DNA of 64,000 bases from Janthinobacterium lividum (GTDB taxonomy: Bacteria; Pseudomonadota; Gammaproteobacteria; Burkholderiales; Burkholderiaceae_D), in NCBI RefSeq assembly GCF_023509035.1, contig NZ_CP075583.1, forward strand, positions 5,270,001 through 5,334,000, written 5' to 3'. The stretch's first letter is position 1, and the number at the start of each line of letters is the position of its first letter. Below the pieces are notes generated by a model that saw only the letters and a list, made by a program, of their open reading frames with translations, had not been told where the DNA came from and did no database searches. This document shows, piece after piece, positions 1 to 64,000 of the stretch. Both the position numbers and the translations under genes were made by a program.

Positions 1-1088
1 CGCACCTCCGCGATGCGGTCCACGTACGAGGCCCAGCTCTCGTTGCCCAGCGATCCCAGGTAGGAACCCAGCGAAGCGGACGGCAGGCGCTTGTCATGCT
101 GGTCCGTGTGCGAATAGCCGGCGCTTGCCGTCAGCTTGATCCATGGATTGTCCTGCGGCGCGTACTGCCACTTCACGGAATAGGTGTCGTCGTCCTGGTC
201 GCGGTAAACGGCCTTACGCTGCCACGCTTCTTCCAGGCCATACTTCTTGATTTCCGCATCGGTAGGCGTAGGCACGTCCTCGCCCATGGCGGCGAACGGG
301 CCCCAACCCGTGCTGCCGCTCTTCATGGCCGTCAGGGTCAGCAGTTGCTCCGGCGTCAGGCGAATATTCAGCTTCGCCAAGCTCGATGGCGCGTCGATGG
401 CGGAAAAACGGAATGGCTTGCCATCGGGTTTACGCAAATCGTCCGACTTGCGCTGCGTGGTGAAGGCCATCGCATCGAAGCGGCCATCTGCGCTGCGGCC
501 GTACACGGCCACGGTGGCGTCGTTTTCCGCATTGTTCGAGTGGCGCGAATACTTCAGCATGGCGCCCACGTTCTCGCCGCCTTCCAGCAGGTCTTGCGCA
601 TCCTTGGTCTCGACCGTGATGACGCCGCCGAAGCCGCCATTACCGTACAAGCTTGTGTGCGCACCCTTGTTGACCTCGATCTGCTTGATCAATTCCGGCT
701 CGATGAAGATGGAACCCTGGCGGTATTTTTCAAAGCCCTTGGGCACGCCGTCGAGAATGACTTTCACGTCCTGCACTTTATTGAAGCCCCAGATATTGAG
801 GCTCTGGCCACTGGGACGGGCCGTGCCGGCCAGGTCCACGCCGGGCAAGGTGTCGAGCAAGGAGGCGACATTGTCGGCCTGCTGGCGTTCGATGTCGGCG
901 CTGCTGATATACGAGCGTCCGGCCGTGCCGGCGCTGATGGCGTCGCCAAACACGCTGATGGCGGGCATCTGCACCGCATCGGCCTTATCGGCCATCGCTG
1001 CCGCCCACGCATGGCCATGCGCGCCGCCCAATGCCAGCGCCAGCGCGGCGGCCAGCGGGGTCAATCCTTGTTTGCTGCTGCTCTTCAT
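1..1088 (-). CDS. TonB-dependent receptor, heme/hemoglobin type (N-terminal part)
   Basis: Outer-membrane active transporter whose 3' end lies beyond the window; about 362 residues are visible. The protein starts MKSSSKQG and has a signal peptide ending near AWAAA. A TonB-box-like ISVFGDA follows, then a plug domain with LLDTLPGVD, ILDGVP, and GNGGFGGVI followed by TKDA. The GFGGVI/TKDA pattern is typical of heme and hemoglobin receptors, so iron-source uptake is the best guess; the substrate is inferred. A Fur-like palindrome lies about 217 bp upstream, in the gap behind the FGGY kinase gene. No heme-handling genes are visible in the window. Confidence 0.75.
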   Translation of the reverse strand, partial: MKSSSKQGLTPLAAALALALGGAHGHAWAAAMADKADAVQMPAISVFGDAISAGTAGRSYISSADIERQQADNVASLLDTLPGVDLAGTARPSGQSLNIWGFNKVQDVKVILDGVPKGFEKYRQGSIFIEPELIKQIEVNKGAHTSLYGNGGFGGVITVETKDAQDLLEGGENVGAMLKYSRHSNNAENDATVAVYGRSADGRFDAMAFTTQRKSDDLRKPDGKPFRFSAIDAPSSLAKLNIRLTPEQLLTLTAMKSGSTGWGPFAAMGEDVPTPTDAEIKKYGLEEAWQRKAVYRDQDDDTYSVKWQYAPQDNPWIKLTASAGYSHTDQHDKRLPSASLGSYLGSLGNESWASYVDRIAEV

Positions 1089-1304
1089 CGCTATCCTTGC
1101 CTGGGTTTGCTTACTGCTTGATACTGATGGAATGAAAAAATGCTGGGGCAGAGAAAAGCGGTGCACGATCAAGCGGCGGCATTGAAGGAACCGTTGCGGC
1201 GGAACTCTGCCCGCGCCGAAACGCCGCCAGCGCATGGCCAGCGGCGCACTGCAGTCACTGGGATAAGTTGCCTTAGTGAAATGCGGAACACATCATATGA
1301 TGAA

Positions 1305-1319
1305 TGCGAATGATTCGCA
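1305..1319. promoter_or_regulatory. Fur-box-like palindrome
   Basis: TGCGAA-TGA-TTCGCA is a perfect 6+6 inverted repeat in the spacer between the TonB receptor start (1088) and the FGGY kinase stop (1338). It resembles the GAATGATTC core of proteobacterial Fur sites. Its place upstream of an iron-type receptor fits iron repression, but binding is inferred. Confidence 0.45.
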
Positions 1320-1337
1320 ATCCGATTTAAAGGGTAG

Positions 1338-2915
1338 CTATTCCGGATAGCCTGTGATGTCGGCGATTTCTCGGTACAGGGGCTGCAGCCGCGCATACAT
1401 CTTGCTGTACACGCGCCGGTACAACTGCTCGTAGATTTTGCGGTGCTCGGGATGCGGCTGGAATAGCTTGCCCTTGCGCGTCATGGCTTGCACGGCGGCG
1501 GGAAAGTCCGCATGCCAGCCCAGGCCCACGGCGGCGGCGATGGCCGCACCCAGGCCAGAACTTTCATACACGTGGGCGCGCGCGGCGGGCAAACCGAAGA
1601 TGTCGGCCGTCAGCTGCATGGCCGCATCGCTCTGCGAACCGCCGCCCGCGATGCGCAGCTCCGTGATGGCGATGCCGCTGCGCTGCTCGATGCGCTCCTT
1701 GCCTTCGCGCAGCGCGTACGCAAGCCCTTCGAGGATGGCGCGGTAGATGTGCGCGCGCGTGTGCACGTCGCCAAAGCCGATCATGGCGCCCTTCGCTTCC
1801 GGTCCCGGCACCTTGATGCCGGGACTCCAGTACGGCTGCAGCATCAGCCCCATGGAACCGGGCGGCACGGCCTCGACCAGGCGGTCGAACAGCGCTTCGG
1901 CGGACAAGCCCGTACCATCTTCGGCGGCCGCCGCCCGTTCGCGGTCGCCGAACTGCTCCTTGAACCAGTTGACCATCCAATAGCCGCGGAAAATCTGCAC
2001 CTCCGTGCTGTAGGCGCCCGGCATGGCGGCCGGATACGGCGGAATGAAGCGCGTCACTTCCACATACTTGCGGTTGGTCGTATTGATGGTGGCCGTGGTG
2101 CCGTAGCTCAGGCACGCCACATGCGGCTCGACGCAGCCGGCGCCCAGCACTTCGCACGCCTTGTCGGCGGCGGCCGCCAGCAGCGGCGTGCCTTCCGGGA
2201 TGCCCGTCGCCGCAGCGGCCGCCCTGGTGATGGCGCCCATGCGCGTGCCCGGGGTCACCAGCTCGGGCAGCATGGAGGGTTTCACTGCAAGCGCCTGCCA
2301 CTTCCAGTCGAAGCGCCCGGCCCAGGCGTGGCGCTTGTAATCGAACGGAATATACGCCACTTGCGATCCTGTCGAATCGACGTAGCGCCCGCAGAGGCGG
2401 TGATTCAAAAAACCCGACAGCAGCAGGAATTTGTGCGTACGGCGCCAGATGTCGGGCTGGTGCGCGCTAATCCAGTTGATCTCGGCCTCACGACGGAAAT
2501 ATGTGATCGTGCCATCGAGGCGCATGGCGCGGAAGGCGGCGCGCCACCACGGCGCCAGTTGCGGGATGTCGCGCGTGCTGCGCTGGTCTAGCCAGGTAAT
2601 GGCGGGCCGCAAGGGTGCGCCATGTTCATCCACGTTGACCACCGTGCCGCGCTGCGTCGTCACGGCCACGCCTGCGACCGACGATTTTTCAATGACGGTG
2701 CCGCGCCACAGCTGCTGGCACGCTTCGCACACGGCTTGCCAGTAGCCGTCGGCGTCGTGCTCGGCCCAGCCGGGGTGCTCCGAGTAATACGCTTCCAGGA
2801 ACACTTGCGCCTTGGCCGCCAACATCCCCTCCCGGTCGAACAGCAGCGCGCGCACGCTTTGCGTGCCATTGTCGATGGCAAGAATGTACGGCCCCTGGCC
2901 GGATACGCTCGCCAT
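1338..2915 (-). CDS. FGGY-family carbohydrate kinase
   Basis: ATP-dependent sugar/polyol kinase of 525 aa, a normal length for the family. The N-terminal phosphate-binding motif DNGTQSVR lies near residue 15 and the C-terminal FGGY signature reads GGGSQSDA then SSGLGAA. ATG 2915 was chosen because the family N-terminus (YILAIDNGT) begins directly after it; the open frame runs farther upstream but there overlaps the small gene ending at 2920. It is the last gene of an operon with a GlpD-like dehydrogenase and an AGPS-like oxidase, suggesting phosphorylation of glycerol or a related polyol. The exact substrate cannot be read from sequence; glycerol kinase, xylulokinase or an uncharacterised FGGY subgroup are possible. 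Confidence 0.85.
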   Translation of the reverse strand: MASVSGQGPYILAIDNGTQSVRALLFDREGMLAAKAQVFLEAYYSEHPGWAEHDADGYWQAVCEACQQLWRGTVIEKSSVAGVAVTTQRGTVVNVDEHGAPLRPAITWLDQRSTRDIPQLAPWWRAAFRAMRLDGTITYFRREAEINWISAHQPDIWRRTHKFLLLSGFLNHRLCGRYVDSTGSQVAYIPFDYKRHAWAGRFDWKWQALAVKPSMLPELVTPGTRMGAITRAAAAATGIPEGTPLLAAAADKACEVLGAGCVEPHVACLSYGTTATINTTNRKYVEVTRFIPPYPAAMPGAYSTEVQIFRGYWMVNWFKEQFGDRERAAAAEDGTGLSAEALFDRLVEAVPPGSMGLMLQPYWSPGIKVPGPEAKGAMIGFGDVHTRAHIYRAILEGLAYALREGKERIEQRSGIAITELRIAGGGSQSDAAMQLTADIFGLPAARAHVYESSGLGAAIAAAVGLGWHADFPAAVQAMTRKGKLFQPHPEHRKIYEQLYRRVYSKMYARLQPLYREIADITGYPE

Positions 2916-2919
2916 GGCC

Positions 2920-3240
2920 TCAGCCCAGGCTGGCCAGCGCGGCGCGCAGCGCTTGCAGCAGCGCTTGCGGATCCTTGTCCGGCTGCGCGCTGAAGACGGG
3001 CGCTTCCCAGTCCTGCCCCCGCACGGCCACCACGCGCAAGCGCCCCTGTGCATTCCAGGCCGGATACCAGCCCGCGTCGACAATGTCGCCATTCGCACAC
3101 GTGATTTGCAGCAGGTCTTCTCCCAGGTCGTCGACGAGGGCATCTACGGGCTGGCGCAAGTCCAGCGGCGACAGGCTATCGTAGGTGATGCGGGCGTCGC
3201 CCAGCGCCAGGGGCAGGCCAAACAGGGTGGTCTCGATGAT
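2920..3240 (-). CDS. small conserved-looking operon protein, start codon unclear
   Basis: An open frame of up to 106 aa lies between glpD (stop 3271) and the kinase (start 2915), ending 4 bp before the kinase ATG. It reads ETTLFGLPLALGDARIT then an acidic, soluble-looking body with DAGWYPAWN and a leucine-rich end. No ATG, GTG or TTG lies between the upstream in-frame stop and an internal TTG at 3159. A good Shine-Dalgarno (AGAGGAG) sits just before two ATC codons (3240 and 3237). Either the gene starts at ATC, starts late at TTG 3159 (79 aa), or the ATG was lost by mutation or base-calling. I do not recognise the family. Confidence 0.5.
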   Translation of the reverse strand: MIETTLFGLPLALGDARITYDSLSPLDLRQPVDALVDDLGEDLLQITCANGDIVDAGWYPAWNAQGRLRVVAVRGQDWEAPVFSAQPDKDPQALLQALRAALASLG

Positions 3241-3270
3241 GCTCTCCTCTTGTTTATTCTTATGCTTGTT

Positions 3271-4839
3271 TCATTCGCCTTGCGGCACGCTGTAATGGCG
3301 GCGCCACAGGGCCAGGTAGCGCGCCTGTTCCGCATCCCAGCGTACATCATCCCAGCCCAGTTCATCCTGGCAGATGGCGCGCAAGCGCGGCATGATAGCA
3401 AGTGCGCCGCCAGCTAGTTGCAAACCGAGGCGCGTGCGCCGCAGCAGCAGGTCGTCCAGGTACTGCACGTCCTCGTTGCGCGCGCCCCAGCGCAGCTGTG
3501 CCCACAGGGTCTGCGTGCCGGGAATCTGCTCCAGTTCGCCGTCCTGCGCCGCCTCGCACAGGGCTTGCGCGGCCGCGCCATGACGCCCCAGCAGCCGTTC
3601 GCGCTGTTCGCCATCGAGCAGCAAGGCCTTGCCCGACAAGGGAGGCGTGGCGTCGAAAATCGGCAAGGGGCGCAAATCCGCCTGCCAGCCCGGCAGCAGC
3701 GGCGCGGCGCGGCGCAATGCGTCGAGGGCGATCACGCGAAACGTCGTCAGCTTGCCGCCCGCCACCGTGAGCAAACCGTTTTCCAGCCATAGCGCATGTT
3801 CGCGCGCTTCCTTCGACGGGTCAAGCTGTCCGCTGCCGATCACGGGACGCACGCCGGCAAACGTGGCCAGCACATCGTCGTCGCCCAGCGCCAGTTGCGG
3901 GAACTGCCAGCGCAGTGCCGCCAGCAGATATGCAAATTCGCCGCGTGTGATGGCCGGTTCCAGGTCCAGGCTGGCGCCGTGGTCGACATCGGTGGTGCCC
4001 ACCAGGGTCACGCCCTCCCAAGGATACGCAAACACGGGGCGGCCATCGTGCGGGTGCATCAGGCTGACGGCTTGCGCCAGCGGCAGGCGCCAGGCCGGCA
4101 GCAGCAGATGGCTGCCACGCAAGGGCCGCAGTTTCGGTTTTTCTCCCACCTGGCCGCGCAAGGCGTCGGCCCAGGCGCCCGTGGCGCTGATCACCAGGCG
4201 CGCGCGCACCGTTGGCTTTTCGCCGCCGACGCCATCGATCAAGGTGGCACCGACGACCCGCTGCCCCTCTCGCAGCAGCGATGCCACGCCCAGGTAATTG
4301 ACGGCCACGCCGCCATGGCGGCGCGCCTCCTGCAGCACGCGCAGCACAAGGCGCGCATCGTCCGTCTTGGCGTCCTGGTACAACATGCCGCCCTGCAGGT
4401 CTTCGCGCCGGATGTGCGGCGCCAGCATGGTAAAGTCCGCCGCATCCACATAGCGGCGCGCGCGCCGGCCCGCCATCACGTCATAGATCGCCAGGCCCAG
4501 CATGAACTGGCGCCGGCCCGGCTTCCTGCCGGTGTAATCGCCAAAGGCGAAGCCCTGCGGCTCGACCAGCCCGGCCGCATCCGTCAGCAAGGCTTGCCGC
4601 TCATGCACCGACTCGCGCGTCATCGCGAACTGTCCCTGCTTCAGGTAGCGCAAGCCGCCGTGCACCAGCTTCGAGGAGCGGCTCGACGTACCCCAGGCGA
4701 AATCGCGCTGCTCCACCAGCAGCGCCTTCAAGCCGCGCCGCGCCGCTTCCAGCAGGATGCCGGCGCCCGTGATGCCGCCGCCGACGATCAGCACATCCCA
4801 GTTGCGCGCCAGGAGGCCAGGCAGCTCCGCCCTGTTCAC
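3271..4839 (-). CDS. glpD: FAD-dependent glycerol-3-phosphate dehydrogenase family (GlpD-like)
   Basis: Membrane-associated flavoprotein of 522 aa that would oxidise glycerol-3-phosphate (or a related polyol phosphate) to the ketone, passing electrons to quinone. Visible features are the dinucleotide motif VGGGITGAG at residues 18-26, the GlpD signature SSRSSKLVHGGLRYL near residues 52-66, GTTDVDHG, and GVRPVIGSG followed by AGGKLTTFR. Translation starts at GTG 4839, overlapping the stop of the upstream FAD oxidase by four bases (GTGA), so the two are translationally coupled. The operon is unlike classic glpFKD, so the physiological substrate may not be plain glycerol-3-phosphate. Confidence 0.82.
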   Translation of the reverse strand: MNRAELPGLLARNWDVLIVGGGITGAGILLEAARRGLKALLVEQRDFAWGTSSRSSKLVHGGLRYLKQGQFAMTRESVHERQALLTDAAGLVEPQGFAFGDYTGRKPGRRQFMLGLAIYDVMAGRRARRYVDAADFTMLAPHIRREDLQGGMLYQDAKTDDARLVLRVLQEARRHGGVAVNYLGVASLLREGQRVVGATLIDGVGGEKPTVRARLVISATGAWADALRGQVGEKPKLRPLRGSHLLLPAWRLPLAQAVSLMHPHDGRPVFAYPWEGVTLVGTTDVDHGASLDLEPAITRGEFAYLLAALRWQFPQLALGDDDVLATFAGVRPVIGSGQLDPSKEAREHALWLENGLLTVAGGKLTTFRVIALDALRRAAPLLPGWQADLRPLPIFDATPPLSGKALLLDGEQRERLLGRHGAAAQALCEAAQDGELEQIPGTQTLWAQLRWGARNEDVQYLDDLLLRRTRLGLQLAGGALAIMPRLRAICQDELGWDDVRWDAEQARYLALWRRHYSVPQGE

Positions 4840-6452
4840 AAGCCGCCTCCGAGGTCAGACAGCAGTTTGCCGGGATTCATCATGCCCTGCGGGTCGAAGT
4901 GGCGCAGCAGCGCGCGCATGGCCGCAATGCCCAGCTCTCCCTTTTCCGCCACCAGCCACGGCGCGTGGTCGGTGCCCACGCCGTGCTGATGGCTGATGGT
5001 GCCGCCGTTGGCGACGATGGCGGCACTGGCCGCGTCTTTCAAGGTACGCCAGCGCGCCATGTTTTCTTCAAAGGTGGGCGCCAGCCGGTACACATAGGTG
5101 GTGTAGACACTGGCGCCCTGTGCGTACACGTGCGACAAATGCGTGTACGCATGGACCTGCTCACCGTGCTGCGCCAGCGCGCTGGCGCCCGCCTGCTCCA
5201 GCGCCACCATCATCGTCGTGACGCGCGGCCAGTCGACGGCCGTTTCCACCGTGTCGATGACGTAGCCGTGTTCCCAGGCGCCGTTGCGCAGGTAAACGTT
5301 GCGAAAGCGTCCCTGCTTCCATTTGTCGCCCATGCGGCGTCCCACGTGCACGCCCCTGTGCCGCCGCGCCAGTGACAGGGCACCGCGCAGGGCCGCGCGC
5401 GCCGGCCCGGTTTCTCCGCTGACGCCCACCATCAGCATGCACTTGCCTTCGCCGCAGCCGCGCAGGGACAAATAGCGCTCCAGCAGTCCCACCAGTCTCT
5501 TGTGGCCGGCCAGGGTCAGCATGGTTTGCGTCTCCAGCGCGTTCGACAGGCGCAGCATGCACAGGGGCAGGCGTGACTGGGCCAGCGCCCGCACGGCCGC
5601 CTGCGCCTGGTCCCAGCCAGCGAAAAACACGGCGTGGAACGCTTCATAAGGCGGCAGCGGCGAGACGCGCACGGTCGCCTGCGTCAGGATGCCCAGCCGC
5701 CCTTCGGAACCGAGCACCATTTCGCGCAGGTCGATGCCGGCCGCCGAGGCGGGAAAGGTGGGGATGTTCAAGGTGCCGGCCGGCGTTTCCAATTCGCCGC
5801 CCGCGAACAGCTGCTCAATGCGGCCATAGCGCAAGGATTGCTGGCCCGACGAGCGCGTGGCGATCCAGCCGCCCAGGGTGGAATATTCGAACGACTGCGG
5901 ATAGTGGCCCAGGGTGTAGCCCTGCGTGCGCAGCTGCGCTTCCAGGTCGGGACCATACACGCCCGCGCCGAACGTGGCCAGCTGCGCTTCGCGGTCCAGG
6001 TGACCCAGCGCGCACAGGCGCACGAGGCTGAGCGCCAGCACGGGACGCGGCCCCGCCGCCACCGTCAGGTGCCCGGCCACGCTGGTGCCGCCGCCATGCG
6101 GGATGACGGCCACGCACGCCTGGCGCGCATACGCGAGCAGCTGGCGCACCTGCAGCGCGCTGTCGGGAAAGGCCACGCCGTCGGGCACCGCGCCGATGCG
6201 GCCATGACGCAGCTTGAACCAGTCGGGCAGGCTATGACCAAGCGCATGGCGCACGCGCGTGGCAGGCTCGGTGTCGATCAGCGGATGCGGCGCCAGGCGC
6301 GAGGCGGGCACTCGCGCGCAGGCGTCGTCGAAGGTGGCGTCAAGCATGGGGCTGCCCGGTCCCAGGCGCTCGCCCAGGAAGGCCAGCGCCTCGTCACTGA
6401 GCGCATAGGTGATGCTCTCGTCTCCCCAGCCATTCCAGCGTTGCATCGACAT
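4836..6452 (-). CDS. FAD-binding oxidase, alkyldihydroxyacetonephosphate synthase-like
   Basis: A 538 aa flavoprotein of the PCMH/FAD-oxidase superfamily. The FAD-binding segment contains PHGGGTSVAGH near residue 118 and QSFEYSTLGGWIATRSSGQQS, a pattern characteristic of alkyl-DHAP synthase-like proteins. The C-terminal FAD-oxidase domain ends with HQHGVGTDHA and FDPQGMMNPGKLL. It is the first gene of the operon with GlpD, the small protein and the FGGY kinase, and is divergent from a frameshifted AraC regulator. AGPS proteins make ether lipids in eukaryotes; the bacterial role in such operons is unclear. Catabolism of a glycerol ether or other polyol derivative is an inference. Confidence 0.75.
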   Translation of the reverse strand: MSMQRWNGWGDESITYALSDEALAFLGERLGPGSPMLDATFDDACARVPASRLAPHPLIDTEPATRVRHALGHSLPDWFKLRHGRIGAVPDGVAFPDSALQVRQLLAYARQACVAVIPHGGGTSVAGHLTVAAGPRPVLALSLVRLCALGHLDREAQLATFGAGVYGPDLEAQLRTQGYTLGHYPQSFEYSTLGGWIATRSSGQQSLRYGRIEQLFAGGELETPAGTLNIPTFPASAAGIDLREMVLGSEGRLGILTQATVRVSPLPPYEAFHAVFFAGWDQAQAAVRALAQSRLPLCMLRLSNALETQTMLTLAGHKRLVGLLERYLSLRGCGEGKCMLMVGVSGETGPARAALRGALSLARRHRGVHVGRRMGDKWKQGRFRNVYLRNGAWEHGYVIDTVETAVDWPRVTTMMVALEQAGASALAQHGEQVHAYTHLSHVYAQGASVYTTYVYRLAPTFEENMARWRTLKDAASAAIVANGGTISHQHGVGTDHAPWLVAEKGELGIAAMRALLRHFDPQGMMNPGKLLSDLGGGL

Positions 6453-6573
6453 CCCCTCTTATTGGTCCAGTTGCGCGCCACGGCGGCTTGCTATACTGTC
6501 CTTGCCTTCTCAACAGCATATGCCGCCACAGGCCAAGGGTATTGGTTTTTCATGACAATCGCATTGTTCCATC

Positions 6574-7658
6574 ATGACAAGTACTGACGGCCGGGTCGCC
6601 GGCGCCTATCTGCAGCCGCTGCTGGAAGCGGCGGGCGCGCACGGCATCTCAGCTGCCGTCCTGGCGCAGGCGGCCGGCTTGGCGCCGCACAGCCTGGAAG
6701 CGTCCGCGCCCAGCTTGGCCTTGGCCGCGCGCGACTACGTGTGCCTGCTCGATGCGGGCGCGCGGCTGGCGGGCGATGCGCATTTCGGCCTGCACGTGGG
6801 CCAGCGCGTGCGCATGGGCACCTACAGTGCGTATGGTTTGATTTTACTCAGTTGCAGCAACGTGGGCCAGGCGCTGGAACAGACGGCCCGCTACGAACGG
6901 CTGGCGCATGACCTGGGGCGCTCGACCCTGCAGCGCGATGGCGCCGTCGCGCATTACCGCTGGACCAGCAACTACCCGGGCGCCAGCCGGCACCTGGTCG
7001 ACAGCGTCTTTGCCGGCATCCGCGTGTGCGGCGACTGGCTGGCCGGCATGCCGCTGCCGCCGGCCCGCCTGGCGTTTTACCCACGATGGCGGCGGCGACT
7101 TGCTGCACCATGCGACGCACCGCGACGAATACGTGCGCGTGCTGGGCAGCCTGCCCACCTTCGGCGCGGACGCCAACACGGCCACCTTCGACGCGCAATT
7201 ACTGGACTGGCCCGTGCCGGAACGCCGACGTCAGCCTGTACCCCGTGCTGTGCCAGCATGCGGAACAATTGCTGACACAGCGCCAGGCCGCAGCGGAGAC
7301 GAGCGGCGGCGCCATCGACGCGCAAGTCCACGCGGCCATCGTGGCAGGCTTGCGCCAGGGTTCGGCGCGGCTGGCCACCGTTGCCGCCGCACTGGCCGTA
7401 ACGCCGCGCACCTTGCAGCGCAAGCTGGCCGACGCGGGCACCAGCTTCCAGGCCCTGCTGGACCAGGCCAGGTACGGCCTGGCGCGCGATTATCTGCGCG
7501 AGCCGGATTTGTCGCTGGTCGACATCGCCTTTCTGCTCGGCTACCAGGAACAAAGCGCCTTCAACCACGCGTTTCGTACCTGGGCGGGTACCAATCCTGG
7601 CGCGTGGCGCTTGCAGGAAATGCTTGACAGGCAGCTTGACAGGCAGCAAGCCGTTTAG
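6574..7658 (+). pseudogene. AraC-family regulator, two +1 frameshifts
   Basis: An AraC/XylS regulator with an N-terminal arabinose-binding-like domain and a C-terminal two-helix HTH (TVAAALAVTPRTLQRKL, then DIAFLLGYQEQSAFNHAF). It is divergent from the AGPS/GlpD/kinase operon, which it probably controls. The reading frame breaks twice. One extra T in the TTTT run at 7075-7078 moves LAF out of frame with THDGGGDLL. One extra G in CCGG at about 7217-7220 precedes NADVSLYP. With both bases removed, one protein of about 360 aa results. The two breaks are single-base, so indel errors are as likely as a true pseudogene. Confidence 0.8.
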
Positions 7659-7750
7659 GCGTGCGCGGGGCATGCGCGACCCGTTTTCTGGCTATACTGG
7701 CATAGTCTGACTTCCCACGATCACTCCAACCCGCAATGCAAAGGATTAAT

Positions 7751-8533
7751 ATGCAACTCAAAGACAAAGTCGCACTGATTACCGGCGCCGCCAGTGGTAT
7801 CGGCAAGGAAATGGCTATTGAATATGCGAAACAAGGCGCTAAGGTGGTCATCGCCGACCTGGCCCTGGAAGCGGCCAGCAAGACGGCCGAGGAAATCAAG
7901 CAATCGGGCGGCCAGGCATTTGCCGTCGCCATGGATGTCTCCAGCGAAGCGCAGGTCGACCAGGGCGTGGCGGATGCCGTGGCCCACTTCGGCGGCGTCG
8001 ATATTCTGATCAGCAATGCGGGCATCCAGATCATCAGCCCCGTCGTCGACTACCCGTTCGATCAATGGAAGAAGATGCTGGCCATACACCTGGACGGCGC
8101 CTTCCTCACCACGCGCGCCTGCATGCGTGAAATGATCAAGGCCGGCCGCGGCGGCGCCATCATCTACATGGGTTCCGTGCATTCACACGAAGGCTCGCCG
8201 TTCAAGAGCGCCTATGTGGCCGCCAAGCACGGTTTGCTGGGCCTGGCCAAGGTGGTGGCCAAGGAAGGTGCAAAGGATGGCATCCGCGCCAACGTCATCT
8301 GTCCCGGCTTCGTGCGCACGCCGCTGGTCGACAAGCAAATCCCCGAACAGGCGGCCCAGTTGAAGATCACGGAAGAGGAAGTGATCAAGAATGTGATGCT
8401 GAAGGAAACCATCGACGGTGAATTCACTACCACGCAAGACGTTGCGCAAACGGCCATCTTCCTGGCAGCCTTCCCATCGAACGCCTTGAGCGGACAATCG
8501 ATCGTCGTCAGCCACGGCTGGCACATGCAATAA
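7751..8533 (+). CDS. 3-hydroxybutyrate dehydrogenase (SDR family)
   Basis: Short-chain dehydrogenase of 260 aa, the usual length for D-3-hydroxybutyrate dehydrogenase, oxidising 3-hydroxybutyrate to acetoacetate with NAD. Features are the Rossmann motif TGAASGIG near residues 10-17, NAGIQ, catalytic Ser in [12 protein letters not shown], and YVAAKHG (catalytic Tyr and Lys). The C-terminal GWHMQ is typical of this enzyme. The second ATG (7751) was chosen because AAGGA sits six bases upstream; the first ATG (7736) would add five residues. It fits turnover of polyhydroxybutyrate. A hairpin (8549-8556 with 8563-8570) follows the stop. Confidence 0.88.
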
Positions 8534-8594
8534 GACGTAACGTTTCCGGCAGGCGGCACCGTCCGCCTGCATCACCGTATCCGAAAGTTCCCAA

Positions 8595-9443
8595 TTGCAA
8601 GACAACACTTACCGCCACCCGCGCGCGGGCTGGCCGGGGCGTCTGTTTGCCGCGCTCGCCAATTGCACGCATTTCGCCAACGTGCGCCAGGCGATCATGG
8701 CCCGCCTGCCCTTCCTGACACTGCACAGCGACGTGCGCGACGTCGTCTACGTGAGCTGGCTGGTCGACGCTGCTGCCGCGCAGCAATTGCTGCCAGCCGG
8801 CGTGACCTTGTGGCAGCGTGGCGGCAAGACGCCATTTACCGTGCTGACCTACCGCCACGGGCATTTCGGCCCTGCCCTGCTGGGCCCATTACGTAAGCTG
8901 CTGCCGTCCCCCCTGCAAAGCAACTGGCGTTTCTACTTGGACCACACGCCGCCGGGCGCGCCGAACGTTCCTTGCGTGTATTTTCTGAAAAACATCATGG
9001 ATAGCTTGCCACACGCGCTGAGTACGCGACTGTTCAGCGACATCTTGCCGACCCACCTGGCGAACTCCATGACGCTGGAGGTCAGCGCCACGCAAGCCCG
9101 CTGCACGATTGCACCGGGCGCCGGCAGCGCGCCCGCGCTGGAGGTGCAGGCAGACATCACAGCGGACCATCGCCTCGACGAAGACTGGCAGCAGCTATTC
9201 GGCAACTGGCACGATGCCGTCGCCTTCCTCGCTTGCCAGGATGCGGCCACTGCGCACGTGCCGCGCAACGGCAAGCTGGTCTTCGGGGAAATCGACCTGC
9301 CAGTTGATCTGGATCAAGTGCAAGCGCTGACTGCCTTGCGCGCCGACTGCGGCTTGCTGGCGCAGTTACCGCCCGTGTCCAAGCCGTTTGCCTTTCTCGT
9401 GCCCAAGGTTGCCTTCAAGGCGTTGTCAGAGCGCCTGCTGTAG
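8595..9443 (+). CDS. DUF2071 family protein
   Basis: A 282 aa soluble protein of the DUF2071 (YqjF-like, acetoacetate-decarboxylase-fold) family, recognised from PFLTLHSDVRDVVYVSWLVD and the following pattern LLPAG-TLW. Function is unknown for most members. The start is uncertain: TTG 8595 has only a weak GAAAG upstream, while ATG 8697 would remove 34 residues and begin at MARLPFLTL, just ahead of the conserved region. It follows the hydroxybutyrate dehydrogenase on the same strand, separated by a small hairpin, so co-transcription is possible but not certain. Confidence 0.65.
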   Translation: MQDNTYRHPRAGWPGRLFAALANCTHFANVRQAIMARLPFLTLHSDVRDVVYVSWLVDAAAAQQLLPAGVTLWQRGGKTPFTVLTYRHGHFGPALLGPLRKLLPSPLQSNWRFYLDHTPPGAPNVPCVYFLKNIMDSLPHALSTRLFSDILPTHLANSMTLEVSATQARCTIAPGAGSAPALEVQADITADHRLDEDWQQLFGNWHDAVAFLACQDAATAHVPRNGKLVFGEIDLPVDLDQVQALTALRADCGLLAQLPPVSKPFAFLVPKVAFKALSERLL

Positions 9444-9653
9444 CGCGGCGCTCCGGCGCATGCAAGGGCGTGACCGGGCCTGCGGGTACAGGGCGGATGC
9501 CTGCGCCGCCTGCTGGCGGGCTTGGCGCGCACGGACATGTAGCCGACAGCCACGCCGTCCGCCGCCACCGGCGTCACGTTCACCAGCACCCCGTAATCTG
9601 AAGATATTGCAGGTGGCGCGTGGCCTCAGGGGATGGCGAGAGCGAGAGCAATA

Positions 9654-9676
9654 CCGGAACAGCGTGGCTGTTCCGG
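9654..9676. terminator. bidirectional hairpin between convergent genes
   Basis: CCGGAACAGC and GCTGTTCCGG form a perfect 10-bp stem with a 3-base loop, between the stop at 9443 (+) and the stop at 9695 (-). There is no strong T-run, so it may be a weak or Rho-assisted terminator. The rest of 9444-9694 shows no credible gene. Confidence 0.5.
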
Positions 9677-9694
9677 CGGCAAACAGCGAGGCGT

Positions 9695-10291
9695 TTAACG
9701 TGGCACGTAGCGCCAGTTGCCGCTTTCCAGCATGAAGGTCAGTTCCGCCTTGATGGCTTCCGGACGGCTCGGCACGCTCAATTCCGTATCGCAGACCAGA
9801 TAGCCCGTCTTGCGCTTGACATCGCACTCGTTGATGGCCTTGACCTGCATGGTCGTCTGCGCTTCCTGCATCTGCACATCCTTGGCCGCTTCCGGATTGC
9901 GCGCCACTTCTTCCTTGGCCCAGGCGCGTATCATCGCTTGCGCCTCGGCCGGCGACGGTCCCGCGAACTTGGCATCCTTGCGCTCGACGCCCACCCATGT
10001 ACCGTTCTCGTTACGCAGCGACAGCACCATGAAAGCATCGCGCATGCCCCCGCTCATGGCGACCAGGCACACCACTTCGCCCGGCACTTCCTGCGAATCC
10101 TGGCAGCCGGTCAAGCTGGTGACCTTGACGGCGATCGGTACCTGCACAGCCGATTGCATTTTGGCCCGGGTCTTGGCCACGCCCACCTGCACGGCGGCGT
10201 GGATTTGTTCGAGCGTCGGCATGGTGGCCGCCTGGGCCGGCAAGGCGGCAAACAAGGCGGCGGCGGTCAGGGCGAGGGAAGTCAGGCGCAT
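9695..10291 (-). CDS. secreted hypothetical protein
   Basis: A 198 aa protein with a clear Sec signal peptide (MRLTSLALTAAALFAALPAQA, cleavage near residue 21) and no further membrane segment, so periplasmic or secreted. The mature part has four cysteines in two pairs (TGCQDSQEVPGEVVC, and INECDVKRKTGYLVC), suggesting two disulfides. It contains no motif I recognise. It is a single gene facing the DUF2071 gene, with its promoter in 10292-10571, shared divergently with the S9 peptidase. Confidence 0.7.
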   Translation of the reverse strand: MRLTSLALTAAALFAALPAQAATMPTLEQIHAAVQVGVAKTRAKMQSAVQVPIAVKVTSLTGCQDSQEVPGEVVCLVAMSGGMRDAFMVLSLRNENGTWVGVERKDAKFAGPSPAEAQAMIRAWAKEEVARNPEAAKDVQMQEAQTTMQVKAINECDVKRKTGYLVCDTELSVPSRPEAIKAELTFMLESGNWRYVPR

Positions 10292-10571
10292 GGGTGTCGA
10301 GAGTAGTGATCAAAGGCCGGCAGTCTAGCACTTCGTACAAAAACAGTTGTTTCTGTACAGACAGCTACCCCGCATAGCCCGCGTGCCAACATACCCGCCT
10401 TCCACGAGTCGCGCACCGCACCGGAAGACGTGCGCGCCGTCCGGCGTGAGACCCCGGAGGTCAACTCCCGCAGCAAGCGCGCCTTTATTGCTATGATGTC
10501 GGGCTGCCGGCGGTACAGCCGGCCACGTCAATACCATATCGATAACGTCGTCATAAGAATCGGGAGTTTGA

Positions 10572-12656
10572 ATGAGTTTACGTCTGCTGCTCTTGGGAGC
10601 ATTCAGTGCCGCCATGGCCACCACCGCCGCCATACCGGCGCTGGCCTCGCCACGCGGTTTCACCGTGGAAGACATGGTGGCCATGGAACGCGTGGGTAGC
10701 CCCGTGCTGTCGCCGGACGCCACGCGCGTCGTCTACACGGTGCGCAGCACCAACCTGGACAAGAACCGCGGCAACACGCAGCTGTGGATGATCGACCTGC
10801 GCGCGCCGAACGCGGCGCCACGCCAGCTCACGCGTGGCGAATCCAGCGCCAGCGACCCGCAATGGTCGCCGAACGGCGACGCCATCTACTTCCTCTCTAG
10901 CCGTTCCGGCTCCTCGCAAGTGTGGCAGCTGCCCCTGAACGGCGGCGAAGCGGCCAAGGTCACCGACCTGGCGCTGGACGTCGACACCTACCGCCTGTCG
11001 CCGCAGGGCGACCGCCTGGCCTTCAGCATGGGCGTCTTCCTCGATTGCGCGGACCTCGCCTGCACGAAAAAACGCCTCGATGAAAAAGCAAAAAACAAGG
11101 CGAGCGGCATGGTCTACGACCAGATGTTCGTGCGCCACTGGGATACCTGGGCCGATGGCCGCCGCAACGCGCTGTACTCGGCGCCCATCGACGCCAGCGG
11201 CAAGGTCAGCGCCGCGCCCGTGAGCCTGAGCGGCACGCTCGATGGCGACGCGCCATCGAAACCGTTCGGCGACAACGGCGAATACCACTTCAGCCCGGAC
11301 GGCAAGACGGTGGCCTTCTCCGTGCGCGTGGCCGGCCGCACGGAAGCGTGGTCGACCAACTTCGACGTCTACACGATTCCAGCAACGGGCGGCCAGGCGC
11401 CGCGCAACGTCACCGCCGACAATCCGGCCTGGGATGCGAAAGCCACCTACTCGCCCGATGGCCGCACCCTGGCCTATGTCGCCATGACCAAGCCGGGCTT
11501 CGAAGCGGACCGCTTCCACTTGGTGCTGATGGATGTCGCCACCGGCAAGAAGCGCACCCTGGCCGATGACTGGGACCGTTCCGTGGCCGATTTCCGCTGG
11601 ACGCCGGACAGCAAGGCCTTCCTGGTCGCCGCCGATGACGTGGGGCAGCACCGTCTGTTCCACATCGACGCGGCCAGCGGCAAGGTCGCTGCGCTGACGG
11701 GCAAGGGCGCCGTGGGCGACTTCGACGTGCGCGGCAATACCATCGTGCTGGCGCAAGCCAACCTGGCCTCGGGCGCGCAGCTGTACACGCGCAAGCTCGA
11801 CGCCAAGTCGGAAACGGCGCCGATGGTCCAGCTGACCAAGCAGAACGCGGCAGCCCTGGCCGATGTGCGTTTCGGCGAATATGAACAGTTCTCGTTCGCG
11901 GGCGCGAATGGCGAAACCGTCTACGGCCACGTCATGAAGCCATGGAATGCCAAGGTCGGTGAAAAGTATCCGGTCGCCTTCTTAGTCCACGGCGGCCCGC
12001 AAGGTAGCTTTGGCAACAGCTGGAGCTACCGCTGGAATCCGCAAGTGTATGCGGGCGCCGGCTACGCCACCGTCTTCATCGACTTCCACGGCTCCACCGG
12101 CTATGGCCAGAAGTTCACGGATTCCATCAGCGGCGACTGGGGCGGCAAGCCGCTGGTCGATCTGCAAAAGGGCCTGGAAGCAGCCACAAAGAAATTCCCG
12201 TGGCTGGACCGCGAACGCAGCTGCGCACTGGGCGCCTCGTACGGCGGCTACATGATGAACTGGATCGCCGGTAACTGGCCGGATGGCTTCAAATGCCTGG
12301 TCAACCACGATGGCGTGTTCGACAACCGCGGCATGGCTTACGCGACGGAAGAGCTGTGGTTCACGGAATGGGAAAACGGCGGCCCCTACTACGACGCGCC
12401 AGCCAAGCACGAACAGTTCAATCCCGTGAACTTCGTGAAAAACTGGAAGACGCCGATGCTGGTGGTGCAGGGCGACCTGGACTTCCGCATCCCCACTGCG
12501 CAAGGCCTGGGCACCTTCACGGCGCTGCAGCGCCAGGGTATCCCGAGCAAGCTGCTGGTCTTCCCTGACGAAAACCACTGGGTGCTGAAACCGGCGAACT
12601 CGCTGCTGTGGCATCACACGGTGCTGGACTGGCTCAATACTTACACCAAAAAGTAA
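10572..12656 (+). CDS. S9-family prolyl oligopeptidase/dipeptidyl aminopeptidase, secreted
   Basis: A 694 aa secreted serine peptidase. Signal peptide of about 25 residues (IPALA then SPRGF). Residues to about 420 form a WD40-like beta-propeller with repeated LSPD/FSPDGKTVAF motifs; the rest is the alpha/beta-hydrolase domain. The catalytic triad is visible: Ser556 in GASYGGYM, Asp637 in QGDLDFRIP, His669 in DENHWV. The ATG has a GGGAG Shine-Dalgarno seven bases upstream. It probably cleaves peptides in the periplasm or outside the cell. It ends at a strong terminator and stands alone as a transcription unit. Confidence 0.92.
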   Translation: MSLRLLLLGAFSAAMATTAAIPALASPRGFTVEDMVAMERVGSPVLSPDATRVVYTVRSTNLDKNRGNTQLWMIDLRAPNAAPRQLTRGESSASDPQWSPNGDAIYFLSSRSGSSQVWQLPLNGGEAAKVTDLALDVDTYRLSPQGDRLAFSMGVFLDCADLACTKKRLDEKAKNKASGMVYDQMFVRHWDTWADGRRNALYSAPIDASGKVSAAPVSLSGTLDGDAPSKPFGDNGEYHFSPDGKTVAFSVRVAGRTEAWSTNFDVYTIPATGGQAPRNVTADNPAWDAKATYSPDGRTLAYVAMTKPGFEADRFHLVLMDVATGKKRTLADDWDRSVADFRWTPDSKAFLVAADDVGQHRLFHIDAASGKVAALTGKGAVGDFDVRGNTIVLAQANLASGAQLYTRKLDAKSETAPMVQLTKQNAAALADVRFGEYEQFSFAGANGETVYGHVMKPWNAKVGEKYPVAFLVHGGPQGSFGNSWSYRWNPQVYAGAGYATVFIDFHGSTGYGQKFTDSISGDWGGKPLVDLQKGLEAATKKFPWLDRERSCALGASYGGYMMNWIAGNWPDGFKCLVNHDGVFDNRGMAYATEELWFTEWENGGPYYDAPAKHEQFNPVNFVKNWKTPMLVVQGDLDFRIPTAQGLGTFTALQRQGIPSKLLVFPDENHWVLKPANSLLWHHTVLDWLNTYTKK

Positions 12657-12670
12657 GCCTGGCCCACAGT

Positions 12671-12708
12671 AAAAAAGCCGCACAGTTCACACTGTGCGGC
12701 TTTTTTTT
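12671..12708. terminator. bidirectional Rho-independent terminator
   Basis: A6, then GCCGCACAGT, loop TCAC, ACTGTGCGGC, then T8. The perfect 10-bp stem with A and T tracts serves both the S9 peptidase (+) and the phytase-like lipoprotein gene (-). Confidence 0.92.
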
Positions 12709-12724
12709 CATCCGTCAAACTACA

Positions 12725-14779
12725 TCAATACGCAGTGAGCGCCTTGGCGAACTTCACGATCCACAGACGGCTTGGGCGCTCGCGGTCGTCGCCGCGCGCC
12801 ACGCGGATGGTGTTGGCGGCGTTGCAGCCGGCGGTGCTGCTGGTGACGATGGTGCCGTTGGCATCGACCGTGCACTTGGTCACGTCGGCGCCATCGATTT
12901 CCACGCCATTCGCGTCAAAGATCTTCGTTTTCAGGCCGAAGTCGTTGTCATTGGCCAGCGCGATGGTGGAGTCGTCGATCAGGGTCAGACCTTCGGCCTT
13001 TTCCGCAGCCCAGCCGATGGCGTTCAAGTCCAGCAGCAGGGTTTTCTTCAGCGGCGTGACTGCTGCCCAGTCGGCGCCATTGACGGCCGCGCCGCCCATG
13101 CTGCTTTTTTCCAGGTCCGAGGTCGTCGCATTGAAGGCGGCGGCCGCGATATCGGTGGCGCCCTTCAATTCGACCAGCATCAGTTTATTGAAGACCTTGC
13201 CCGTCGGCGCGGCACCCTGCTCGATGACGAGGAACTTGCCGCCGCCCAGCGCCACCATGTCGCCCAGCTTGGCGTTGCCCGTGCGGCCATCCTGGTAGTC
13301 GGCCGCATTCAGCGGATACGCATACATCTTGCCGCTGGTGCCCGTCGTCGGATCGAATTCGATCCAGCGCGTGAAGCGGGCGAAGCGCTCGACCTGTTCA
13401 TTCTTCTTCGTCACCGAGTACGGCGCCGTGCCGTCGGACAAGGGGCTTTGCAGGAAGGCGTACAGCTTGTCATTGCTCGTGTCCAGGGTCATGCCTTCCA
13501 TGCCGCGGTTCGCGCGGCGCTTGGCGAACAGCGCCGGCAAGCCCTTGCCCGGTTCGTACTTGGCCTGGATGATGCCGGTGGCCGCATCGATCTTGACGAT
13601 AAACGGGCCGTATTCGTCGGACACCCACAGCGCATTGCGCTTGGCATCGACGACGATGGCTTCCGAATCGAGGCCGCCCGCGTTGAAGACGGCCTTGCCG
13701 GTCGCGTCGAACTTCATCGCATCCATGACGGGAATCTCGGCCGAATTGCCCACCGCGCCCACGGGCACGGGCAAGCCCGAGCTGTTGACCGTGGCCGACA
13801 CCTTGATCGGCGTCGACGAACCCAGCACGGCGCCGTTCTTGCCCACCGTGATGACGCCGAACGATGGAGTAAAGCTCGGTGACGGGAATATCTTGCTGCC
13901 GATCGTGCCCTTGCCCGATGGATCGGGCACCAGTGGGCCATCGCCGTTCGGGCCGCGGTCCGTCAAGCCATAGAATTCCAGGTCACCGGCCGCGTTCTTG
14001 CCCTTGTAGGCCAGGCCCGAACCGTAGGACGGCAGGAAGCCATTCGGGAATTCGCCCTTGATCTTGGCGTTGGCGCCTTCGTACGGCACATAGAATTTAT
14101 CGGCCGCCTGGATCTGGTAGCGCGTCACGGTGACTTTCACTTCGCCGACCGGATTGGCTTGCGTCAGCGCTTCGTTGACGGGCGCGCCCGCTTTCGAGGC
14201 CAGGGTATCTTCGAAATGCTCGCGCACGAGGGCGCGGCGTTCCGCATCGACCGTGCGGGCGGCGAATTTCGTGCCCACGGCCGACAGATGCGCGGCGAGG
14301 GCCGCGTTGAATACGGCCGGGGCGGCGGCAAAGTCCAGCGTCTTGCCGGCCAGCGCCGCCTTCACTTCCGCCGTCAGCTTGATGCCGTTCGACGGATCGC
14401 TGTCCTCGTCGAGCAACTGCAGCGCCAGCAGGCGGTTGACGACCTTGTCGTCCGCCACGTTGGTGCTGGCGGCCAGCGCCAGCGGCGTGACGACGGCGCC
14501 GCATGGCGCCGAACCCAGGGCCAGGCCGCCCACGCCGAAGGCGACCGTATCGCCAGGATTGCAAATGAATTCGCCCTTGGCATTGGTGCTGGCCTTGGCC
14601 GCGCTGCCCGCCACGTAATCGAGCCCTTCCACCGCGCCGTCGAGGAACACGCCCGTCTGCGCCACGGGCTTGGAAGGCTCCGCCGGCGTATTATCGCTGC
14701 CGCCGCAAGCGGCCAGGGCCAGGCCGGCGGCGATGGCCAACAGGGTCAGTTTCGGGATCGACGTTACAGCAGTGTTCAT
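12725..14779 (-). CDS. lipoprotein, esterase-like activity of phytase family
   Basis: A 684 aa predicted lipoprotein: signal sequence with lipobox LAAC near residue 23 (ALAACGGSD). The C-terminal two thirds match the beta-propeller 'esterase-like activity of phytase' family, with YGLTDRGPNGDG, LWVSDEYGPFIVKID, and NRGMEGMTLD as landmarks. It would act at the outer membrane or periplasm on phosphoesters, but activity is inferred from family only. ATG 14779 has GAGGAA upstream; the open frame extends farther but without Shine-Dalgarno or signal. Residues about 40-200 form a separate N-terminal region of unknown function. Confidence 0.8.
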   Translation of the reverse strand: MNTAVTSIPKLTLLAIAAGLALAACGGSDNTPAEPSKPVAQTGVFLDGAVEGLDYVAGSAAKASTNAKGEFICNPGDTVAFGVGGLALGSAPCGAVVTPLALAASTNVADDKVVNRLLALQLLDEDSDPSNGIKLTAEVKAALAGKTLDFAAAPAVFNAALAAHLSAVGTKFAARTVDAERRALVREHFEDTLASKAGAPVNEALTQANPVGEVKVTVTRYQIQAADKFYVPYEGANAKIKGEFPNGFLPSYGSGLAYKGKNAAGDLEFYGLTDRGPNGDGPLVPDPSGKGTIGSKIFPSPSFTPSFGVITVGKNGAVLGSSTPIKVSATVNSSGLPVPVGAVGNSAEIPVMDAMKFDATGKAVFNAGGLDSEAIVVDAKRNALWVSDEYGPFIVKIDAATGIIQAKYEPGKGLPALFAKRRANRGMEGMTLDTSNDKLYAFLQSPLSDGTAPYSVTKKNEQVERFARFTRWIEFDPTTGTSGKMYAYPLNAADYQDGRTGNAKLGDMVALGGGKFLVIEQGAAPTGKVFNKLMLVELKGATDIAAAAFNATTSDLEKSSMGGAAVNGADWAAVTPLKKTLLLDLNAIGWAAEKAEGLTLIDDSTIALANDNDFGLKTKIFDANGVEIDGADVTKCTVDANGTIVTSSTAGCNAANTIRVARGDDRERPSRLWIVKFAKALTAY

Positions 14780-14852
14780 GCATTCCTCGGCTAAGGTGGG
14801 TGGATTTAGCCGTGGAGAGTAACTGGGTAAAGTGACAAGCCTGTGACAGTCC

Positions 14853-15779
14853 TCAGGCCTGTGGCATATCCGCCACGGGCCCGCCGATGCCGCCGAAGCG
14901 GCCATCGGCCTGGCGCCGGAATTCCTTGGGCGTGACGCCCTTCACCTGCAAAAAGCGGCGGTTGAAATTGGCCACGTTCTGGAAGCCCACGTCGTAGCAG
15001 ACGTTCGACACATAGTGATCCGTGTCCATCAGCAGCTGGCACGCCTTGTTGATGCGCAAACGGCTGATGAAATCCGTGAAGCTGTTGCCCGTCGCCTTGC
15101 GGAAGAAGCGCGAGAATTTACTCAGCGACATGCCCACCTGCTCGGCCAGCATTTCCGCCGAAATCGGCTCGCGGTAATTGTCCGTGATGTAGTTGAGGAC
15201 AGAATTGACCTTGGCCAGGGTGGCGTCATCGTCGTACGAACGCAGGGAAGCGCTCGACAACAGGCGGTAATTGGCGGTGCGCGCCAGCTTGCTCATCAGC
15301 TGGACGAATTCGGCGAAGCGCTCGGCGCCATGCGTGACGCGGATGCGCGCCAGATGCTGCTCCGCTTCCGCTCCCATCTCGAAAAACTCCACGCCATAGC
15401 TGGAGCGCTCGAGCAGCGGCAGCAGTTCGCGCAATTCGGGGATGACGCGCGCGGCGCCGGCCAGCGGCGCGTGGGCGAATTGCACGATCATGTCGCGCAG
15501 GGCCACGCCGCCTTCCGGCATCACGTTGGAAATCCAGTTGTGCGGCAATCGCGGCCCCGTCAGCACCAGGTGGCCGGGCGAGAACTCGCCGATATAGTCG
15601 CCCACGAACAGGCGTCCGCTGGTGGCGACGATCAGGTGCAGCTCATACTCTTCATGGCAGTGCCAGCGCACGCGCGAGCTGGGATAGCCGTGTTCCAGGT
15701 AATTGATGATGCCATCGTAGCTCTCGCGTTCCAGTTCGGGCGCCTTGCGCTCGCTGTCCCTCTGCCATAGGTGTTCCAT
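14853..15779 (-). CDS. AraC-family regulator with cupin sensor (polyol operon regulator copy 1)
   Basis: A 308 aa AraC/XylS regulator. The N-terminal cupin-like effector domain contains RWHCHEEYELHLI and GPRLPHNW; the C-terminal double HTH begins ISAEMLAEQVGMSLSKFSRFF and ends with VANFNRRFLQVKG and PKEF. It lies last in the polyol cluster, after a paralog of the same domain order (15835-16751). By position it is the MtlR-type activator of the ABC operon. It remains intact while its paralog is frameshifted. The GATACT-rich region at 22620-22746 is the likely target. Confidence 0.85.
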   Translation of the reverse strand: MEHLWQRDSERKAPELERESYDGIINYLEHGYPSSRVRWHCHEEYELHLIVATSGRLFVGDYIGEFSPGHLVLTGPRLPHNWISNVMPEGGVALRDMIVQFAHAPLAGAARVIPELRELLPLLERSSYGVEFFEMGAEAEQHLARIRVTHGAERFAEFVQLMSKLARTANYRLLSSASLRSYDDDATLAKVNSVLNYITDNYREPISAEMLAEQVGMSLSKFSRFFRKATGNSFTDFISRLRINKACQLLMDTDHYVSNVCYDVGFQNVANFNRRFLQVKGVTPKEFRRQADGRFGGIGGPVADMPQA

Positions 15780-15834
15780 GCTCGTCTCTCTCAGACTGTC
15801 CCCGCCTGTGCCATCGAATGTACCTCAAAAAGCC

Positions 15835-16751
15835 TCAGGCACCAAAACGGCCCAGTGCCTGCTGGCGAAACTCCTTCGGCGTCATGCCCTTCAATTCCAG
15901 GAAGCGCCGGTTGAAGTTGGCCACGTTATTGAATCCCGCCTCATAGCAGATGTTGCTGACATAACGCTCCGTCTCCATCAGCAACTGGCAGGCCTTGTTG
16001 ATGCGCAGGCGGTTGACGAAGTCCGTGAAGCTGTTGCCCGTGGCGCTGCGAAAGAAGCGCGAGAATGTCCGCTCGGGCATGTCCACTTGCTCGGCCAGCT
16101 GTTTCAGCGAAAACTGGCTGCTGTAATTGTGCACGATGAAGTTGATGGCGGAACTGATGCGCGCCAGGGCCACGTCGTCGTCGCTCGACTGCATCGGCAC
16201 CGTCGACAGCAGTTGGTAGTCGCTGGTCTGCGCCAGCTCACCCAGCAAGGTGAGAAATTCGATGAAGCGCGGCAGGCCATTGCTGTCGCGGATGCGCTGG
16301 AAGCGCCGCAGCGACTGTTCACTGACGCCAAAAATTCCACGCCGTGCAAGGCGCGCTGCAGCAGCGGAAAAATATCCTTCAATTCGGGAATGGCGGCGGC
16401 CATCGACGCCAGCGGCGCATGCGAAAACTGGACCACCATGTCGCGCAAGGCCACACCTTCCGGCGGCGTGCCGAGCGAGACCCAGTTGTGCGGCACGCGC
16501 GGCCCCGTCAGCACCAGGTGGCCAGGCGTGAACTGGCCGATGTAGTCGCCCACAAAAACCTTGCCGCTCGTCTCGACGATCAGGTGCAGTTCATACTCGT
16601 CGTGATAGTGCCAGCGCACCAGCGAATTCGGAAAGCCGTGCTCCAGGTAACGGATGAAACCAAAACTGCCTTTCGGCTCGAAGCCAGGCGTGGCATCGCG
16701 CTGCTGTTCCAGCTCCATCTGCGGCAAGCAGGCATCGGCTTTGCGTGGCAT
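15835..16751 (-). pseudogene. AraC-family regulator copy 2, frameshifted
   Basis: A paralog of the neighbouring AraC gene. The N-terminal half (from ATG 16751, GGAGGG upstream) has RWHYHDEYELHLI and GPRVPHNW. The C-terminal half in another frame has FSLKQLAEQVDMPERTFSRFF. The break is at the A5 run 16330-16334 (T5 in the coding sense). One added T restores GVEFFGVSEQSL and a protein of about 305 aa that aligns along its length with the intact copy. Homopolymer location suggests a sequencing error; if real, the product ends about 190 residues after a scrambled segment. Starts 15 bp after mtlD. Confidence 0.8.
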
Positions 16752-16766
16752 GGCGCGCCCTCCCCC

Positions 16767-18241
<1,475 letters not shown>

Positions 18242-18242
<1 letters not shown>

Positions 18243-19291
18243 TACAACGCTCCTTTCGCTGCCGCGTAGGTCTTGCCCGTGCGGTCAAAATAATGCACGA
18301 AGCCCGGCTCGAACGTCAAATGCGTCTGCTGGCCCGGCTGCAGGCTGCTGCGTTCGGCGCCGCGCGAGACCACCTGCACATTGTTCGGCAGGCGCACATA
18401 GGTCAGCGTTTCCACGCCCAGCGACTCCACCAGGTCGACGGTGACGGGCACGCTGCCCGGCTGCGCCGCGCCCAGGTGCACGTGCTCGGGGCGGATGCCG
18501 ACAAAACCGTCGGCCTGCGCCGCGCTGCCCGCCTGCGCCAGCAGTTGCGGTGCCGCATCGGCAGGCACCACGTTCATGCTGGGCGTGCCGATGAATTGCG
18601 CGACAAAGCGGTTGGCAGGGCGGTCATACAATTCCAATGGCGAGCCATGCTGCTCGATCTGCCCGTCGCGCAGCACCACCACGCGGTCGGCCAGAGTCAT
18701 CGCTTCCACCTGGTCGTGCGTCACATAGATCGTGGTGGCGCCCAGCTCGCGGTGCAGCTTGGCGATCTCGATGCGCGTCTGCACGCGCAGGGCCGCATCG
18801 AGGTTCGACAGCGGTTCATCGAACAGGAACACTTTCGGATCGCGCACGATGGCCCGGCCGATGGCCACCCGCTGGCGCTGGCCGCCCGACAATTCTTTGG
18901 GCGTGCGTTCCAGGTACTTTCCCAGGTCGAGGATGGTGGCCGCCTTGTCGACTTTCTCGCGGATGATGGCAGGATCGACGCCAGCCAGTTTCAGCGCGAA
19001 CGACATGTTCTGGAACACCGTCATGTGCGGGTACAGCGCATACGACTGGAACACCATCGCCAGGTCGCGCTTGGACGAAGGCAGATTCGTGATGTCGCGT
19101 CCGTCAAGCGACAGCTTGCCGCCGTCGATCGGTTCCAGGCCCGCGATCAGGCGCAGCAGGGTTGATTTTCCGCAACCGGACGGCCCCACGAAGACGACGA
19201 ACTCGCCCTGCCGGATCTCCAGGTCGATGCCCTTGATGGCGCGATGCTCGCCAAAGAATTTCTCGATATTGCTCAGTTGAAGGTAAGCCAT
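18242..19291 (-). CDS. mtlK: polyol ABC transporter ATP-binding protein
   Basis: A 349 aa MalK-type ATPase that powers polyol import. Walker A is GPSGCGKST (residues 36-44), the signature LSGGQRQR, Walker B VFLFDEP, and the H-loop TIYVTHD; the C-terminal TOBE/regulatory domain has GIRPEHVHLG. ATG 19291 begins the family consensus MAYLQLSNIEKFFG; the open frame extends about 34 residues upstream into a hairpin-rich spacer and is probably untranslated. The 148-bp gap after mtlG is the largest within the operon. Confidence 0.9.
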
Positions 19292-19330
19292 GATTTGTCT
19301 CAATTCTGATTTGTTTTCGATGCTTTCAGA

Positions 19331-19386
19331 AACCGTAGCGAGCGGTTCAAGTCCGGATTGAGTAGCGGAGCTGTGCGGATGCACAG
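19331..19386. repeat. hairpin-rich intra-operon spacer
   Basis: Between mtlG and mtlK lie two short perfect inverted repeats: AACCG/CGGTT (19331-19335 with 19343-19347) and CTGTGC/GCACAG (19371-19376 with 19381-19386). They could stabilise or attenuate the mRNA between permease and ATPase genes, or be a remnant of a dispersed intergenic repeat. Confidence 0.35.
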
Positions 19387-19439
19387 TGAGCAACGGAGAG
19401 CCGAAATTGGGCCGCGCAGTAGGTTTATGGAGGCATCAT

Positions 19440-20258
19440 TTATTTGACGGCGCCAAAGGTCATACCCTGGACCAATTGTTTCTGGCAGAACCAGCCCAGC
19501 GCCATGATGGGCGCAATCGCCATCAGGGAAGCGGCCGACAATTTGGCCCAGAAGAGTCCTTCCGGGCTGGAATACGAGGCGATCAGCCAGGCCAGGGTGC
19601 CCGCGTTGGAGGCGCCCAGGTTCAGCGACCAGAACGATTCATTCCACGACCAGACCATGCACACGAGGGCCGTGGATGCGATGCCGCCCACGGACAGGGG
19701 CAGCACGACGTGGCGGAATTCATCCCACACGGTGGCGCCATCCATGCGCGATGCTTCCAGGATTTCGCGCGGCAACTCCTTCATGCTCGTGTACAGCAGC
19801 CAGATCATGATGGGCAGATTCATTAGCATGAACATGATGGTCAGGCCGATACGCGTGTCGAGCAGGCCGAAGTACTGGTAGCAGATATAGATGGGCATCA
19901 GGGCGCCCACGCCGGGCATGTAGCGCGAGCTGAGCATGAATTTCAGCAAACCGATGGTGCCGCCCGTGGGAAAGAAGGCCATCGAATACGCGGCCGGGAT
20001 GGCGATCAACAGGCCAATGGCCGTGGAGACCACGCTGGTAAAGAGCGAGTTCCACGCGTAACCGAAGTAATTGTCGCGCGCCAGCACTTCGCGGAAGCTG
20101 TCGAGTGTCGGCGTGAAGAACAGCAGGGGCGGCGTGGAAATGGCTTGCCCTTCCGTCTTGAAGGCCATCAGGCCCAGCCAGAAGATGGGAAAGAACAGCA
20201 GCAGCGCGAACAGCCAGGCGGCAGCCGTGCGGCCAAGCAGATTGAGTTTGCTATGCAT
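19440..20258 (-). CDS. mtlG: polyol ABC transporter permease (second)
   Basis: A 272 aa inner-membrane permease of the MalG type, with six predicted membrane segments; the first is WLFALLLFFPIFWLGLMAF. The cytoplasmic EAA loop that contacts the ATPase reads EASRMDGATVWDEFRHVVLP. ATG 20258 is preceded by AAGGAG at good spacing; a TTG one codon earlier is less likely. It follows mtlF by 10 bp and precedes mtlK. Confidence 0.9.
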   Translation of the reverse strand: MHSKLNLLGRTAAAWLFALLLFFPIFWLGLMAFKTEGQAISTPPLLFFTPTLDSFREVLARDNYFGYAWNSLFTSVVSTAIGLLIAIPAAYSMAFFPTGGTIGLLKFMLSSRYMPGVGALMPIYICYQYFGLLDTRIGLTIMFMLMNLPIMIWLLYTSMKELPREILEASRMDGATVWDEFRHVVLPLSVGGIASTALVCMVWSWNESFWSLNLGASNAGTLAWLIASYSSPEGLFWAKLSAASLMAIAPIMALGWFCQKQLVQGMTFGAVK

Positions 20259-20268
20259 CAAGGTCTCC

Positions 20269-21129
20269 TTATTTCGACAAATTCTTGCCGATGACGCGCA
20301 TCAAGAAGAAGGCGGCGATGTTGGCGATGAGCACGGCGAACAGGGCGCCGGCCGAAGCCGCTCCCACGTCATACGACAGCAGTGCCTGCTGATAAATCAT
20401 GAAAGTGATGGTGGTCGTGTCAAAACCGGGACCGCCGCCCGTGGTGGTAAAGATTTCCGCAAAAATGGACAGCAAAAAGATCATCTCGATCATCAGCACC
20501 ACGGAGACGGCGCGGCCCAGGTGGGGAATGTAGAGGTAGCGCAACTGCTGCAGATACGTGGCGCCATCCATGCGCGCCGCTTCCAGCTGTTCGCGGTCCA
20601 TCGATTGCAGGGCCGTCATGAAGATCAGGCAGGCGAATGGCAGCCATTGCCACGAGACCATCATGATGATGGAAAACAGGGGGTGGGCCGACAGCCAGTC
20701 GACGGGCGTGGCGCCAAAGAACAGGCTGATCTGCGCAAACAGGCCGTAGATCGGGTTGAGCAGCATGTTCTTCCACATCAGCGCATTGACCGCCGGCATG
20801 ATGAGAAACGGCGAGATCAGCAGCACGCGCACGATGGCGCGCCCCGGGAACGCTTCATTGATCAGCAGCCCCAGCGCCGTGCCCAGCGCCACCGTGATCA
20901 GCATCACGGAAAACAGCAGGGTAAACGTATTCTGCAACGCGGGCAGAAACGAGGCATCGGTAAAGAAAAAGTGGAAATTGGCCAGGCCATGGAAAGGATG
21001 GCCGCTCGGATCGAGCATGGAATAGCGCACGAACGCGTAATACAGCGTGATCAACAGCGGAATCACGGAAATGACGGAGACGGCAACCACGGCCGGCGTC
21101 AGCAAAGTCCGGGGGATAATGCGTTTCAT
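20269..21129 (-). CDS. mtlF: polyol ABC transporter permease (first)
   Basis: A 286 aa inner-membrane permease of the MalF type, with about six membrane segments beginning TLLTPAVVAVSVISVIPLLI. The EAA loop reads EAARMDGATYLQQLRYLYIP. The start MKRIIPRTL (ATG 21129) was chosen over an upstream alternative because it begins the conserved cytoplasmic leader; AAGAG lies upstream. It sits 102 bp downstream of the binding-protein gene. Confidence 0.9.
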   Translation of the reverse strand: MKRIIPRTLLTPAVVAVSVISVIPLLITLYYAFVRYSMLDPSGHPFHGLANFHFFFTDASFLPALQNTFTLLFSVMLITVALGTALGLLINEAFPGRAIVRVLLISPFLIMPAVNALMWKNMLLNPIYGLFAQISLFFGATPVDWLSAHPLFSIIMMVSWQWLPFACLIFMTALQSMDREQLEAARMDGATYLQQLRYLYIPHLGRAVSVVLMIEMIFLLSIFAEIFTTTGGGPGFDTTTITFMIYQQALLSYDVGAASAGALFAVLIANIAAFFLMRVIGKNLSK

Positions 21130-21231
21130 AGGATACTCTTGGGACGTGAGGGAGTGACGGCCCCGCTGAACAGCAAGGCCAATCACATCACCTGTTTACA
21201 AAGCAAATGGCACAGCAAGACCGGAGACGTC

Positions 21232-22542
21232 TTATTTGTAATAACCGCCTTTACGCATTTCTCTTTCCGCCGTCTGCTGCAACAATTCCAGCGCCTGGTC
21301 GACCGTCACCTTGCCCAGCAGCGCTGCCGCCATCTGCTGGCCGGCCGCCACGCCGATCACCTGGAATTCAGGAATCGATGCGAATTGCACACCCACGTAC
21401 GGCGAAGGCGGCAAGGTGCTTTGCACGGCGCGCGTGGTGGCCAGGGCCTTGCCTTCGGCGGCGGCGAATTTCGCCACTTTCTGGAACTCGGGGCTGGCAT
21501 ACGTCGACTTGCGCGTGCCCGTCGGCACGTTGGCCCAGCTCGTTTCCTTGGCCACCAGTTTCACGTAGTCGGGCGACGTGGCCCAGTTGATGAAGCGTTG
21601 CGCCTCATTCGGGTGCTTCGAGCTCGAAGGAATGGCCAGCGACCAGATCCACAGCCAGTTGGCGCCCCGCTCCGTCACGCCCACGGGCGACTGGGCAAAC
21701 GCCACCTTGTCGGCCACCTTGCTTTGCTTGGGGTCCGTGATGAAGGAGGCGGCGATCGTCGCGTCGATCCAGATGCCGCATTTGCCCTGGTTGAACAGCG
21801 CCAGGTTTTCATTGAAGCTGTTGGCGGCCGCGCCCGGCGGGCCGTATTTCTTCATCAAGTCGACATACATGGTGACCGCATCCTTCCACGGCTTGCTGGT
21901 AAATTGCGGCTTCCATTGCATGTCGAACAGCTGGCCGCCATAGGAATTGGCCATGGTGGTGATCAGGGCCATGTTGTCGCCCCAGCCCGGCTTGCCGCGC
22001 AGGCAGATGCCGTACACGCCGTTGGCCGGATCGTGCAGCTTGGCCGCCACGTCGCGCAGTTGGTTCCAGGAAGGACGGTCCTCGAGCGTCACGCCCGCTT
22101 TTTTCACCAGGTCGCTGCGGTACATAATCATCGAGCTTTCACCATAGAATGGCGACGCGTACAGCTTGCCATCGCCGGAGAGCCCTTCACGGATGGCCGG
22201 CAGCAAGTCGTCGATATCGTATTTGGCGTCCGGCTTGATGGGGATCAGCCAGTTTTTCTTGCCCCAGATGGGCGTTTCATACAGGCCGATGGTCATCACG
22301 TCGAACTGGCCGCCCTTGGTGGCGATATCGGTGGTCATGCGCTGGCGCAAGACACCTTCTTCCAGTGTCACCCATTTGAGTTTGATGTCGGGATTGGCTT
22401 GCTCGAAGAACTTGCTGAGCTTTTGCATTTCGATCATGTGGCCGTTGTTGACGGTCGCGATGACCAGGTCGGTGGCGGCAAAGGCGGACGAGGCGAAGCA
22501 GAAGGCGCCGGCGCACAGCGCGGCAATGGCGGAACGTTTCAT
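21232..22542 (-). CDS. mtlE: polyol-binding periplasmic protein of the ABC transporter
   Basis: A 436 aa extracellular solute-binding protein (family 1) with a Sec signal peptide ending SSAFA at about residue 22. Body motifs include QFDVMTIGLYETPIWGKKNWL, YASPFYGESSMIMYR, and NLALFNQGKCGIWIDATIAAS, which resemble sorbitol/mannitol-binding proteins. It is the first gene of the five-gene operon, and its promoter region is shared with the divergent LamB-type porin gene. The substrate is inferred from the operon order and the dehydrogenase. Confidence 0.9.
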   Translation of the reverse strand: MKRSAIAALCAGAFCFASSAFAATDLVIATVNNGHMIEMQKLSKFFEQANPDIKLKWVTLEEGVLRQRMTTDIATKGGQFDVMTIGLYETPIWGKKNWLIPIKPDAKYDIDDLLPAIREGLSGDGKLYASPFYGESSMIMYRSDLVKKAGVTLEDRPSWNQLRDVAAKLHDPANGVYGICLRGKPGWGDNMALITTMANSYGGQLFDMQWKPQFTSKPWKDAVTMYVDLMKKYGPPGAAANSFNENLALFNQGKCGIWIDATIAASFITDPKQSKVADKVAFAQSPVGVTERGANWLWIWSLAIPSSSKHPNEAQRFINWATSPDYVKLVAKETSWANVPTGTRKSTYASPEFQKVAKFAAAEGKALATTRAVQSTLPPSPYVGVQFASIPEFQVIGVAAGQQMAAALLGKVTVDQALELLQQTAEREMRKGGYYK

Positions 22543-22619
22543 TGTGTGTCTCCAGTGTTTTTTGTCGTTGGCAATGCTCAGTTACTTAGCACCACGACCA
22601 CAATGTAGCACCGGACTTT

Positions 22620-22746
22620 GATACTTTCTGATACTCCAAAACCGCAATTCGATACTCTTTTGCAGCCCCGCTATGCACCAGAGTATCGATATTAAGTAAA
22701 AACAACACTTTGAAAGAAAGTATCGCTACTTGTTCGATTTGTATCA
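22620..22746. promoter_or_regulatory. GATACT-repeat control region between mtlE and porin
   Basis: GATACT occurs as direct copies at 22620-22625, 22630-22635 and 22651-22656, and inverted (AGTATC) at 22682-22687 and 22719-22724, with a near copy TGTATC at 22740-22745. CGATACTCT (22650-22658) and AGAGTATCG (22680-22688) form a perfect 9+9 inverted repeat with a 21-bp spacer. This looks like an operator array for the AraC-type regulators of the cluster, controlling both directions. The rest of 22543-22852 has no gene. Confidence 0.65.
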
Positions 22747-22852
22747 GGGTGGTTAAAAAAGCGCTGCTAGACTTGGTTTTCGGCATTAGACCGTGTGCGG
22801 TGGTCGCCTCCCGGGGCGCCGCCGCTACCACCTACATCTTTCTGGAGACCGC

Positions 22853-24121
22853 ATGAATCGCACTGCACTGAAAACCTTACCTGCCCTGCTCCTGGCCATC
22901 GCCAGCGCTTCCGCCCTTGCCGACCCAATGTACCCAGGTGATGCTGAAGGCTTCCATGGCTACCTGCGCGCTGGCGCCGGCAGCAATACTTCGGGCGGTG
23001 GCGGTTCCCAAGGCTGCTTCGGCTTGGGTGGCAATACCATGAAATACCGTCTGGGCAATGAGTGCGACGCCTACACGGAATTCGGCTACACCAAGTCCGT
23101 CGCCAAGTCCGGCGGCGTGAACTACCTGGCCACCATCTGGGTCAACGCCTACGCGCCAAATTCGGATTTCGGCGACAACAAGCTGGGCATCGTCAAAGCC
23201 TATGTCGAAGCGCAGGGACTCGACTTCCTGAACGGCGGCACGGCCTGGATCGGTAAACGCTTCTACTACCGTCCTGACATCCACATGCTGGATCTGCAAT
23301 ACATCAACATGAACGGCACGGGCGCCGGCCTGGACCGCATTCCTGCCGGTCCCGGTAAATTCTCGTACGCCTTCTTCAAGGACAACGACATCAAGATCGC
23401 GTTGCCGACCGGTGGCGTCAACACCAAATCGGCCGTGCGCCAGAACTTCATCTTTGGCGAGATTCCCGTCAATGAAAACGGCACCCTGGACCTGGCCGCG
23501 ACCTACATCATCGGCGAAGGCAAGGATGACGCCCTCACGGGCAAGCGCAATAACGGCTGGCAGCTGTCGGCCTTCCACCGCCAAGGTAAAGTGTTTGGCG
23601 GCGGCAACACCTTCGGCGTGCAGTACGGCGTCGGTCCTGGCACGGGCAAGGGCGCGCAGTTCGGCGCTTCGGGTGACACCAATTTCGGTTCGGACGTGAA
23701 ACGCACGCGCGTCTTCAATGACATGGCGATCCAGCCGATGGCCAACTTCGGCATGGAATTCGTCGCCCTGTGGCAAAAAGACGAGTCGAACGCCAACGGT
23801 TCCTCGACCTGGACCTCGGTCGGCGTGCGTCCTGTGTACGCATTCACCGACAACTTCAAGCTGGTGGGCGAACTGGGCACGGACCGCGTGACGCAAGCGG
23901 GCGGCCTGCCAGCCAAGCGTTTGACCAAGCTGACCATCGCACCGACGATCTCCGCCGGCCCTGGCCTGTGGTCGCGTCCTGAACTGCGCGCTTTCGTGAC
24001 GTACGGCAAATGGAACGATGCGGCTACCGCCTCGGTCAACGCGTCGAACAACGGCGGCCCGATCTATAACAACAATACCAGCGGCACCTCCTATGGTTTC
24101 CAGGTAGAAACCTGGTTCTAA
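22853..24121 (+). CDS. LamB/maltoporin-family outer-membrane channel
   Basis: A 422 aa outer-membrane sugar porin. The signal peptide ends SALA at about residue 22, then DPMYPGDAEGFHGYLRAG, the conserved beta-strand start of maltoporins. GCFGLGG and NECDAYTEFGYT are typical, and the C-terminus ends in aromatic VETWF, an outer-membrane sorting signal. ATG 22853 has TGGAGA upstream; the longer frame is discarded. Divergent from mtlE over the GATACT region, so it probably supplies polyols or related glycosides to the ABC transporter. Confidence 0.88.
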   Translation: MNRTALKTLPALLLAIASASALADPMYPGDAEGFHGYLRAGAGSNTSGGGGSQGCFGLGGNTMKYRLGNECDAYTEFGYTKSVAKSGGVNYLATIWVNAYAPNSDFGDNKLGIVKAYVEAQGLDFLNGGTAWIGKRFYYRPDIHMLDLQYINMNGTGAGLDRIPAGPGKFSYAFFKDNDIKIALPTGGVNTKSAVRQNFIFGEIPVNENGTLDLAATYIIGEGKDDALTGKRNNGWQLSAFHRQGKVFGGGNTFGVQYGVGPGTGKGAQFGASGDTNFGSDVKRTRVFNDMAIQPMANFGMEFVALWQKDESNANGSSTWTSVGVRPVYAFTDNFKLVGELGTDRVTQAGGLPAKRLTKLTIAPTISAGPGLWSRPELRAFVTYGKWNDAATASVNASNNGGPIYNNNTSGTSYGFQVETWF

Positions 24122-24143
24122 ACGGGATCAGCGGTAAAAACTA

Positions 24144-24173
24144 AAAAGGGCGGAACCTCGGTTCCGCCCTTTT
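24144..24173. terminator. bidirectional Rho-independent terminator
   Basis: AAAAGGGCGGAAC, loop CTCG, GTTCCGCCCTTTT: a perfect 13-bp stem between the porin gene (+) and the GH18 chitinase gene (-). Confidence 0.92.
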
Positions 24174-24192
24174 ACTTTATGGCATCACCAAC

Positions 24193-26626
<2,434 letters not shown>

Positions 26627-26727
26627 GTCGTGTCTGTCTCCGTTATGGTTATACATCGAGAGCTTGTTGCAGGCCCCTCGAGGGGCTCTTGTCAACTGTT
26701 ATCCCTGGCTGGCTTTCTTGCGCTTGC

Positions 26728-28185
<1,458 letters not shown>

Positions 28186-28390
28186 AATGTCTCCTGAACG
28201 TTGTACGAAAACTATCGAAGTAGCTTTTTATGTTGTACGTAAAGAAAGCACAGCGAAGCGTCGGCTTTCTGCACAGAGAATGCGACGCCCAAAATTGGTA
28301 GTCAAGTGGTTTTATATAACGGTGTTTTTTACAGTACCAGTGCTGGCGATCACTACATAGCCAAGCGATGCGGCGGCGAATGGGGGAAGT
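28186..28390. other. non-coding region upstream of chitinase genes
   Basis: AT-richer DNA between the GH19 chitinase start and the terminator of the cytochrome gene. It should carry the chitinase promoter (minus strand). I see no gene and no convincing operator palindrome in it. Confidence 0.5.
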
Positions 28391-28421
28391 AAAAAAAGCC
28401 CGCTGCATGAGGGCAGCGGGC
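28391..28421 (-). terminator. Rho-independent terminator after the sulfite oxidase operon
   Basis: On the minus strand GCCCGCTGC, a six-base loop, GCAGCGGGC and T7. It lies about 100 bp beyond the cytochrome c stop and separates that operon from the chitinase genes. Confidence 0.88.
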
Positions 28422-28524
28422 AATACCGCGCAGTATGCGTGGCAGCAAGTGGTATTACAGGTTTGCCGCGCGTCGGTCACGCAAAGGTGCGCCTTCGCGC
28501 GGCAAACCGGCGATAAGGACGAAC

Positions 28525-29145
28525 TTATCTGTTCAGCACATACTTCGCCAGGCTCGCCGCCTCGGCTACACTGAGCTGACTGTAGGGCGGCATGGGCACG
28601 GGCCCCCATTTGCCAGCGCCGCCGCTGCGGATATTGGCCGCCACGGCAGAGACACCGTCCTTGCCCTTGTATCTGGCTGCCACCTCGGTAAAACCCGGCC
28701 CGACCACTTTCTGGTCGAGGGCGTGACATGCCATGCAGCCATTCGCCGCCAGCAAGGTTTTGACATCCTTGCCGCTGGCGGCCGGGACAGCAGCTGCCAC
28801 GGGTTTGGCGACGGCGGCGACAGGTACTGCGGCGCCCCGCTCCACGCCATAGGTTTTCACCAGATAATCGACCATGTCCGGCATGTCTTCATCGGCAAAC
28901 TGCGCGCCGAACGGCTTTTTCATCTTCTTGACGGTCGCTTCCCAGTACGCGCGCGGCGAGGCAGGCGGCTGGCTCGACGCATACTGGGCCGCGTGGCACG
29001 TCATGCAGTTGCGCTGCACCAGTTGGTAGCCGGGCAATTCGCTGGGTTTGTAGGTCGCCGTTTCCGGCGGCAAATGGATCTCCAGCGCGCCCGCGCTGCC
29101 GGCAAGCGCCAGGGTCATGGCGGCGGCGAGTGTTCTAATCAGCAT
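28525..29145 (-). CDS. sorB: diheme cytochrome c, partner of sulfite dehydrogenase
   Basis: A 206 aa periplasmic cytochrome with a signal peptide of about 20 residues and two heme-attachment motifs, CMTCH (47-51) and CMACH (137-141), separated by an Ala/Pro/Val-rich linker. It follows the molybdoenzyme gene by 10 bp, so it should accept electrons from sulfite oxidation and pass them to the respiratory chain. Characterised SorB proteins have one heme and are about 100 aa; this one looks like two cytochrome units in series, closer to SoxD-like or duplicated forms. The name sorB is by position and role. Confidence 0.75.
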   Translation of the reverse strand: MLIRTLAAAMTLALAGSAGALEIHLPPETATYKPSELPGYQLVQRNCMTCHAAQYASSQPPASPRAYWEATVKKMKKPFGAQFADEDMPDMVDYLVKTYGVERGAAVPVAAVAKPVAAAVPAASGKDVKTLLAANGCMACHALDQKVVGPGFTEVAARYKGKDGVSAVAANIRSGGAGKWGPVPMPPYSQLSVAEAASLAKYVLNR

Positions 29146-29155
29146 GGCATTCTCC

Positions 29156-30382
29156 TCACACTGCCTGGATGCGCGTGGTTTCCACCACGTTGCGCATATA
29201 ACCCATGGGATTCCACAGGGCTTTCATGGGCTGGCTCTGGCCGATGCGATTGACGGCACGCACCATCAGCACATGCTTGCCCTTGCGCGGCGCTTTCAGG
29301 ATCATCGTCCACTCGCGGAACGAGAAGCGCCCCAGGTCCTTGCCCAGGGTGGCTTCCTGCCAGCTCTGACCGCCGTCAGACGACACGGCCACTTCGCTGA
29401 TGCCGTGGCCGCTGTCGAAGGCGATGCCGCGCAGGGCCAGGTCGCGCCCCGCCTTGACTTGCGCGCCATCCTGCACGCTGGTAATGAAGGAGCGCACGTT
29501 GAGGCGGCTGATCGGCGTCGTCTTGCCCACGGGCGCGCCCGGCTCGATGAAACCGGAGCCATTGTCGGGAATGCGGTAGCCCGTGCTCATCCAGAAGCCG
29601 TCGAACGGTTTGTCCAGCACGGTGATGTCGCTCAGGTGCTTGACCCAGTAAGTGCCGTAATAGCCTGGCACGATCAGGCGCAGCGGATAGCCGTTGAGGA
29701 AAGGAATGTCCTCGCCATTCATGGCCCAGGCCAGCATGACGTCGCCCGCCATGATGTGCTCGATGGATAAGGCTTTTTGAAAGTCGGGGCCGTCGCCCAC
29801 GGGCGGCGTTTCCAGGCCATTGAAAGCCACTTGCACGGCGTTGGCCCCGATGCCGGCCTTTTCCAGCACGGTTTTCAGGGGAATCCCCGTCCAGCGGGCA
29901 TTGCCCATGGCGCCATTGCCCAGCTGCCCGCCATTTGCGCGCGGGGCAAAGAAGCCGCGGCTGTTGCCCGAGCATTGGGTCACGGCCACCACGTCGACGG
30001 GTTCGCCCAGCTGTTTCAGTTCCGCCAGCGACAGCGCCAAAGGCGTGTTGACGAGGCCACCGATATGCAGGCGGTAGCTGTCTCCGTCTATGCTGGTGGG
30101 CAAGCCGCTCCAGTGATAACGCACGAAAAACGCGTCGTTGGGGGTAATCGCGCCTTCGCTGAAGACGCTGAACGGCGTTTCCAGCTGGGGCGGACGGCTG
30201 GTCAGCAGGATCAGCGGACGCTTTTGCGGGAAGGCCACCAGTTCGCGCTCGCCATTTTCAAACGGCAAGGTGATGGAGGCAGCCAAGGCTGACCCAGGCC
30301 CCGCCACGGCGGCGGCGCCCAGGGCGGCCGTGGTACGCAGGAAGCGGCGCCGGCCGGCGGGCAACAAGGTCGTGTCAGACAT
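29156..30382 (-). CDS. sorA: sulfite dehydrogenase, molybdopterin subunit (SorA-like)
   Basis: A 408 aa periplasmic molybdoenzyme that would oxidise sulfite to sulfate. The N-terminal Tat signal reads RRRFLRTTA. The molybdenum-binding cysteine sits in VTQCSGNSRGFF; GAMGNARWTGIPL follows, and a C-terminal dimerisation domain ends the protein. ATG 30382 has GGAG upstream and overlaps the stop of the upstream permease gene by 8 bases. Next to taurine degradation genes that release sulfite, detoxification and energy gain are its likely roles. SoxC-like function is an alternative, but no other sox genes are present. Confidence 0.82.
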   Translation of the reverse strand: MSDTTLLPAGRRRFLRTTAALGAAAVAGPGSALAASITLPFENGERELVAFPQKRPLILLTSRPPQLETPFSVFSEGAITPNDAFFVRYHWSGLPTSIDGDSYRLHIGGLVNTPLALSLAELKQLGEPVDVVAVTQCSGNSRGFFAPRANGGQLGNGAMGNARWTGIPLKTVLEKAGIGANAVQVAFNGLETPPVGDGPDFQKALSIEHIMAGDVMLAWAMNGEDIPFLNGYPLRLIVPGYYGTYWVKHLSDITVLDKPFDGFWMSTGYRIPDNGSGFIEPGAPVGKTTPISRLNVRSFITSVQDGAQVKAGRDLALRGIAFDSGHGISEVAVSSDGGQSWQEATLGKDLGRFSFREWTMILKAPRKGKHVLMVRAVNRIGQSQPMKALWNPMGYMRNVVETTRIQAV

Positions 30383-31808
30383 GTTTGAGCTCCACTTTGG
30401 TCTCGGCCGTTTCACCGCCGTTGCGGTCATCGTTGACGAGCTTCTTGATGTAGTACATGACGCTCATGATGACCACGCTCAACAGGCCGAACCAGAACGA
30501 CACGCGCTGCTCCGTATCGGACGACACGCTCATGGCGCCCAGGATCAGCAGCATGGCGATGATGGTGAAATACGTCAGGTAGGGAAACAGCCACATGCGC
30601 ACCTTGATGCGTTCCGGGCATTCGCGTTCCAGGCGGCGGCGCAGGCGCAATTGAGATATCGCAATCAGCAGGTAGACAAACAGGATCAGGATGCCGTAGG
30701 AATTGACGATGAAGGGGAATACCAGGTCGGCCGACACATACGATACGGCAATGGCGAAATAGGCGAACAAGGTGCTGAACAGGATGGCGCGAATCGGCAC
30801 GCCATTCTTGCTCAGCTTGACCAGGCCCGTGGGGGCGTCGCCGCGGCGCGTCAACGCAAAGATCATGCGCGACGAGGCGTACAGGCTGGAATTCAAGGCC
30901 GACAGCACGGCCGTCAAAATGATGGCGTTCATGATGTGGGCCGCGTACGGGATGTTCATCACGGTCAGGGCGCTGACGAAAGGCGTGGCGATGGCCGGCG
31001 AATCCCAGGGCACGATGCAGACGACGACAAACATGGAACCGACATAAAACATCAGCACGCGCGTGATGACGGAATTGGTGGCGCGGGCGATGGCCTTGGC
31101 CGGGTCCGACGTTTCAGCGGCGGCAATGGTGACGATTTCGGCGCCCGAATAAAAGGCCGTGGCGGCGACGGCGCCACTGAGCACCGGTCCCCAGCCGTGC
31201 GGCATGAAGCCGCCGTTGCTGGTCAAAAAGCCCAGGGTCGGGATGCTGTTGGGCAAGCTACCCGTGACGAACAGGGCGCCCACAAACAGGAAGACGACGA
31301 TGGCGACTACCTTGATCGAGGCGAACCAGAACTCGAATTCACCAAACGCCTTCACGGAGAACAGGTTCAAGATGGTCATCGATACCAGCAGCACCAGGCT
31401 GATCGACCACGACGGCACATCGGGCAGCCAGAAATTGACCAGCTTGGCGCCGGCGATGGCTTCCAGGGCGACGACGACGACCCAGAAATACCAGTACATC
31501 CAGCCGCTCATGAAGCCGAGGAATTTCGATACTTTCGGCTTGTCGTCGAAGGCCAGGCGCGCGTATTCGTAGAAGGAGCCGACCACGGGCAGGGACGAGG
31601 CCAGCTCGCCCAACATGCGCATGATCAGGACGACCAGGCCGCCCGTGAACAGGAAGGAAAGGATGGCGGCCGGGCCGGCGGCCTTGGCGATGACGCCGCT
31701 GCCGACAAAGAGGCCGGCGCCGATCACGCCGCCGATGGCGATCATGCTCATGTGGCGTTGCTTGAGCGAGTGCTGCAAGCCGGTACTGTTATGCGATTCG
31801 CTAATCAT
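30375..31808 (-). CDS. APC-family amino acid permease (GabP-like)
   Basis: A 477 aa inner-membrane transporter with about 12 predicted helices. The APC signature is IAIGGVIGAGLFVGSG near residues 23-38, and GAEIVTIAAAETSDP is typical of the GabP/AnsP/ProY group. ATG 31808 has AGGAGAC upstream. It is translationally linked to the sulfite dehydrogenase gene (8-base overlap) and lies 279 bp after tauC, behind a terminator. Substrate is unknown; GABA-like or beta-amino-acid compounds such as taurine, hypotaurine or beta-alanine would fit the context but this is inference. Confidence 0.85.
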   Translation of the reverse strand: MISESHNSTGLQHSLKQRHMSMIAIGGVIGAGLFVGSGVIAKAAGPAAILSFLFTGGLVVLIMRMLGELASSLPVVGSFYEYARLAFDDKPKVSKFLGFMSGWMYWYFWVVVVALEAIAGAKLVNFWLPDVPSWSISLVLLVSMTILNLFSVKAFGEFEFWFASIKVVAIVVFLFVGALFVTGSLPNSIPTLGFLTSNGGFMPHGWGPVLSGAVAATAFYSGAEIVTIAAAETSDPAKAIARATNSVITRVLMFYVGSMFVVVCIVPWDSPAIATPFVSALTVMNIPYAAHIMNAIILTAVLSALNSSLYASSRMIFALTRRGDAPTGLVKLSKNGVPIRAILFSTLFAYFAIAVSYVSADLVFPFIVNSYGILILFVYLLIAISQLRLRRRLERECPERIKVRMWLFPYLTYFTIIAMLLILGAMSVSSDTEQRVSFWFGLLSVVIMSVMYYIKKLVNDDRNGGETAETKVELKHV

Positions 31809-32033
31809 GTTTTGTCTCCTGAAAATCTCTGAAGCTCGGTGCGCCCTGGCCTGCTGCGGCTGGTTTCTGCCGCGCGGCTTTGTTTTATTTAGGCAACACC
31901 GTCAAGCAGCATCGATACATCATCAAATCAGTCTGGTTGGCTGCATCCCATAAGTCAATCTGGAAATGCAGCGGCCCGGCGCGGCAGCCAGGGGGCAAGC
32001 GCGCTGGAGGATACGTACGGGGGTTGGCGAGTT

Positions 32034-32076
32034 AAAAAAGAGAGTGGCGGTAACACTTATGGCGCCAGCGCCACTC
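32034..32076 (-). terminator. Rho-independent terminator after tauC
   Basis: On the minus strand GAGTGGCG and CGCCACTC form an 8-bp stem with a 19-base loop that can fold further, followed by a T6 run (A6 at 32034-32039). It ends the tauABC transcript. The remaining 31809-32033 holds no visible gene and presumably the promoter of the permease-sorAB unit. Confidence 0.7.
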
Positions 32077-32087
32077 CCGGGAACGTC

Positions 32088-32969
32088 TTACACCTTGCCC
32101 TTCCATGGCACGAGGGTACGTTCGAGGTAACGCATCATCAAATCAAACAGGAAAGCGAAGAAACCGATCACGATGATGCCCATGATCACCACATCGCTGG
32201 CCAGGAACTCGGACGCGCTCAGCACCATGTAGCCGAGGCCCCGCGTGGCCGCCACCATTTCGCCAGCCACCAGGGTGGTCCAGCCCACGCCGATGCCGAT
32301 GCGCATGCCGGTGAGGATTTCCGGGATCGCGGCCCGCAGAATCACGTGCACGATCACCTGGAAGCGGGTGGCGCCCATCGAGTACGCCGCGTGGATTTGC
32401 TCCAGCGACACCGAGCTGACGCCGGCGCGGGCCGCGATGGCCATCGGCGCAAAGATGGCCAGGAAGATCAGGTAGACCTTCGAAAACTCGCCGATGCCGA
32501 ACCAGATGATGACCAGTGGCAAGTAAGCGAGGGGTGGCAGCGGACGGTAGAACTCGATCAAGGGATCGAAGATGCCGCGCGCTACACGGTTGACGCCCAT
32601 CATCACGCCGACGGGAATGGCGAACAGGCACGCCAGGCCAAAGGCGCCGAACACGCGCACCAGGCTGGCGACCGTGTGTTCCCACAGGGTGGCTCCGCCG
32701 AAACCGGTGGTGGCCGCCATGATGAATTTTTCGTAGACGGCTTGCGGCGACGGCAGGAACAGGGGTTTCACCATGCCGCTGGCCGTCACGGCGAACCACA
32801 GCAGCAGCACGGCGATGACGGTGACGGTGGCGATGCGGCTGGAATTGCCCTGCCCCGGAGCACCGAACGCTTCGCCGGGCATGGCGCAGCGGGGAGCGAA
32901 CAGGCGGGCAAAAAAGCCGCCGCGCTTGGCGGTGGTGGGAGGAAATCCCACGACGGATGGGCTATGCAT
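32088..32969 (-). CDS. tauC: taurine ABC transporter permease
   Basis: A 293 aa inner-membrane permease of the SsuC/TauC family with about six helices. The first is VTVIAVLLLWFAVTASG, and the EAA-like loop reads AAYSMGATRFQVIVHVILRAAIPEI. The start MHSPSVVG (ATG 32969) overlaps the tauB stop by 8 bases (ATGCATAG); an upstream in-frame start inside tauB is unlikely. The N-terminal cytoplasmic extension of about 45 residues is longer than in E. coli TauC. Confidence 0.88.
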   Translation of the reverse strand: MHSPSVVGFPPTTAKRGGFFARLFAPRCAMPGEAFGAPGQGNSSRIATVTVIAVLLLWFAVTASGMVKPLFLPSPQAVYEKFIMAATTGFGGATLWEHTVASLVRVFGAFGLACLFAIPVGVMMGVNRVARGIFDPLIEFYRPLPPLAYLPLVIIWFGIGEFSKVYLIFLAIFAPMAIAARAGVSSVSLEQIHAAYSMGATRFQVIVHVILRAAIPEILTGMRIGIGVGWTTLVAGEMVAATRGLGYMVLSASEFLASDVVIMGIIVIGFFAFLFDLMMRYLERTLVPWKGKV

Positions 32970-33777
32970 GGGACACCTCCAGCTCTTTATTGACTGCGCG
33001 CTCGTCGCCATAAATGATGTTGAGCACTGTTTCGCGGATCTTGATGAAGTCCGGGCTCGATTTCACGGCGCGCGCATCGCGGCACTCGAGGAAGCGCTTG
33101 TTGAAATCGAGTTCATACGTATGCGTGATGCGGCCCGGACGGGGCGACATGACGATCAGCCGGTTCGCCAGGAACAGCGCCTCGTCGACGCTGTGGGTAA
33201 TGAAGAAGAACATGGTGCTGGACTTGGCCCAGATATCGAGCAGCAATTCCTGGATGGTTTCGCGGGTCAGCGCATCGAGCGCCGCCATCGGTTCATCCAT
33301 CAGCAGCATGGCGGGATTGCTGGTCAGGGCGCGGGCGATGCCCACGCGCTGCTGCATGCCGCCCGACAATTGATAAATCATATTGTCGTGAAAGTCCTTC
33401 AAGCCGACCAGCGCCAGGTTTTTCGCCGCCTGTTCGCGCCGCACGGCTTTCGGCACGCCTTGCAGCTTCAAGCCGAATTCCACGTTTTCCATCACGTTCA
33501 ACCACGGCAGCAAGGCATGTTTCTGGAACACCACGCCACGGTCGGCACCCGGCCCTTCCACTTTATTGTCGCCGAGCATGATCTCGCCCTTGGATGGGGC
33601 GATAAAGCCCGCCATCAGGCTCAGCAAGGTTGTCTTGCCGCAGCCCGAGGCGCCCAGTGCGACGACGAAGTCGCCGCTGTTGATGGTCAGGTTGATATTA
33701 TTTAAGGCATGTACGCGTTCACCGGCCGTCTTGCCCGGATAAATCACGCTGACATCCTTGACGTAGAGATTTTCCAT
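32962..33777 (-). CDS. tauB: taurine ABC transporter ATP-binding protein
   Basis: A 271 aa ABC ATPase of the nitrate/sulfonate/taurine class. Walker A GASGCGKTT lies at residues 42-50, the Q-loop in VVFQKHALLPWLNV, signature LSGGMQQR, Walker B MLLMDEP, H-loop FFITHSVDEAL. It lies between tauA (41 bp gap) and tauC (overlap), completing the importer. Confidence 0.92.
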   Translation of the reverse strand: MENLYVKDVSVIYPGKTAGERVHALNNINLTINSGDFVVALGASGCGKTTLLSLMAGFIAPSKGEIMLGDNKVEGPGADRGVVFQKHALLPWLNVMENVEFGLKLQGVPKAVRREQAAKNLALVGLKDFHDNMIYQLSGGMQQRVGIARALTSNPAMLLMDEPMAALDALTRETIQELLLDIWAKSSTMFFFITHSVDEALFLANRLIVMSPRPGRITHTYELDFNKRFLECRDARAVKSSPDFIKIRETVLNIIYGDERAVNKELEVSHA

Positions 33778-33818
33778 GATGTCCCCGCATAGGTAGTACT
33801 TCAGTTCAACGCATCTGT

Positions 33819-34910
33819 TCAGTCAGCGCGCCCGCAGGCGCGCCATCGCACAACGTTTACTTCCAGCAGGCCGGCGGCCTGTGCATATTTGGGTGTCACA
33901 TATTTGGCGTAGTCAGGAGCCAGCGTATCGATCTTGCCTTCGCCCTTCAGGAATTGCGCCGTGGCCAGCAAGGCTTGCGCCACGCCGCCCTTCGCGCCGC
34001 CACCGAGCCAGGCCGGCGAAGCCTGCTCCTGCAGCGACGGGTAAGCGTACAAGGCCACGGAAGCGGCCACGTCCTTGGCGGCCGCGCCCGAATGCTTGAC
34101 GTTGGCTTTCACTTGCGGCGAATCGATGGTCCACGCCTTCGGATTGGCGCGGTAGTCGGCGTCGGCCGCGGCCATCACCTTGACGAACTTGGCCATGAAA
34201 TCCGCGTTCGCTTCGCCCCAGGCGCGCTCGACGGCCATGCCGTCAAACGTGGCCTTGCCCTTCTTGCTCAGCTCACCGGACGTGACGAGTACCTTGCCGT
34301 TTTGCTTGAGTTTGCTCAAGGCCGGATCCCACACGAAGGCGGCGTCGATGTCGCCCCGTTCCCAGGCGGCGGCGATCTGGTTCGGCTGCATGTTCAGCAA
34401 TTTCACTTCCGTGGGCTTGATGCCCCACGTTTCCAGCGCGAACATGGTGTGGAAGTGTGTGGTGGACACGAATGGCACGGCGATCTTCTTGCCGCGCAAA
34501 TCGGTGGGCTTGGTGATGCCGGCGCCATTGCGGGCCACCATCGCTTCGGCTTCATTGATGTCGTCGATGATCCAGAACAGTTGCAGATCGACGCCGCGGC
34601 TAACGGCCGCCGTCAGGGGGCTGGACCCGATGACGCCGATCTGCACGTCGCCGGAAGCCATGCCGGTGGCCACCTTGGCGCCCGAGTCGAACTTGCGCCA
34701 GTTGATTTTATAGCCGGTGGTTTTCTCCACTTCGCCGCTGGCGATCGCCACCAGGAAGGGACCGTTGATTTCCTGGTAGGCAATCGTCACTTCCTTGCTT
34801 TGCGCAAAGGCCGTAGCGCTGGAGGCAAGGGTAACGCCCAGCACCAGGGTGCCGAGGACTGCGCGGCGCATCGTTGAAAAAACCGTGTTTTTGCTCGTAG
34901 TTGTGTTCAT
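33819..34910 (-). CDS. tauA: taurine-binding periplasmic protein
   Basis: A 363 aa solute-binding protein with a signal peptide (SSATAFAQ, cleavage near residue 36). Taurine/sulfonate-binding landmarks are VTIAYQEINGPFLVAIA, GDVQIGVIGSSPLTAAVSRG, VPFVSTTHFHTMFALE, and AFVWDPALSKL. ATG 34910 has GGAGTGAG upstream. The last residues (VNVVRWRACGRAD) look atypical for the family and may be a run-on end. First gene of tauABC, downstream of the taurine dehydrogenase genes. Confidence 0.9.
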   Translation of the reverse strand: MNTTTSKNTVFSTMRRAVLGTLVLGVTLASSATAFAQSKEVTIAYQEINGPFLVAIASGEVEKTTGYKINWRKFDSGAKVATGMASGDVQIGVIGSSPLTAAVSRGVDLQLFWIIDDINEAEAMVARNGAGITKPTDLRGKKIAVPFVSTTHFHTMFALETWGIKPTEVKLLNMQPNQIAAAWERGDIDAAFVWDPALSKLKQNGKVLVTSGELSKKGKATFDGMAVERAWGEANADFMAKFVKVMAAADADYRANPKAWTIDSPQVKANVKHSGAAAKDVAASVALYAYPSLQEQASPAWLGGGAKGGVAQALLATAQFLKGEGKIDTLAPDYAKYVTPKYAQAAGLLEVNVVRWRACGRAD

Positions 34911-35033
34911 GTCTCACTCCAAGATTTATTGTTATGTGTGAACGTGCGGGCAATCTCATCCCTCGCGGGAGGCGCCGCTGGTCGATCTATGTCAACGCAT
35001 GCGGCGGCTTAGTACGGCTACTGCTATTACTAT

Positions 35034-36476
35034 TTAAAACACTTCATCCTTCAAGTGATACCAGCGGTACAGGAAGCGCTGGCCCAGGCGGCGGAACGGG
35101 GCGAACGCTTGCGACTCGACCAGTTCCATCATGTTGGGATACGGCAGTTTCGAATTGAAGATCGGCAAACCCGTGTCGCTGGCCTTGCCGGCGATGCGTT
35201 CGGCCATGCGCCGGCCTGCCTGCGCCGAGTACATGACGCCGTTGCCGCCGTAACCGAGCGAATAGAAGATCGATTGCTTCGGGTCCGGTTGCACGATGCG
35301 CGGCATCATGTCGTGGCTGACGTCGACCCAGCCCCACCACGAGTAATCGATGGCGATGCCCGTCAGCGCGGGGAACTTGCGATGCAGATCGTTGATCAAA
35401 AACTGTTTGTACTTGTCGTCCGGCGCGTCGGCGCCCGTGATGGCGCTGCGGCTGCCGATCTGCACGCGGTTGTCCGGCATCAAGCGGTAGTAGTGGCGCA
35501 AGATGCGCGTATCGGTGATCACCTGGTGGGTGCGGAAGTTGCACGCCTCGATTTCCGCCGGGGTCAATGGACGCGTGACGAGCGAGTTCGACAAAATCGG
35601 CAGCAGGCGGTTCTTCACTTGCGGATGCAGATGGGGCGAGGTGTAGCCGCCCGTGGCCACGGCCACGGATCGGGCGCGCACCACGCCGCCCGGCGTTTGC
35701 AGATAATGCACGCCGTTGCGCGTTTCCCAGCCCATCACGGGGCTCGATGGATGCACCTTGGCGCCCAGCGCGCGGGCCTTGCGCAGGTAGCCGAAAGCCA
35801 GCTTGCCCGCGTGGATGCCGATGCCTTCCGGCTCGTGCAGCGCGCCGGCCGCTTCCTTGTCATCGACAAATTCGCGCTTGACGGTGTCGGCGTCGAGGAT
35901 GCGGGCATCGTACTTGAATATCTCGCGCATGACCTTGGCTTCTTTTTCCAGCGCAGGCATGGCTTTCGCCTTGTGGGCGATGTACAGGTGGCCGCCCGGC
36001 TGCGGGTCGCAATCGATGTCGGCCGTGATCTTCTTGAACGTTTCCATCGCGTCGCACACTTCCGCGTGCAGTTTCAGGGCCGTGTCCAGCCCATAGCGGT
36101 CTATCCACTGCGAGCGCTTCAGGCGGCCCGTCGTGCATTGGGCCTGGCCGCCATTGCGCGTGCTGCAGCCCCAGCTGACGCGGTTTGCTTCCAGCACGGT
36201 GGCCTTGATGCCGTGTTCCTGGGCCAGAAAGATGGCGCAGGACAGGCCCGTGAAGCCGGAACCGATGATGGCCACGTCGACGTCGATGTCATGCGTGATG
36301 GGGCCATCGTCGGCAGGCGGCTCGCCGGCCGTGCCGATCCAGTAGGTGGGCGCGTAGGCATTGCCGTGGCCGGGACGCTGGGCCACCAGCGGATCGAAGG
36401 CGGGATCGTAGGGCGTGCGGGCGGCGGTGCTGTTGCTGCCCATTACGCCAGGCGGGGTATCGACAGGTTTGTTCAT
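35034..36476 (-). CDS. tauY: taurine dehydrogenase large subunit, FAD-dependent
   Basis: A 480 aa FAD-dependent oxidoreductase of the DadA/GlyOx superfamily. The dinucleotide-binding motif reads VDVAIIGSGFTGLSCA, followed by STRNGGQAQC, typical of the TauY group. With TauX it would deaminate taurine oxidatively to sulfoacetaldehyde and ammonia. The second of two near ATGs (36476) was chosen because AGGA lies at good spacing; the other is two codons earlier. It is 25 bp after tauX and followed by tauABC, an order seen in other taurine degraders. Confidence 0.82.
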   Translation of the reverse strand: MNKPVDTPPGVMGSNSTAARTPYDPAFDPLVAQRPGHGNAYAPTYWIGTAGEPPADDGPITHDIDVDVAIIGSGFTGLSCAIFLAQEHGIKATVLEANRVSWGCSTRNGGQAQCTTGRLKRSQWIDRYGLDTALKLHAEVCDAMETFKKITADIDCDPQPGGHLYIAHKAKAMPALEKEAKVMREIFKYDARILDADTVKREFVDDKEAAGALHEPEGIGIHAGKLAFGYLRKARALGAKVHPSSPVMGWETRNGVHYLQTPGGVVRARSVAVATGGYTSPHLHPQVKNRLLPILSNSLVTRPLTPAEIEACNFRTHQVITDTRILRHYYRLMPDNRVQIGSRSAITGADAPDDKYKQFLINDLHRKFPALTGIAIDYSWWGWVDVSHDMMPRIVQPDPKQSIFYSLGYGGNGVMYSAQAGRRMAERIAGKASDTGLPIFNSKLPYPNMMELVESQAFAPFRRLGQRFLYRWYHLKDEVF

Positions 36477-36501
36477 GGTCATTCCTGGTGAACGTGCTGG
36501 C

Positions 36502-36921
36502 TTAGGCGGCTTTGTTGGCGGTAGCTACGGGTGGGCGATCCTTGCGGAAGGCATTCTTCACGGCGATCTTGCCGTCGCGGAAAGTGAAGATGTCGACCAT
36601 GCGCGCTTCGATGCGCGTGCCATCCGCCTTGGTGCCGGCAAAGGTCGACTCCGTCACGCCGCGCTCGCCGCTGACAAAATGTACGGGGGTGAGCCAGGCG
36701 GCGTCGGGGAAGGTTTGCCAGGCCAGCTCGAAACCGGCGCGCACGGCGTCGCGGCCAATGAAGCTCTTGCCCAGCAAGTCAGGGCCGGCCACGGCATGGA
36801 ACTCGCAGTCGTCCGCCATGGCGCCCATCAGGGCCTCGATATCGTGGCGATTCCAGGCATCGCCGAACGCTTGCAGGAAATCAGTAGTAACGGCGTCGGT
36901 GTGCGGTACAGGGTGGTTCAT
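36502..36921 (-). CDS. tauX: taurine dehydrogenase small subunit, NTF2/SnoaL-like
   Basis: A 139 aa protein of the NTF2-like (SnoaL) fold: FLQAFGDAWNRHDIEALMGAMADDCEF, then FVSGERGVTESTF and FTFRDGKIAVKNAFRK. TauX of known taurine dehydrogenases has this size and fold and pairs with the FAD subunit directly downstream, as here. ATG 36921 has GGAGAC upstream. Its own promoter region (36922-37116) contains the motif shared with both xsc genes, so it probably starts the tauXY-ABC transcript. Confidence 0.8.
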   Translation of the reverse strand: MNHPVPHTDAVTTDFLQAFGDAWNRHDIEALMGAMADDCEFHAVAGPDLLGKSFIGRDAVRAGFELAWQTFPDAAWLTPVHFVSGERGVTESTFAGTKADGTRIEARMVDIFTFRDGKIAVKNAFRKDRPPVATANKAA

Positions 36922-36955
36922 GGTTGTCTCCGTAAATCGTTTTTTGATACGCTAC

Positions 36956-36986
36956 GTTCCGTTTTTTGTCTTTTATTGAATTTAAG
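36956..36986. promoter_or_regulatory. shared taurine-regulon motif upstream of tauX
   Basis: GTTCCG at 36956-36961 and TTGAATTTAAG at 36976-36986 match, with 20-bp offset, the arrangement upstream of both xsc genes. It lies about 35 bp from the tauX start. Probable operator or promoter element. Confidence 0.5.
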
Positions 36987-37116
36987 CCTTAAGCATGGCC
37001 TTGTCAAATCAAATAATTCAAAAAACGGGACGCCCCGTATTCTTTAATGAAATTATGATACTTTCGTGACAATCTGTGAGAATTTGGTCACAGGCCCCCT
37101 TCACAGGCTGGCTGAC

Positions 37117-38895
37117 TTATACGTAGTCTTTGTACTTGTCCAGGTGACGGATCGGTTTGCTCAGCGCATCGCGGCGGAACGGGTCGCCCAGCTCGCGCGT
37201 GCACATGATTTCGATGATGGTGGTCTTGCCTTCATTCATCTGCATGTCGATGGCTTTCTTCAAGGCCGGGCCCACGTCTTCCAGCTTGTCGACCGTGATG
37301 CCTTCGGCGCCCATGGCCCGCGCAATTTCCGCGAAGCTCTGGTTGTCGAGTTCACCGGCCACGAAACGGCGGTTGTAGAAATCGACCTGGTTTTTCTTTT
37401 CCGCGCCCCACTGGCGGTTGTGGAACACCACGGCCGTCACAGGAATGTTGTGGCGCACGCAGGTCATCGTTTCCATCAGGCTCATGCCCCAGGCGCCATC
37501 GCCCGCATACGACACGGCCGGACGGTGTGGCGCGGCCACTTTCGCGCCGATAATGGTCGGGAACGCATAGCCGCAGTTGCCAAAGCTCATCGCCGCAAAG
37601 AAGCTGCGCGGCTTTTCAAAGCGCAGATAGCTGTTCGCCACCGAGTTGATGTTGCCGATGTCGGTCGACACCATCACGTCTTCCGGCATGGCTTTTTCCA
37701 GCTCGCGCAAGACCTGGCGCGGGTGCAGGTAATTGCCCGGCTCTTTCTTTTGCTCTTCGATCATGTCCAGGCTGTACGCATCTTTCTCGTGCGTCCAGTT
37801 CGTCAATTCCTCTTCCCACGCGGCCTTTTCCGCCTGCACGGTGGCATAGCGCTCGTCGCGCGTGGCGTCGCAATCGAGGCTCTTGCCGTCCAGGCGGGCC
37901 AGGATGGCTTTCGCGGCCGCCTTGGCGTCGCCGCAGATGCCGACCGAAATCTTTTTCACCAGGCCCAGCATCTTGTTGTCCGCATCGATCTGGATGATCT
38001 TGGCGTTTTTCGGCCAGTAATCCATGCCGTGCTGCGGCAAGGTACCGAACGGGCCCAGGCGCGAACCGAGGGCCACGACAACGTCGGCCTTGGCGATCAG
38101 TTTCATGGCCGCTTTTGATCCTTGATAACCGAGCGGACCGCACCACAGCGGGTGGCTGGCGGGAAACGAGTCGTTATGCAGATAGCTGTTGACGACGGGC
38201 GCGCCCAGGCGTTCGGCCAGGGCCTTGCACTCTTCGATCGCTTCGCCCATGACGACGCCGCCGCCCGAGATGATGACGGGGAACTTGGCTTTCGCCAGCA
38301 GTTCCGCCGCATCGTTGAGGCTTTGCTCGCCGCCGGCGCCACGGTCCAGGCGGTTCGGTTGTGGAATCTCGGCCTTGATTTCGCCATAAAAATAGTCGCG
38401 CGGGATGTTTAGTTGCGTCGGGCCCATTTCCGACATGGCGCGGTCAAAGCAGCGGCCCGTGAATTCCGCCATGCGGGCCGGGTTCGTCACGTGGCCTTGA
38501 TATTTGGTAAATTCCTCGAACATCGGCAACTGGTTCGCTTCCTGGAAGCCGCCCAGGCCCATGCTCATCGTGCCCGTCTCAGGGGTAATGATCACGACCG
38601 GGGTGTGCGCCCAGTAGGCGGCGGCGATGGCCGTGACGCAATTGCTGATACCGGGGCCGTTCTGACCGATGACCACGCCATGGCGACCCGAGACGCGGGC
38701 GTAACCGTCGGCCATGTGGCCGGCGCCCTGCTCGTGCACGACGGGAATCAAGCGGATGCCGGCAGGCGCAAAGATATCCATCGGATCCATGAAGGCCGAG
38801 CCCATGATGCCGAACATGTCGGTCACGCCATTGGCGGCCAGGGTTTCCACGAACGCTTCGGAAGGCGTCATCTTTTGCGGGCCTACAGGTATCGC
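37117..38895. repeat. direct repeat, xsc copy 1
   Basis: Nearly identical to 48467-50245 (offset 11,350 bp, same orientation). The stretch 37561-38199 shows no difference by eye from 48911-49549, and about 360 bp near 38524-38886 also match exactly. Differences are clustered outside these blocks. Confidence 0.9.
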
Positions 38896-38931
38896 TGCGG
38901 CGGCGGCTTTTTGCTCGGTCATGTCATTCAT
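37117..38931 (-). CDS. xsc: sulfoacetaldehyde acetyltransferase, copy 1
   Basis: A 604 aa thiamine-diphosphate enzyme that converts sulfoacetaldehyde plus phosphate to acetyl phosphate and sulfite. The cofactor-activating Glu lies in VHEQGAGHMADGYARVSG. The ThDP motif starts GDGAWGMS and ends in VVFHNRQWG. PETGTMSMGLGGFQEANQ is a strong Xsc marker. ATG 38931 has AGGAGAC upstream. Between its N-terminal variable region and its stop it differs from copy 2 at only two residues (Asn/His and Phe/Tyr, around residues 170-180). It faces the IclR gene and precedes tauX by 195 bp. Confidence 0.95.
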   Translation of the reverse strand: MNDMTEQKAAAAAIPVGPQKMTPSEAFVETLAANGVTDMFGIMGSAFMDPMDIFAPAGIRLIPVVHEQGAGHMADGYARVSGRHGVVIGQNGPGISNCVTAIAAAYWAHTPVVIITPETGTMSMGLGGFQEANQLPMFEEFTKYQGHVTNPARMAEFTGRCFDRAMSEMGPTQLNIPRDYFYGEIKAEIPQPNRLDRGAGGEQSLNDAAELLAKAKFPVIISGGGVVMGEAIEECKALAERLGAPVVNSYLHNDSFPASHPLWCGPLGYQGSKAAMKLIAKADVVVALGSRLGPFGTLPQHGMDYWPKNAKIIQIDADNKMLGLVKKISVGICGDAKAAAKAILARLDGKSLDCDATRDERYATVQAEKAAWEEELTNWTHEKDAYSLDMIEEQKKEPGNYLHPRQVLRELEKAMPEDVMVSTDIGNINSVANSYLRFEKPRSFFAAMSFGNCGYAFPTIIGAKVAAPHRPAVSYAGDGAWGMSLMETMTCVRHNIPVTAVVFHNRQWGAEKKNQVDFYNRRFVAGELDNQSFAEIARAMGAEGITVDKLEDVGPALKKAIDMQMNEGKTTIIEIMCTRELGDPFRRDALSKPIRHLDKYKDYV

Positions 38932-38986
38932 GGGTGTCTCCTGGTCTGTAGTGATTGAGGCTGTTGAAATGATCAACTAATTTATC

Positions 38987-39035
38987 AAAAATCGGTATAT
39001 TTTGTTCCGAAATTTGATATACAATTCAATTTAAG
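38987..39035. promoter_or_regulatory. xsc copy 1 control region
   Basis: The 24-base string AAAAATCGGTATATTTTGTTCCGA style block (38987-39010) is repeated upstream of xsc copy 2. It runs into GTTCCG (39004-39009), TTTG (39013-39016) and TTCAATTTAAG (39025-39035). GTATAT and ATATAC (38995-39000 and 39017-39022) form an inverted repeat. Located between xsc and the IclR gene, it could control both. Confidence 0.6.
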
Positions 39036-39129
39036 CGTTCAGCATTCAAAAGTCAAACAGAATTTCAAGGAAACGGTACAATTTGAGTTCGAAAATGAAA
39101 TAACACACCGATACCACACCGAGGCCACC

Positions 39130-39987
39130 ATGGACATGATTTCATCCCCAAAACTTGAGCCGGAAAAACTGGAAGGCGACACGCCCACGATGCGTTTGTT
39201 TGCCTTGCTGGAAGTGATTGCCGAGAAAGACCAGTTGCTATCGCTGCAAGCGCTGGTGGAAGAAACGGGCCTGCCGAAGCCCACCCTGCACCGCATGCTG
39301 CAACAGCTGGAAAGCGTGGGCGTGCTGCAGCGCGAAAGCGATGGCCGCCACTACAGCACGGGCGTGCGCCTGCGCCGCCTGGCCTCAAACCTGCTGATTA
39401 ACAACACTTTCCATGGCGCCCGCCGCATGGTCTTGCGCCAGCTGGTCGAGGAAGTGGGCGAAAGCTGCAACCTGACGGCCTTCAGCGGCAGCGAAGTGGT
39501 GTACCTGGACCGGGTGGAAACGGCGGCCCCGCTGCGCTTCTATCTGCACCCCGGTTCGAGGGTGCCGGCCCACTGCTCGTCGAGCGGCAAGCTGTTCCTG
39601 GCGCAAATGACGCCCGTGCAACGGCGCCGCCTGCTGGGCCATATGGAATTGACGCGCTTTACGGACAAGACGGAAACGGACCCCGTCAAGCTGGAACGCG
39701 AACTGGAACTGGTGCGCCGCAACGGCTATGCGCTGGACGACGAGGAATTCCTGCCCGGCCTGCTGTGCGTGGCCGTGCTGGTGCCGAACCCGAACGGCCG
39801 CTCGAACCTGGCCGTGGCGATCCAGGCGCCCATCATCCGTTTGACGCATGACAAGGCTTTACATTTCTTGCCTGCATTGCAGCGCGCCGCGCAAGCCCTG
39901 GCCGCCATCGAATCGGAAACCATGCCGACGACGGGCGGGGACGACGGCGCCGCATTACAAGCCGGTCATTCGGCTGGCAATTCATAA
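39130..39987 (+). CDS. IclR-family transcriptional regulator
   Basis: A 285 aa regulator. The N-terminal winged HTH reads SLQALVEETGLPKPTLHRMLQQLES; the C-terminal IclR effector domain contains CNLTAFSGSEVVYLDRVE, PAHCSSSGKLFLA, and DDEEFLPGLLCVAVLV. It is divergent from xsc copy 1, and the shared motif there and at tauX and xsc copy 2 makes it the probable regulator of taurine degradation. Known taurine regulators in alphaproteobacteria are MocR-type, so an IclR role is an inference. cobS follows 41 bp downstream in the same direction. Confidence 0.85.
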   Translation: MDMISSPKLEPEKLEGDTPTMRLFALLEVIAEKDQLLSLQALVEETGLPKPTLHRMLQQLESVGVLQRESDGRHYSTGVRLRRLASNLLINNTFHGARRMVLRQLVEEVGESCNLTAFSGSEVVYLDRVETAAPLRFYLHPGSRVPAHCSSSGKLFLAQMTPVQRRRLLGHMELTRFTDKTETDPVKLERELELVRRNGYALDDEEFLPGLLCVAVLVPNPNGRSNLAVAIQAPIIRLTHDKALHFLPALQRAAQALAAIESETMPTTGGDDGAALQAGHSAGNS

Positions 39988-40028
39988 CCGCTGCGGCATC
40001 CATGCTGCGGCTAGACCAGGAGAACAAG

Positions 40029-41003
40029 GTGCCAGATTCACGCCAACATCCCCCCGCCGCAGCGGCGCAAACCTTACAGTCCGTGCGCAGCCTGTTCAAT
40101 ATCGACAGCGACCTGCTCGTGCCCGTCTTCACGGAGCGCGACCCGCATGTGCCCGACATCGACCCCGCCTACCGCTTCAACAAGGATGTGACCCTGGCGA
40201 TTTTGGCCGGCTTCAGCCACAACCGCAGAGTGATGGTGCAAGGCTTGCACGGCACGGGCAAGTCCACGCATATCGAGCAAGTGGCGGCGCGCCTGAACTG
40301 GCCTTGCGTGCGCGTCAACCTCGACGGCCACATCAGCCGCCTGGATCTTGTCGGCAAGGACGCCATCGTGCTGCGCGAGCAGCAGCAGGTGACGGAATTC
40401 CAGGAAGGCATCGTGCCCTGGTCATTGCAGCGCCCCGTGGCCCTGATTTTCGACGAGTACGACGCGGGCCGCCCCGACGTGATGTTCGTCATCCAGCGCA
40501 TCCTCGAGCGCGATGGCAAGTTCACCCTGCTCGACCAGAACCGGGTCATCACGCCGCATCCTCACTTCCGTTTGTTCGCCACATCGAACACGGTGGGACT
40601 CGGCAACTTGAACGGCATGTACCACGGCACGCAAGTGCTCAATCACGCGCAGATCGACCGCTGGAACATCGTTGCCACCTTGAACTATCTGCCGCAGGCG
40701 GAAGAAACGGAGATCGTGCTGGCGCGTGTCCCCGTCATGAATGACGAAGCGGGCCGCCAGCTGGCAAGCAGCATGGTGGCCGTGGCCAGCCTCACGCGCC
40801 ACGGTTATGCGGCGGGCGACCTGGCCTGTTTGATGTCGCCGCGCACGGTCATTACCTGGGCCGAAAATTGCCAGATCTTCCGCGACCCGGCGCTGGCCTT
40901 CCGCCTGTCCTTCCTCAACAAATGCGACGAGGCCGAGCGGCCCATGGTGGCCGAGTATTACCAGCGCTGTTTCAATGAGGAATTGCTGGCGAGCCAGGCA
41001 TGA
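40029..41003 (+). CDS. cobS: CobS-like AAA+ ATPase
   Basis: A 324 aa MoxR-type AAA+ ATPase strongly resembling the CobS subunit of aerobic cobaltochelatase. The N-terminus has FNIDSD and ERDPHVPDIDPAYRF; Walker A GLHGTGKST is at 72-80; Walker B ALIFDEYDAGRPDVMFVIQR follows. GTG 40029 was chosen because AGGAG lies six bases upstream; an ATG at 40002 has no such signal. It overlaps cobT by ATGA. No cobN or other corrin genes are in the window. Its neighbours are RNA-repair genes, so a role apart from cobalt insertion is possible. Confidence 0.85.
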   Translation: MPDSRQHPPAAAAQTLQSVRSLFNIDSDLLVPVFTERDPHVPDIDPAYRFNKDVTLAILAGFSHNRRVMVQGLHGTGKSTHIEQVAARLNWPCVRVNLDGHISRLDLVGKDAIVLREQQQVTEFQEGIVPWSLQRPVALIFDEYDAGRPDVMFVIQRILERDGKFTLLDQNRVITPHPHFRLFATSNTVGLGNLNGMYHGTQVLNHAQIDRWNIVATLNYLPQAEETEIVLARVPVMNDEAGRQLASSMVAVASLTRHGYAAGDLACLMSPRTVITWAENCQIFRDPALAFRLSFLNKCDEAERPMVAEYYQRCFNEELLASQA

Positions 41004-42730
41004 GCACGGAAGCGACCGCGCCTGCTCCCTACACGCGCGAACAACAGGAAACGGATGAATTGTGCGCGGGCGCCATCCGCGCGCTGAGCGGCGTTTCCGC
41101 CATCCGCTACCGGGGCCGGCGCCTGCACGATGGCCACCGCCCCCTGCCCATCCATGCGGCCCATCTGCAGCCCGATGCGGCGCTGCAGGATTTGCCCTCG
41201 CTGCGCGGCGCGGCCGACAGCGTAGCCCTGCGCCTGCTACACACGGACGCTGCCTTGCACAAGTCCTTCTGCCCGCCAGAACCCGTGGCGCGTCTGGTGT
41301 TCGAGCTGCTGGAGCAGTTAAGAGTGGAAACGCTTGCGCCAGATCAACATGCCGGTGTGATCAGCAACCTGCGCCACCGTTTTACTGCCTGGTCGCACGC
41401 GTTTTACGATTCCGGCCTGGCCGAAGGCGCTTCGGGCTTGCTGCTGTACACGGTATTCCAGATGTGCTGGTCGCGCCTGACGGCCCGGCCCGTGCTGGAA
41501 AAGACGGAAGATTTCATCGAGGCCACGCGCTGGTCCGTTTCTTCGCAACTAAGTGGCGACCTGGCGGGCTTGCGCCGCCACCGATTGGACCAGTCTGCCT
41601 TTGCCCGCCACGCGCTGGCCATCGCCCATGCCGTCGACGCCGTGCTGAAAGAGGCGCAGGCGGCGCGCGATGGCAGCCAGGACGACGGGGGCGACGCCAA
41701 GGCGCAGGCGGCCTTCAAGCTGCTGCTCGATTTCGACAGCGACAACGACCACCTTCCCGATGCGGCTCCCTTGGGCGAAAGCCGCGCCTTCAGCGATGGC
41801 GATGGCGCCTACCGCGCCTACTCCACGGCGTACGACCGCGAGGAAAACGCGGGCGAACTGGTGCGCCGCGCCCTGCTGCTCGACTACCGCGAGCGCATGG
41901 ATGCGCGCATCGCCAGCCTGGGCATCAACACGGCCCGCCTGGCGCGGCGCTTCACGCAATTGCTGGCCGTGCCCCGGCGCGACGGCTGGTCGTTCGGTGA
42001 AGAGGAAGGTTATATCGATGGCCGGCGCCTGGCGCAGCTGATCAGCTCGCCCTCAGAGCGCCGCTTGTTCCGCAGGGAACAATTTTTGCCGCAAGCCGAT
42101 TGCCTCGTCACCTTTCTCGTCGATTGCTCCGGCTCCATGAAGACGCATGCGGAATCCGTGGCCGTGCTGCTCGACATTGTGCTGCGTGCGCTGGACCAGG
42201 CCGGCGTCGCCACTGAATTGCTGGGTTTTACGACGGGCGCCTGGAACGGGGGACGAGTCAAACGCGACTGGATGCGCGCCCGCTCGCCCGCCAACCCGGG
42301 CCGCTTGAACGAACTCGTGCACATGGTCTTCAAGGATGGCGATACCAGCTGGCGCCGCGCGCGGCCCGGCATCGCGGCCCTGTTAAAGGCTGATTTGTAC
42401 CGCGAAGGCGTCGATGGCGAAGCCGTGGATTGGGCGTGCAAGCGCATGCTGGCGCGCCCGGAACGGCGGCGCATCCTGCTCGTCGTGTCTGACGGTTGCC
42501 CGATGGATACGGCCACGAATCTGGCCAACGACGAGTTTTACCTGGCCCAGCATCTGAAGCAGGTAGTGGCGCGCCGCGAAGCGCAGGGCGCCATCGAGAT
42601 ATGCGGGTTGGGACTGGGCCTGGACCTGGGCGCCTACTACAGCCGCAGCCTGGCCACCACCCTGCCCGCCTCGCTGAACAATGCGCTGTTCATCGAGATC
42701 GCGCAGTTGCTCGGGGGCATGAGGCGATAA
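41000..42730 (+). CDS. cobT: CobT-like VWA-domain protein
   Basis: A 576 aa protein resembling cobaltochelatase subunit CobT. The C-terminal von Willebrand A domain has an intact MIDAS start, LVDCSGSMKT, and a later conserved VVSDGCPMDT. Preceding it is a short acidic stretch (LDFDSDNDHLPD) as in CobT. The start ATG overlaps the cobS stop (ATGA), implying coupled synthesis; the two should form an AAA+/VWA ring complex. It ends 4 bp from the convergent stop of the HD-Pnk gene. Without CobN nearby the partner enzyme is unknown. Confidence 0.83.
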   Translation: MSTEATAPAPYTREQQETDELCAGAIRALSGVSAIRYRGRRLHDGHRPLPIHAAHLQPDAALQDLPSLRGAADSVALRLLHTDAALHKSFCPPEPVARLVFELLEQLRVETLAPDQHAGVISNLRHRFTAWSHAFYDSGLAEGASGLLLYTVFQMCWSRLTARPVLEKTEDFIEATRWSVSSQLSGDLAGLRRHRLDQSAFARHALAIAHAVDAVLKEAQAARDGSQDDGGDAKAQAAFKLLLDFDSDNDHLPDAAPLGESRAFSDGDGAYRAYSTAYDREENAGELVRRALLLDYRERMDARIASLGINTARLARRFTQLLAVPRRDGWSFGEEEGYIDGRRLAQLISSPSERRLFRREQFLPQADCLVTFLVDCSGSMKTHAESVAVLLDIVLRALDQAGVATELLGFTTGAWNGGRVKRDWMRARSPANPGRLNELVHMVFKDGDTSWRRARPGIAALLKADLYREGVDGEAVDWACKRMLARPERRRILLVVSDGCPMDTATNLANDEFYLAQHLKQVVARREAQGAIEICGLGLGLDLGAYYSRSLATTLPASLNNALFIEIAQLLGGMRR

Positions 42731-42734
42731 TGCC

Positions 42735-43877
42735 TCAAGCTACCTCGTAGCGTACCGTGTGCGCTTCCATCGGCAGCGGAATTTCCCAGTTCCACAGCAT
42801 CGCTTGCAGCTTCTTGTTACTGAGCGAGGTGTCGCGCTGGCCGTTGCGCCGCAGTAATTCCTTGCGCGGCTGCTCCAGGTACACGAGTTCCACCTCCGCG
42901 TGGTATTTATAGAGCAGGTTGAGCGTCTTTTCGCGCATCAGTTTTGACAGATGCGTGGCGTTCCACACGAACGGTTCGCCACGGCGCAATAGTTCGCGCG
43001 CCCGCTCTTCCGCATAGTCGCCCACCTGCCCTTCGTTCTTGCCGTGCTTCAAGCCCAAGGCGATGCGCGCATCATCGAAGGATACGACGGGCAGGCGCGG
43101 ATGGTGCTTGTCCACCCACGTATTCTTGCCCGACGCGGGCAAGCCCGACATGACGATCACATGCGAGCCCGGCTCCTGGAACAGGGAGTAATCGGGATGC
43201 GCCTCGGCGCCGCGAAAATACTTGACGCGCGTGTGATCGTCGACAAAGACCCGCCGTTGGCCATAGCAGCCTTCCTCGCGCGCCAGCTCGCGGAACAGCT
43301 CGATGGCGTCGAGTATGCGCTGCGGATCGGGGCAGATGCGGCCGCGGATATCCGCCTCGGCCAGCATGGCCAGCAGGCGGATATCGACCTGCCACGACAG
43401 TTCGCGCACGGTGAACTCGGGCGTCACGCCGCGCCGCGAGGTTTCCAGCGCGAAGAACGGCACCTGGTGCACATTGATCAGGCGACAGATTTCCTCGCGC
43501 GCGGCAAACGGCGCGTCGCAGTCCCACAGGGCGATGCGCGCATCGAGGGCGCCCTTGCGCGAGTGGCCGGGCTGGCCGATGGCGCCCGTTGCCGGGTCGA
43601 TCACCGTGGTGCTGCACTTGGCCACGTCGTGCAGCAAGGCGGCCAGGAACAAGATTTCCTGTTCCGCCCGCGTGGCTTGCTGATATTCAAGCATGCCCAG
43701 CAGCGATTCCACCACCATCATGGTATGCGTCCACACGTCGCCTTCCGCGTGGTAGATGGGATTTTGCGGCGTCGTCTTCGCCAGTTCCAGCTGCGGGAAA
43801 GCAGCCAGGCAGGCGCTAAAGTCGGGCGACTGGCCAGCTGCCGGCACCAGTTGTTGCAGGGTTTTCCAGTTCATCAT
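42735..43877 (-). CDS. HD-Pnk: HD phosphoesterase fused to polynucleotide kinase
   Basis: A 380 aa two-domain RNA/DNA end-healing enzyme. The N-terminal HD domain has His43, His51 and the His83-Asp84 pair (ALLHDVAK), fitting a metal-dependent 2',3'-phosphoesterase. The C-terminal P-loop kinase domain begins GLPASGKNT (245-253), with FDDARIALG downstream, fitting a 5'-OH polynucleotide kinase. Such HD-Pnk proteins were described from Runella. ATG 43877 has AAGGAG upstream and overlaps the stop of the RNA ligase gene (ATGA), so end healing and sealing are made together. Confidence 0.85.
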   Translation of the reverse strand: MMNWKTLQQLVPAAGQSPDFSACLAAFPQLELAKTTPQNPIYHAEGDVWTHTMMVVESLLGMLEYQQATRAEQEILFLAALLHDVAKCSTTVIDPATGAIGQPGHSRKGALDARIALWDCDAPFAAREEICRLINVHQVPFFALETSRRGVTPEFTVRELSWQVDIRLLAMLAEADIRGRICPDPQRILDAIELFRELAREEGCYGQRRVFVDDHTRVKYFRGAEAHPDYSLFQEPGSHVIVMSGLPASGKNTWVDKHHPRLPVVSFDDARIALGLKHGKNEGQVGDYAEERARELLRRGEPFVWNATHLSKLMREKTLNLLYKYHAEVELVYLEQPRKELLRRNGQRDTSLSNKKLQAMLWNWEIPLPMEAHTVRYEVA

Positions 43878-44761
43878 TTTGTACTCCTTGAGAAGGCAGC
43901 CAGTTCGTCTAGCGACTGGCAGGTGTGCAAGCCCAGGCTCTCCCACGTCACCAGTGGCTGCGGCGCGTACAGGTCCACGCCCTCGGCCAGCAGATTCGGG
44001 ATCAGGGGACGCGTGCTGTGGTGCGAGCCGCTGTCGAGGATGGTTTGCGTAAAGTCGTGCCGCACCAGCTTGTAGCGGGCCAGCACTTGCTCGTCGTCTT
44101 CCACTTTCAGGTACAAGCCTTCCGCGTGGTCGGACTTGTCCGTCTGTTTCCAGCACAGGTCCAGCGGCAGGCGCTCGCGCGCCACCACGTTGTCAAACGC
44201 ATCGCGCCACAGCAATGACTTGGCCAGCGAATGGCGCAGCAGCTGCCACAACTGCTTGGGCGACGTGGGCATCTTGCCCGCATACAGCACGGGGACGGAC
44301 AACACGGGCGAGCCGGCCAGCATGGCGTGGCGGCGCGCCGTCGACAGGAACATTTGCGTACGGCGGCAATACACGTCGAACTCGTTGAAATAATGGGGCA
44401 GGCGGTCGTAAAACACGGAATGCTTGCTGTAAGACCATTCGCCAAACAGCACAAATTGATCTTCCAGCAGATGCAGCAAGGCGTGTTCATGCGCATGGGC
44501 CCACGGTTTGAGCAGGTTGAACTGGCGTTCGCTGCCGCCGCCCGCCAGGTAGTGGCCGCGCGACTGCAGCAGCACCTCGCCCGCATCGCTGAACGACACG
44601 GCAGAGTTGGCGCCATCGATTTTTTCCTCAATGACGACGTACTGGCCGGCCAGCTTTTTCAAGGGCATCTGATCGGAGCCGTCGTCGCCATCCTGCAGGC
44701 GCGAGCCTTCCAGGTGCGGCGTGCGCGGGTATTTAAATAAGGGTAAAGATTGTAAAAACAT
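43874..44761 (-). CDS. ATP-dependent RNA ligase, Rnl2-like
   Basis: A 295 aa nucleotidyltransferase-type ligase that would seal 3'-OH/5'-phosphate RNA ends. Motif I is EEKIDGAN with the adenylated Lys47; LFGEWSYSKHSVFYDRLPHYFNEFDVY matches motifs III/IIIa of the Rnl2 family; EGLYLKVEDDE and YKLVRHDF match motifs IV and V. ATG 44761 begins just before the family N-terminus (FKYPRTPHLEGSRLQ). The Shine-Dalgarno is weak (GGGACG). The longer open frame upstream is probably leader. Coupled to HD-Pnk by a 4-base overlap and divergent from rtcB. Confidence 0.85.
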   Translation of the reverse strand: MFLQSLPLFKYPRTPHLEGSRLQDGDDGSDQMPLKKLAGQYVVIEEKIDGANSAVSFSDAGEVLLQSRGHYLAGGGSERQFNLLKPWAHAHEHALLHLLEDQFVLFGEWSYSKHSVFYDRLPHYFNEFDVYCRRTQMFLSTARRHAMLAGSPVLSVPVLYAGKMPTSPKQLWQLLRHSLAKSLLWRDAFDNVVARERLPLDLCWKQTDKSDHAEGLYLKVEDDEQVLARYKLVRHDFTQTILDSGSHHSTRPLIPNLLAEGVDLYAPQPLVTWESLGLHTCQSLDELAAFSRSTK

Positions 44762-45184
44762 AGCGTCCCACGCCGCGTTCACCGGGGCGTGTCCATACAG
44801 GGTCAGGGGTGCTGACGACGTGTTCGGGCGTGGACGATCGAGACTAGTGTCACGGATACGTGTGCGGAAAGAGCAAAAACAGTGCCGCAGCAATCGGGGG
44901 CGTCAACGCGCCGAACGATGCTGCAGAGAGCATTTCGTCAGCGTTAGCAGGTGATGGCGAAGTAGCGAGGCACTTTTGGCTCCAATAAGGAAGAGGTTCG
45001 AGAAAGAACGTGGAATATATAGGCTGTTTGCATATTTTGCAAGTGGCGCTGCGTATTGTGCGCCCCTCGCTTTGCAATCTCCACAAAATTTGCTAAGCTG
45101 GCAGGACTTCCTGTCGCTGCTGCGTGGAAAACAAACATGACCCTTTAAAAAGGGCCGTGCATTCGTTATTTCCGGAGCAGAATC
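44762..45184. other. divergent intergenic region of the RNA-repair genes
   Basis: A 423-bp region between the RNA ligase (-) and rtcB (+). It holds a perfect palindrome TTGCA-TATTT-TGCAA (45028-45042) that could be an operator. A possible rtcB promoter is TTGCAA (45072-45077), 16 bp, TAAGCT (45094-45099). No sigma-54 site of the kind used by RtcR-controlled rtcBA was found by eye, and no credible gene is present. Both open frames of 64-78 codons here lack Shine-Dalgarno signals. Confidence 0.4.
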
Positions 45185-46591
45185 GTGTTTCCCATATCCA
45201 GATTACAAAAAGCCCTGCGCCGCCAGGGCATCGCTGTCGCCTATGCCGACGGCATTTATACACTCAGCAATCCGCACGCCCAGGCGTCCGTGCTGCTGCC
45301 CCACAACTTTCCCCTCGAGGAAAAAGCCGTGCGCCAACTGATGGAGTTTGCCGCCGTCGCCGTGCCCGGCCAGGATGGCCATGTGTGCAAGGCCTGCGCC
45401 ACGCCCGACTTTCACCCTGGCAGCATCGCGCCCGTGGGCAGCATCGTCGCCACCAGTCCCGACATGGTGATCCCCGCTATCCCCGGCACGGACATCGCCT
45501 GCGGCATGCGCCTGATCACGACGGGTCTGAGCCTGGCGCAGTTCGAGGCACGCAAGCCGCAGCTGTTGAGCAAGCTCAAACATGTGCTGCTGGAAGACGG
45601 CCGCAACGTGCCGCTGCGCTCGAAGGCGTTTGCCGCCCTCTTCGACGTGGGGCCGGAAGCGTTCATCGACAGCCTGCACAAGGATGGCATGTGCGGCTTG
45701 TGGCCACGGGTCGACAAGCAGCGGCTGCTGCGCGAGCTCGACGATTGCATTGCCCTGCGCGAACTGGGCGGCGGCTTGCGCCATGCACCCGAAGCGCTGG
45801 TGGGCACGCGCGAAGTGATACGCGACCCCAGCCTGGGCACCACGGGATCGGGCAACCATTTCGTGGAAATCCAGCTGGTCGATACCGTCATGGACCGCCA
45901 CGCCGCGTACCGGCACGGGCTGGTGCCGGGCGAAGTGGTCGTCATGATCCACAGCGGCAGCCGCGACGTGGGCTTTTTCGTCGGCAGCCGCTGGATGGAC
46001 CGCGCCAAGGAAGCGTGGCCGACAGGCGTGCGCCACCCGCAATCGGGCCTGTACGGCTTGACGGGCCAACTGGCTGGCGAATACATGGACGCCATGGGCG
46101 TGGCGTCGCGCTATGCCTGGGTCAACCGCATGGTCCTGGCCGAGCTGGTGCGCGACAGCCTGTCGCAGGTGTATGCGCACGATACCTCGCGCCTGGTGGT
46201 GGACGTGCCGCACAACGTCATCTTGCGCGAGCACGGCATGAACATCCACCGCAAGGGCGCCACGCCGGCGCGCGAGGGCGACCTGGCGCTGATCCCCGGT
46301 TCCATGGGCGACTATTCCTATGTGGCAACGGGCATGGGCAATCCAGACTGGCTGTGGTCGTGCTCGCATGGCGCCGGGCGCAGCATCCGCCGCCAGGCCA
46401 TGCGCGCCATGCGGCCCACGGTGGGCGGCGACGAGATGGCCTTCCAGTGCGTGACCCTGCGCGAGGAACGCCGCGTCGAGGAAGCGCCGATGGCGTACAA
46501 GAAGATCGGTCCCGTCATCGCTGCGCAGGAGGAAGCGGGCTTGCTGCAATCGGTGGCGCGCCTTAAACCTTTGCTGACATTCAAGGCTTAG
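45185..46591 (+). CDS. rtcB: RtcB-family RNA ligase
   Basis: A 468 aa GTP-dependent RNA ligase joining 2',3'-cyclic phosphate or 3'-phosphate ends to 5'-OH ends. Metal-binding motifs are visible: GTDIACGMRL, GTTGSGNHFVEI, MIHSGSRDVG; the guanylylated histidine is His395 in SHGAGR. GTG 45185 has CGGAG eight bases upstream. No rtcA, rtcR or archease gene is next to it. Its stop overlaps the stop of the convergent TSUP gene by four bases (TTAG). With the neighbouring ligase/HD-Pnk pair the cell has two different RNA sealing chemistries side by side. Confidence 0.92.
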   Translation: MFPISRLQKALRRQGIAVAYADGIYTLSNPHAQASVLLPHNFPLEEKAVRQLMEFAAVAVPGQDGHVCKACATPDFHPGSIAPVGSIVATSPDMVIPAIPGTDIACGMRLITTGLSLAQFEARKPQLLSKLKHVLLEDGRNVPLRSKAFAALFDVGPEAFIDSLHKDGMCGLWPRVDKQRLLRELDDCIALRELGGGLRHAPEALVGTREVIRDPSLGTTGSGNHFVEIQLVDTVMDRHAAYRHGLVPGEVVVMIHSGSRDVGFFVGSRWMDRAKEAWPTGVRHPQSGLYGLTGQLAGEYMDAMGVASRYAWVNRMVLAELVRDSLSQVYAHDTSRLVVDVPHNVILREHGMNIHRKGATPAREGDLALIPGSMGDYSYVATGMGNPDWLWSCSHGAGRSIRRQAMRAMRPTVGGDEMAFQCVTLREERRVEEAPMAYKKIGPVIAAQEEAGLLQSVARLKPLLTFKA

Positions 46592-47364
46592 CGCAGCAAT
46601 TGCGGCACGGCGGCCGCCATCAAGGAGATACCGATGGCGGTCAGCACAGCAAACGCGATGCGGCGCATGCCGCGCTGGGCGATCGGTGGCGGGTAGCGCT
46701 TGCCGGCCATCGTGGCCAGCACGCCCACGGGCAAGGCCAGCGCGCACAGCAGCAGTACTTTTGCATCGAGCTGGCCCTGGCTGCCCGCCATCAGCGAACG
46801 CCCGCCCGCGCTGATGGCGAACAGGAAGATCAGGCTGTAGCGGATGGTGGTCAAGCTCATTTCCTGGCGGTAAAACTGGTACACGAGCGGTGGCCCGGCC
46901 AGCGAAAACAGGCCGGAAAACAGGCCGCCGCACACGCCGCTGATGAAGAAGCTGCGCTTGTCGGCCGCGCCCGGTCCGGGCGGCGCCTGCAGCAGGATGC
47001 TGACGCCGCCATACACGATGGCCGCGCCCAGCAGCAGCTTCAGCAAGGGCGCATATGCCTGGTCCAGATATCCCAACAACAATACGCCGGCCGCCATGGC
47101 CGGCAGCAAGCCGATGCTGGCGGCGCGGATGGCGCGCCAGTCCAGGTGGTGCAAGGCGCCCGGCAAGGCCACCAGGCAATTGGCCAGCGACAATAAACTG
47201 ACGAGGGCCGCCAGCGCGGGCACGGGCGCCAGGCCCAGTCCGCTGGCCACCCCCATGACGATCATGCCCAGGCCAAAACCCGTGACGGTCTGGAAATACG
47301 TGCCCGCCGCCACCACGCCCAGCAGCGCCAGCACGGGCAAGCTGAACAGGAAGTCAGCGTCCAC
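46588..47364 (-). CDS. TSUP-family transporter (TauE/SafE type sulfite or sulfonate exporter)
   Basis: A 258 aa membrane protein with about eight helices and the two TauE/SafE repeats: FQTVTGFGLGMIVMG near the start and FISGVCGGLFSGLFSLAGPPLVYQF in the middle. Directly after pta and xsc it probably exports sulfite released by Xsc. GTG 47364 gives an 11-base overlap with the pta stop; a TTG at 47391 would add nine charged residues and is less likely. It converges on rtcB. Confidence 0.8.
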   Translation of the reverse strand: MDADFLFSLPVLALLGVVAAGTYFQTVTGFGLGMIVMGVASGLGLAPVPALAALVSLLSLANCLVALPGALHHLDWRAIRAASIGLLPAMAAGVLLLGYLDQAYAPLLKLLLGAAIVYGGVSILLQAPPGPGAADKRSFFISGVCGGLFSGLFSLAGPPLVYQFYRQEMSLTTIRYSLIFLFAISAGGRSLMAGSQGQLDAKVLLLCALALPVGVLATMAGKRYPPPIAQRGMRRIAFAVLTAIGISLMAAAVPQLLR

Positions 47365-48355
47365 CCTGGGCCTGCACGGCCGTGACCGCAATGACGTTGT
47401 AGACGTCGTCGGCGCTGCAACCGCGCGACAAATCGTTGGCGGGCTTGTTCAAGCCTTGCAGCAAGGGGCCGATGGCGACGGCGCCGCCCATGCGCTCGGC
47501 CAGCTTGTAGCCGATATTGCCCGCGTCCAGGTTCGGGAACACCAGCACATTCGCGCGGCCGTTGACCACGGAATCCTTGACTTTTCTCTGCGAAATCTCG
47601 GCCACGATGGCAGCATCGAGCTGCACGTCGCCATCGATGGCCAGCAGCGGACGCTGGGCCTTGACCCGGTCCGTGGCCGCATGCACCTTGTCGACGGCCG
47701 CGTGGTGGGCGCTGCCGCTGGTGGAAAACGACAGCATGGCGACCCGGGGCTCTTCCATCAGCAACGCTTGCGCGCTGTCGGCGGCGGCCATGGCGATGTC
47801 GGCCAATTCCTCCGCTTTCGGATCGACGACGAGGGCGCAATCGGAAAAGATGAAACCGCCCTTGAGGCTGTGGAAAGGTTCGCACAGCATCATCAGGAAA
47901 AAACTGGACACCAGCTTGAAGGCAGGGTCGACGCCGATGATCTGGATGGCGCTGCGCACCACGTCGGCCGTCGTGTGCACGGCCCCCGCCACGCAACCGT
48001 CAGCGTCGCCCAGGCGCACCATCAGGTTGGCGTAGCACAGCGGGTCTTGCACGGCGATCCTGGCCTGCTCCACCGTCATGCCCTTGGCCTGGCGCAGCAC
48101 AAACAATTGCTGGGCATAGTGTTCCGACTCATCGGAAATTGCCGGGTCGACCAGGCGCACGGCGTCCAGGTCCAGCGCATGTTCGCGCGCCAGCGCAAGG
48201 ATGGCGGCCGGCTTGCCGACGATGGTGATGTGCGCCAGGCCTTCGCTTGCCGCACGCGCTGCCGCCTGCAGCACGCGCGCATCGTCGCCCTCGCACAAGA
48301 CGATGTTTTTCGGCACGGCGCGGGCTTGGGCTATGATGCGGTGCAGGGCTTTCAT
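47354..48355 (-). CDS. pta: phosphate acetyltransferase (short form)
   Basis: A 333 aa enzyme that converts acetyl phosphate from Xsc to acetyl-CoA. It is the single-domain Pta/EutD form. Landmarks are NIVLCEGDDARVLQAA, LMVRLGDADGCVAGAVHTTADVVRSAIQIIG, and VFPNLDAGNIGYKLAERMGGA. ATG 48355 has GGAG six bases upstream; the open frame extends 15 codons farther without signal. It follows xsc copy 2 after a hairpin terminator, and is followed by the TSUP exporter in overlapping frames. Confidence 0.92.
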   Translation of the reverse strand: MKALHRIIAQARAVPKNIVLCEGDDARVLQAAARAASEGLAHITIVGKPAAILALAREHALDLDAVRLVDPAISDESEHYAQQLFVLRQAKGMTVEQARIAVQDPLCYANLMVRLGDADGCVAGAVHTTADVVRSAIQIIGVDPAFKLVSSFFLMMLCEPFHSLKGGFIFSDCALVVDPKAEELADIAMAAADSAQALLMEEPRVAMLSFSTSGSAHHAAVDKVHAATDRVKAQRPLLAIDGDVQLDAAIVAEISQRKVKDSVVNGRANVLVFPNLDAGNIGYKLAERMGGAVAIGPLLQGLNKPANDLSRGCSADDVYNVIAVTAVQAQGGR

Positions 48356-48372
48356 GGCGACTCCAATTCGGT

Positions 48373-48417
48373 AAAAAAAGTGCCGGAACCACGGAAGCAT
48401 GCAGATGGCTCCGGCAC
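48373..48417 (-). terminator. hairpin terminator between xsc copy 2 and pta
   Basis: On the minus strand GTGCCGGA and TCCGGCAC form an 8-bp stem with a 22-base loop, followed by T7 (A7 at 48373-48379). A second hairpin, CCCGGC/GCCGGG, lies just before it at 48424-48441. Partial termination here would make xsc transcripts exceed pta transcripts. Confidence 0.7.
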
Positions 48418-48466
48418 ATAAAACCCGGCGCGATTGCCGGGGTCATACAAGGATCGGGCAGACTGC

Positions 48467-50245
48467 TTAGACGTAGTCTTTGTACTTGTCCAGGTGACGG
48501 ATCGGTTTGCTCAGCGCATCGCGGCGGAACGGGTCGCCCAGCTCGCGCGTGCACATGATTTCGATGATCGTGGTCTTGCCTTCATTCATCTGCATGTCGA
48601 TGGCTTTCTTCAAGGCCGGACCCACGTCTTCCAGCTTGTCGACCGTGATGCCTTCGGCGCCCATGGCCCGCGCAATTTCCGCGAAGCTCTGGTTGTCGAG
48701 TTCACCGGCCACGAAACGGCGGTTGTAGAAATCGACCTGGTTTTTCTTTTCCGCGCCCCACTGGCGGTTGTGGAACACCACGGCCGTCACAGGAATGTTG
48801 TGGCGCACGCAAGTCATCGTTTCCATCAGGCTCATGCCCCAGGCGCCGTCGCCCGCATACGACACGGCCGGACGGTGCGGTGCGGCAACCTTGGCGCCGA
48901 TGATGGTAGGGAACGCATAGCCGCAGTTGCCAAAGCTCATCGCCGCAAAGAAGCTGCGCGGCTTTTCAAAGCGCAGATAGCTGTTCGCCACCGAGTTGAT
49001 GTTGCCGATGTCGGTCGACACCATCACGTCTTCCGGCATGGCTTTTTCCAGCTCGCGCAAGACCTGGCGCGGGTGCAGGTAATTGCCCGGCTCTTTCTTT
49101 TGCTCTTCGATCATGTCCAGGCTGTACGCATCTTTCTCGTGCGTCCAGTTCGTCAATTCCTCTTCCCACGCGGCCTTTTCCGCCTGCACGGTGGCATAGC
49201 GCTCGTCGCGCGTGGCGTCGCAATCGAGGCTCTTGCCGTCCAGGCGGGCCAGGATGGCTTTCGCGGCCGCCTTGGCGTCGCCGCAGATGCCGACCGAAAT
49301 CTTTTTCACCAGGCCCAGCATCTTGTTGTCCGCATCGATCTGGATGATCTTGGCGTTTTTCGGCCAGTAATCCATGCCGTGCTGCGGCAAGGTACCGAAC
49401 GGGCCCAGGCGCGAACCGAGGGCCACGACAACGTCGGCCTTGGCGATCAGTTTCATGGCCGCTTTTGATCCTTGATAACCGAGCGGACCGCACCACAGCG
49501 GGTGGCTGGCGGGAAACGAGTCGTTATGCAGATAGCTGTTGACGACGGGGGCGCCCAGGCGCTCGGCCAGGGCCTTGCACTCTTCGATCGCTTCGCCCAT
49601 GACGACGCCGCCGCCCGAGATGATCACGGGGAACTTGGCCTTGGCCAGGAGCTCCGCCGCATCGTTGAGGCTTTGTTCGCCGCCAGCGCCACGGTCCAGG
49701 CGGTTCGGTTGTGGAATCTCGGCCTTGATTTCGCCATAAAAATAGTCGCGCGGGATGTTCAGTTGCGTCGGGCCCATTTCCGACATGGCGCGGTCAAAGC
49801 AGCGGCCCGTGTATTCCGCCATGCGGGCCGGATGGGTGACGTGACCTTGATATTTCGTAAATTCCTCGAACATTGGCAACTGGTTCGCTTCCTGGAAGCC
49901 GCCCAGGCCCATGCTCATCGTGCCCGTCTCAGGGGTAATGATCACGACCGGGGTGTGCGCCCAGTAGGCGGCGGCGATGGCCGTGACGCAATTGCTGATA
50001 CCGGGGCCGTTCTGACCGATGACCACGCCATGGCGACCCGAGACGCGGGCGTAACCGTCGGCCATGTGGCCGGCGCCCTGCTCGTGCACGACGGGAATCA
50101 AGCGGATGCCGGCAGGCGCAAAGATATCCATCGGATCCATGAAGGCCGAGCCCATGATGCCGAACATGTCGGTCACGCCATTGGCGGCCAGGGTTTCCAC
50201 GAACGCTTCGGAAGGCGTCATCTTTTGCGGGCCTACTGGGGTTGC
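48467..50245. repeat. direct repeat, xsc copy 2
   Basis: Partner of the repeat at 37117-38895 in the same orientation. No insertion sequence or terminal repeat borders either copy. Confidence 0.9.
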
Positions 50246-50293
50246 TGCGGTAGTGGCAGCGGCGGCGGCTTTTTGGTCGGACAAATCGGTCAT
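48467..50293 (-). CDS. xsc: sulfoacetaldehyde acetyltransferase, copy 2
   Basis: A 608 aa ThDP enzyme with the same motifs as copy 1 (VHEQGAGHMADGYA, GDGAWGMS, VVFHNRQWG). The only protein differences outside the N-terminal 20 residues are two substitutions near residues 170-185. The N-terminus, MTDLSDQKAAAAATTAATPVG, is slightly longer. ATG 50293 has AAGGAGAC upstream. Unlike copy 1 it stands with pta and the TSUP exporter, the usual xsc-pta arrangement, so it may be the original. Its upstream region carries the same 24-base block as copy 1. Confidence 0.95.
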   Translation of the reverse strand: MTDLSDQKAAAAATTAATPVGPQKMTPSEAFVETLAANGVTDMFGIMGSAFMDPMDIFAPAGIRLIPVVHEQGAGHMADGYARVSGRHGVVIGQNGPGISNCVTAIAAAYWAHTPVVIITPETGTMSMGLGGFQEANQLPMFEEFTKYQGHVTHPARMAEYTGRCFDRAMSEMGPTQLNIPRDYFYGEIKAEIPQPNRLDRGAGGEQSLNDAAELLAKAKFPVIISGGGVVMGEAIEECKALAERLGAPVVNSYLHNDSFPASHPLWCGPLGYQGSKAAMKLIAKADVVVALGSRLGPFGTLPQHGMDYWPKNAKIIQIDADNKMLGLVKKISVGICGDAKAAAKAILARLDGKSLDCDATRDERYATVQAEKAAWEEELTNWTHEKDAYSLDMIEEQKKEPGNYLHPRQVLRELEKAMPEDVMVSTDIGNINSVANSYLRFEKPRSFFAAMSFGNCGYAFPTIIGAKVAAPHRPAVSYAGDGAWGMSLMETMTCVRHNIPVTAVVFHNRQWGAEKKNQVDFYNRRFVAGELDNQSFAEIARAMGAEGITVDKLEDVGPALKKAIDMQMNEGKTTIIEIMCTRELGDPFRRDALSKPIRHLDKYKDYV

Positions 50294-50317
50294 GGCTCAG
50301 TCTCCTTACAGTTTTAT

Positions 50318-50367
50318 AAAAAATCGGTATATTTTGTTCCGATATTTGAAATATATGTTCAATTTAA
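50318..50367. promoter_or_regulatory. xsc copy 2 control region
   Basis: The ATCGGTATATTTTGTTCCGA block is the same as upstream of xsc copy 1. It is followed by TTTG (50345-50348) and TTCAATTTAA (50358-50367). Offset between GTTCCG (50336) and TTCAATTTAA is 22 bp. It lies 43 bp from the start codon. Confidence 0.6.
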
Positions 50368-50465
50368 CGGTTGCGAAATGCGCTGTCAATGAAAATTCAT
50401 GAAAATTCGGACTGTTTCATTCCTGAATCCGGAATCCGTGACTTTGCCCCATTCCGGAAACAACA

Positions 50466-50498
50466 ATGGCGGGCTATCCGCAACAGACAGCCCGCCAT
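50466..50498 (-). terminator. hairpin after porin gene
   Basis: ATGGCGGGCT and AGCCCGCCAT form a perfect 10-bp stem with a 13-base loop, 21 bp past the porin stop. The run-out on the minus strand is TTGTTGTTT, so termination is plausible. Confidence 0.65.
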
Positions 50499-50519
50499 CG
50501 ATACCTCCTGCGCTGCGTG

Positions 50520-51531
50520 CTAGAACTTCAGGCGCATGCCGGCCGTGAAGGCGCTCGAGTTATGACCAGGCAAGGGCACGCTGCCACCGCTGGAAGCGTC
50601 GCCGACGAAGTTGGTGCCCGCGCCATCGTTGTTGATGCGCCCGTACGAGGTGTACAGATTTGTGCGCTTAGACAAGGCATAGGTGTAGCCGATGGACAGC
50701 TGGCGCCCGCCGCGGCGCGCGTTCGTGCGGTCATCCTTGCGGATATACGAGGCCATCACGCTGCCGGCCGCGCCCACGGGGGCGGACGCACCCAGCATGA
50801 CGTTGCGGAATTCCGTGCCCGCATCATCCTTGTCCGTCTCATAGGCGGCGTGCAGCTTGGCGGGGCCGAAGTCGTAGGTGCCGCCCAGCAAGGTCACTTT
50901 CGCCGTGTTCAGCGGCGTGTCCTTGCGATTGTCATGCGCCAGGGTCAGCACCAGCGGGCCGTTGGCGTAATCGATGGAAAAATCGATGGTGCGGCCCAGG
51001 GTGTTGCTGTCCGGCTTTTCACCGAGGCCAACCATGACGGCAGCCGACAAGCCGTTCACCTTCGGCGTCTCGTACATGATGGAGTTTTTCGTGCGCAGGC
51101 TGGCCACGCTCATCAGGTTGATCGAGGCGCCTGTCATGCCCGTTTCGAAGGGGTCGATATTGTCCAGCGCGGTGAACAGCGGATTGTGTTGCAAGCCCAG
51201 GTTTACGGCGCCGAAGCCGCCCGACAGGCCCACGTAGGCCTTGCGCCCGAACAAGGCGCCCTGGCGGTTGGCGCCCGTGTCCACGTCGAGGCCGTTTTCC
51301 AGCAAGAAGTTGGCCTTTAAATTATTGCCCAGGTCTTCCGTGCCTTTGAAGCCGATGCGGCTGCCCGACTGTACGCCGGTGGCCAGCTTGGTGACGGAAC
51401 CGTCCGCGCCGCCGTGTTCGGACGTCAGGCCCGCGTCGAGCAAGCCAGCCTACAGTGACGGACGATTGGGCGCTGGCGCTGCCGGCGAAGAGTGTGGCCA
51501 AGACGGCCGCCGCTACGAGTGTGTGTTTCAT
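50520..51531 (-). pseudogene. Gram-negative porin (family 4 type), frameshifted near the N-terminus
   Basis: A trimeric-porin-like outer-membrane protein of about 336 aa when corrected. The signal peptide MKHTLVAAAVLATLFAGSASAQ is in one frame; the barrel from LLDAGLTSEHGG to the aromatic C-terminus (AGMRLKF) is in another. The break lies at about 51444-51452, in coding sense GTAGGCTGGCTTG. Removing one base restores VGGLLDAGL. Unlike the other frameshifts it is not in a long homopolymer, so genuine loss is a little more likely here. The barrel part keeps no other stop codon. Confidence 0.82.
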
Positions 51532-51615
51532 GTCATCTCCAGGTATTGTGGTTTTTATAAACGCTTGAAACGATAATCAACTACGGTGCTGCAAATTGCG
51601 GGTAAATGCGGCGGC

Positions 51616-52425
51616 TCAGGCGATCAGCCCGGCCATCGGCGACGAGGGCGAGGCGCTCATGGCGCCCGCTCTCCGGGGCATGCGTCCGGCAAGGTAAGCC
51701 TCGCGTCCGCCCTGCACTGCCAGTTTCATGGCGCGCGCCATGCGTATCGGTTCGCGCGCCGCCGCGATGGCGGTATTCATCAGGATGCCGTCGCAGCCAA
51801 GCTCCATGGCGATGGCCGCGTCCGACGCCGTGCCCACGCCGGCATCGACCAGCACGGGTACCGTGGCTTGCTCGATGATCAGCGACAGATTCCACGGATT
51901 CAGAATGCCCATGCCCGAGCCGATCAGGGACGCCAGCGGCATGACGGCGATGCAGCCGAGGTCTTCCAGCATGCGCGCCTGGATCGGGTCGTCGCTGCAA
52001 TACACCATCACCTGGAAGCCGTCGCGCACCAGCTCCCCGGCCGCTTTTAACGTTTCCGGCATGTTCGGGAACAGGGTCTTTTCATCGCCGAGCACTTCCA
52101 GCTTGCATAGCTGGTGCCCGCCCAGCAGCTCGCGCGCCAGTTGCAGGGTGTAGACGGCGTCGCGCGCGTTGTAGCAGCCGCCCGTGTTGGGCAAAATCGT
52201 GTATTTCGACGGCGGAATGAAATCGAGCAGGTTCGGTTCGCCCTTCTCCTGGCCGATATTCACGCGCCGGATGGTGACCGTGACGATCTCGGCGCCGCTC
52301 GCTTCGATGGCCAGGCGCGTTTCCTCGAAATCCTTGTATTTCCCGGTCCCTACCAGCAGGCGCGACTGGTAGATGGTGCCGGCCAGGGTCAGGCCGGTCG
52401 GTGCAGGGGTAAGGTCGTCTCTCAT
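51616..52425 (-). CDS. thiG: thiazole synthase
   Basis: A 269 aa TIM-barrel enzyme making the thiazole phosphate part of thiamine. It has [19 protein letters not shown], the Schiff-base lysine in [11 protein letters not shown], and [23 protein letters not shown] 52425 has GGAGAG upstream. The usual partners thiS, thiE, thiC and thiO are absent. Instead it follows a DadA-type amino acid oxidoreductase gene by 12 bp, which could act as a ThiO-like glycine or amino acid oxidase. Thiamine supply also matters for Xsc, a ThDP enzyme, but that link is speculative. Confidence 0.9.
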
Positions 52426-52437
52426 CGCGGTGCTCTC

Positions 52438-53739
52438 CTAAGTTGGTGTAACTGCGTGATGTAACTGCGGTCCCTCGCGAAGGGCTACGCCGCAAAACGC
52501 AAAATCGACGTCGGGCCGCCTTCCCGACACGAGGTCGGCGATCGCCCTACCCGCGCCGCAGCCCATGGTCCAGCCCAGGGTGCCGTGGCCCGTGTTGAGG
52601 AAGAGCTGGCGGTAGCGCGTCGTGCCGATGTAGGGCACGTTCGAGGGTGTCAGGGGGCGCAGGCCGGCCCAGTAGACGGGGTCGCTGTAATCACAGGCGT
52701 GGGGAAACAGGGCCTGCACGCGGCGCGTGATGGCGGCGCAGCGCACGGGGTTCAGTTCCCGCGTATAGCCGTTCAACTCGCACGTGCCGGCCACGCGCAG
52801 GCGCTCGCCCAGGCGCGAAAACACCAGTTTATGGCCGTCGTCCGTCAGCGACACGGAAGGCGCGCTGACGGGGTCGACGATCGGATAGGTGGCCGAATAG
52901 CCCTTGCCCGGATACAGCATCAGGCGGATGCCCAGCGGCTGCAGCAGCGGTGCGGAAAAGCTGCCCATGGCCACCACCACGGCGTCCGCATGCTCCAGGC
53001 GGTGGCGCCCTTGCGCGTCGATGCTTTCCACGCCCGTGAGGCGTGCGCCATCCGTCAGCAGGCGCGTCACCGTCGTGCCGTACCGGAAATCCACGCCGGC
53101 AGCGGCCGCGCGCGCAGCCAAGGCCGTGGTAAACAGATGCACGTCACCCGACTCGTCGCTGGCTGTAAAATCGCCGCCCACGATCTGGCTGCGCGCGTGA
53201 CGCAGGGCCGGCTCGATGCGAACCACTTCGTCGGCGCTGACGGTGTTGCGCGGGCAACCCAGCTCCCGCAAGAGCGCGGCGCCCGTTTGCGATTTATCAA
53301 ATTCCTGCTGGTCCGTATAGAAATGCAAGATGCCCCGCTCCAGGTGGTCGTAGGCTATGCCCGTCTCGCGGCGCAAGGCTTGCAAGCTCTGCCGGCTGTA
53401 CTCGGCCAGGGCGACGATCTGACGCATATTGCGCGACACCCTCGACGGCAAACACTCGCGCAGGTAGTGCAGCACCCACTGCCATTGCAGCGTATCGAGA
53501 CGTGGGCGGAACAGCAGCGGCGCATCGTCCTTGCCCAGCCACGTGAGCACCTTGCGCAGGGTGGCGGGATTCGCCCACGGTTCTGCGTGCGAAACGGAAA
53601 TCTGCCCGCCGTTACCGAAGCTCGTTTCCTGCGCGGCGCCCGCCTGGCGCTCGAGCACGCGCACGTCGTGACCCGCCTGGCGCAAGTACCAGGCCGATGC
53701 CGTGCCGACCACGCCGGCGCCGAGGACAAGGATCTTCAT
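52438..53739 (-). CDS. dadA: D-amino acid dehydrogenase (DadA-like)
   Basis: A 433 aa FAD-dependent dehydrogenase. The N-terminal motif is VLGAGVVGTASAWYL (residues 4-18), then ETSFGNGGQIS, and the C-terminus has GLRPLTPSNVPYIG and LNTGHGTLGWTMGCGAGRAIADL, all diagnostic of DadA. It would oxidise D-amino acids to 2-oxo acids at the inner membrane. It lies 16 bp after the YeiH-type exporter gene and 12 bp before thiG, forming a three-gene unit. A ThiO-like role with ThiG is an alternative. Confidence 0.85.
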   Translation of the reverse strand: MKILVLGAGVVGTASAWYLRQAGHDVRVLERQAGAAQETSFGNGGQISVSHAEPWANPATLRKVLTWLGKDDAPLLFRPRLDTLQWQWVLHYLRECLPSRVSRNMRQIVALAEYSRQSLQALRRETGIAYDHLERGILHFYTDQQEFDKSQTGAALLRELGCPRNTVSADEVVRIEPALRHARSQIVGGDFTASDESGDVHLFTTALAARAAAAGVDFRYGTTVTRLLTDGARLTGVESIDAQGRHRLEHADAVVVAMGSFSAPLLQPLGIRLMLYPGKGYSATYPIVDPVSAPSVSLTDDGHKLVFSRLGERLRVAGTCELNGYTRELNPVRCAAITRRVQALFPHACDYSDPVYWAGLRPLTPSNVPYIGTTRYRQLFLNTGHGTLGWTMGCGAGRAIADLVSGRRPDVDFAFCGVALREGPQLHHAVTPT

Positions 53740-53755
53740 GGCGGGCTCGACTCGC

Positions 53756-54820
53756 TTAGCGCGTCAGCAGCACGGCGATGGCGACAAAGGCGGCGATCCA
53801 CACCGTTTCCATCACCAACATGATCACGGGACGCCAGCCCAGCGAGGCCAGCGACTGGAACGACGTCTTCACGCCCAGCGCGGCGATGGCGATGACGAGG
53901 CAGGCGCGCGAGGCATTGTTGATCCAGCCATTCACTTCCTGCGGAATCAGGCCCAGGCTGTTGGTAATGACGAGCCAGACAAAACCGATCAGGAAGAAGG
54001 GCACGAGCGGCGGCGCATCGACCTCGCTCTTGCCATCCTTGCGCTTGAACATGATCGACAGGCCCAGCACGACAGGCACGAGGCAGGCGACGCGCGTCAA
54101 TTTGACGAAGGTGGCCACGTCGCCCGTATGGTTGCTGACCAGATAGCCGGCGCCCACCACTTGCGCCACGTCATGGATGGTGCCGCCGATGAACACGCCC
54201 GCTTCCGTCGGGTCAAAGCCCAGCAACTTGACCAGCAGCGGATAGACGATCATGGCCAGGGTCGACAGCGAGGTCACGCCCACCACCGTCAGCAGGGTGA
54301 ACTTTTCGTTTTCCTTGGTTTGCGGCAGCACGGCCGAGATGGCCAGCGCGGCCGACGCGCCGCAGATGGCTACCGAACCGCCCGACAAAATGCCTTCCGT
54401 GATAGGACGCTTGAGCCACTTGGCCAGCAGGTAGCCGAAGCCCAAAGTCGCCACCAGGCCGCCGACGACGATCAGCAGGGGCGTCACGCCGACCGAGGCG
54501 ATCTGGTTGAAGGTGATGCGCGCGCCCAGCAGGGCCACGCCCGTGCGCAGCAGCACCTTGCTGCAAAATTCGATGCCGGGCTTGCAGGTGGGATCGGACG
54601 CCAGGAAGTGGAAGGCCAGGCCGAAGAACAGCGCGTACAGCAGTTGGGGGCCGCCGTAATTGCTGGAAATAAAGGTGGCCGACAGCGCGATCACCAGCGC
54701 GATGGCCACGCCGGGCCAGCTGCGCAGCACGGCGCGGGGGCGCCAGATGGCAACGGCGGAAGACAGGTAGGGAATGTTCTTGTCGACAACGCGTGTTATC
54801 GCTGAGGAGTTGGTTTTCAT
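53756..54820 (-). CDS. YeiH/TauZ-type putative sulfate exporter
   Basis: A 354 aa membrane protein of the 'putative sulfate exporter' family (COG2855), with about ten helices. Landmarks are TGVALLGARITFNQI, GGSVAICGASAALAISAVLP, and GTIHDVAQVVGAGY. TauZ of taurine degraders belongs to this family, so with SorAB and the TSUP protein it may export sulfate or sulfite. The start is uncertain: ATG 54820 (MKTNSS) has a weak signal; ATG 54861 would add 13 charged residues. A TTCCGGAA palindrome lies upstream at 54930-54937. Confidence 0.78.
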   Translation of the reverse strand: MKTNSSAITRVVDKNIPYLSSAVAIWRPRAVLRSWPGVAIALVIALSATFISSNYGGPQLLYALFFGLAFHFLASDPTCKPGIEFCSKVLLRTGVALLGARITFNQIASVGVTPLLIVVGGLVATLGFGYLLAKWLKRPITEGILSGGSVAICGASAALAISAVLPQTKENEKFTLLTVVGVTSLSTLAMIVYPLLVKLLGFDPTEAGVFIGGTIHDVAQVVGAGYLVSNHTGDVATFVKLTRVACLVPVVLGLSIMFKRKDGKSEVDAPPLVPFFLIGFVWLVITNSLGLIPQEVNGWINNASRACLVIAIAALGVKTSFQSLASLGWRPVIMLVMETVWIAAFVAIAVLLTR

Positions 54821-55024
54821 GCGGGTCCGCTCATAATGTTTTAAAAATTGGGACATTTCATCTCGTTTTTTAATAATACACGATGAGCTAGCGAAGTCCA
54901 TGCTTTTCCACGAAAATCGAAACCGGATGTTCCGGAAACTGACGTTTTGAGGTTAGTACTGGCGTAAACGACAAGCGGCGCGGCCCTTTGCAGGGACGCG
55001 CCGCCGTTGCCAGTGCTTGAAAGA

Positions 55025-55894
55025 TTACTTTTTGTTCAGACGGGTAATCAGGCTGGACGTGTCATAACGGTTGCCGCCCGCCTGCTGCACTTCGCCATAG
55101 AACTGGTCCGTCAAGGTCGTCACGGGCAGGTCGCTGCCGTTGCGCTTGGCTTCGGCAAGGCAGATGCCCAGGTCCTTGCGCATCAGGTCGACGGCGAAAC
55201 CGAAGTCGAACTTGCGTTCGATCATGGTCTTGCCCCGGTTTTCCAGCTGCCACGACTGCGCCGCGCCCTTGGAAATCACGTCGACCACCAGCGCCGCATC
55301 GAGGCCCGCGTTTTCCGCGAAGGCGATGCCTTCGCTGAGCGCCTGCACCAGGCCCGCGATGCAGATCTGGTTGACCATCTTCGTCAGCTGGCCGGAACCG
55401 GACGCGCCCATGTAGGTGACGGCGCGCGAGAACAGGGCGATGACCGGCTCGGCGCGTGCATACGCCTCCGCAGCGCCGCCCACCATCACCGTCAGCTTGC
55501 CGTTTTCCGCGCCAGCCTGGCCGCCGGACACGGGCGCGTCGAGGAAGAACACGCCCTTCTCTTGCGCCGCCGCGTGGATCGTGCGCGCCGCTTCGGCGGA
55601 AGCCGTCGTGTGGTCGATCAGGATGCTGCCCGGCGCCATGGCGGACAGCAAGCCGCCCTCTTCCAGGATGACCTGGTACAAATCATTATCGTTGCCGATG
55701 CAGGTGAAGACGAACTCGGCGCCCACTGCGGCCGCGGCCGGTGTGGCGGCGCTGCTGCCCTTGTGTTGCTCCAGCCAGGCGGCTGCGCGGGCCGGGTTGC
55801 GGTTGTACACGGTGACGTCGTGCCCGCCCGCCGCCAGGTGACCTGCCATGGGGAAACCCATGACGCCCAAACCGATGAATGCCACTTTTGCCAT
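55025..55894 (-). CDS. beta-hydroxyacid dehydrogenase (tartronate-semialdehyde reductase / 3-hydroxyisobutyrate dehydrogenase family)
   Basis: A 289 aa NAD(P)-dependent oxidoreductase. The Rossmann motif is AFIGLGVMGFPMAGHL at residues 5-20; the substrate-binding DAPVSGGQAGAENG and catalytic-lysine segment GSGQLTKMVNQ are intact. The substrate could be tartronate semialdehyde, 3-hydroxyisobutyrate or a related acid; sequence alone does not decide. Single gene with a GC-rich hairpin (54976-55003) after the stop. No glyoxylate carboligase is present to support a glyoxylate role. Confidence 0.85.
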   Translation of the reverse strand: MAKVAFIGLGVMGFPMAGHLAAGGHDVTVYNRNPARAAAWLEQHKGSSAATPAAAAVGAEFVFTCIGNDNDLYQVILEEGGLLSAMAPGSILIDHTTASAEAARTIHAAAQEKGVFFLDAPVSGGQAGAENGKLTVMVGGAAEAYARAEPVIALFSRAVTYMGASGSGQLTKMVNQICIAGLVQALSEGIAFAENAGLDAALVVDVISKGAAQSWQLENRGKTMIERKFDFGFAVDLMRKDLGICLAEAKRNGSDLPVTTLTDQFYGEVQQAGGNRYDTSSLITRLNKK

Positions 55895-55957
55895 ATTGTC
55901 CGTCCTGTCGATGAATGAATCCGATTATTGTTGCACAAACAGTCGCCGCCGGCAGCA

Positions 55958-56395
55958 TCAAGCCGCGGGGGCGCGCCGATAATACAGGTCGAACTCTTCC
56001 TCGCCATCCGGCACGAAGCCGTGACGCACATAGAAGCGGTTCGCCTCGCTGCCGCGCAGGGCGCCCACGCGCACGCTCTTGCGGGCCGCATCGGCCTCGG
56101 CAAACACGCGCGCCAGCACGGCTGCGCCCATGCCTTGCCGTTGGCATGCCGGCGCCAGATAGAGGTGGTCGAGCAGTAAATATTCCGCTTGCGGGCGCAA
56201 CACATAGAAGCCGGCCAGCGCGTCGCCATGGCGCAACTGCCAGGTGCAATCGGGGTCGAACGTGGCCAGGAAACGCTGACACGCACGCTGCGGATCATAG
56301 CGGCCGATGCGCTCCAGGCTTTCACGCATGGCGGCCACGCGCAGGCTGGCCAGCGCTTCGCCATCGGCCAGGCTGGCAGGCACGAAAGTCAGCAT
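55958..56395 (-). CDS. GNAT-family N-acetyltransferase
   Basis: A 145 aa acetyltransferase. The acetyl-CoA binding segment reads LYLAPACQRQGMGAAVLARVF (motif A, Q-x-x-G-x-G/A), followed by NRFYVRHGF (motif B). Substrate is unknown. Its start is 4 bp after the hisC stop, so the two are probably co-transcribed. A small-molecule substrate is more likely than a ribosomal protein, but this is not certain. Confidence 0.82.
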   Translation of the reverse strand: MLTFVPASLADGEALASLRVAAMRESLERIGRYDPQRACQRFLATFDPDCTWQLRHGDALAGFYVLRPQAEYLLLDHLYLAPACQRQGMGAAVLARVFAEADAARKSVRVGALRGSEANRFYVRHGFVPDGEEEFDLYYRRAPAA

Positions 56396-56399
56396 GGCG

Positions 56400-57479
56400 T
56401 CACAGCACTGCGCGCAACGCCGTCATCAGGGCTGCGCATTCGTCCACGTTACCGATGCTGATGCGCAAATACTGGCTGATGCGTGGTGCATTGAAATGGC
56501 GCACGATCACGGATCGGGCGCGCAAGCCTGCCGCCAGTTGCGCCGCGTCATGCTGCGGGTGGCGCGCAAAGACGAAATTGGCCACCGAAGGCAGCACGTC
56601 GAAGCCCAGCGCCGTCAAGTCCGCCGTCAGCTGTTCGCGGCTGGCGATGACGGCCTGGCGCGTCTGCTGGAAATACGCTTCGTCGTGCAGCGAGGCCACG
56701 GCGCCGGCCAGCGCCAGCCGATCCAGCGGATAGGAATTGAAACTGTTCTTCACTCGTTCCAGCGCCTCGATCAAGTCAACATGCCCGAAGGCACAGCCGA
56801 CGCGCAAGCCGGCCAGCGAGCGCGATTTCGAGAACGTCTGCACCACCAGCAAGTTCGGATAACGGTCGACCAGGGCCACGGCGCTTTCCCCGCCGAAATC
56901 CACATATGCTTCATCGACCACCACCACGGCATCGGGATGGTCGCGCAGCACGGTTTCCACGCCGGCCAGCGGCAAGTCCACGCCAGTGGGCGCGTTGGGA
57001 TTCGGGAAGATGATGGCGCCGCATGGCCCCTGGTAGTCCTCCGGCCGGATGCGCATGGATTCGTCGAGCGCTACCGTGCGGTAATCGATGCCATACAGCT
57101 TGCAATACACGGGATAGAAGCTGTAGCTGATGTCCGGAAACAGCAGCGGCGCATCGTGCTTGAGCAAGGCCATGAAGGCCAGCGCCAGCACTTCGTCGGA
57201 ACCGTTGCCGACGAACACTTGCGCGCTATTCAAGCCGTGGTAGTCAGCCAGGGTTTGCTTCAGTTCGCTGGCTGAGGGGTCGGGGTAGAGGCGCAGGGTG
57301 TCGTTGCTGGCTTCGCGCAATACTGCCAGCACCTGCGGCGATGGGCCGTAGGGGTTTTCGTTGGTGTTGAGTTTGACCAGGTCGGGCAGTTTCGGTTGCT
57401 CGCCCGGGATGTAGGGGGTCAGCTCGCTGACGATGTTGCTCCAGAATCGGCTCATTGCTTTGCTCATTACTTTGCTCAT
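56400..57479 (-). CDS. hisC: histidinol-phosphate aminotransferase
   Basis: A PLP-dependent class II aminotransferase of up to 359 aa. It has [27 protein letters not shown], and the PLP-lysine in [14 protein letters not shown]. It converts imidazole-acetol phosphate to histidinol phosphate with glutamate. No other his genes are near, so it may be a second copy or an aromatic aminotransferase. Three in-frame ATGs (57479, 57467, 57455) arise from a 12-base triplicate repeat at the start; none has a clear Shine-Dalgarno. MSRFWSNIV (57455) looks most like family members. Confidence 0.88.
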
Positions 57480-57485
57480 TACTTT
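57450..57485 (-). repeat. 12-bp x3 tandem repeat over the hisC start
   Basis: Three copies of GCTCATTACTTT on the + strand (the first has GCTCATTGCTTT). On the coding strand each unit provides ATGAGC, giving up to three start codons four codons apart. Copy-number change keeps the frame. Confidence 0.85.
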
Positions 57486-57658
57486 GGTATGGGGGCAGGA
57501 TGGTGATCGGGTAGATTACCATGGCTGGGGTAGATCAAGGTGGCGGGGGCGCTGGCAGTTACTGCCTGAATGGAGGAAAAAACGCCTTGCGCTGCGCGCT
57601 TTGGGCGGTTTTTCTACCTGGCCTTGATGCGCTGGTGGCTGGCATCTGTTGTGGGCAT

Positions 57659-57683
57659 AAAAAAAGCTCCCTTGCGGGAGCTT
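57659..57683 (-). terminator. Rho-independent terminator after tRNA-Ser copy 2
   Basis: On the minus strand AAGCTCCC, loop GCAA, GGGAGCTT then a T7 run. It is the same hairpin as at 58082-58106. Confidence 0.9.
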
Positions 57684-57694
57684 CTCTTATGTAT

Positions 57695-57786
<92 letters not shown>

Positions 57787-57900
57787 GTTTACTGCGGTCT
57801 ATTCATTCAAACTGGCGTGCCGGTTTGAACGAGGCGCTATTTTAGCATGGGTGTTGTTGGGTTGGGTAGGGGTTATTGCTAATCTGGCTTTGGAAAAGCA

Positions 57901-58060
57901 AAAACCATTTGGGCGATTCGGGGAGCCTCGCGCGAGTACGCGCTCGTCTTCGAACCTGCCGCCTTGGCGCACGCGTCAAAACCAATTTGACGATTCGGAG
58001 AGCTCCGCGCAAATATGCGCGGAGCTTCGAATCCCACGCGTACGCCCCGCAGGGGGCGTA
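57901..58060. repeat. two diverged hairpin repeats between the tRNA genes
   Basis: Two related units begin AAACCA-TTTG-CGATTCGG-GAGC (about 57902 and 57979) and each reaches TTCGAA after an internal hairpin. The second hairpin, AGCTCCGCGCA/TGCGCGGAGCT (58001-58011 with 58016-58026), is perfect over 11 bp. A further perfect stem TACGCCCC/GGGGCGTA follows (58041-58048 with 58053-58060). It resembles a dispersed REP-like intergenic repeat. No gene is seen in 57787-58081. Confidence 0.6.
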
Positions 58061-58081
58061 CTCCTCTTCGCCGCCACAAAT

Positions 58082-58106
58082 AAAAAAAGCTCCCTTGCGG
58101 GAGCTT
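58082..58106 (-). terminator. Rho-independent terminator after tRNA-Ser copy 1
   Basis: On the minus strand an 8-bp stem (AAGCTCCC/GGGAGCTT) with loop GCAA, then T7 (A7 at 58082-58088). It shows that each tRNA gene was duplicated with its terminator. Confidence 0.9.
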
Positions 58107-58117
58107 CCTTTATTTGT

Positions 58118-58209
<92 letters not shown>

Positions 58210-58286
58210 ATTTGCTGCGGTCTTTTCCCGCATTGCTGCGAGAAGGCAAGATTATAGCAGCCGCTTGAAAAAAGGGAAGGACTATT

Positions 58287-59609
<1,323 letters not shown>

Positions 59610-59723
59610 TCATTGTACCAAGACCCGTTCAGTTCTTTATGAGTTTTGCACACGCCCTGCCATCGTCATGGCGGCATGGCTGGGCACTCGCGCCCGCTTT
59701 ACATTTATTGCTTAGCTTAGTGC

Positions 59724-59927
59724 TTAAATAAAGGCGGCTTTTTCGGCAGCGCTCAGGCGGCGAGCGCTGACGGTAACGACAGGAATCGTGCTGTCGGCAG
59801 CCTGGGCGATCACCGTGCTGCTGGCGCTCACTTCCAGCGTATTCGCACCGGCGGTGGCGAAGCTGGCGCCGATGGCGATGATGGCGGCGGCGACAAAGGT
59901 GATTTCCATGTTTTTCAGTGCGTTCAT
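59724..59927 (-). CDS. small exported or membrane peptide, 67 aa
   Basis: A 67 aa protein starting MNALKNMEITF, with one hydrophobic segment (FVAAAIIAIGASFATAGA) that could be a signal peptide or membrane anchor. The tail is Ser/Thr/Val-rich and ends VSARRLSAAEKAAFI. A strong AGGAGTAAC Shine-Dalgarno supports translation from ATG 59927. I do not recognise the family. Confidence 0.6.
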   Translation of the reverse strand: MNALKNMEITFVAAAIIAIGASFATAGANTLEVSASSTVIAQAADSTIPVVTVSARRLSAAEKAAFI

Positions 59928-60076
59928 GATGTTACTCCTGGTTAGTTTGCGTCGTTGACTGCTGCTGGTATGGTGGTACTTTAGCCAACGGCGACAAACA
60001 ACGCCACCGGCTTGCGACCAGCGGCGAAAAACAGGGAGCGAACGGTGAAAAACGGGGACTGAAGCGCGAAGAATAG

Positions 60077-61498
60077 TTACAAGGCATCCTTGACGAGGCG
60101 CCCGAGACGGCTGATGGCCTGCTCGATGCGCGGCGTCCAGGCATTGCCGCAATTGAGGCGCAGATAATTGCCGAACTTGCCCGAGGCCGAGAATAGCTGG
60201 CCCGGCATATACGCCACGCCGTCCACAATCGCCTGGCCATGCAGGGCCAGCGCATCGATTTGCGGCGGCATCTGCACCCACAGCACGAAACCGCCCTGCG
60301 GCTCGGACAGCATGCAGTCCGCCGGAAAGTGGGCCGCCACCGCGTCGGACATGCGCGCGATGCGCTGCACCAGGGTGCGCCGCATCTTGCGCAGCTGCTG
60401 GTCGTAGCTGCTGCCTTCCAGAAAGTCGGCCAGCACGGCCTGGAAGAAATGGCTGGTGGCGCCGCTCGACACGGTTTTCAGCAAGGCCACTTCCTGCGCG
60501 AAGCGCCCGGCCAGCACATAGCCCACGCGCGACGCCGGCGTGATGGCCTTGGAAAACGAGGAGCACAGCAAGACGTTGCCGCTCGTGTCGTAGGCCTTCA
60601 CGGGCCAAGGCCGCTGTGGCGCAAAGCACAGGTCGCCGTAGACATCGTCTTCCACCAGCGGAATATTGAATTCCGACAGCAACCCCGCCAGCCGCTTCTT
60701 GTTTTCTTCCGGCATGACGCAACCCAGGGGATTATTTGCGTTCGGCACGAACAGACACGCCTGTACGAGGCCGGCGCGCAGGGCCAGTTCCAGCGCGTCC
60801 AGCGACGGCCCCGTCTTCGGGTCGGTGGGAATTTCCAGCGCCTTCATGCCCAGGCTTTCGATCATCTGCAGCAGCACGAAATACGTGGCCGACTCGATGG
60901 CGATGGTGTCGCCCGGCTTGGCCACGGCGCGCAGGCACAGGCTGATCGCCTCCGTGCAGGAATTTGTCACGACGATCTCGTGCGGGTTCAGCTTGCCCCA
61001 GTCCAGCGCGCGGCGCGCGACCTGGCGCAGGAAATTGCCTTCGCTGACGTCATAGCAGCTGACTTTGCTCAATAGAGCGGGTTCGCGCCGCGCCACGGCG
61101 CTGATGGTGCGCTGCATGCGCTTGATGGGCAAGATCTCGTCGGGCGGCCAGGCCGTGCCCAGTTGCACGATATTCGCCGTCTCGTTGTCTTTCAACACGC
61201 GCATCAAGAGATTATTGATGCCGATAAAGGCCGGCTCCTTCAAGTGTTGGGCATCAAAGCTGCAGGGCCGGCGCGGCGCGCGGTGGCGCACGAAATAGCC
61301 GGACTGGGGCCGCGCATCGACCTGCCCCCGGTCTTCCATCAGGCGCAAGGCTTGCATCACGGTACTAATGGAGATGCGCTTTTGCTGCGCCAGGTGGCGG
61401 ATCGACGGCAGGCGGTCGCCGGGCGCAAACACGCGCGAGTCGATCAGGGCGCCCAGCTCGTTGGCCAGGTGCTCGTACAGATTCAAATGCGCGCTCAT
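60077..61498 (-). CDS. MocR/GntR-family regulator with aminotransferase domain
   Basis: A 473 aa PLP-dependent regulator. The N-terminal GntR winged HTH reads APGDRLPSIRHLAQQKRISISTVMQALRLME; the rest is a class I aminotransferase fold with VVTNSCTEAISLCLRAV, NANNPLGCVMP, and the PLP-lysine in SSFSKAITPASRVGYV. ATG 61498 was chosen because GAAGGG lies about six bases upstream; another ATG two codons earlier has poor spacing. It is divergent from the DUF2917/epimerase pair, with symmetric sites between them. Confidence 0.9.
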   Translation of the reverse strand: MSAHLNLYEHLANELGALIDSRVFAPGDRLPSIRHLAQQKRISISTVMQALRLMEDRGQVDARPQSGYFVRHRAPRRPCSFDAQHLKEPAFIGINNLLMRVLKDNETANIVQLGTAWPPDEILPIKRMQRTISAVARREPALLSKVSCYDVSEGNFLRQVARRALDWGKLNPHEIVVTNSCTEAISLCLRAVAKPGDTIAIESATYFVLLQMIESLGMKALEIPTDPKTGPSLDALELALRAGLVQACLFVPNANNPLGCVMPEENKKRLAGLLSEFNIPLVEDDVYGDLCFAPQRPWPVKAYDTSGNVLLCSSFSKAITPASRVGYVLAGRFAQEVALLKTVSSGATSHFFQAVLADFLEGSSYDQQLRKMRRTLVQRIARMSDAVAAHFPADCMLSEPQGGFVLWVQMPPQIDALALHGQAIVDGVAYMPGQLFSASGKFGNYLRLNCGNAWTPRIEQAISRLGRLVKDAL

Positions 61499-61541
61499 GT
61501 TCATCCCTTCAGTATGCGGCTGCCGCGCGGGGCCGGCACAG

Positions 61542-61594
61542 ATACAGTTGCCCAATTTTTTGATAAGCACAGTGTACGACAAGGGACACTGTAT
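61542..61594. promoter_or_regulatory. inverted-repeat operator between MocR gene and DUF2917 operon
   Basis: ATACAGT (61542-61548) and ACTGTAT (61588-61594) are inverted copies. Nested within is CAGTGT (61570-61575) with ACACTG (61586-61591). The arrangement in the divergent spacer suggests MocR binding sites, but this is inferred. Confidence 0.5.
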
Positions 61595-61678
61595 TCATGA
61601 CAATTTCGTTTTCCTGCATCTGTCATGGTTCACCGCAAGCGCCTAAGCTGTTCCTGTCAGCACAACAGGAGCGATGCC

Positions 61679-61969
61679 ATGCATACCGACCACGAATTAC
61701 GCAGCGAACGGCCTTTGCGCCTGGAAAAAGCGCATGCCAGGGTCATCGAATGTCTGTCCGGTACGGCGTGGAACACGGCCTACGCCCAATTCGAGGATTG
61801 CGTACTGCGCAGCGGCGAACGCTACACGATACCGAATGACGGCCTGGTGCTGGTCGAAGCCGTGGGTAGCGGACACATCCGTGTGCACGGGACCGCCGCA
61901 CCCTGGCCCACCCTGCTGCGCTGGCTGAACCTGGCACTGCCTCACACACTGAATACAAGGAATACATGA
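61679..61969 (+). CDS. DUF2917 family protein
   Basis: A 96 aa protein matching DUF2917, a small beta-rich cupin-like family, from VIECLSGTAWNTAYAQFEDCVLRSGERYTIP and VLVEAVGSGHIRV. Function unknown. ATG 61679 has AGGAG seven bases upstream; an ATG at 61674 is in another frame. Its stop overlaps the start of the epimerase gene (ATGA), so they form a coupled pair opposite the MocR gene. Members often sit next to MocR/GntR regulators in betaproteobacteria, though I cannot verify that here. Confidence 0.75.
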   Translation: MHTDHELRSERPLRLEKAHARVIECLSGTAWNTAYAQFEDCVLRSGERYTIPNDGLVLVEAVGSGHIRVHGTAAPWPTLLRWLNLALPHTLNTRNT

Positions 61970-62703
61970 TTCAAGAACCACTGCGCGTCCTCGTCACGGG
62001 CGCCGCCGGCATCATCGGCACCGCTTTCTGGAAGCGCCGGCACGGGGAATTCTCCCTGCGCCTGGCCGACCTGCACACAGGCAAGCTGGCCGAAGCGCCC
62101 TGCCCATCCATGCCACTCGATGTCGGCGACTATGCCGCCTGCCTGGCCGCCTGCGCCGACACCGACGTGGTGCTGCACCTGGCCGGCGTGCCGCACGCCA
62201 GCGCCGATTTCGATGCGCAATTGCTGCAGCCGAACATCATCGGCACGCACAACATCTTCCGCGCGGCACAGGCCCAAGGTGTGAAAAGAGTCGTGTTTGC
62301 CAGCAGCGCGCAAGCCATCGAGGGCTATCCGCTGGATATGCAAGTGCAGGAAAGCATGCCGGCCCGGCCAGCCAACATGTATGGCGCCAGCAAGGCGTTC
62401 GGCGAAGGCGTGGCCTCGGCGTTCGCGCACCAGCATGGCATGACGGCGATTGCCGTGCGCATCGCCAACGTGGCCCACTTTGCGCCAGGTCAACAGCACA
62501 GCGCGCGCGACATCGCCGCCTTCATCAGCGAGCGCGACGTGGTGCAATTGCTGGCCCGCTGCATCGCCGCCGACGTGCCGGCCGGCTACCACGTCGTGCA
62601 TGGGGTGTCGGACAACCGCTATAAACGGTTGTCGATCGCGGCGACGCGCCAGCTGGTGGGCTATGCGCCGCAGGATGACGGTTTTACCTTGCTGGGCTTG
62701 TAG
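61966..62703 (+). CDS. NAD-dependent epimerase/dehydratase family protein (uronate dehydrogenase-like)
   Basis: A 245 aa extended SDR protein. The cofactor motif VTGAAGIIG is at residues 10-18, LHLAGVPHA follows, and the catalytic pair is in YGASKAFGE (Tyr, Lys). The overall pattern (SASAQAIEGYP-like serine region, NMYGASK) resembles uronate dehydrogenases and short NAD-dependent epimerases. Substrate is not deducible. Coupled to DUF2917 by a 4-base overlap and ends 2 bp before the convergent rarA stop. Confidence 0.8.
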   Translation: MIQEPLRVLVTGAAGIIGTAFWKRRHGEFSLRLADLHTGKLAEAPCPSMPLDVGDYAACLAACADTDVVLHLAGVPHASADFDAQLLQPNIIGTHNIFRAAQAQGVKRVVFASSAQAIEGYPLDMQVQESMPARPANMYGASKAFGEGVASAFAHQHGMTAIAVRIANVAHFAPGQQHSARDIAAFISERDVVQLLARCIAADVPAGYHVVHGVSDNRYKRLSIAATRQLVGYAPQDDGFTLLGL

Positions 62704-62705
62704 CC

Positions 62706-64000
62706 TCAGCCCTTGCCGGCTTTCCTGTCCAGCTCGCGCAGCCAGGCCAGCTTGTCGGCAATCTTGCTTTCCAGGCCGCGCGGCACGGGCTGGTACCAGC
62801 CCGGTTCGGCCATGCCGTCCGGGAAGTAGGTTTCGCCGGCCGCATACGCATCGGGTTCGTCGTGCGCGTAGCGGTAGGCGTGGCCGTAGCCCAATTCCTT
62901 CATCAGTTTCGTCGGCGCATTGCGCAAGTGCACGGGCACTTCCTTCGACTTGTCCTTCTTCACAAACGCCATGGCCGTGTTGAACGCGTTGTAGCCGGCA
63001 TTGCTTTTCGCGGCAATCGCCAGGTAGATCACGGCCTGGCCCAAGGCCAGCTCGCCTTCGGGCGAACCGAGGCGTTCATACGTTTCCGCCGCATCGTTGA
63101 CCATGGTCAAGGCACGTGGGTCGGCCAGGCCAATATCTTCCCACGCCATGCGCACGATGCGCCGCGACAGGTAACGCGGATCGGCGCCGCCGTCGATCAT
63201 GCGGCAAAACCAGTACAGGGCCGCGTCCGGGTTCGAACCACGCACGGATTTATGCAGGGCGGAAATTTGGTCATAGAAATTGTCGCCACCTTTGTCGAAA
63301 CGGCGCGAGTTCAGGGTCAGCGCATTGTCGACAAAGGCCGCGTCGATCTTCGTCGTACCCGTCGAGCTGGCGGCCGTCTCGGCCTGCTCCAGCAAATTCA
63401 AAAAGCGGCGCGCATCGCCGTCCGCGTAGCCGATCAGGGTATCGGCGGCCGCCTCGTCGAAGGTCAGGTGCGTCAGCGCCGTCGACTGCGCCTTGGCCAG
63501 CAGCAGCTTCATCTCGTCTTCGTTGAGCGATTTCAACACATACACTTGCGCGCGCGACAACAGCGCCGAATTGACTTCGAAGCTGGGGTTTTCGGTGGTG
63601 GCGCCGATGAAAGTCACCAGACCAGATTCGACAAAAGGCAGCAAGGCATCCTGCTGCGACTTGTTGAACCTGTGGATCTCGTCGACGAACAATAAAGTGT
63701 GCTTGCCGAACTGGTCCAGGCTGTGACGCGCCTGATCCATGGCTGCGCGGATATCTTTAACACCCGCAAACACGGCCGACAGGGCAATGAATTCACTGTC
63801 GAAGGCGTTGGCCATCAGGCGCGCCAGGGTCGTCTTGCCCACGCCGGGCGGCCCCCACAAGATCATCGAATGGGCCTTGCCCGCCTCGAACGCCAGGCGC
63901 AGCGGCTTGCCGACACCCAGCAGATGCGTCTGGCCGATGACTTCGTTGAGGGTAGCAGGCCGCAAGGCCTCGGCCAGCGGCTGGCGCGGTGCGGTGGAAA
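62706..64000 (-). CDS. rarA: replication-associated recombination ATPase RarA (N-terminus beyond window)
   Basis: An AAA+ clamp-loader-like ATPase acting at stalled replication forks. About 431 residues are visible and the frame stays open to the window edge, so only the first few to tens of residues are missing. It has ALRPATLNEVIGQTHLLG, Walker A GPPGVGKTT, Walker B LLFVDEIHRFNKSQQDALLP, sensor 1 GATTENPSFEVNSALLSR, and the C-terminal RarA domain with ALYWFCRMIDGGADPRYLSRR. Confidence 0.93.
   Translation of the reverse strand, partial: STAPRQPLAEALRPATLNEVIGQTHLLGVGKPLRLAFEAGKAHSMILWGPPGVGKTTLARLMANAFDSEFIALSAVFAGVKDIRAAMDQARHSLDQFGKHTLLFVDEIHRFNKSQQDALLPFVESGLVTFIGATTENPSFEVNSALLSRAQVYVLKSLNEDEMKLLLAKAQSTALTHLTFDEAAADTLIGYADGDARRFLNLLEQAETAASSTGTTKIDAAFVDNALTLNSRRFDKGGDNFYDQISALHKSVRGSNPDAALYWFCRMIDGGADPRYLSRRIVRMAWEDIGLADPRALTMVNDAAETYERLGSPEGELALGQAVIYLAIAAKSNAGYNAFNTAMAFVKKDKSKEVPVHLRNAPTKLMKELGYGHAYRYAHDEPDAYAAGETYFPDGMAEPGWYQPVPRGLESKIADKLAWLRELDRKAGKG

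Follow-up and report, generated by a model that had tools for sequence, protein, structure and literature searches.

An orphan CobS/CobT-like MoxR/VWA pair conserved beside xsc in a C2-sulfonate island of Janthinobacterium

NorQ-NorD, CbbQ-CbbO and RavA-ViaA are MoxR/VWA activase pairs, and cobaltochelatase, the enzyme of late cobalt insertion, combines a pair of related subunits, CobS and CobT, with CobN. Taurine and related sulfonates are widespread bacterial carbon and sulfur sources, and Xsc carries out the sulfite-freeing step of their breakdown. CobS/CobT is not named in the literature, among the matches listed, as a member of taurine/sulfoacetaldehyde clusters, and we know of no MoxR/VWA pair for a thiamine-diphosphate enzyme. 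Here, we describe a CobS/CobT-like pair within a taurine/sulfoacetaldehyde cluster, in a window (the whole stretch of DNA analysed) of 64,000 nucleotides from Janthinobacterium lividum. As in the activase pairs, an AAA+ motor and a VWA partner are encoded beside a metabolic enzyme:

40002..41003, plus strand, CobS-like MoxR-type AAA+ ATPase, 333 residues counted from the first ATG, the motor of the pair
41000..42730, plus strand, CobT-like VWA protein, 576 residues, the adaptor of the pair

The initial annotation rightly placed a cobS gene here and began it at 40029, which is a GTG further in than the first ATG. The CobS-like protein matches AAA_5 (41 bits) and CobS_N, and the CobT-like protein CobT and CobT_C (153 bits), all above cut-off. 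Across 80 aligned sequences, the CobS-like protein varies hardly at all in its Walker A motif (GLHGTGKST) or at its Walker B and sensor-1 residues, and the MIDAS residues of the CobT-like protein (DxSxS, T and D) are kept in 79-82 of 82 aligned rows. An intact Walker A/B ATPase gene thus overlaps, by 4 bp, the gene of a MIDAS-bearing VWA protein, as expected of a MoxR AAA+/VWA pair. Cobaltochelatase has these two subunits and catalytic motifs too, and among PDB chains, those named CobS and CobT match; CobS scores 465 bits, while CbbQ/NorQ-type chains match weakly (32-35 bits), and the pair differs from CbbQ/NorQ in being far closer to CobS and in having a thiamine-diphosphate enzyme as its proposed partner. 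Both subunits nevertheless fall below the cobaltochelatase equivalog cut-offs (CobS-like, 509.5 bits against 558.55 for TIGR01650; CobT-like, 298.6 against 759.05 for TIGR01651). The CobS-like protein is 65% identical to one Sinorhizobium CobS, whereas the CobT-like protein is shorter (576 vs 631 residues) and less acidic than one Sinorhizobium CobT and only 30% identical to it, as fits a motor that was conserved and an adaptor that changed. A known defence system was considered and rejected, PADLOC giving weak matches (14-24 bits) for CobS only.

The genes on either side of the pair belong largely to sulfonate catabolism:

28525..30430, minus strand, SorAB sulfite dehydrogenase (SorB 28525-29145, SorA 29156-30430); models NF052245 (668 bits) and NF052246 (116 bits), both above cut-off
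32088..34910, minus strand, TauABC taurine transporter (TauC 32088-33011, TauB 32962-33777, TauA 33819-34910)
35034..36482, minus strand, FAD oxidoreductase (DAO; PF01266, 196 bits)
36502..36921, minus strand, SnoaL-like small protein beside the FAD oxidoreductase (PF12680, 77 bits)
37117..38976, minus strand, Xsc1, sulfoacetaldehyde acetyltransferase, likely start 38931 (TIGR03457, 1090 bits, cut-off 676)
39130..39987, plus strand, IclR-family regulator (IclR_C, 126 bits), 14 bp before cobS and divergent from xsc
46588..47391, minus strand, TauE/SafE-type sulfite exporter (PF01925, 65 bits, cut-off 32.6)
47354..48400, minus strand, Pta, phosphate acetyltransferase (TIGR00651, 365 bits, cut-off 311)
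48467..50293, minus strand, Xsc2, a near-identical second Xsc (TIGR03457, 1091 bits)

TauABC, Xsc, Pta, TauE and SorAB are all shared with described taurine/sulfoacetaldehyde clusters, and the FAD oxidoreductase is, from its position, perhaps the large subunit of taurine dehydrogenase. TauA scores above cut-off (TIGR01729, 392 bits), while PRK11248 and PRK10160, the top-scoring models for TauB and for TauC, respectively, stay under theirs. The two xsc copies share 98.0% DNA identity over 1789 bp, and Pta is expected to take the product of Xsc. With xsc above its curated cut-off in the cluster of the pair and recurring in relatives, the region represents an Xsc sulfonate island.

We examined the best 80 loci for this CobT (11 from Janthinobacterium and 69 others), each ending at a 10 kb flank or at the contig end, so that partners further out are missed. 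Outside Janthinobacterium, xsc was present in 56 of 69 loci, in 52 of these within 3 kb. Where flanks of 4 kb or more were available on both sides (43 loci), 41 had xsc, and the remaining two carry an oxidoreductase/SnoaL pair (L049) and SauS, a sulfoacetaldehyde dehydrogenase (L050; 717 bits, cut-off 600). In one locus (L212), cobS and cobT share their direction with xsc and a phosphotransacetylase-family gene, and on a Photobacterium plasmid cobST is divergent from xsc. In the tree, the xsc-linked CobTs fall within a single clade (local support 98). What the CobS/CobT-like pair has as its conserved neighbour is xsc.

Genome surveys of the family (165 genomes), class (229) and phylum (359) gave the same association, with Xsc found in 19 of 19 distinct genomes carrying this CobT clade. 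All 12 CobT genomes of the family survey lie within its 15 Xsc genomes. For the other two surveys, the cut-offs for this CobT clade and for true Xsc were chosen after the score gaps were seen (class: CobT 485 to 285 bits, Xsc 918 to 602; phylum: CobT 421 to 254, Xsc 1111 to 600), and with them Xsc occurred in 3 of 3 class genomes whose CobT reached 480 bits, while in the phylum survey the genomes with CobT (421 bits or more) and those with Xsc (1110 bits or more) were the identical 7 of 359, the two genes lying 1.3-28 kb apart (Fisher 7e-15, ignoring kinship; the 7 genomes represent 4 genera). Conversely, 9 of 28 distinct Xsc genomes had no CobT of this clade, and another 17 genomes of the phylum survey, 13 of which belong to a single family, combined an Xsc-like protein at 45-48% identity with CobTs of a distant kind, on another contig (11) or more than 100 kb off (6). 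Xsc as a class can therefore do without the pair. Distant CobT matches of 204-285 bits, from 9 other genomes of the class survey (8 of them also without CobN), were set aside as other clades. One genome (G047) has a distant CobT inside a TauABC/Pta island, with Xsc on another contig; its branch in the tree is too long to place.

The initial annotation listed the CobS-like and CobT-like genes together with a ligase, HD-Pnk and RtcB; all five are present in the window, but the list omitted the IclR gene ahead of cobS. Of the 69 loci outside Janthinobacterium, 19 have an IclR gene immediately before cobS and in the same orientation. Two candidate binding sites lie between it and xsc:

38993..39009, no strand, putative IclR operator 1, xsc side; CGGWAC-N5-GTWCCG type, 11 of 12 positions
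39074..39092, no strand, putative IclR operator 2, iclR side; 10 of 12 positions, at a distance of 81 bp from operator 1

Among 27 xsc/iclR gaps, the best putative site matched at least 10 of 12 positions in 23 (17% of shuffles) and the second at least 9 of 12 in 22 (36% of shuffles), for a motif derived from these same regions. The two best sites were 72-82 bp apart in 13 of the 27. Scans for sigma-70 promoters (3 found, mean 1.6 in shuffles) and terminators (7 found, mean 7.5) were near chance.

Given the computed neighbourhood, co-occurrence, clade and intact motifs and the absence of CobN here, we infer ATP-driven remodelling by the pair, with Xsc as client and IclR control. An orphan pair of the MoxR/VWA kind, related by descent to cobaltochelatase, would thus belong to an island for C2-sulfonate (taurine, sulfoacetate) catabolism, where it would remodel an island enzyme, most likely Xsc, separately from RNA repair; we assign this reading a probability of roughly 0.65. 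The CobS-like ring would hydrolyse ATP, the diverged CobT-like protein with its intact MIDAS would dock on the changed client, and together they would remodel or activate it. Xsc, the likeliest candidate, is a thiamine-diphosphate enzyme whose cleavage of sulfoacetaldehyde yields acetyl phosphate and sulfite, and the shared IclR regulator may switch on the pair together with xsc. The narrower proposal of a dedicated Xsc activase, in which the AAA+ ring was kept and the VWA adaptor re-targeted, is tentative, and we place it somewhat short of even odds.

The initial annotation had instead proposed that the pair may serve RNA-repair proteins encoded next to it:

42735..43877, minus strand, HD-Pnk (HD 26 bits, AAA_33 64 bits, above cut-off; motifs LLHDVAK and GLPASGKNT)
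43874..44761, minus strand, ATP-dependent RNA ligase (PF09414, 116 bits; motif KIDG)
45185..46591, plus strand, RtcB (PF01139, 314 bits; motifs DIACG, GSGNHF, HRKGA and HGAGR)

A chaperone or remodeler of the ligase, HD-Pnk or RtcB, or a member of a common stress response, would fit the ligase and HD-Pnk genes adjoining or lying close to CobT in 11 of 11 Janthinobacterium loci, and the co-occurrence of CobT and HD-Pnk in the family survey (odds ratio 63, p 1e-8), which arises only through Janthinobacterium. None of the 69 loci outside this genus holds ligase, HD-Pnk or RtcB, so that across them no conserved neighbourhood extends beyond it, and in the survey of 165 family genomes none of the 9 others with CobT or HD-Pnk has both. 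G224 carries both genes, but 1.3 Mb apart, and Janthinobacterium G300 retains ligase/HD-Pnk without CobT and without Xsc above cut-off. Moreover, cobT and HD-Pnk are convergent, with another ORF between them in 8 of 11 Janthinobacterium loci. The distribution largely contradicts this reading, which we consider highly improbable. Between cobT and tauE lies a variable slot that, in a single genus, houses the RNA-repair genes; RtcB is separate and variable within that genus, occurring in 5 of 7 Janthinobacterium loci that extend to tauE. The ligase/HD-Pnk genes and RtcB look like unrelated later neighbours outside the sulfonate system, and may have settled in Janthinobacterium as separate cargo. 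Improbable too, if slightly less so, is a cobaltochelatase CobST working with CobN, which in Janthinobacterium would be a relic or would partner an unrecognised CobN-like protein. The identity to Sinorhizobium CobS speaks for it, as do matches to PF02514, the CobN/ChlH family, in 15 of the 46 genomes that hold related loci and in 4 of 5 tested survey genomes outside Janthinobacterium that carry this CobT (G143, G282, G323 and G324, not G224); in 11 of the 15, no second CobT was found at E<=1e-15, so the pair could also serve CobN there. Against it, PF02514 had no match in the other 31 of 46 genomes, although the 46 include many drafts, whose completeness is not stated and in which absence is less certain, nor in any of the 9 Janthinobacterium family-survey genomes with this CobT, and yet the motifs are kept. 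Where both lie on one contig, in four genomes (G401, G436, G282 and G324), pair and CobN are more than 100 kb apart, and both subunits score under the equivalog cut-offs. In the source genome, a single contig of 6.26 Mb, PF02514 had no match at E<=0.001 (the same search matched in 5 of 14 control genomes), and the pair adjoins xsc instead. The orphan status first noted within the window thus extends to the whole genome, and the situation named as speaking against an RNA-repair role, a CobN pathway with this pair as its only CobST, is absent from it.

Within the same island, the client could also be another protein, with a transporter, a sulfite dehydrogenase and the taurine oxidoreductase among the candidates, the link to xsc then arising only via the pathway. 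Metal and redox enzymes are frequent clients of MoxR/VWA pairs, SorAB lies in the island of the window and near the pair in L123, a cluster with a molybdopterin oxidoreductase (the member tested) recurs in 9 loci, and several Xsc genomes lack the pair. Gene linkage cannot separate Xsc from other island genes as client. These other partners vary, however: the 69 loci contain Xsc 56 times, Pta 31, oxidoreductase 24, TauE 21 and SorA 0, the last count being limited by the 10 kb flanks and contig ends, as SorA of the window itself lies ~10 kb from the pair. We regard another island client as unlikely, while giving it serious weight.

If remodelling of Xsc by the pair is correct, a Rubisco-activase-like system for organosulfonate breakdown is concealed in databases as 'cobalamin biosynthesis', and cobS/cobT labels in genomes without CobN should not count as B12 biosynthesis. 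A conserved ATP-driven partner of Xsc would also alter the understanding and engineering of the sulfonate pathway. With its conserved motor and diverged adaptor, the pair is a natural case for client choice by MoxR/VWA motors.

The RNA-repair genes themselves were correctly recognised as two sealing routes side by side, ligase/HD-Pnk and RtcB. RtcB is identified by its domain together with the four motifs, which are those of its active site. No non-coding RNA was found in 36000-52000 (Rfam, E<=1), and the only tRNAs in the window (ARAGORN) are two tRNA-Ser near 58 kb. A sigma-54 site before rtcB was at chance level (106 matches in the window, mean 115 in shuffles), and a recent foreign origin of the repair genes was rejected, their GC and GC3 resembling the rest. 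HD-Pnk combines an N-terminal HD domain with a C-terminal P-loop kinase domain, and over the kinase half its profile matches PDB chains: L-seryl-tRNA(Sec) kinase at 2e-6 and polynucleotide kinase 1ly1 at 3e-5. The same HD and kinase architecture, with a ligase-type gene alongside, is found in Deinococcus DRB0098, which is described as sharing its operon with DRB0100 and a macro-like gene (PMC1997131); the pair in the window differs in having no such third gene. The ligase gene comes first and its stop overlaps the HD-Pnk start (ATGA), which makes the translational coupling originally claimed plausible. Its first 44 residues are probably untranslated, because aligned relatives begin at a later methionine. 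Pfam PF09414 is the sole basis of its 'Rnl2-type' label, no relative turned up in the PDB by sequence or by profile, and its AlphaFold model has a mean pLDDT of 89.9.

All five genes named in the initial annotation are present as open reading frames in the genome holding the window, a single contig of 6.26 Mb, and their domain-level names are right. The overlap behind the coupling described for the ligase and HD-Pnk genes was likewise seen: an ATGA is shared by the stop of the ligase gene and the start of HD-Pnk, and both genes are transcribed toward cobT. The cobS and cobT genes overlap by 4 bp, and the named proteins nearest to the window CobT are from Janthinobacterium. The pair is indeed an orphan, having no known chelatase partner in the genome, since a whole-genome search for PF02514 (CobN/ChlH) gave no matches. 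Its reading is decided by the surrounding genes, which the annotation had left out.

37117-38976, xsc (sulfoacetaldehyde acetyltransferase), first copy
39130-39987, +, IclR gene
40002-41003, +, CobS-like AAA+ ATPase
41000-42730, +, CobT-like VWA protein
42735-43877, -, HD-Pnk
43874-44761, -, RNA ligase
45185-46591, +, RtcB
46588-47391, -, tauE
47354-48400, -, pta
48467-50293, xsc, second copy

The IclR gene ends 14 bp before cobS and is divergent from xsc, which scores 1090 bits against TIGR03457 (cut-off 676). Further genes near the pair encode TauABC, an FAD oxidoreductase with a SnoaL-like partner, SorAB sulfite dehydrogenase, TauE, Pta and the second Xsc. The set makes up a seemingly complete taurine catabolism island, provided that the oxidoreductase is taurine dehydrogenase. 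The repair genes are placed within this island, with cobT on one side and tauE on the other. The two xsc copies, direct repeats with 98.0% DNA identity over 1789 bp, bracket both the pair and the repair genes. Four Halomonas loci (L048, L063, L070 and L073) have cobST bracketed by two xsc copies that are 99.7-100% identical, a near-identity that points to gene conversion, or to an artefact of assembly.

The proposal that the pair might serve the RNA-repair proteins called for a conserved neighbourhood in relatives, which among the loci examined was confined to Janthinobacterium. A CobT scan with one genome per species matched at least 598 stretches, at least 469 of them encoding a relative, and each of the best 80 loci was searched with the window's proteins. 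Ligase and HD-Pnk were found in all 11 Janthinobacterium loci among these, and RtcB in five (5/7 of those extending to tauE), while none of the three occurred in any of the 69 loci from other genera. The view is narrower in 26 of the 69, where one flank is shorter than 4 kb; the 43 with fuller flanks likewise contained none. In the family survey (165 genomes), CobT was present in 12 genomes and HD-Pnk in 16, and the nine with both were all Janthinobacterium; the tenth Janthinobacterium of the sample (G300) has HD-Pnk and ligase, with no CobT and no Xsc over the cut-off. One genome of the class sample (G224) has CobT and HD-Pnk 1.3 Mb apart. Nine stretches were fetched around HD-Pnk genes lying away from cobT. 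Ligase and HD-Pnk were together in eight (L112, L113, L115-L120; the contig of L114 is short), the distant ligase of L120 being confirmed by Pfam, and CobS and CobT were absent from all nine.

The interval between cobT and tauE varies within Janthinobacterium. In 8/11 loci an extra ORF stands between cobT and HD-Pnk; these ORFs fall into two clusters of four, the member tested being NmrA-like in one and a PEP-CTERM protein in the other. The ligase is followed in four loci by a cluster for which the member tested is a two-partner-secretion ShlB protein. Outside the genus, 28/69 loci have tauE or pta after cobT, on the opposite strand, at a distance of 32 bp to 7.8 kb. The repair genes therefore look like cargo occupying a slot. 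Literature matches listed for RNA ligase, RtcB and polynucleotide kinase included none with cobT, and passages of a jumbo phage paper treat MoxR-vWA pairs and RNA-repair genes in separate sections (PMC7824862). Stretch L120 (806-15218), from another class genome, carries a richer repair island: RtcB-RtcA-RlaP, DUF4132, HD-Pnk, ligase, a proteasome-like subunit, an RF-1-domain (PrfH-like) gene, a second RtcB and DUF4291.

Outside Janthinobacterium, by contrast, 56/69 loci have Xsc together with the pair, within 3 kb of it in 52. Of the 13 loci lacking Xsc, 11 are truncated on one side at less than 2 kb from the pair, and 41/43 loci with at least 4 kb on both sides have it. The remaining two of these 43 contain the oxidoreductase/SnoaL pair (L049) or SauS over its cut-off (L050). 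Xsc exceeded its cut-off in 12/12 CobT genomes of the family survey (15 Xsc genomes in total). It was also present in 3/3 class-survey genomes with CobT at 480 bits or more (Xsc at 900 bits or more in nine), and in the phylum survey Xsc and this CobT occurred in the same seven of 359 genomes. Pooled, Xsc was present in 19/19 distinct CobT genomes and CobT in 19/28 distinct Xsc genomes, the pair being missing from nine. Without Janthinobacterium, the family sample gives a Fisher value of 3e-5 on three CobT genomes, kinship ignored. The same link is seen in further families and orders (G143, G224, a Photobacterium plasmid) and in differing gene orders, with xsc divergent or in line as xsc, a phosphotransacetylase-family gene, cobS and cobT (L212). 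Counting against the link, besides the nine Xsc genomes lacking the pair, are seventeen more phylum genomes that encode an Xsc-like protein 45-48% identical; their only CobT is a distant one, lying on a different contig or more than 100 kb off. The pair is an optional partner of a single Xsc subfamily. A small-protein cluster (L016:3223-3669; tested member of the Lin0512 family, of unknown function) recurs close to cobT in 21 loci outside Janthinobacterium, usually immediately downstream.

A FastTree phylogeny of 104 CobTs, rooted on Sinorhizobium, with long branches flagged and finer order unsure, recovered a single clade (local support 98) made up of the 65 xsc-linked rows, the 12 Janthinobacterium rows, the 13 rows with no xsc within view and L208, sister to the second CobT of Paraburkholderia. 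CobS ATPase motifs and the CobT MIDAS are conserved across the clade, from which an active motor is expected. Identity to one Sinorhizobium CobS/CobT is 65% for CobS and 30% for CobT; a motor that was kept while its adaptor diverged is in keeping with a change of client. As the most constant neighbour of the pair, Xsc would be that client. Two palindromes between xsc and iclR (38993-39009 and 39074-39092), found again in relatives, suggest shared control of xsc and iclR-cobST. Their spacing is 72-82 bp in 13/27 xsc/iclR regions, and only this spacing is independent support, because the motif was derived from the regions it was scored on.

The pair could also work with CobN where CobN exists. 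Among the genomes of 46 of the 80 best CobT loci, 31 gave no CobN match and 15 did; 11 of these 15 show this CobT alone at E<=1e-15, and four (Paraburkholderia) have a second, divergent CobT. Outside Janthinobacterium, five survey genomes carrying this CobT were tested, and CobN was present in four. The pair may have a double role in CobN-positive genomes; this cannot hold for Janthinobacterium.

As for earlier reports of the Xsc link, passages from the literature match for sulfoacetaldehyde acetyltransferase with CobS contained unrelated mentions, and no literature was found for xsc or taurine with cobaltochelatase or MoxR. Term counts and abstract openings of the broader matches listed gave no CobS/CobT-sulfonate link, and passages from PMC12879404 were unrelated to it. 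This silence is a weak sign of novelty, most subscription journals lying outside the search.

Genome G047 carries a divergent CobS/CobT (L208:8574-16617; CobT 31% identical) beside pta and TauABC-like genes, its Xsc being on a separate contig and CobN absent; the link to sulfonates may extend past this CobT clade. Distant pairs at L206, L207, L210, L211 and L213-L215 have differing neighbours in genomes without a CobN match, and are further orphan pairs. In a plasmid collection, CobT-like VWA genes of weak similarity (25-29%), mostly annotated hypothetical, are found on plasmids of Acinetobacter, Klebsiella and Aeromonas, mostly ~110 kb in size; these three genera account for 183/216 matching records.

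Elsewhere in the window, 24193-28185 encodes two secreted proteins, glycosidase-like by eye from their translations, whose long linkers consist of Thr-Pro and Asp-Pro repeats. Two tRNA genes lie ~0.3 kb apart:

57697-57786, tRNA-Ser(CGA)
58120-58209, tRNA-Ser(CGA)
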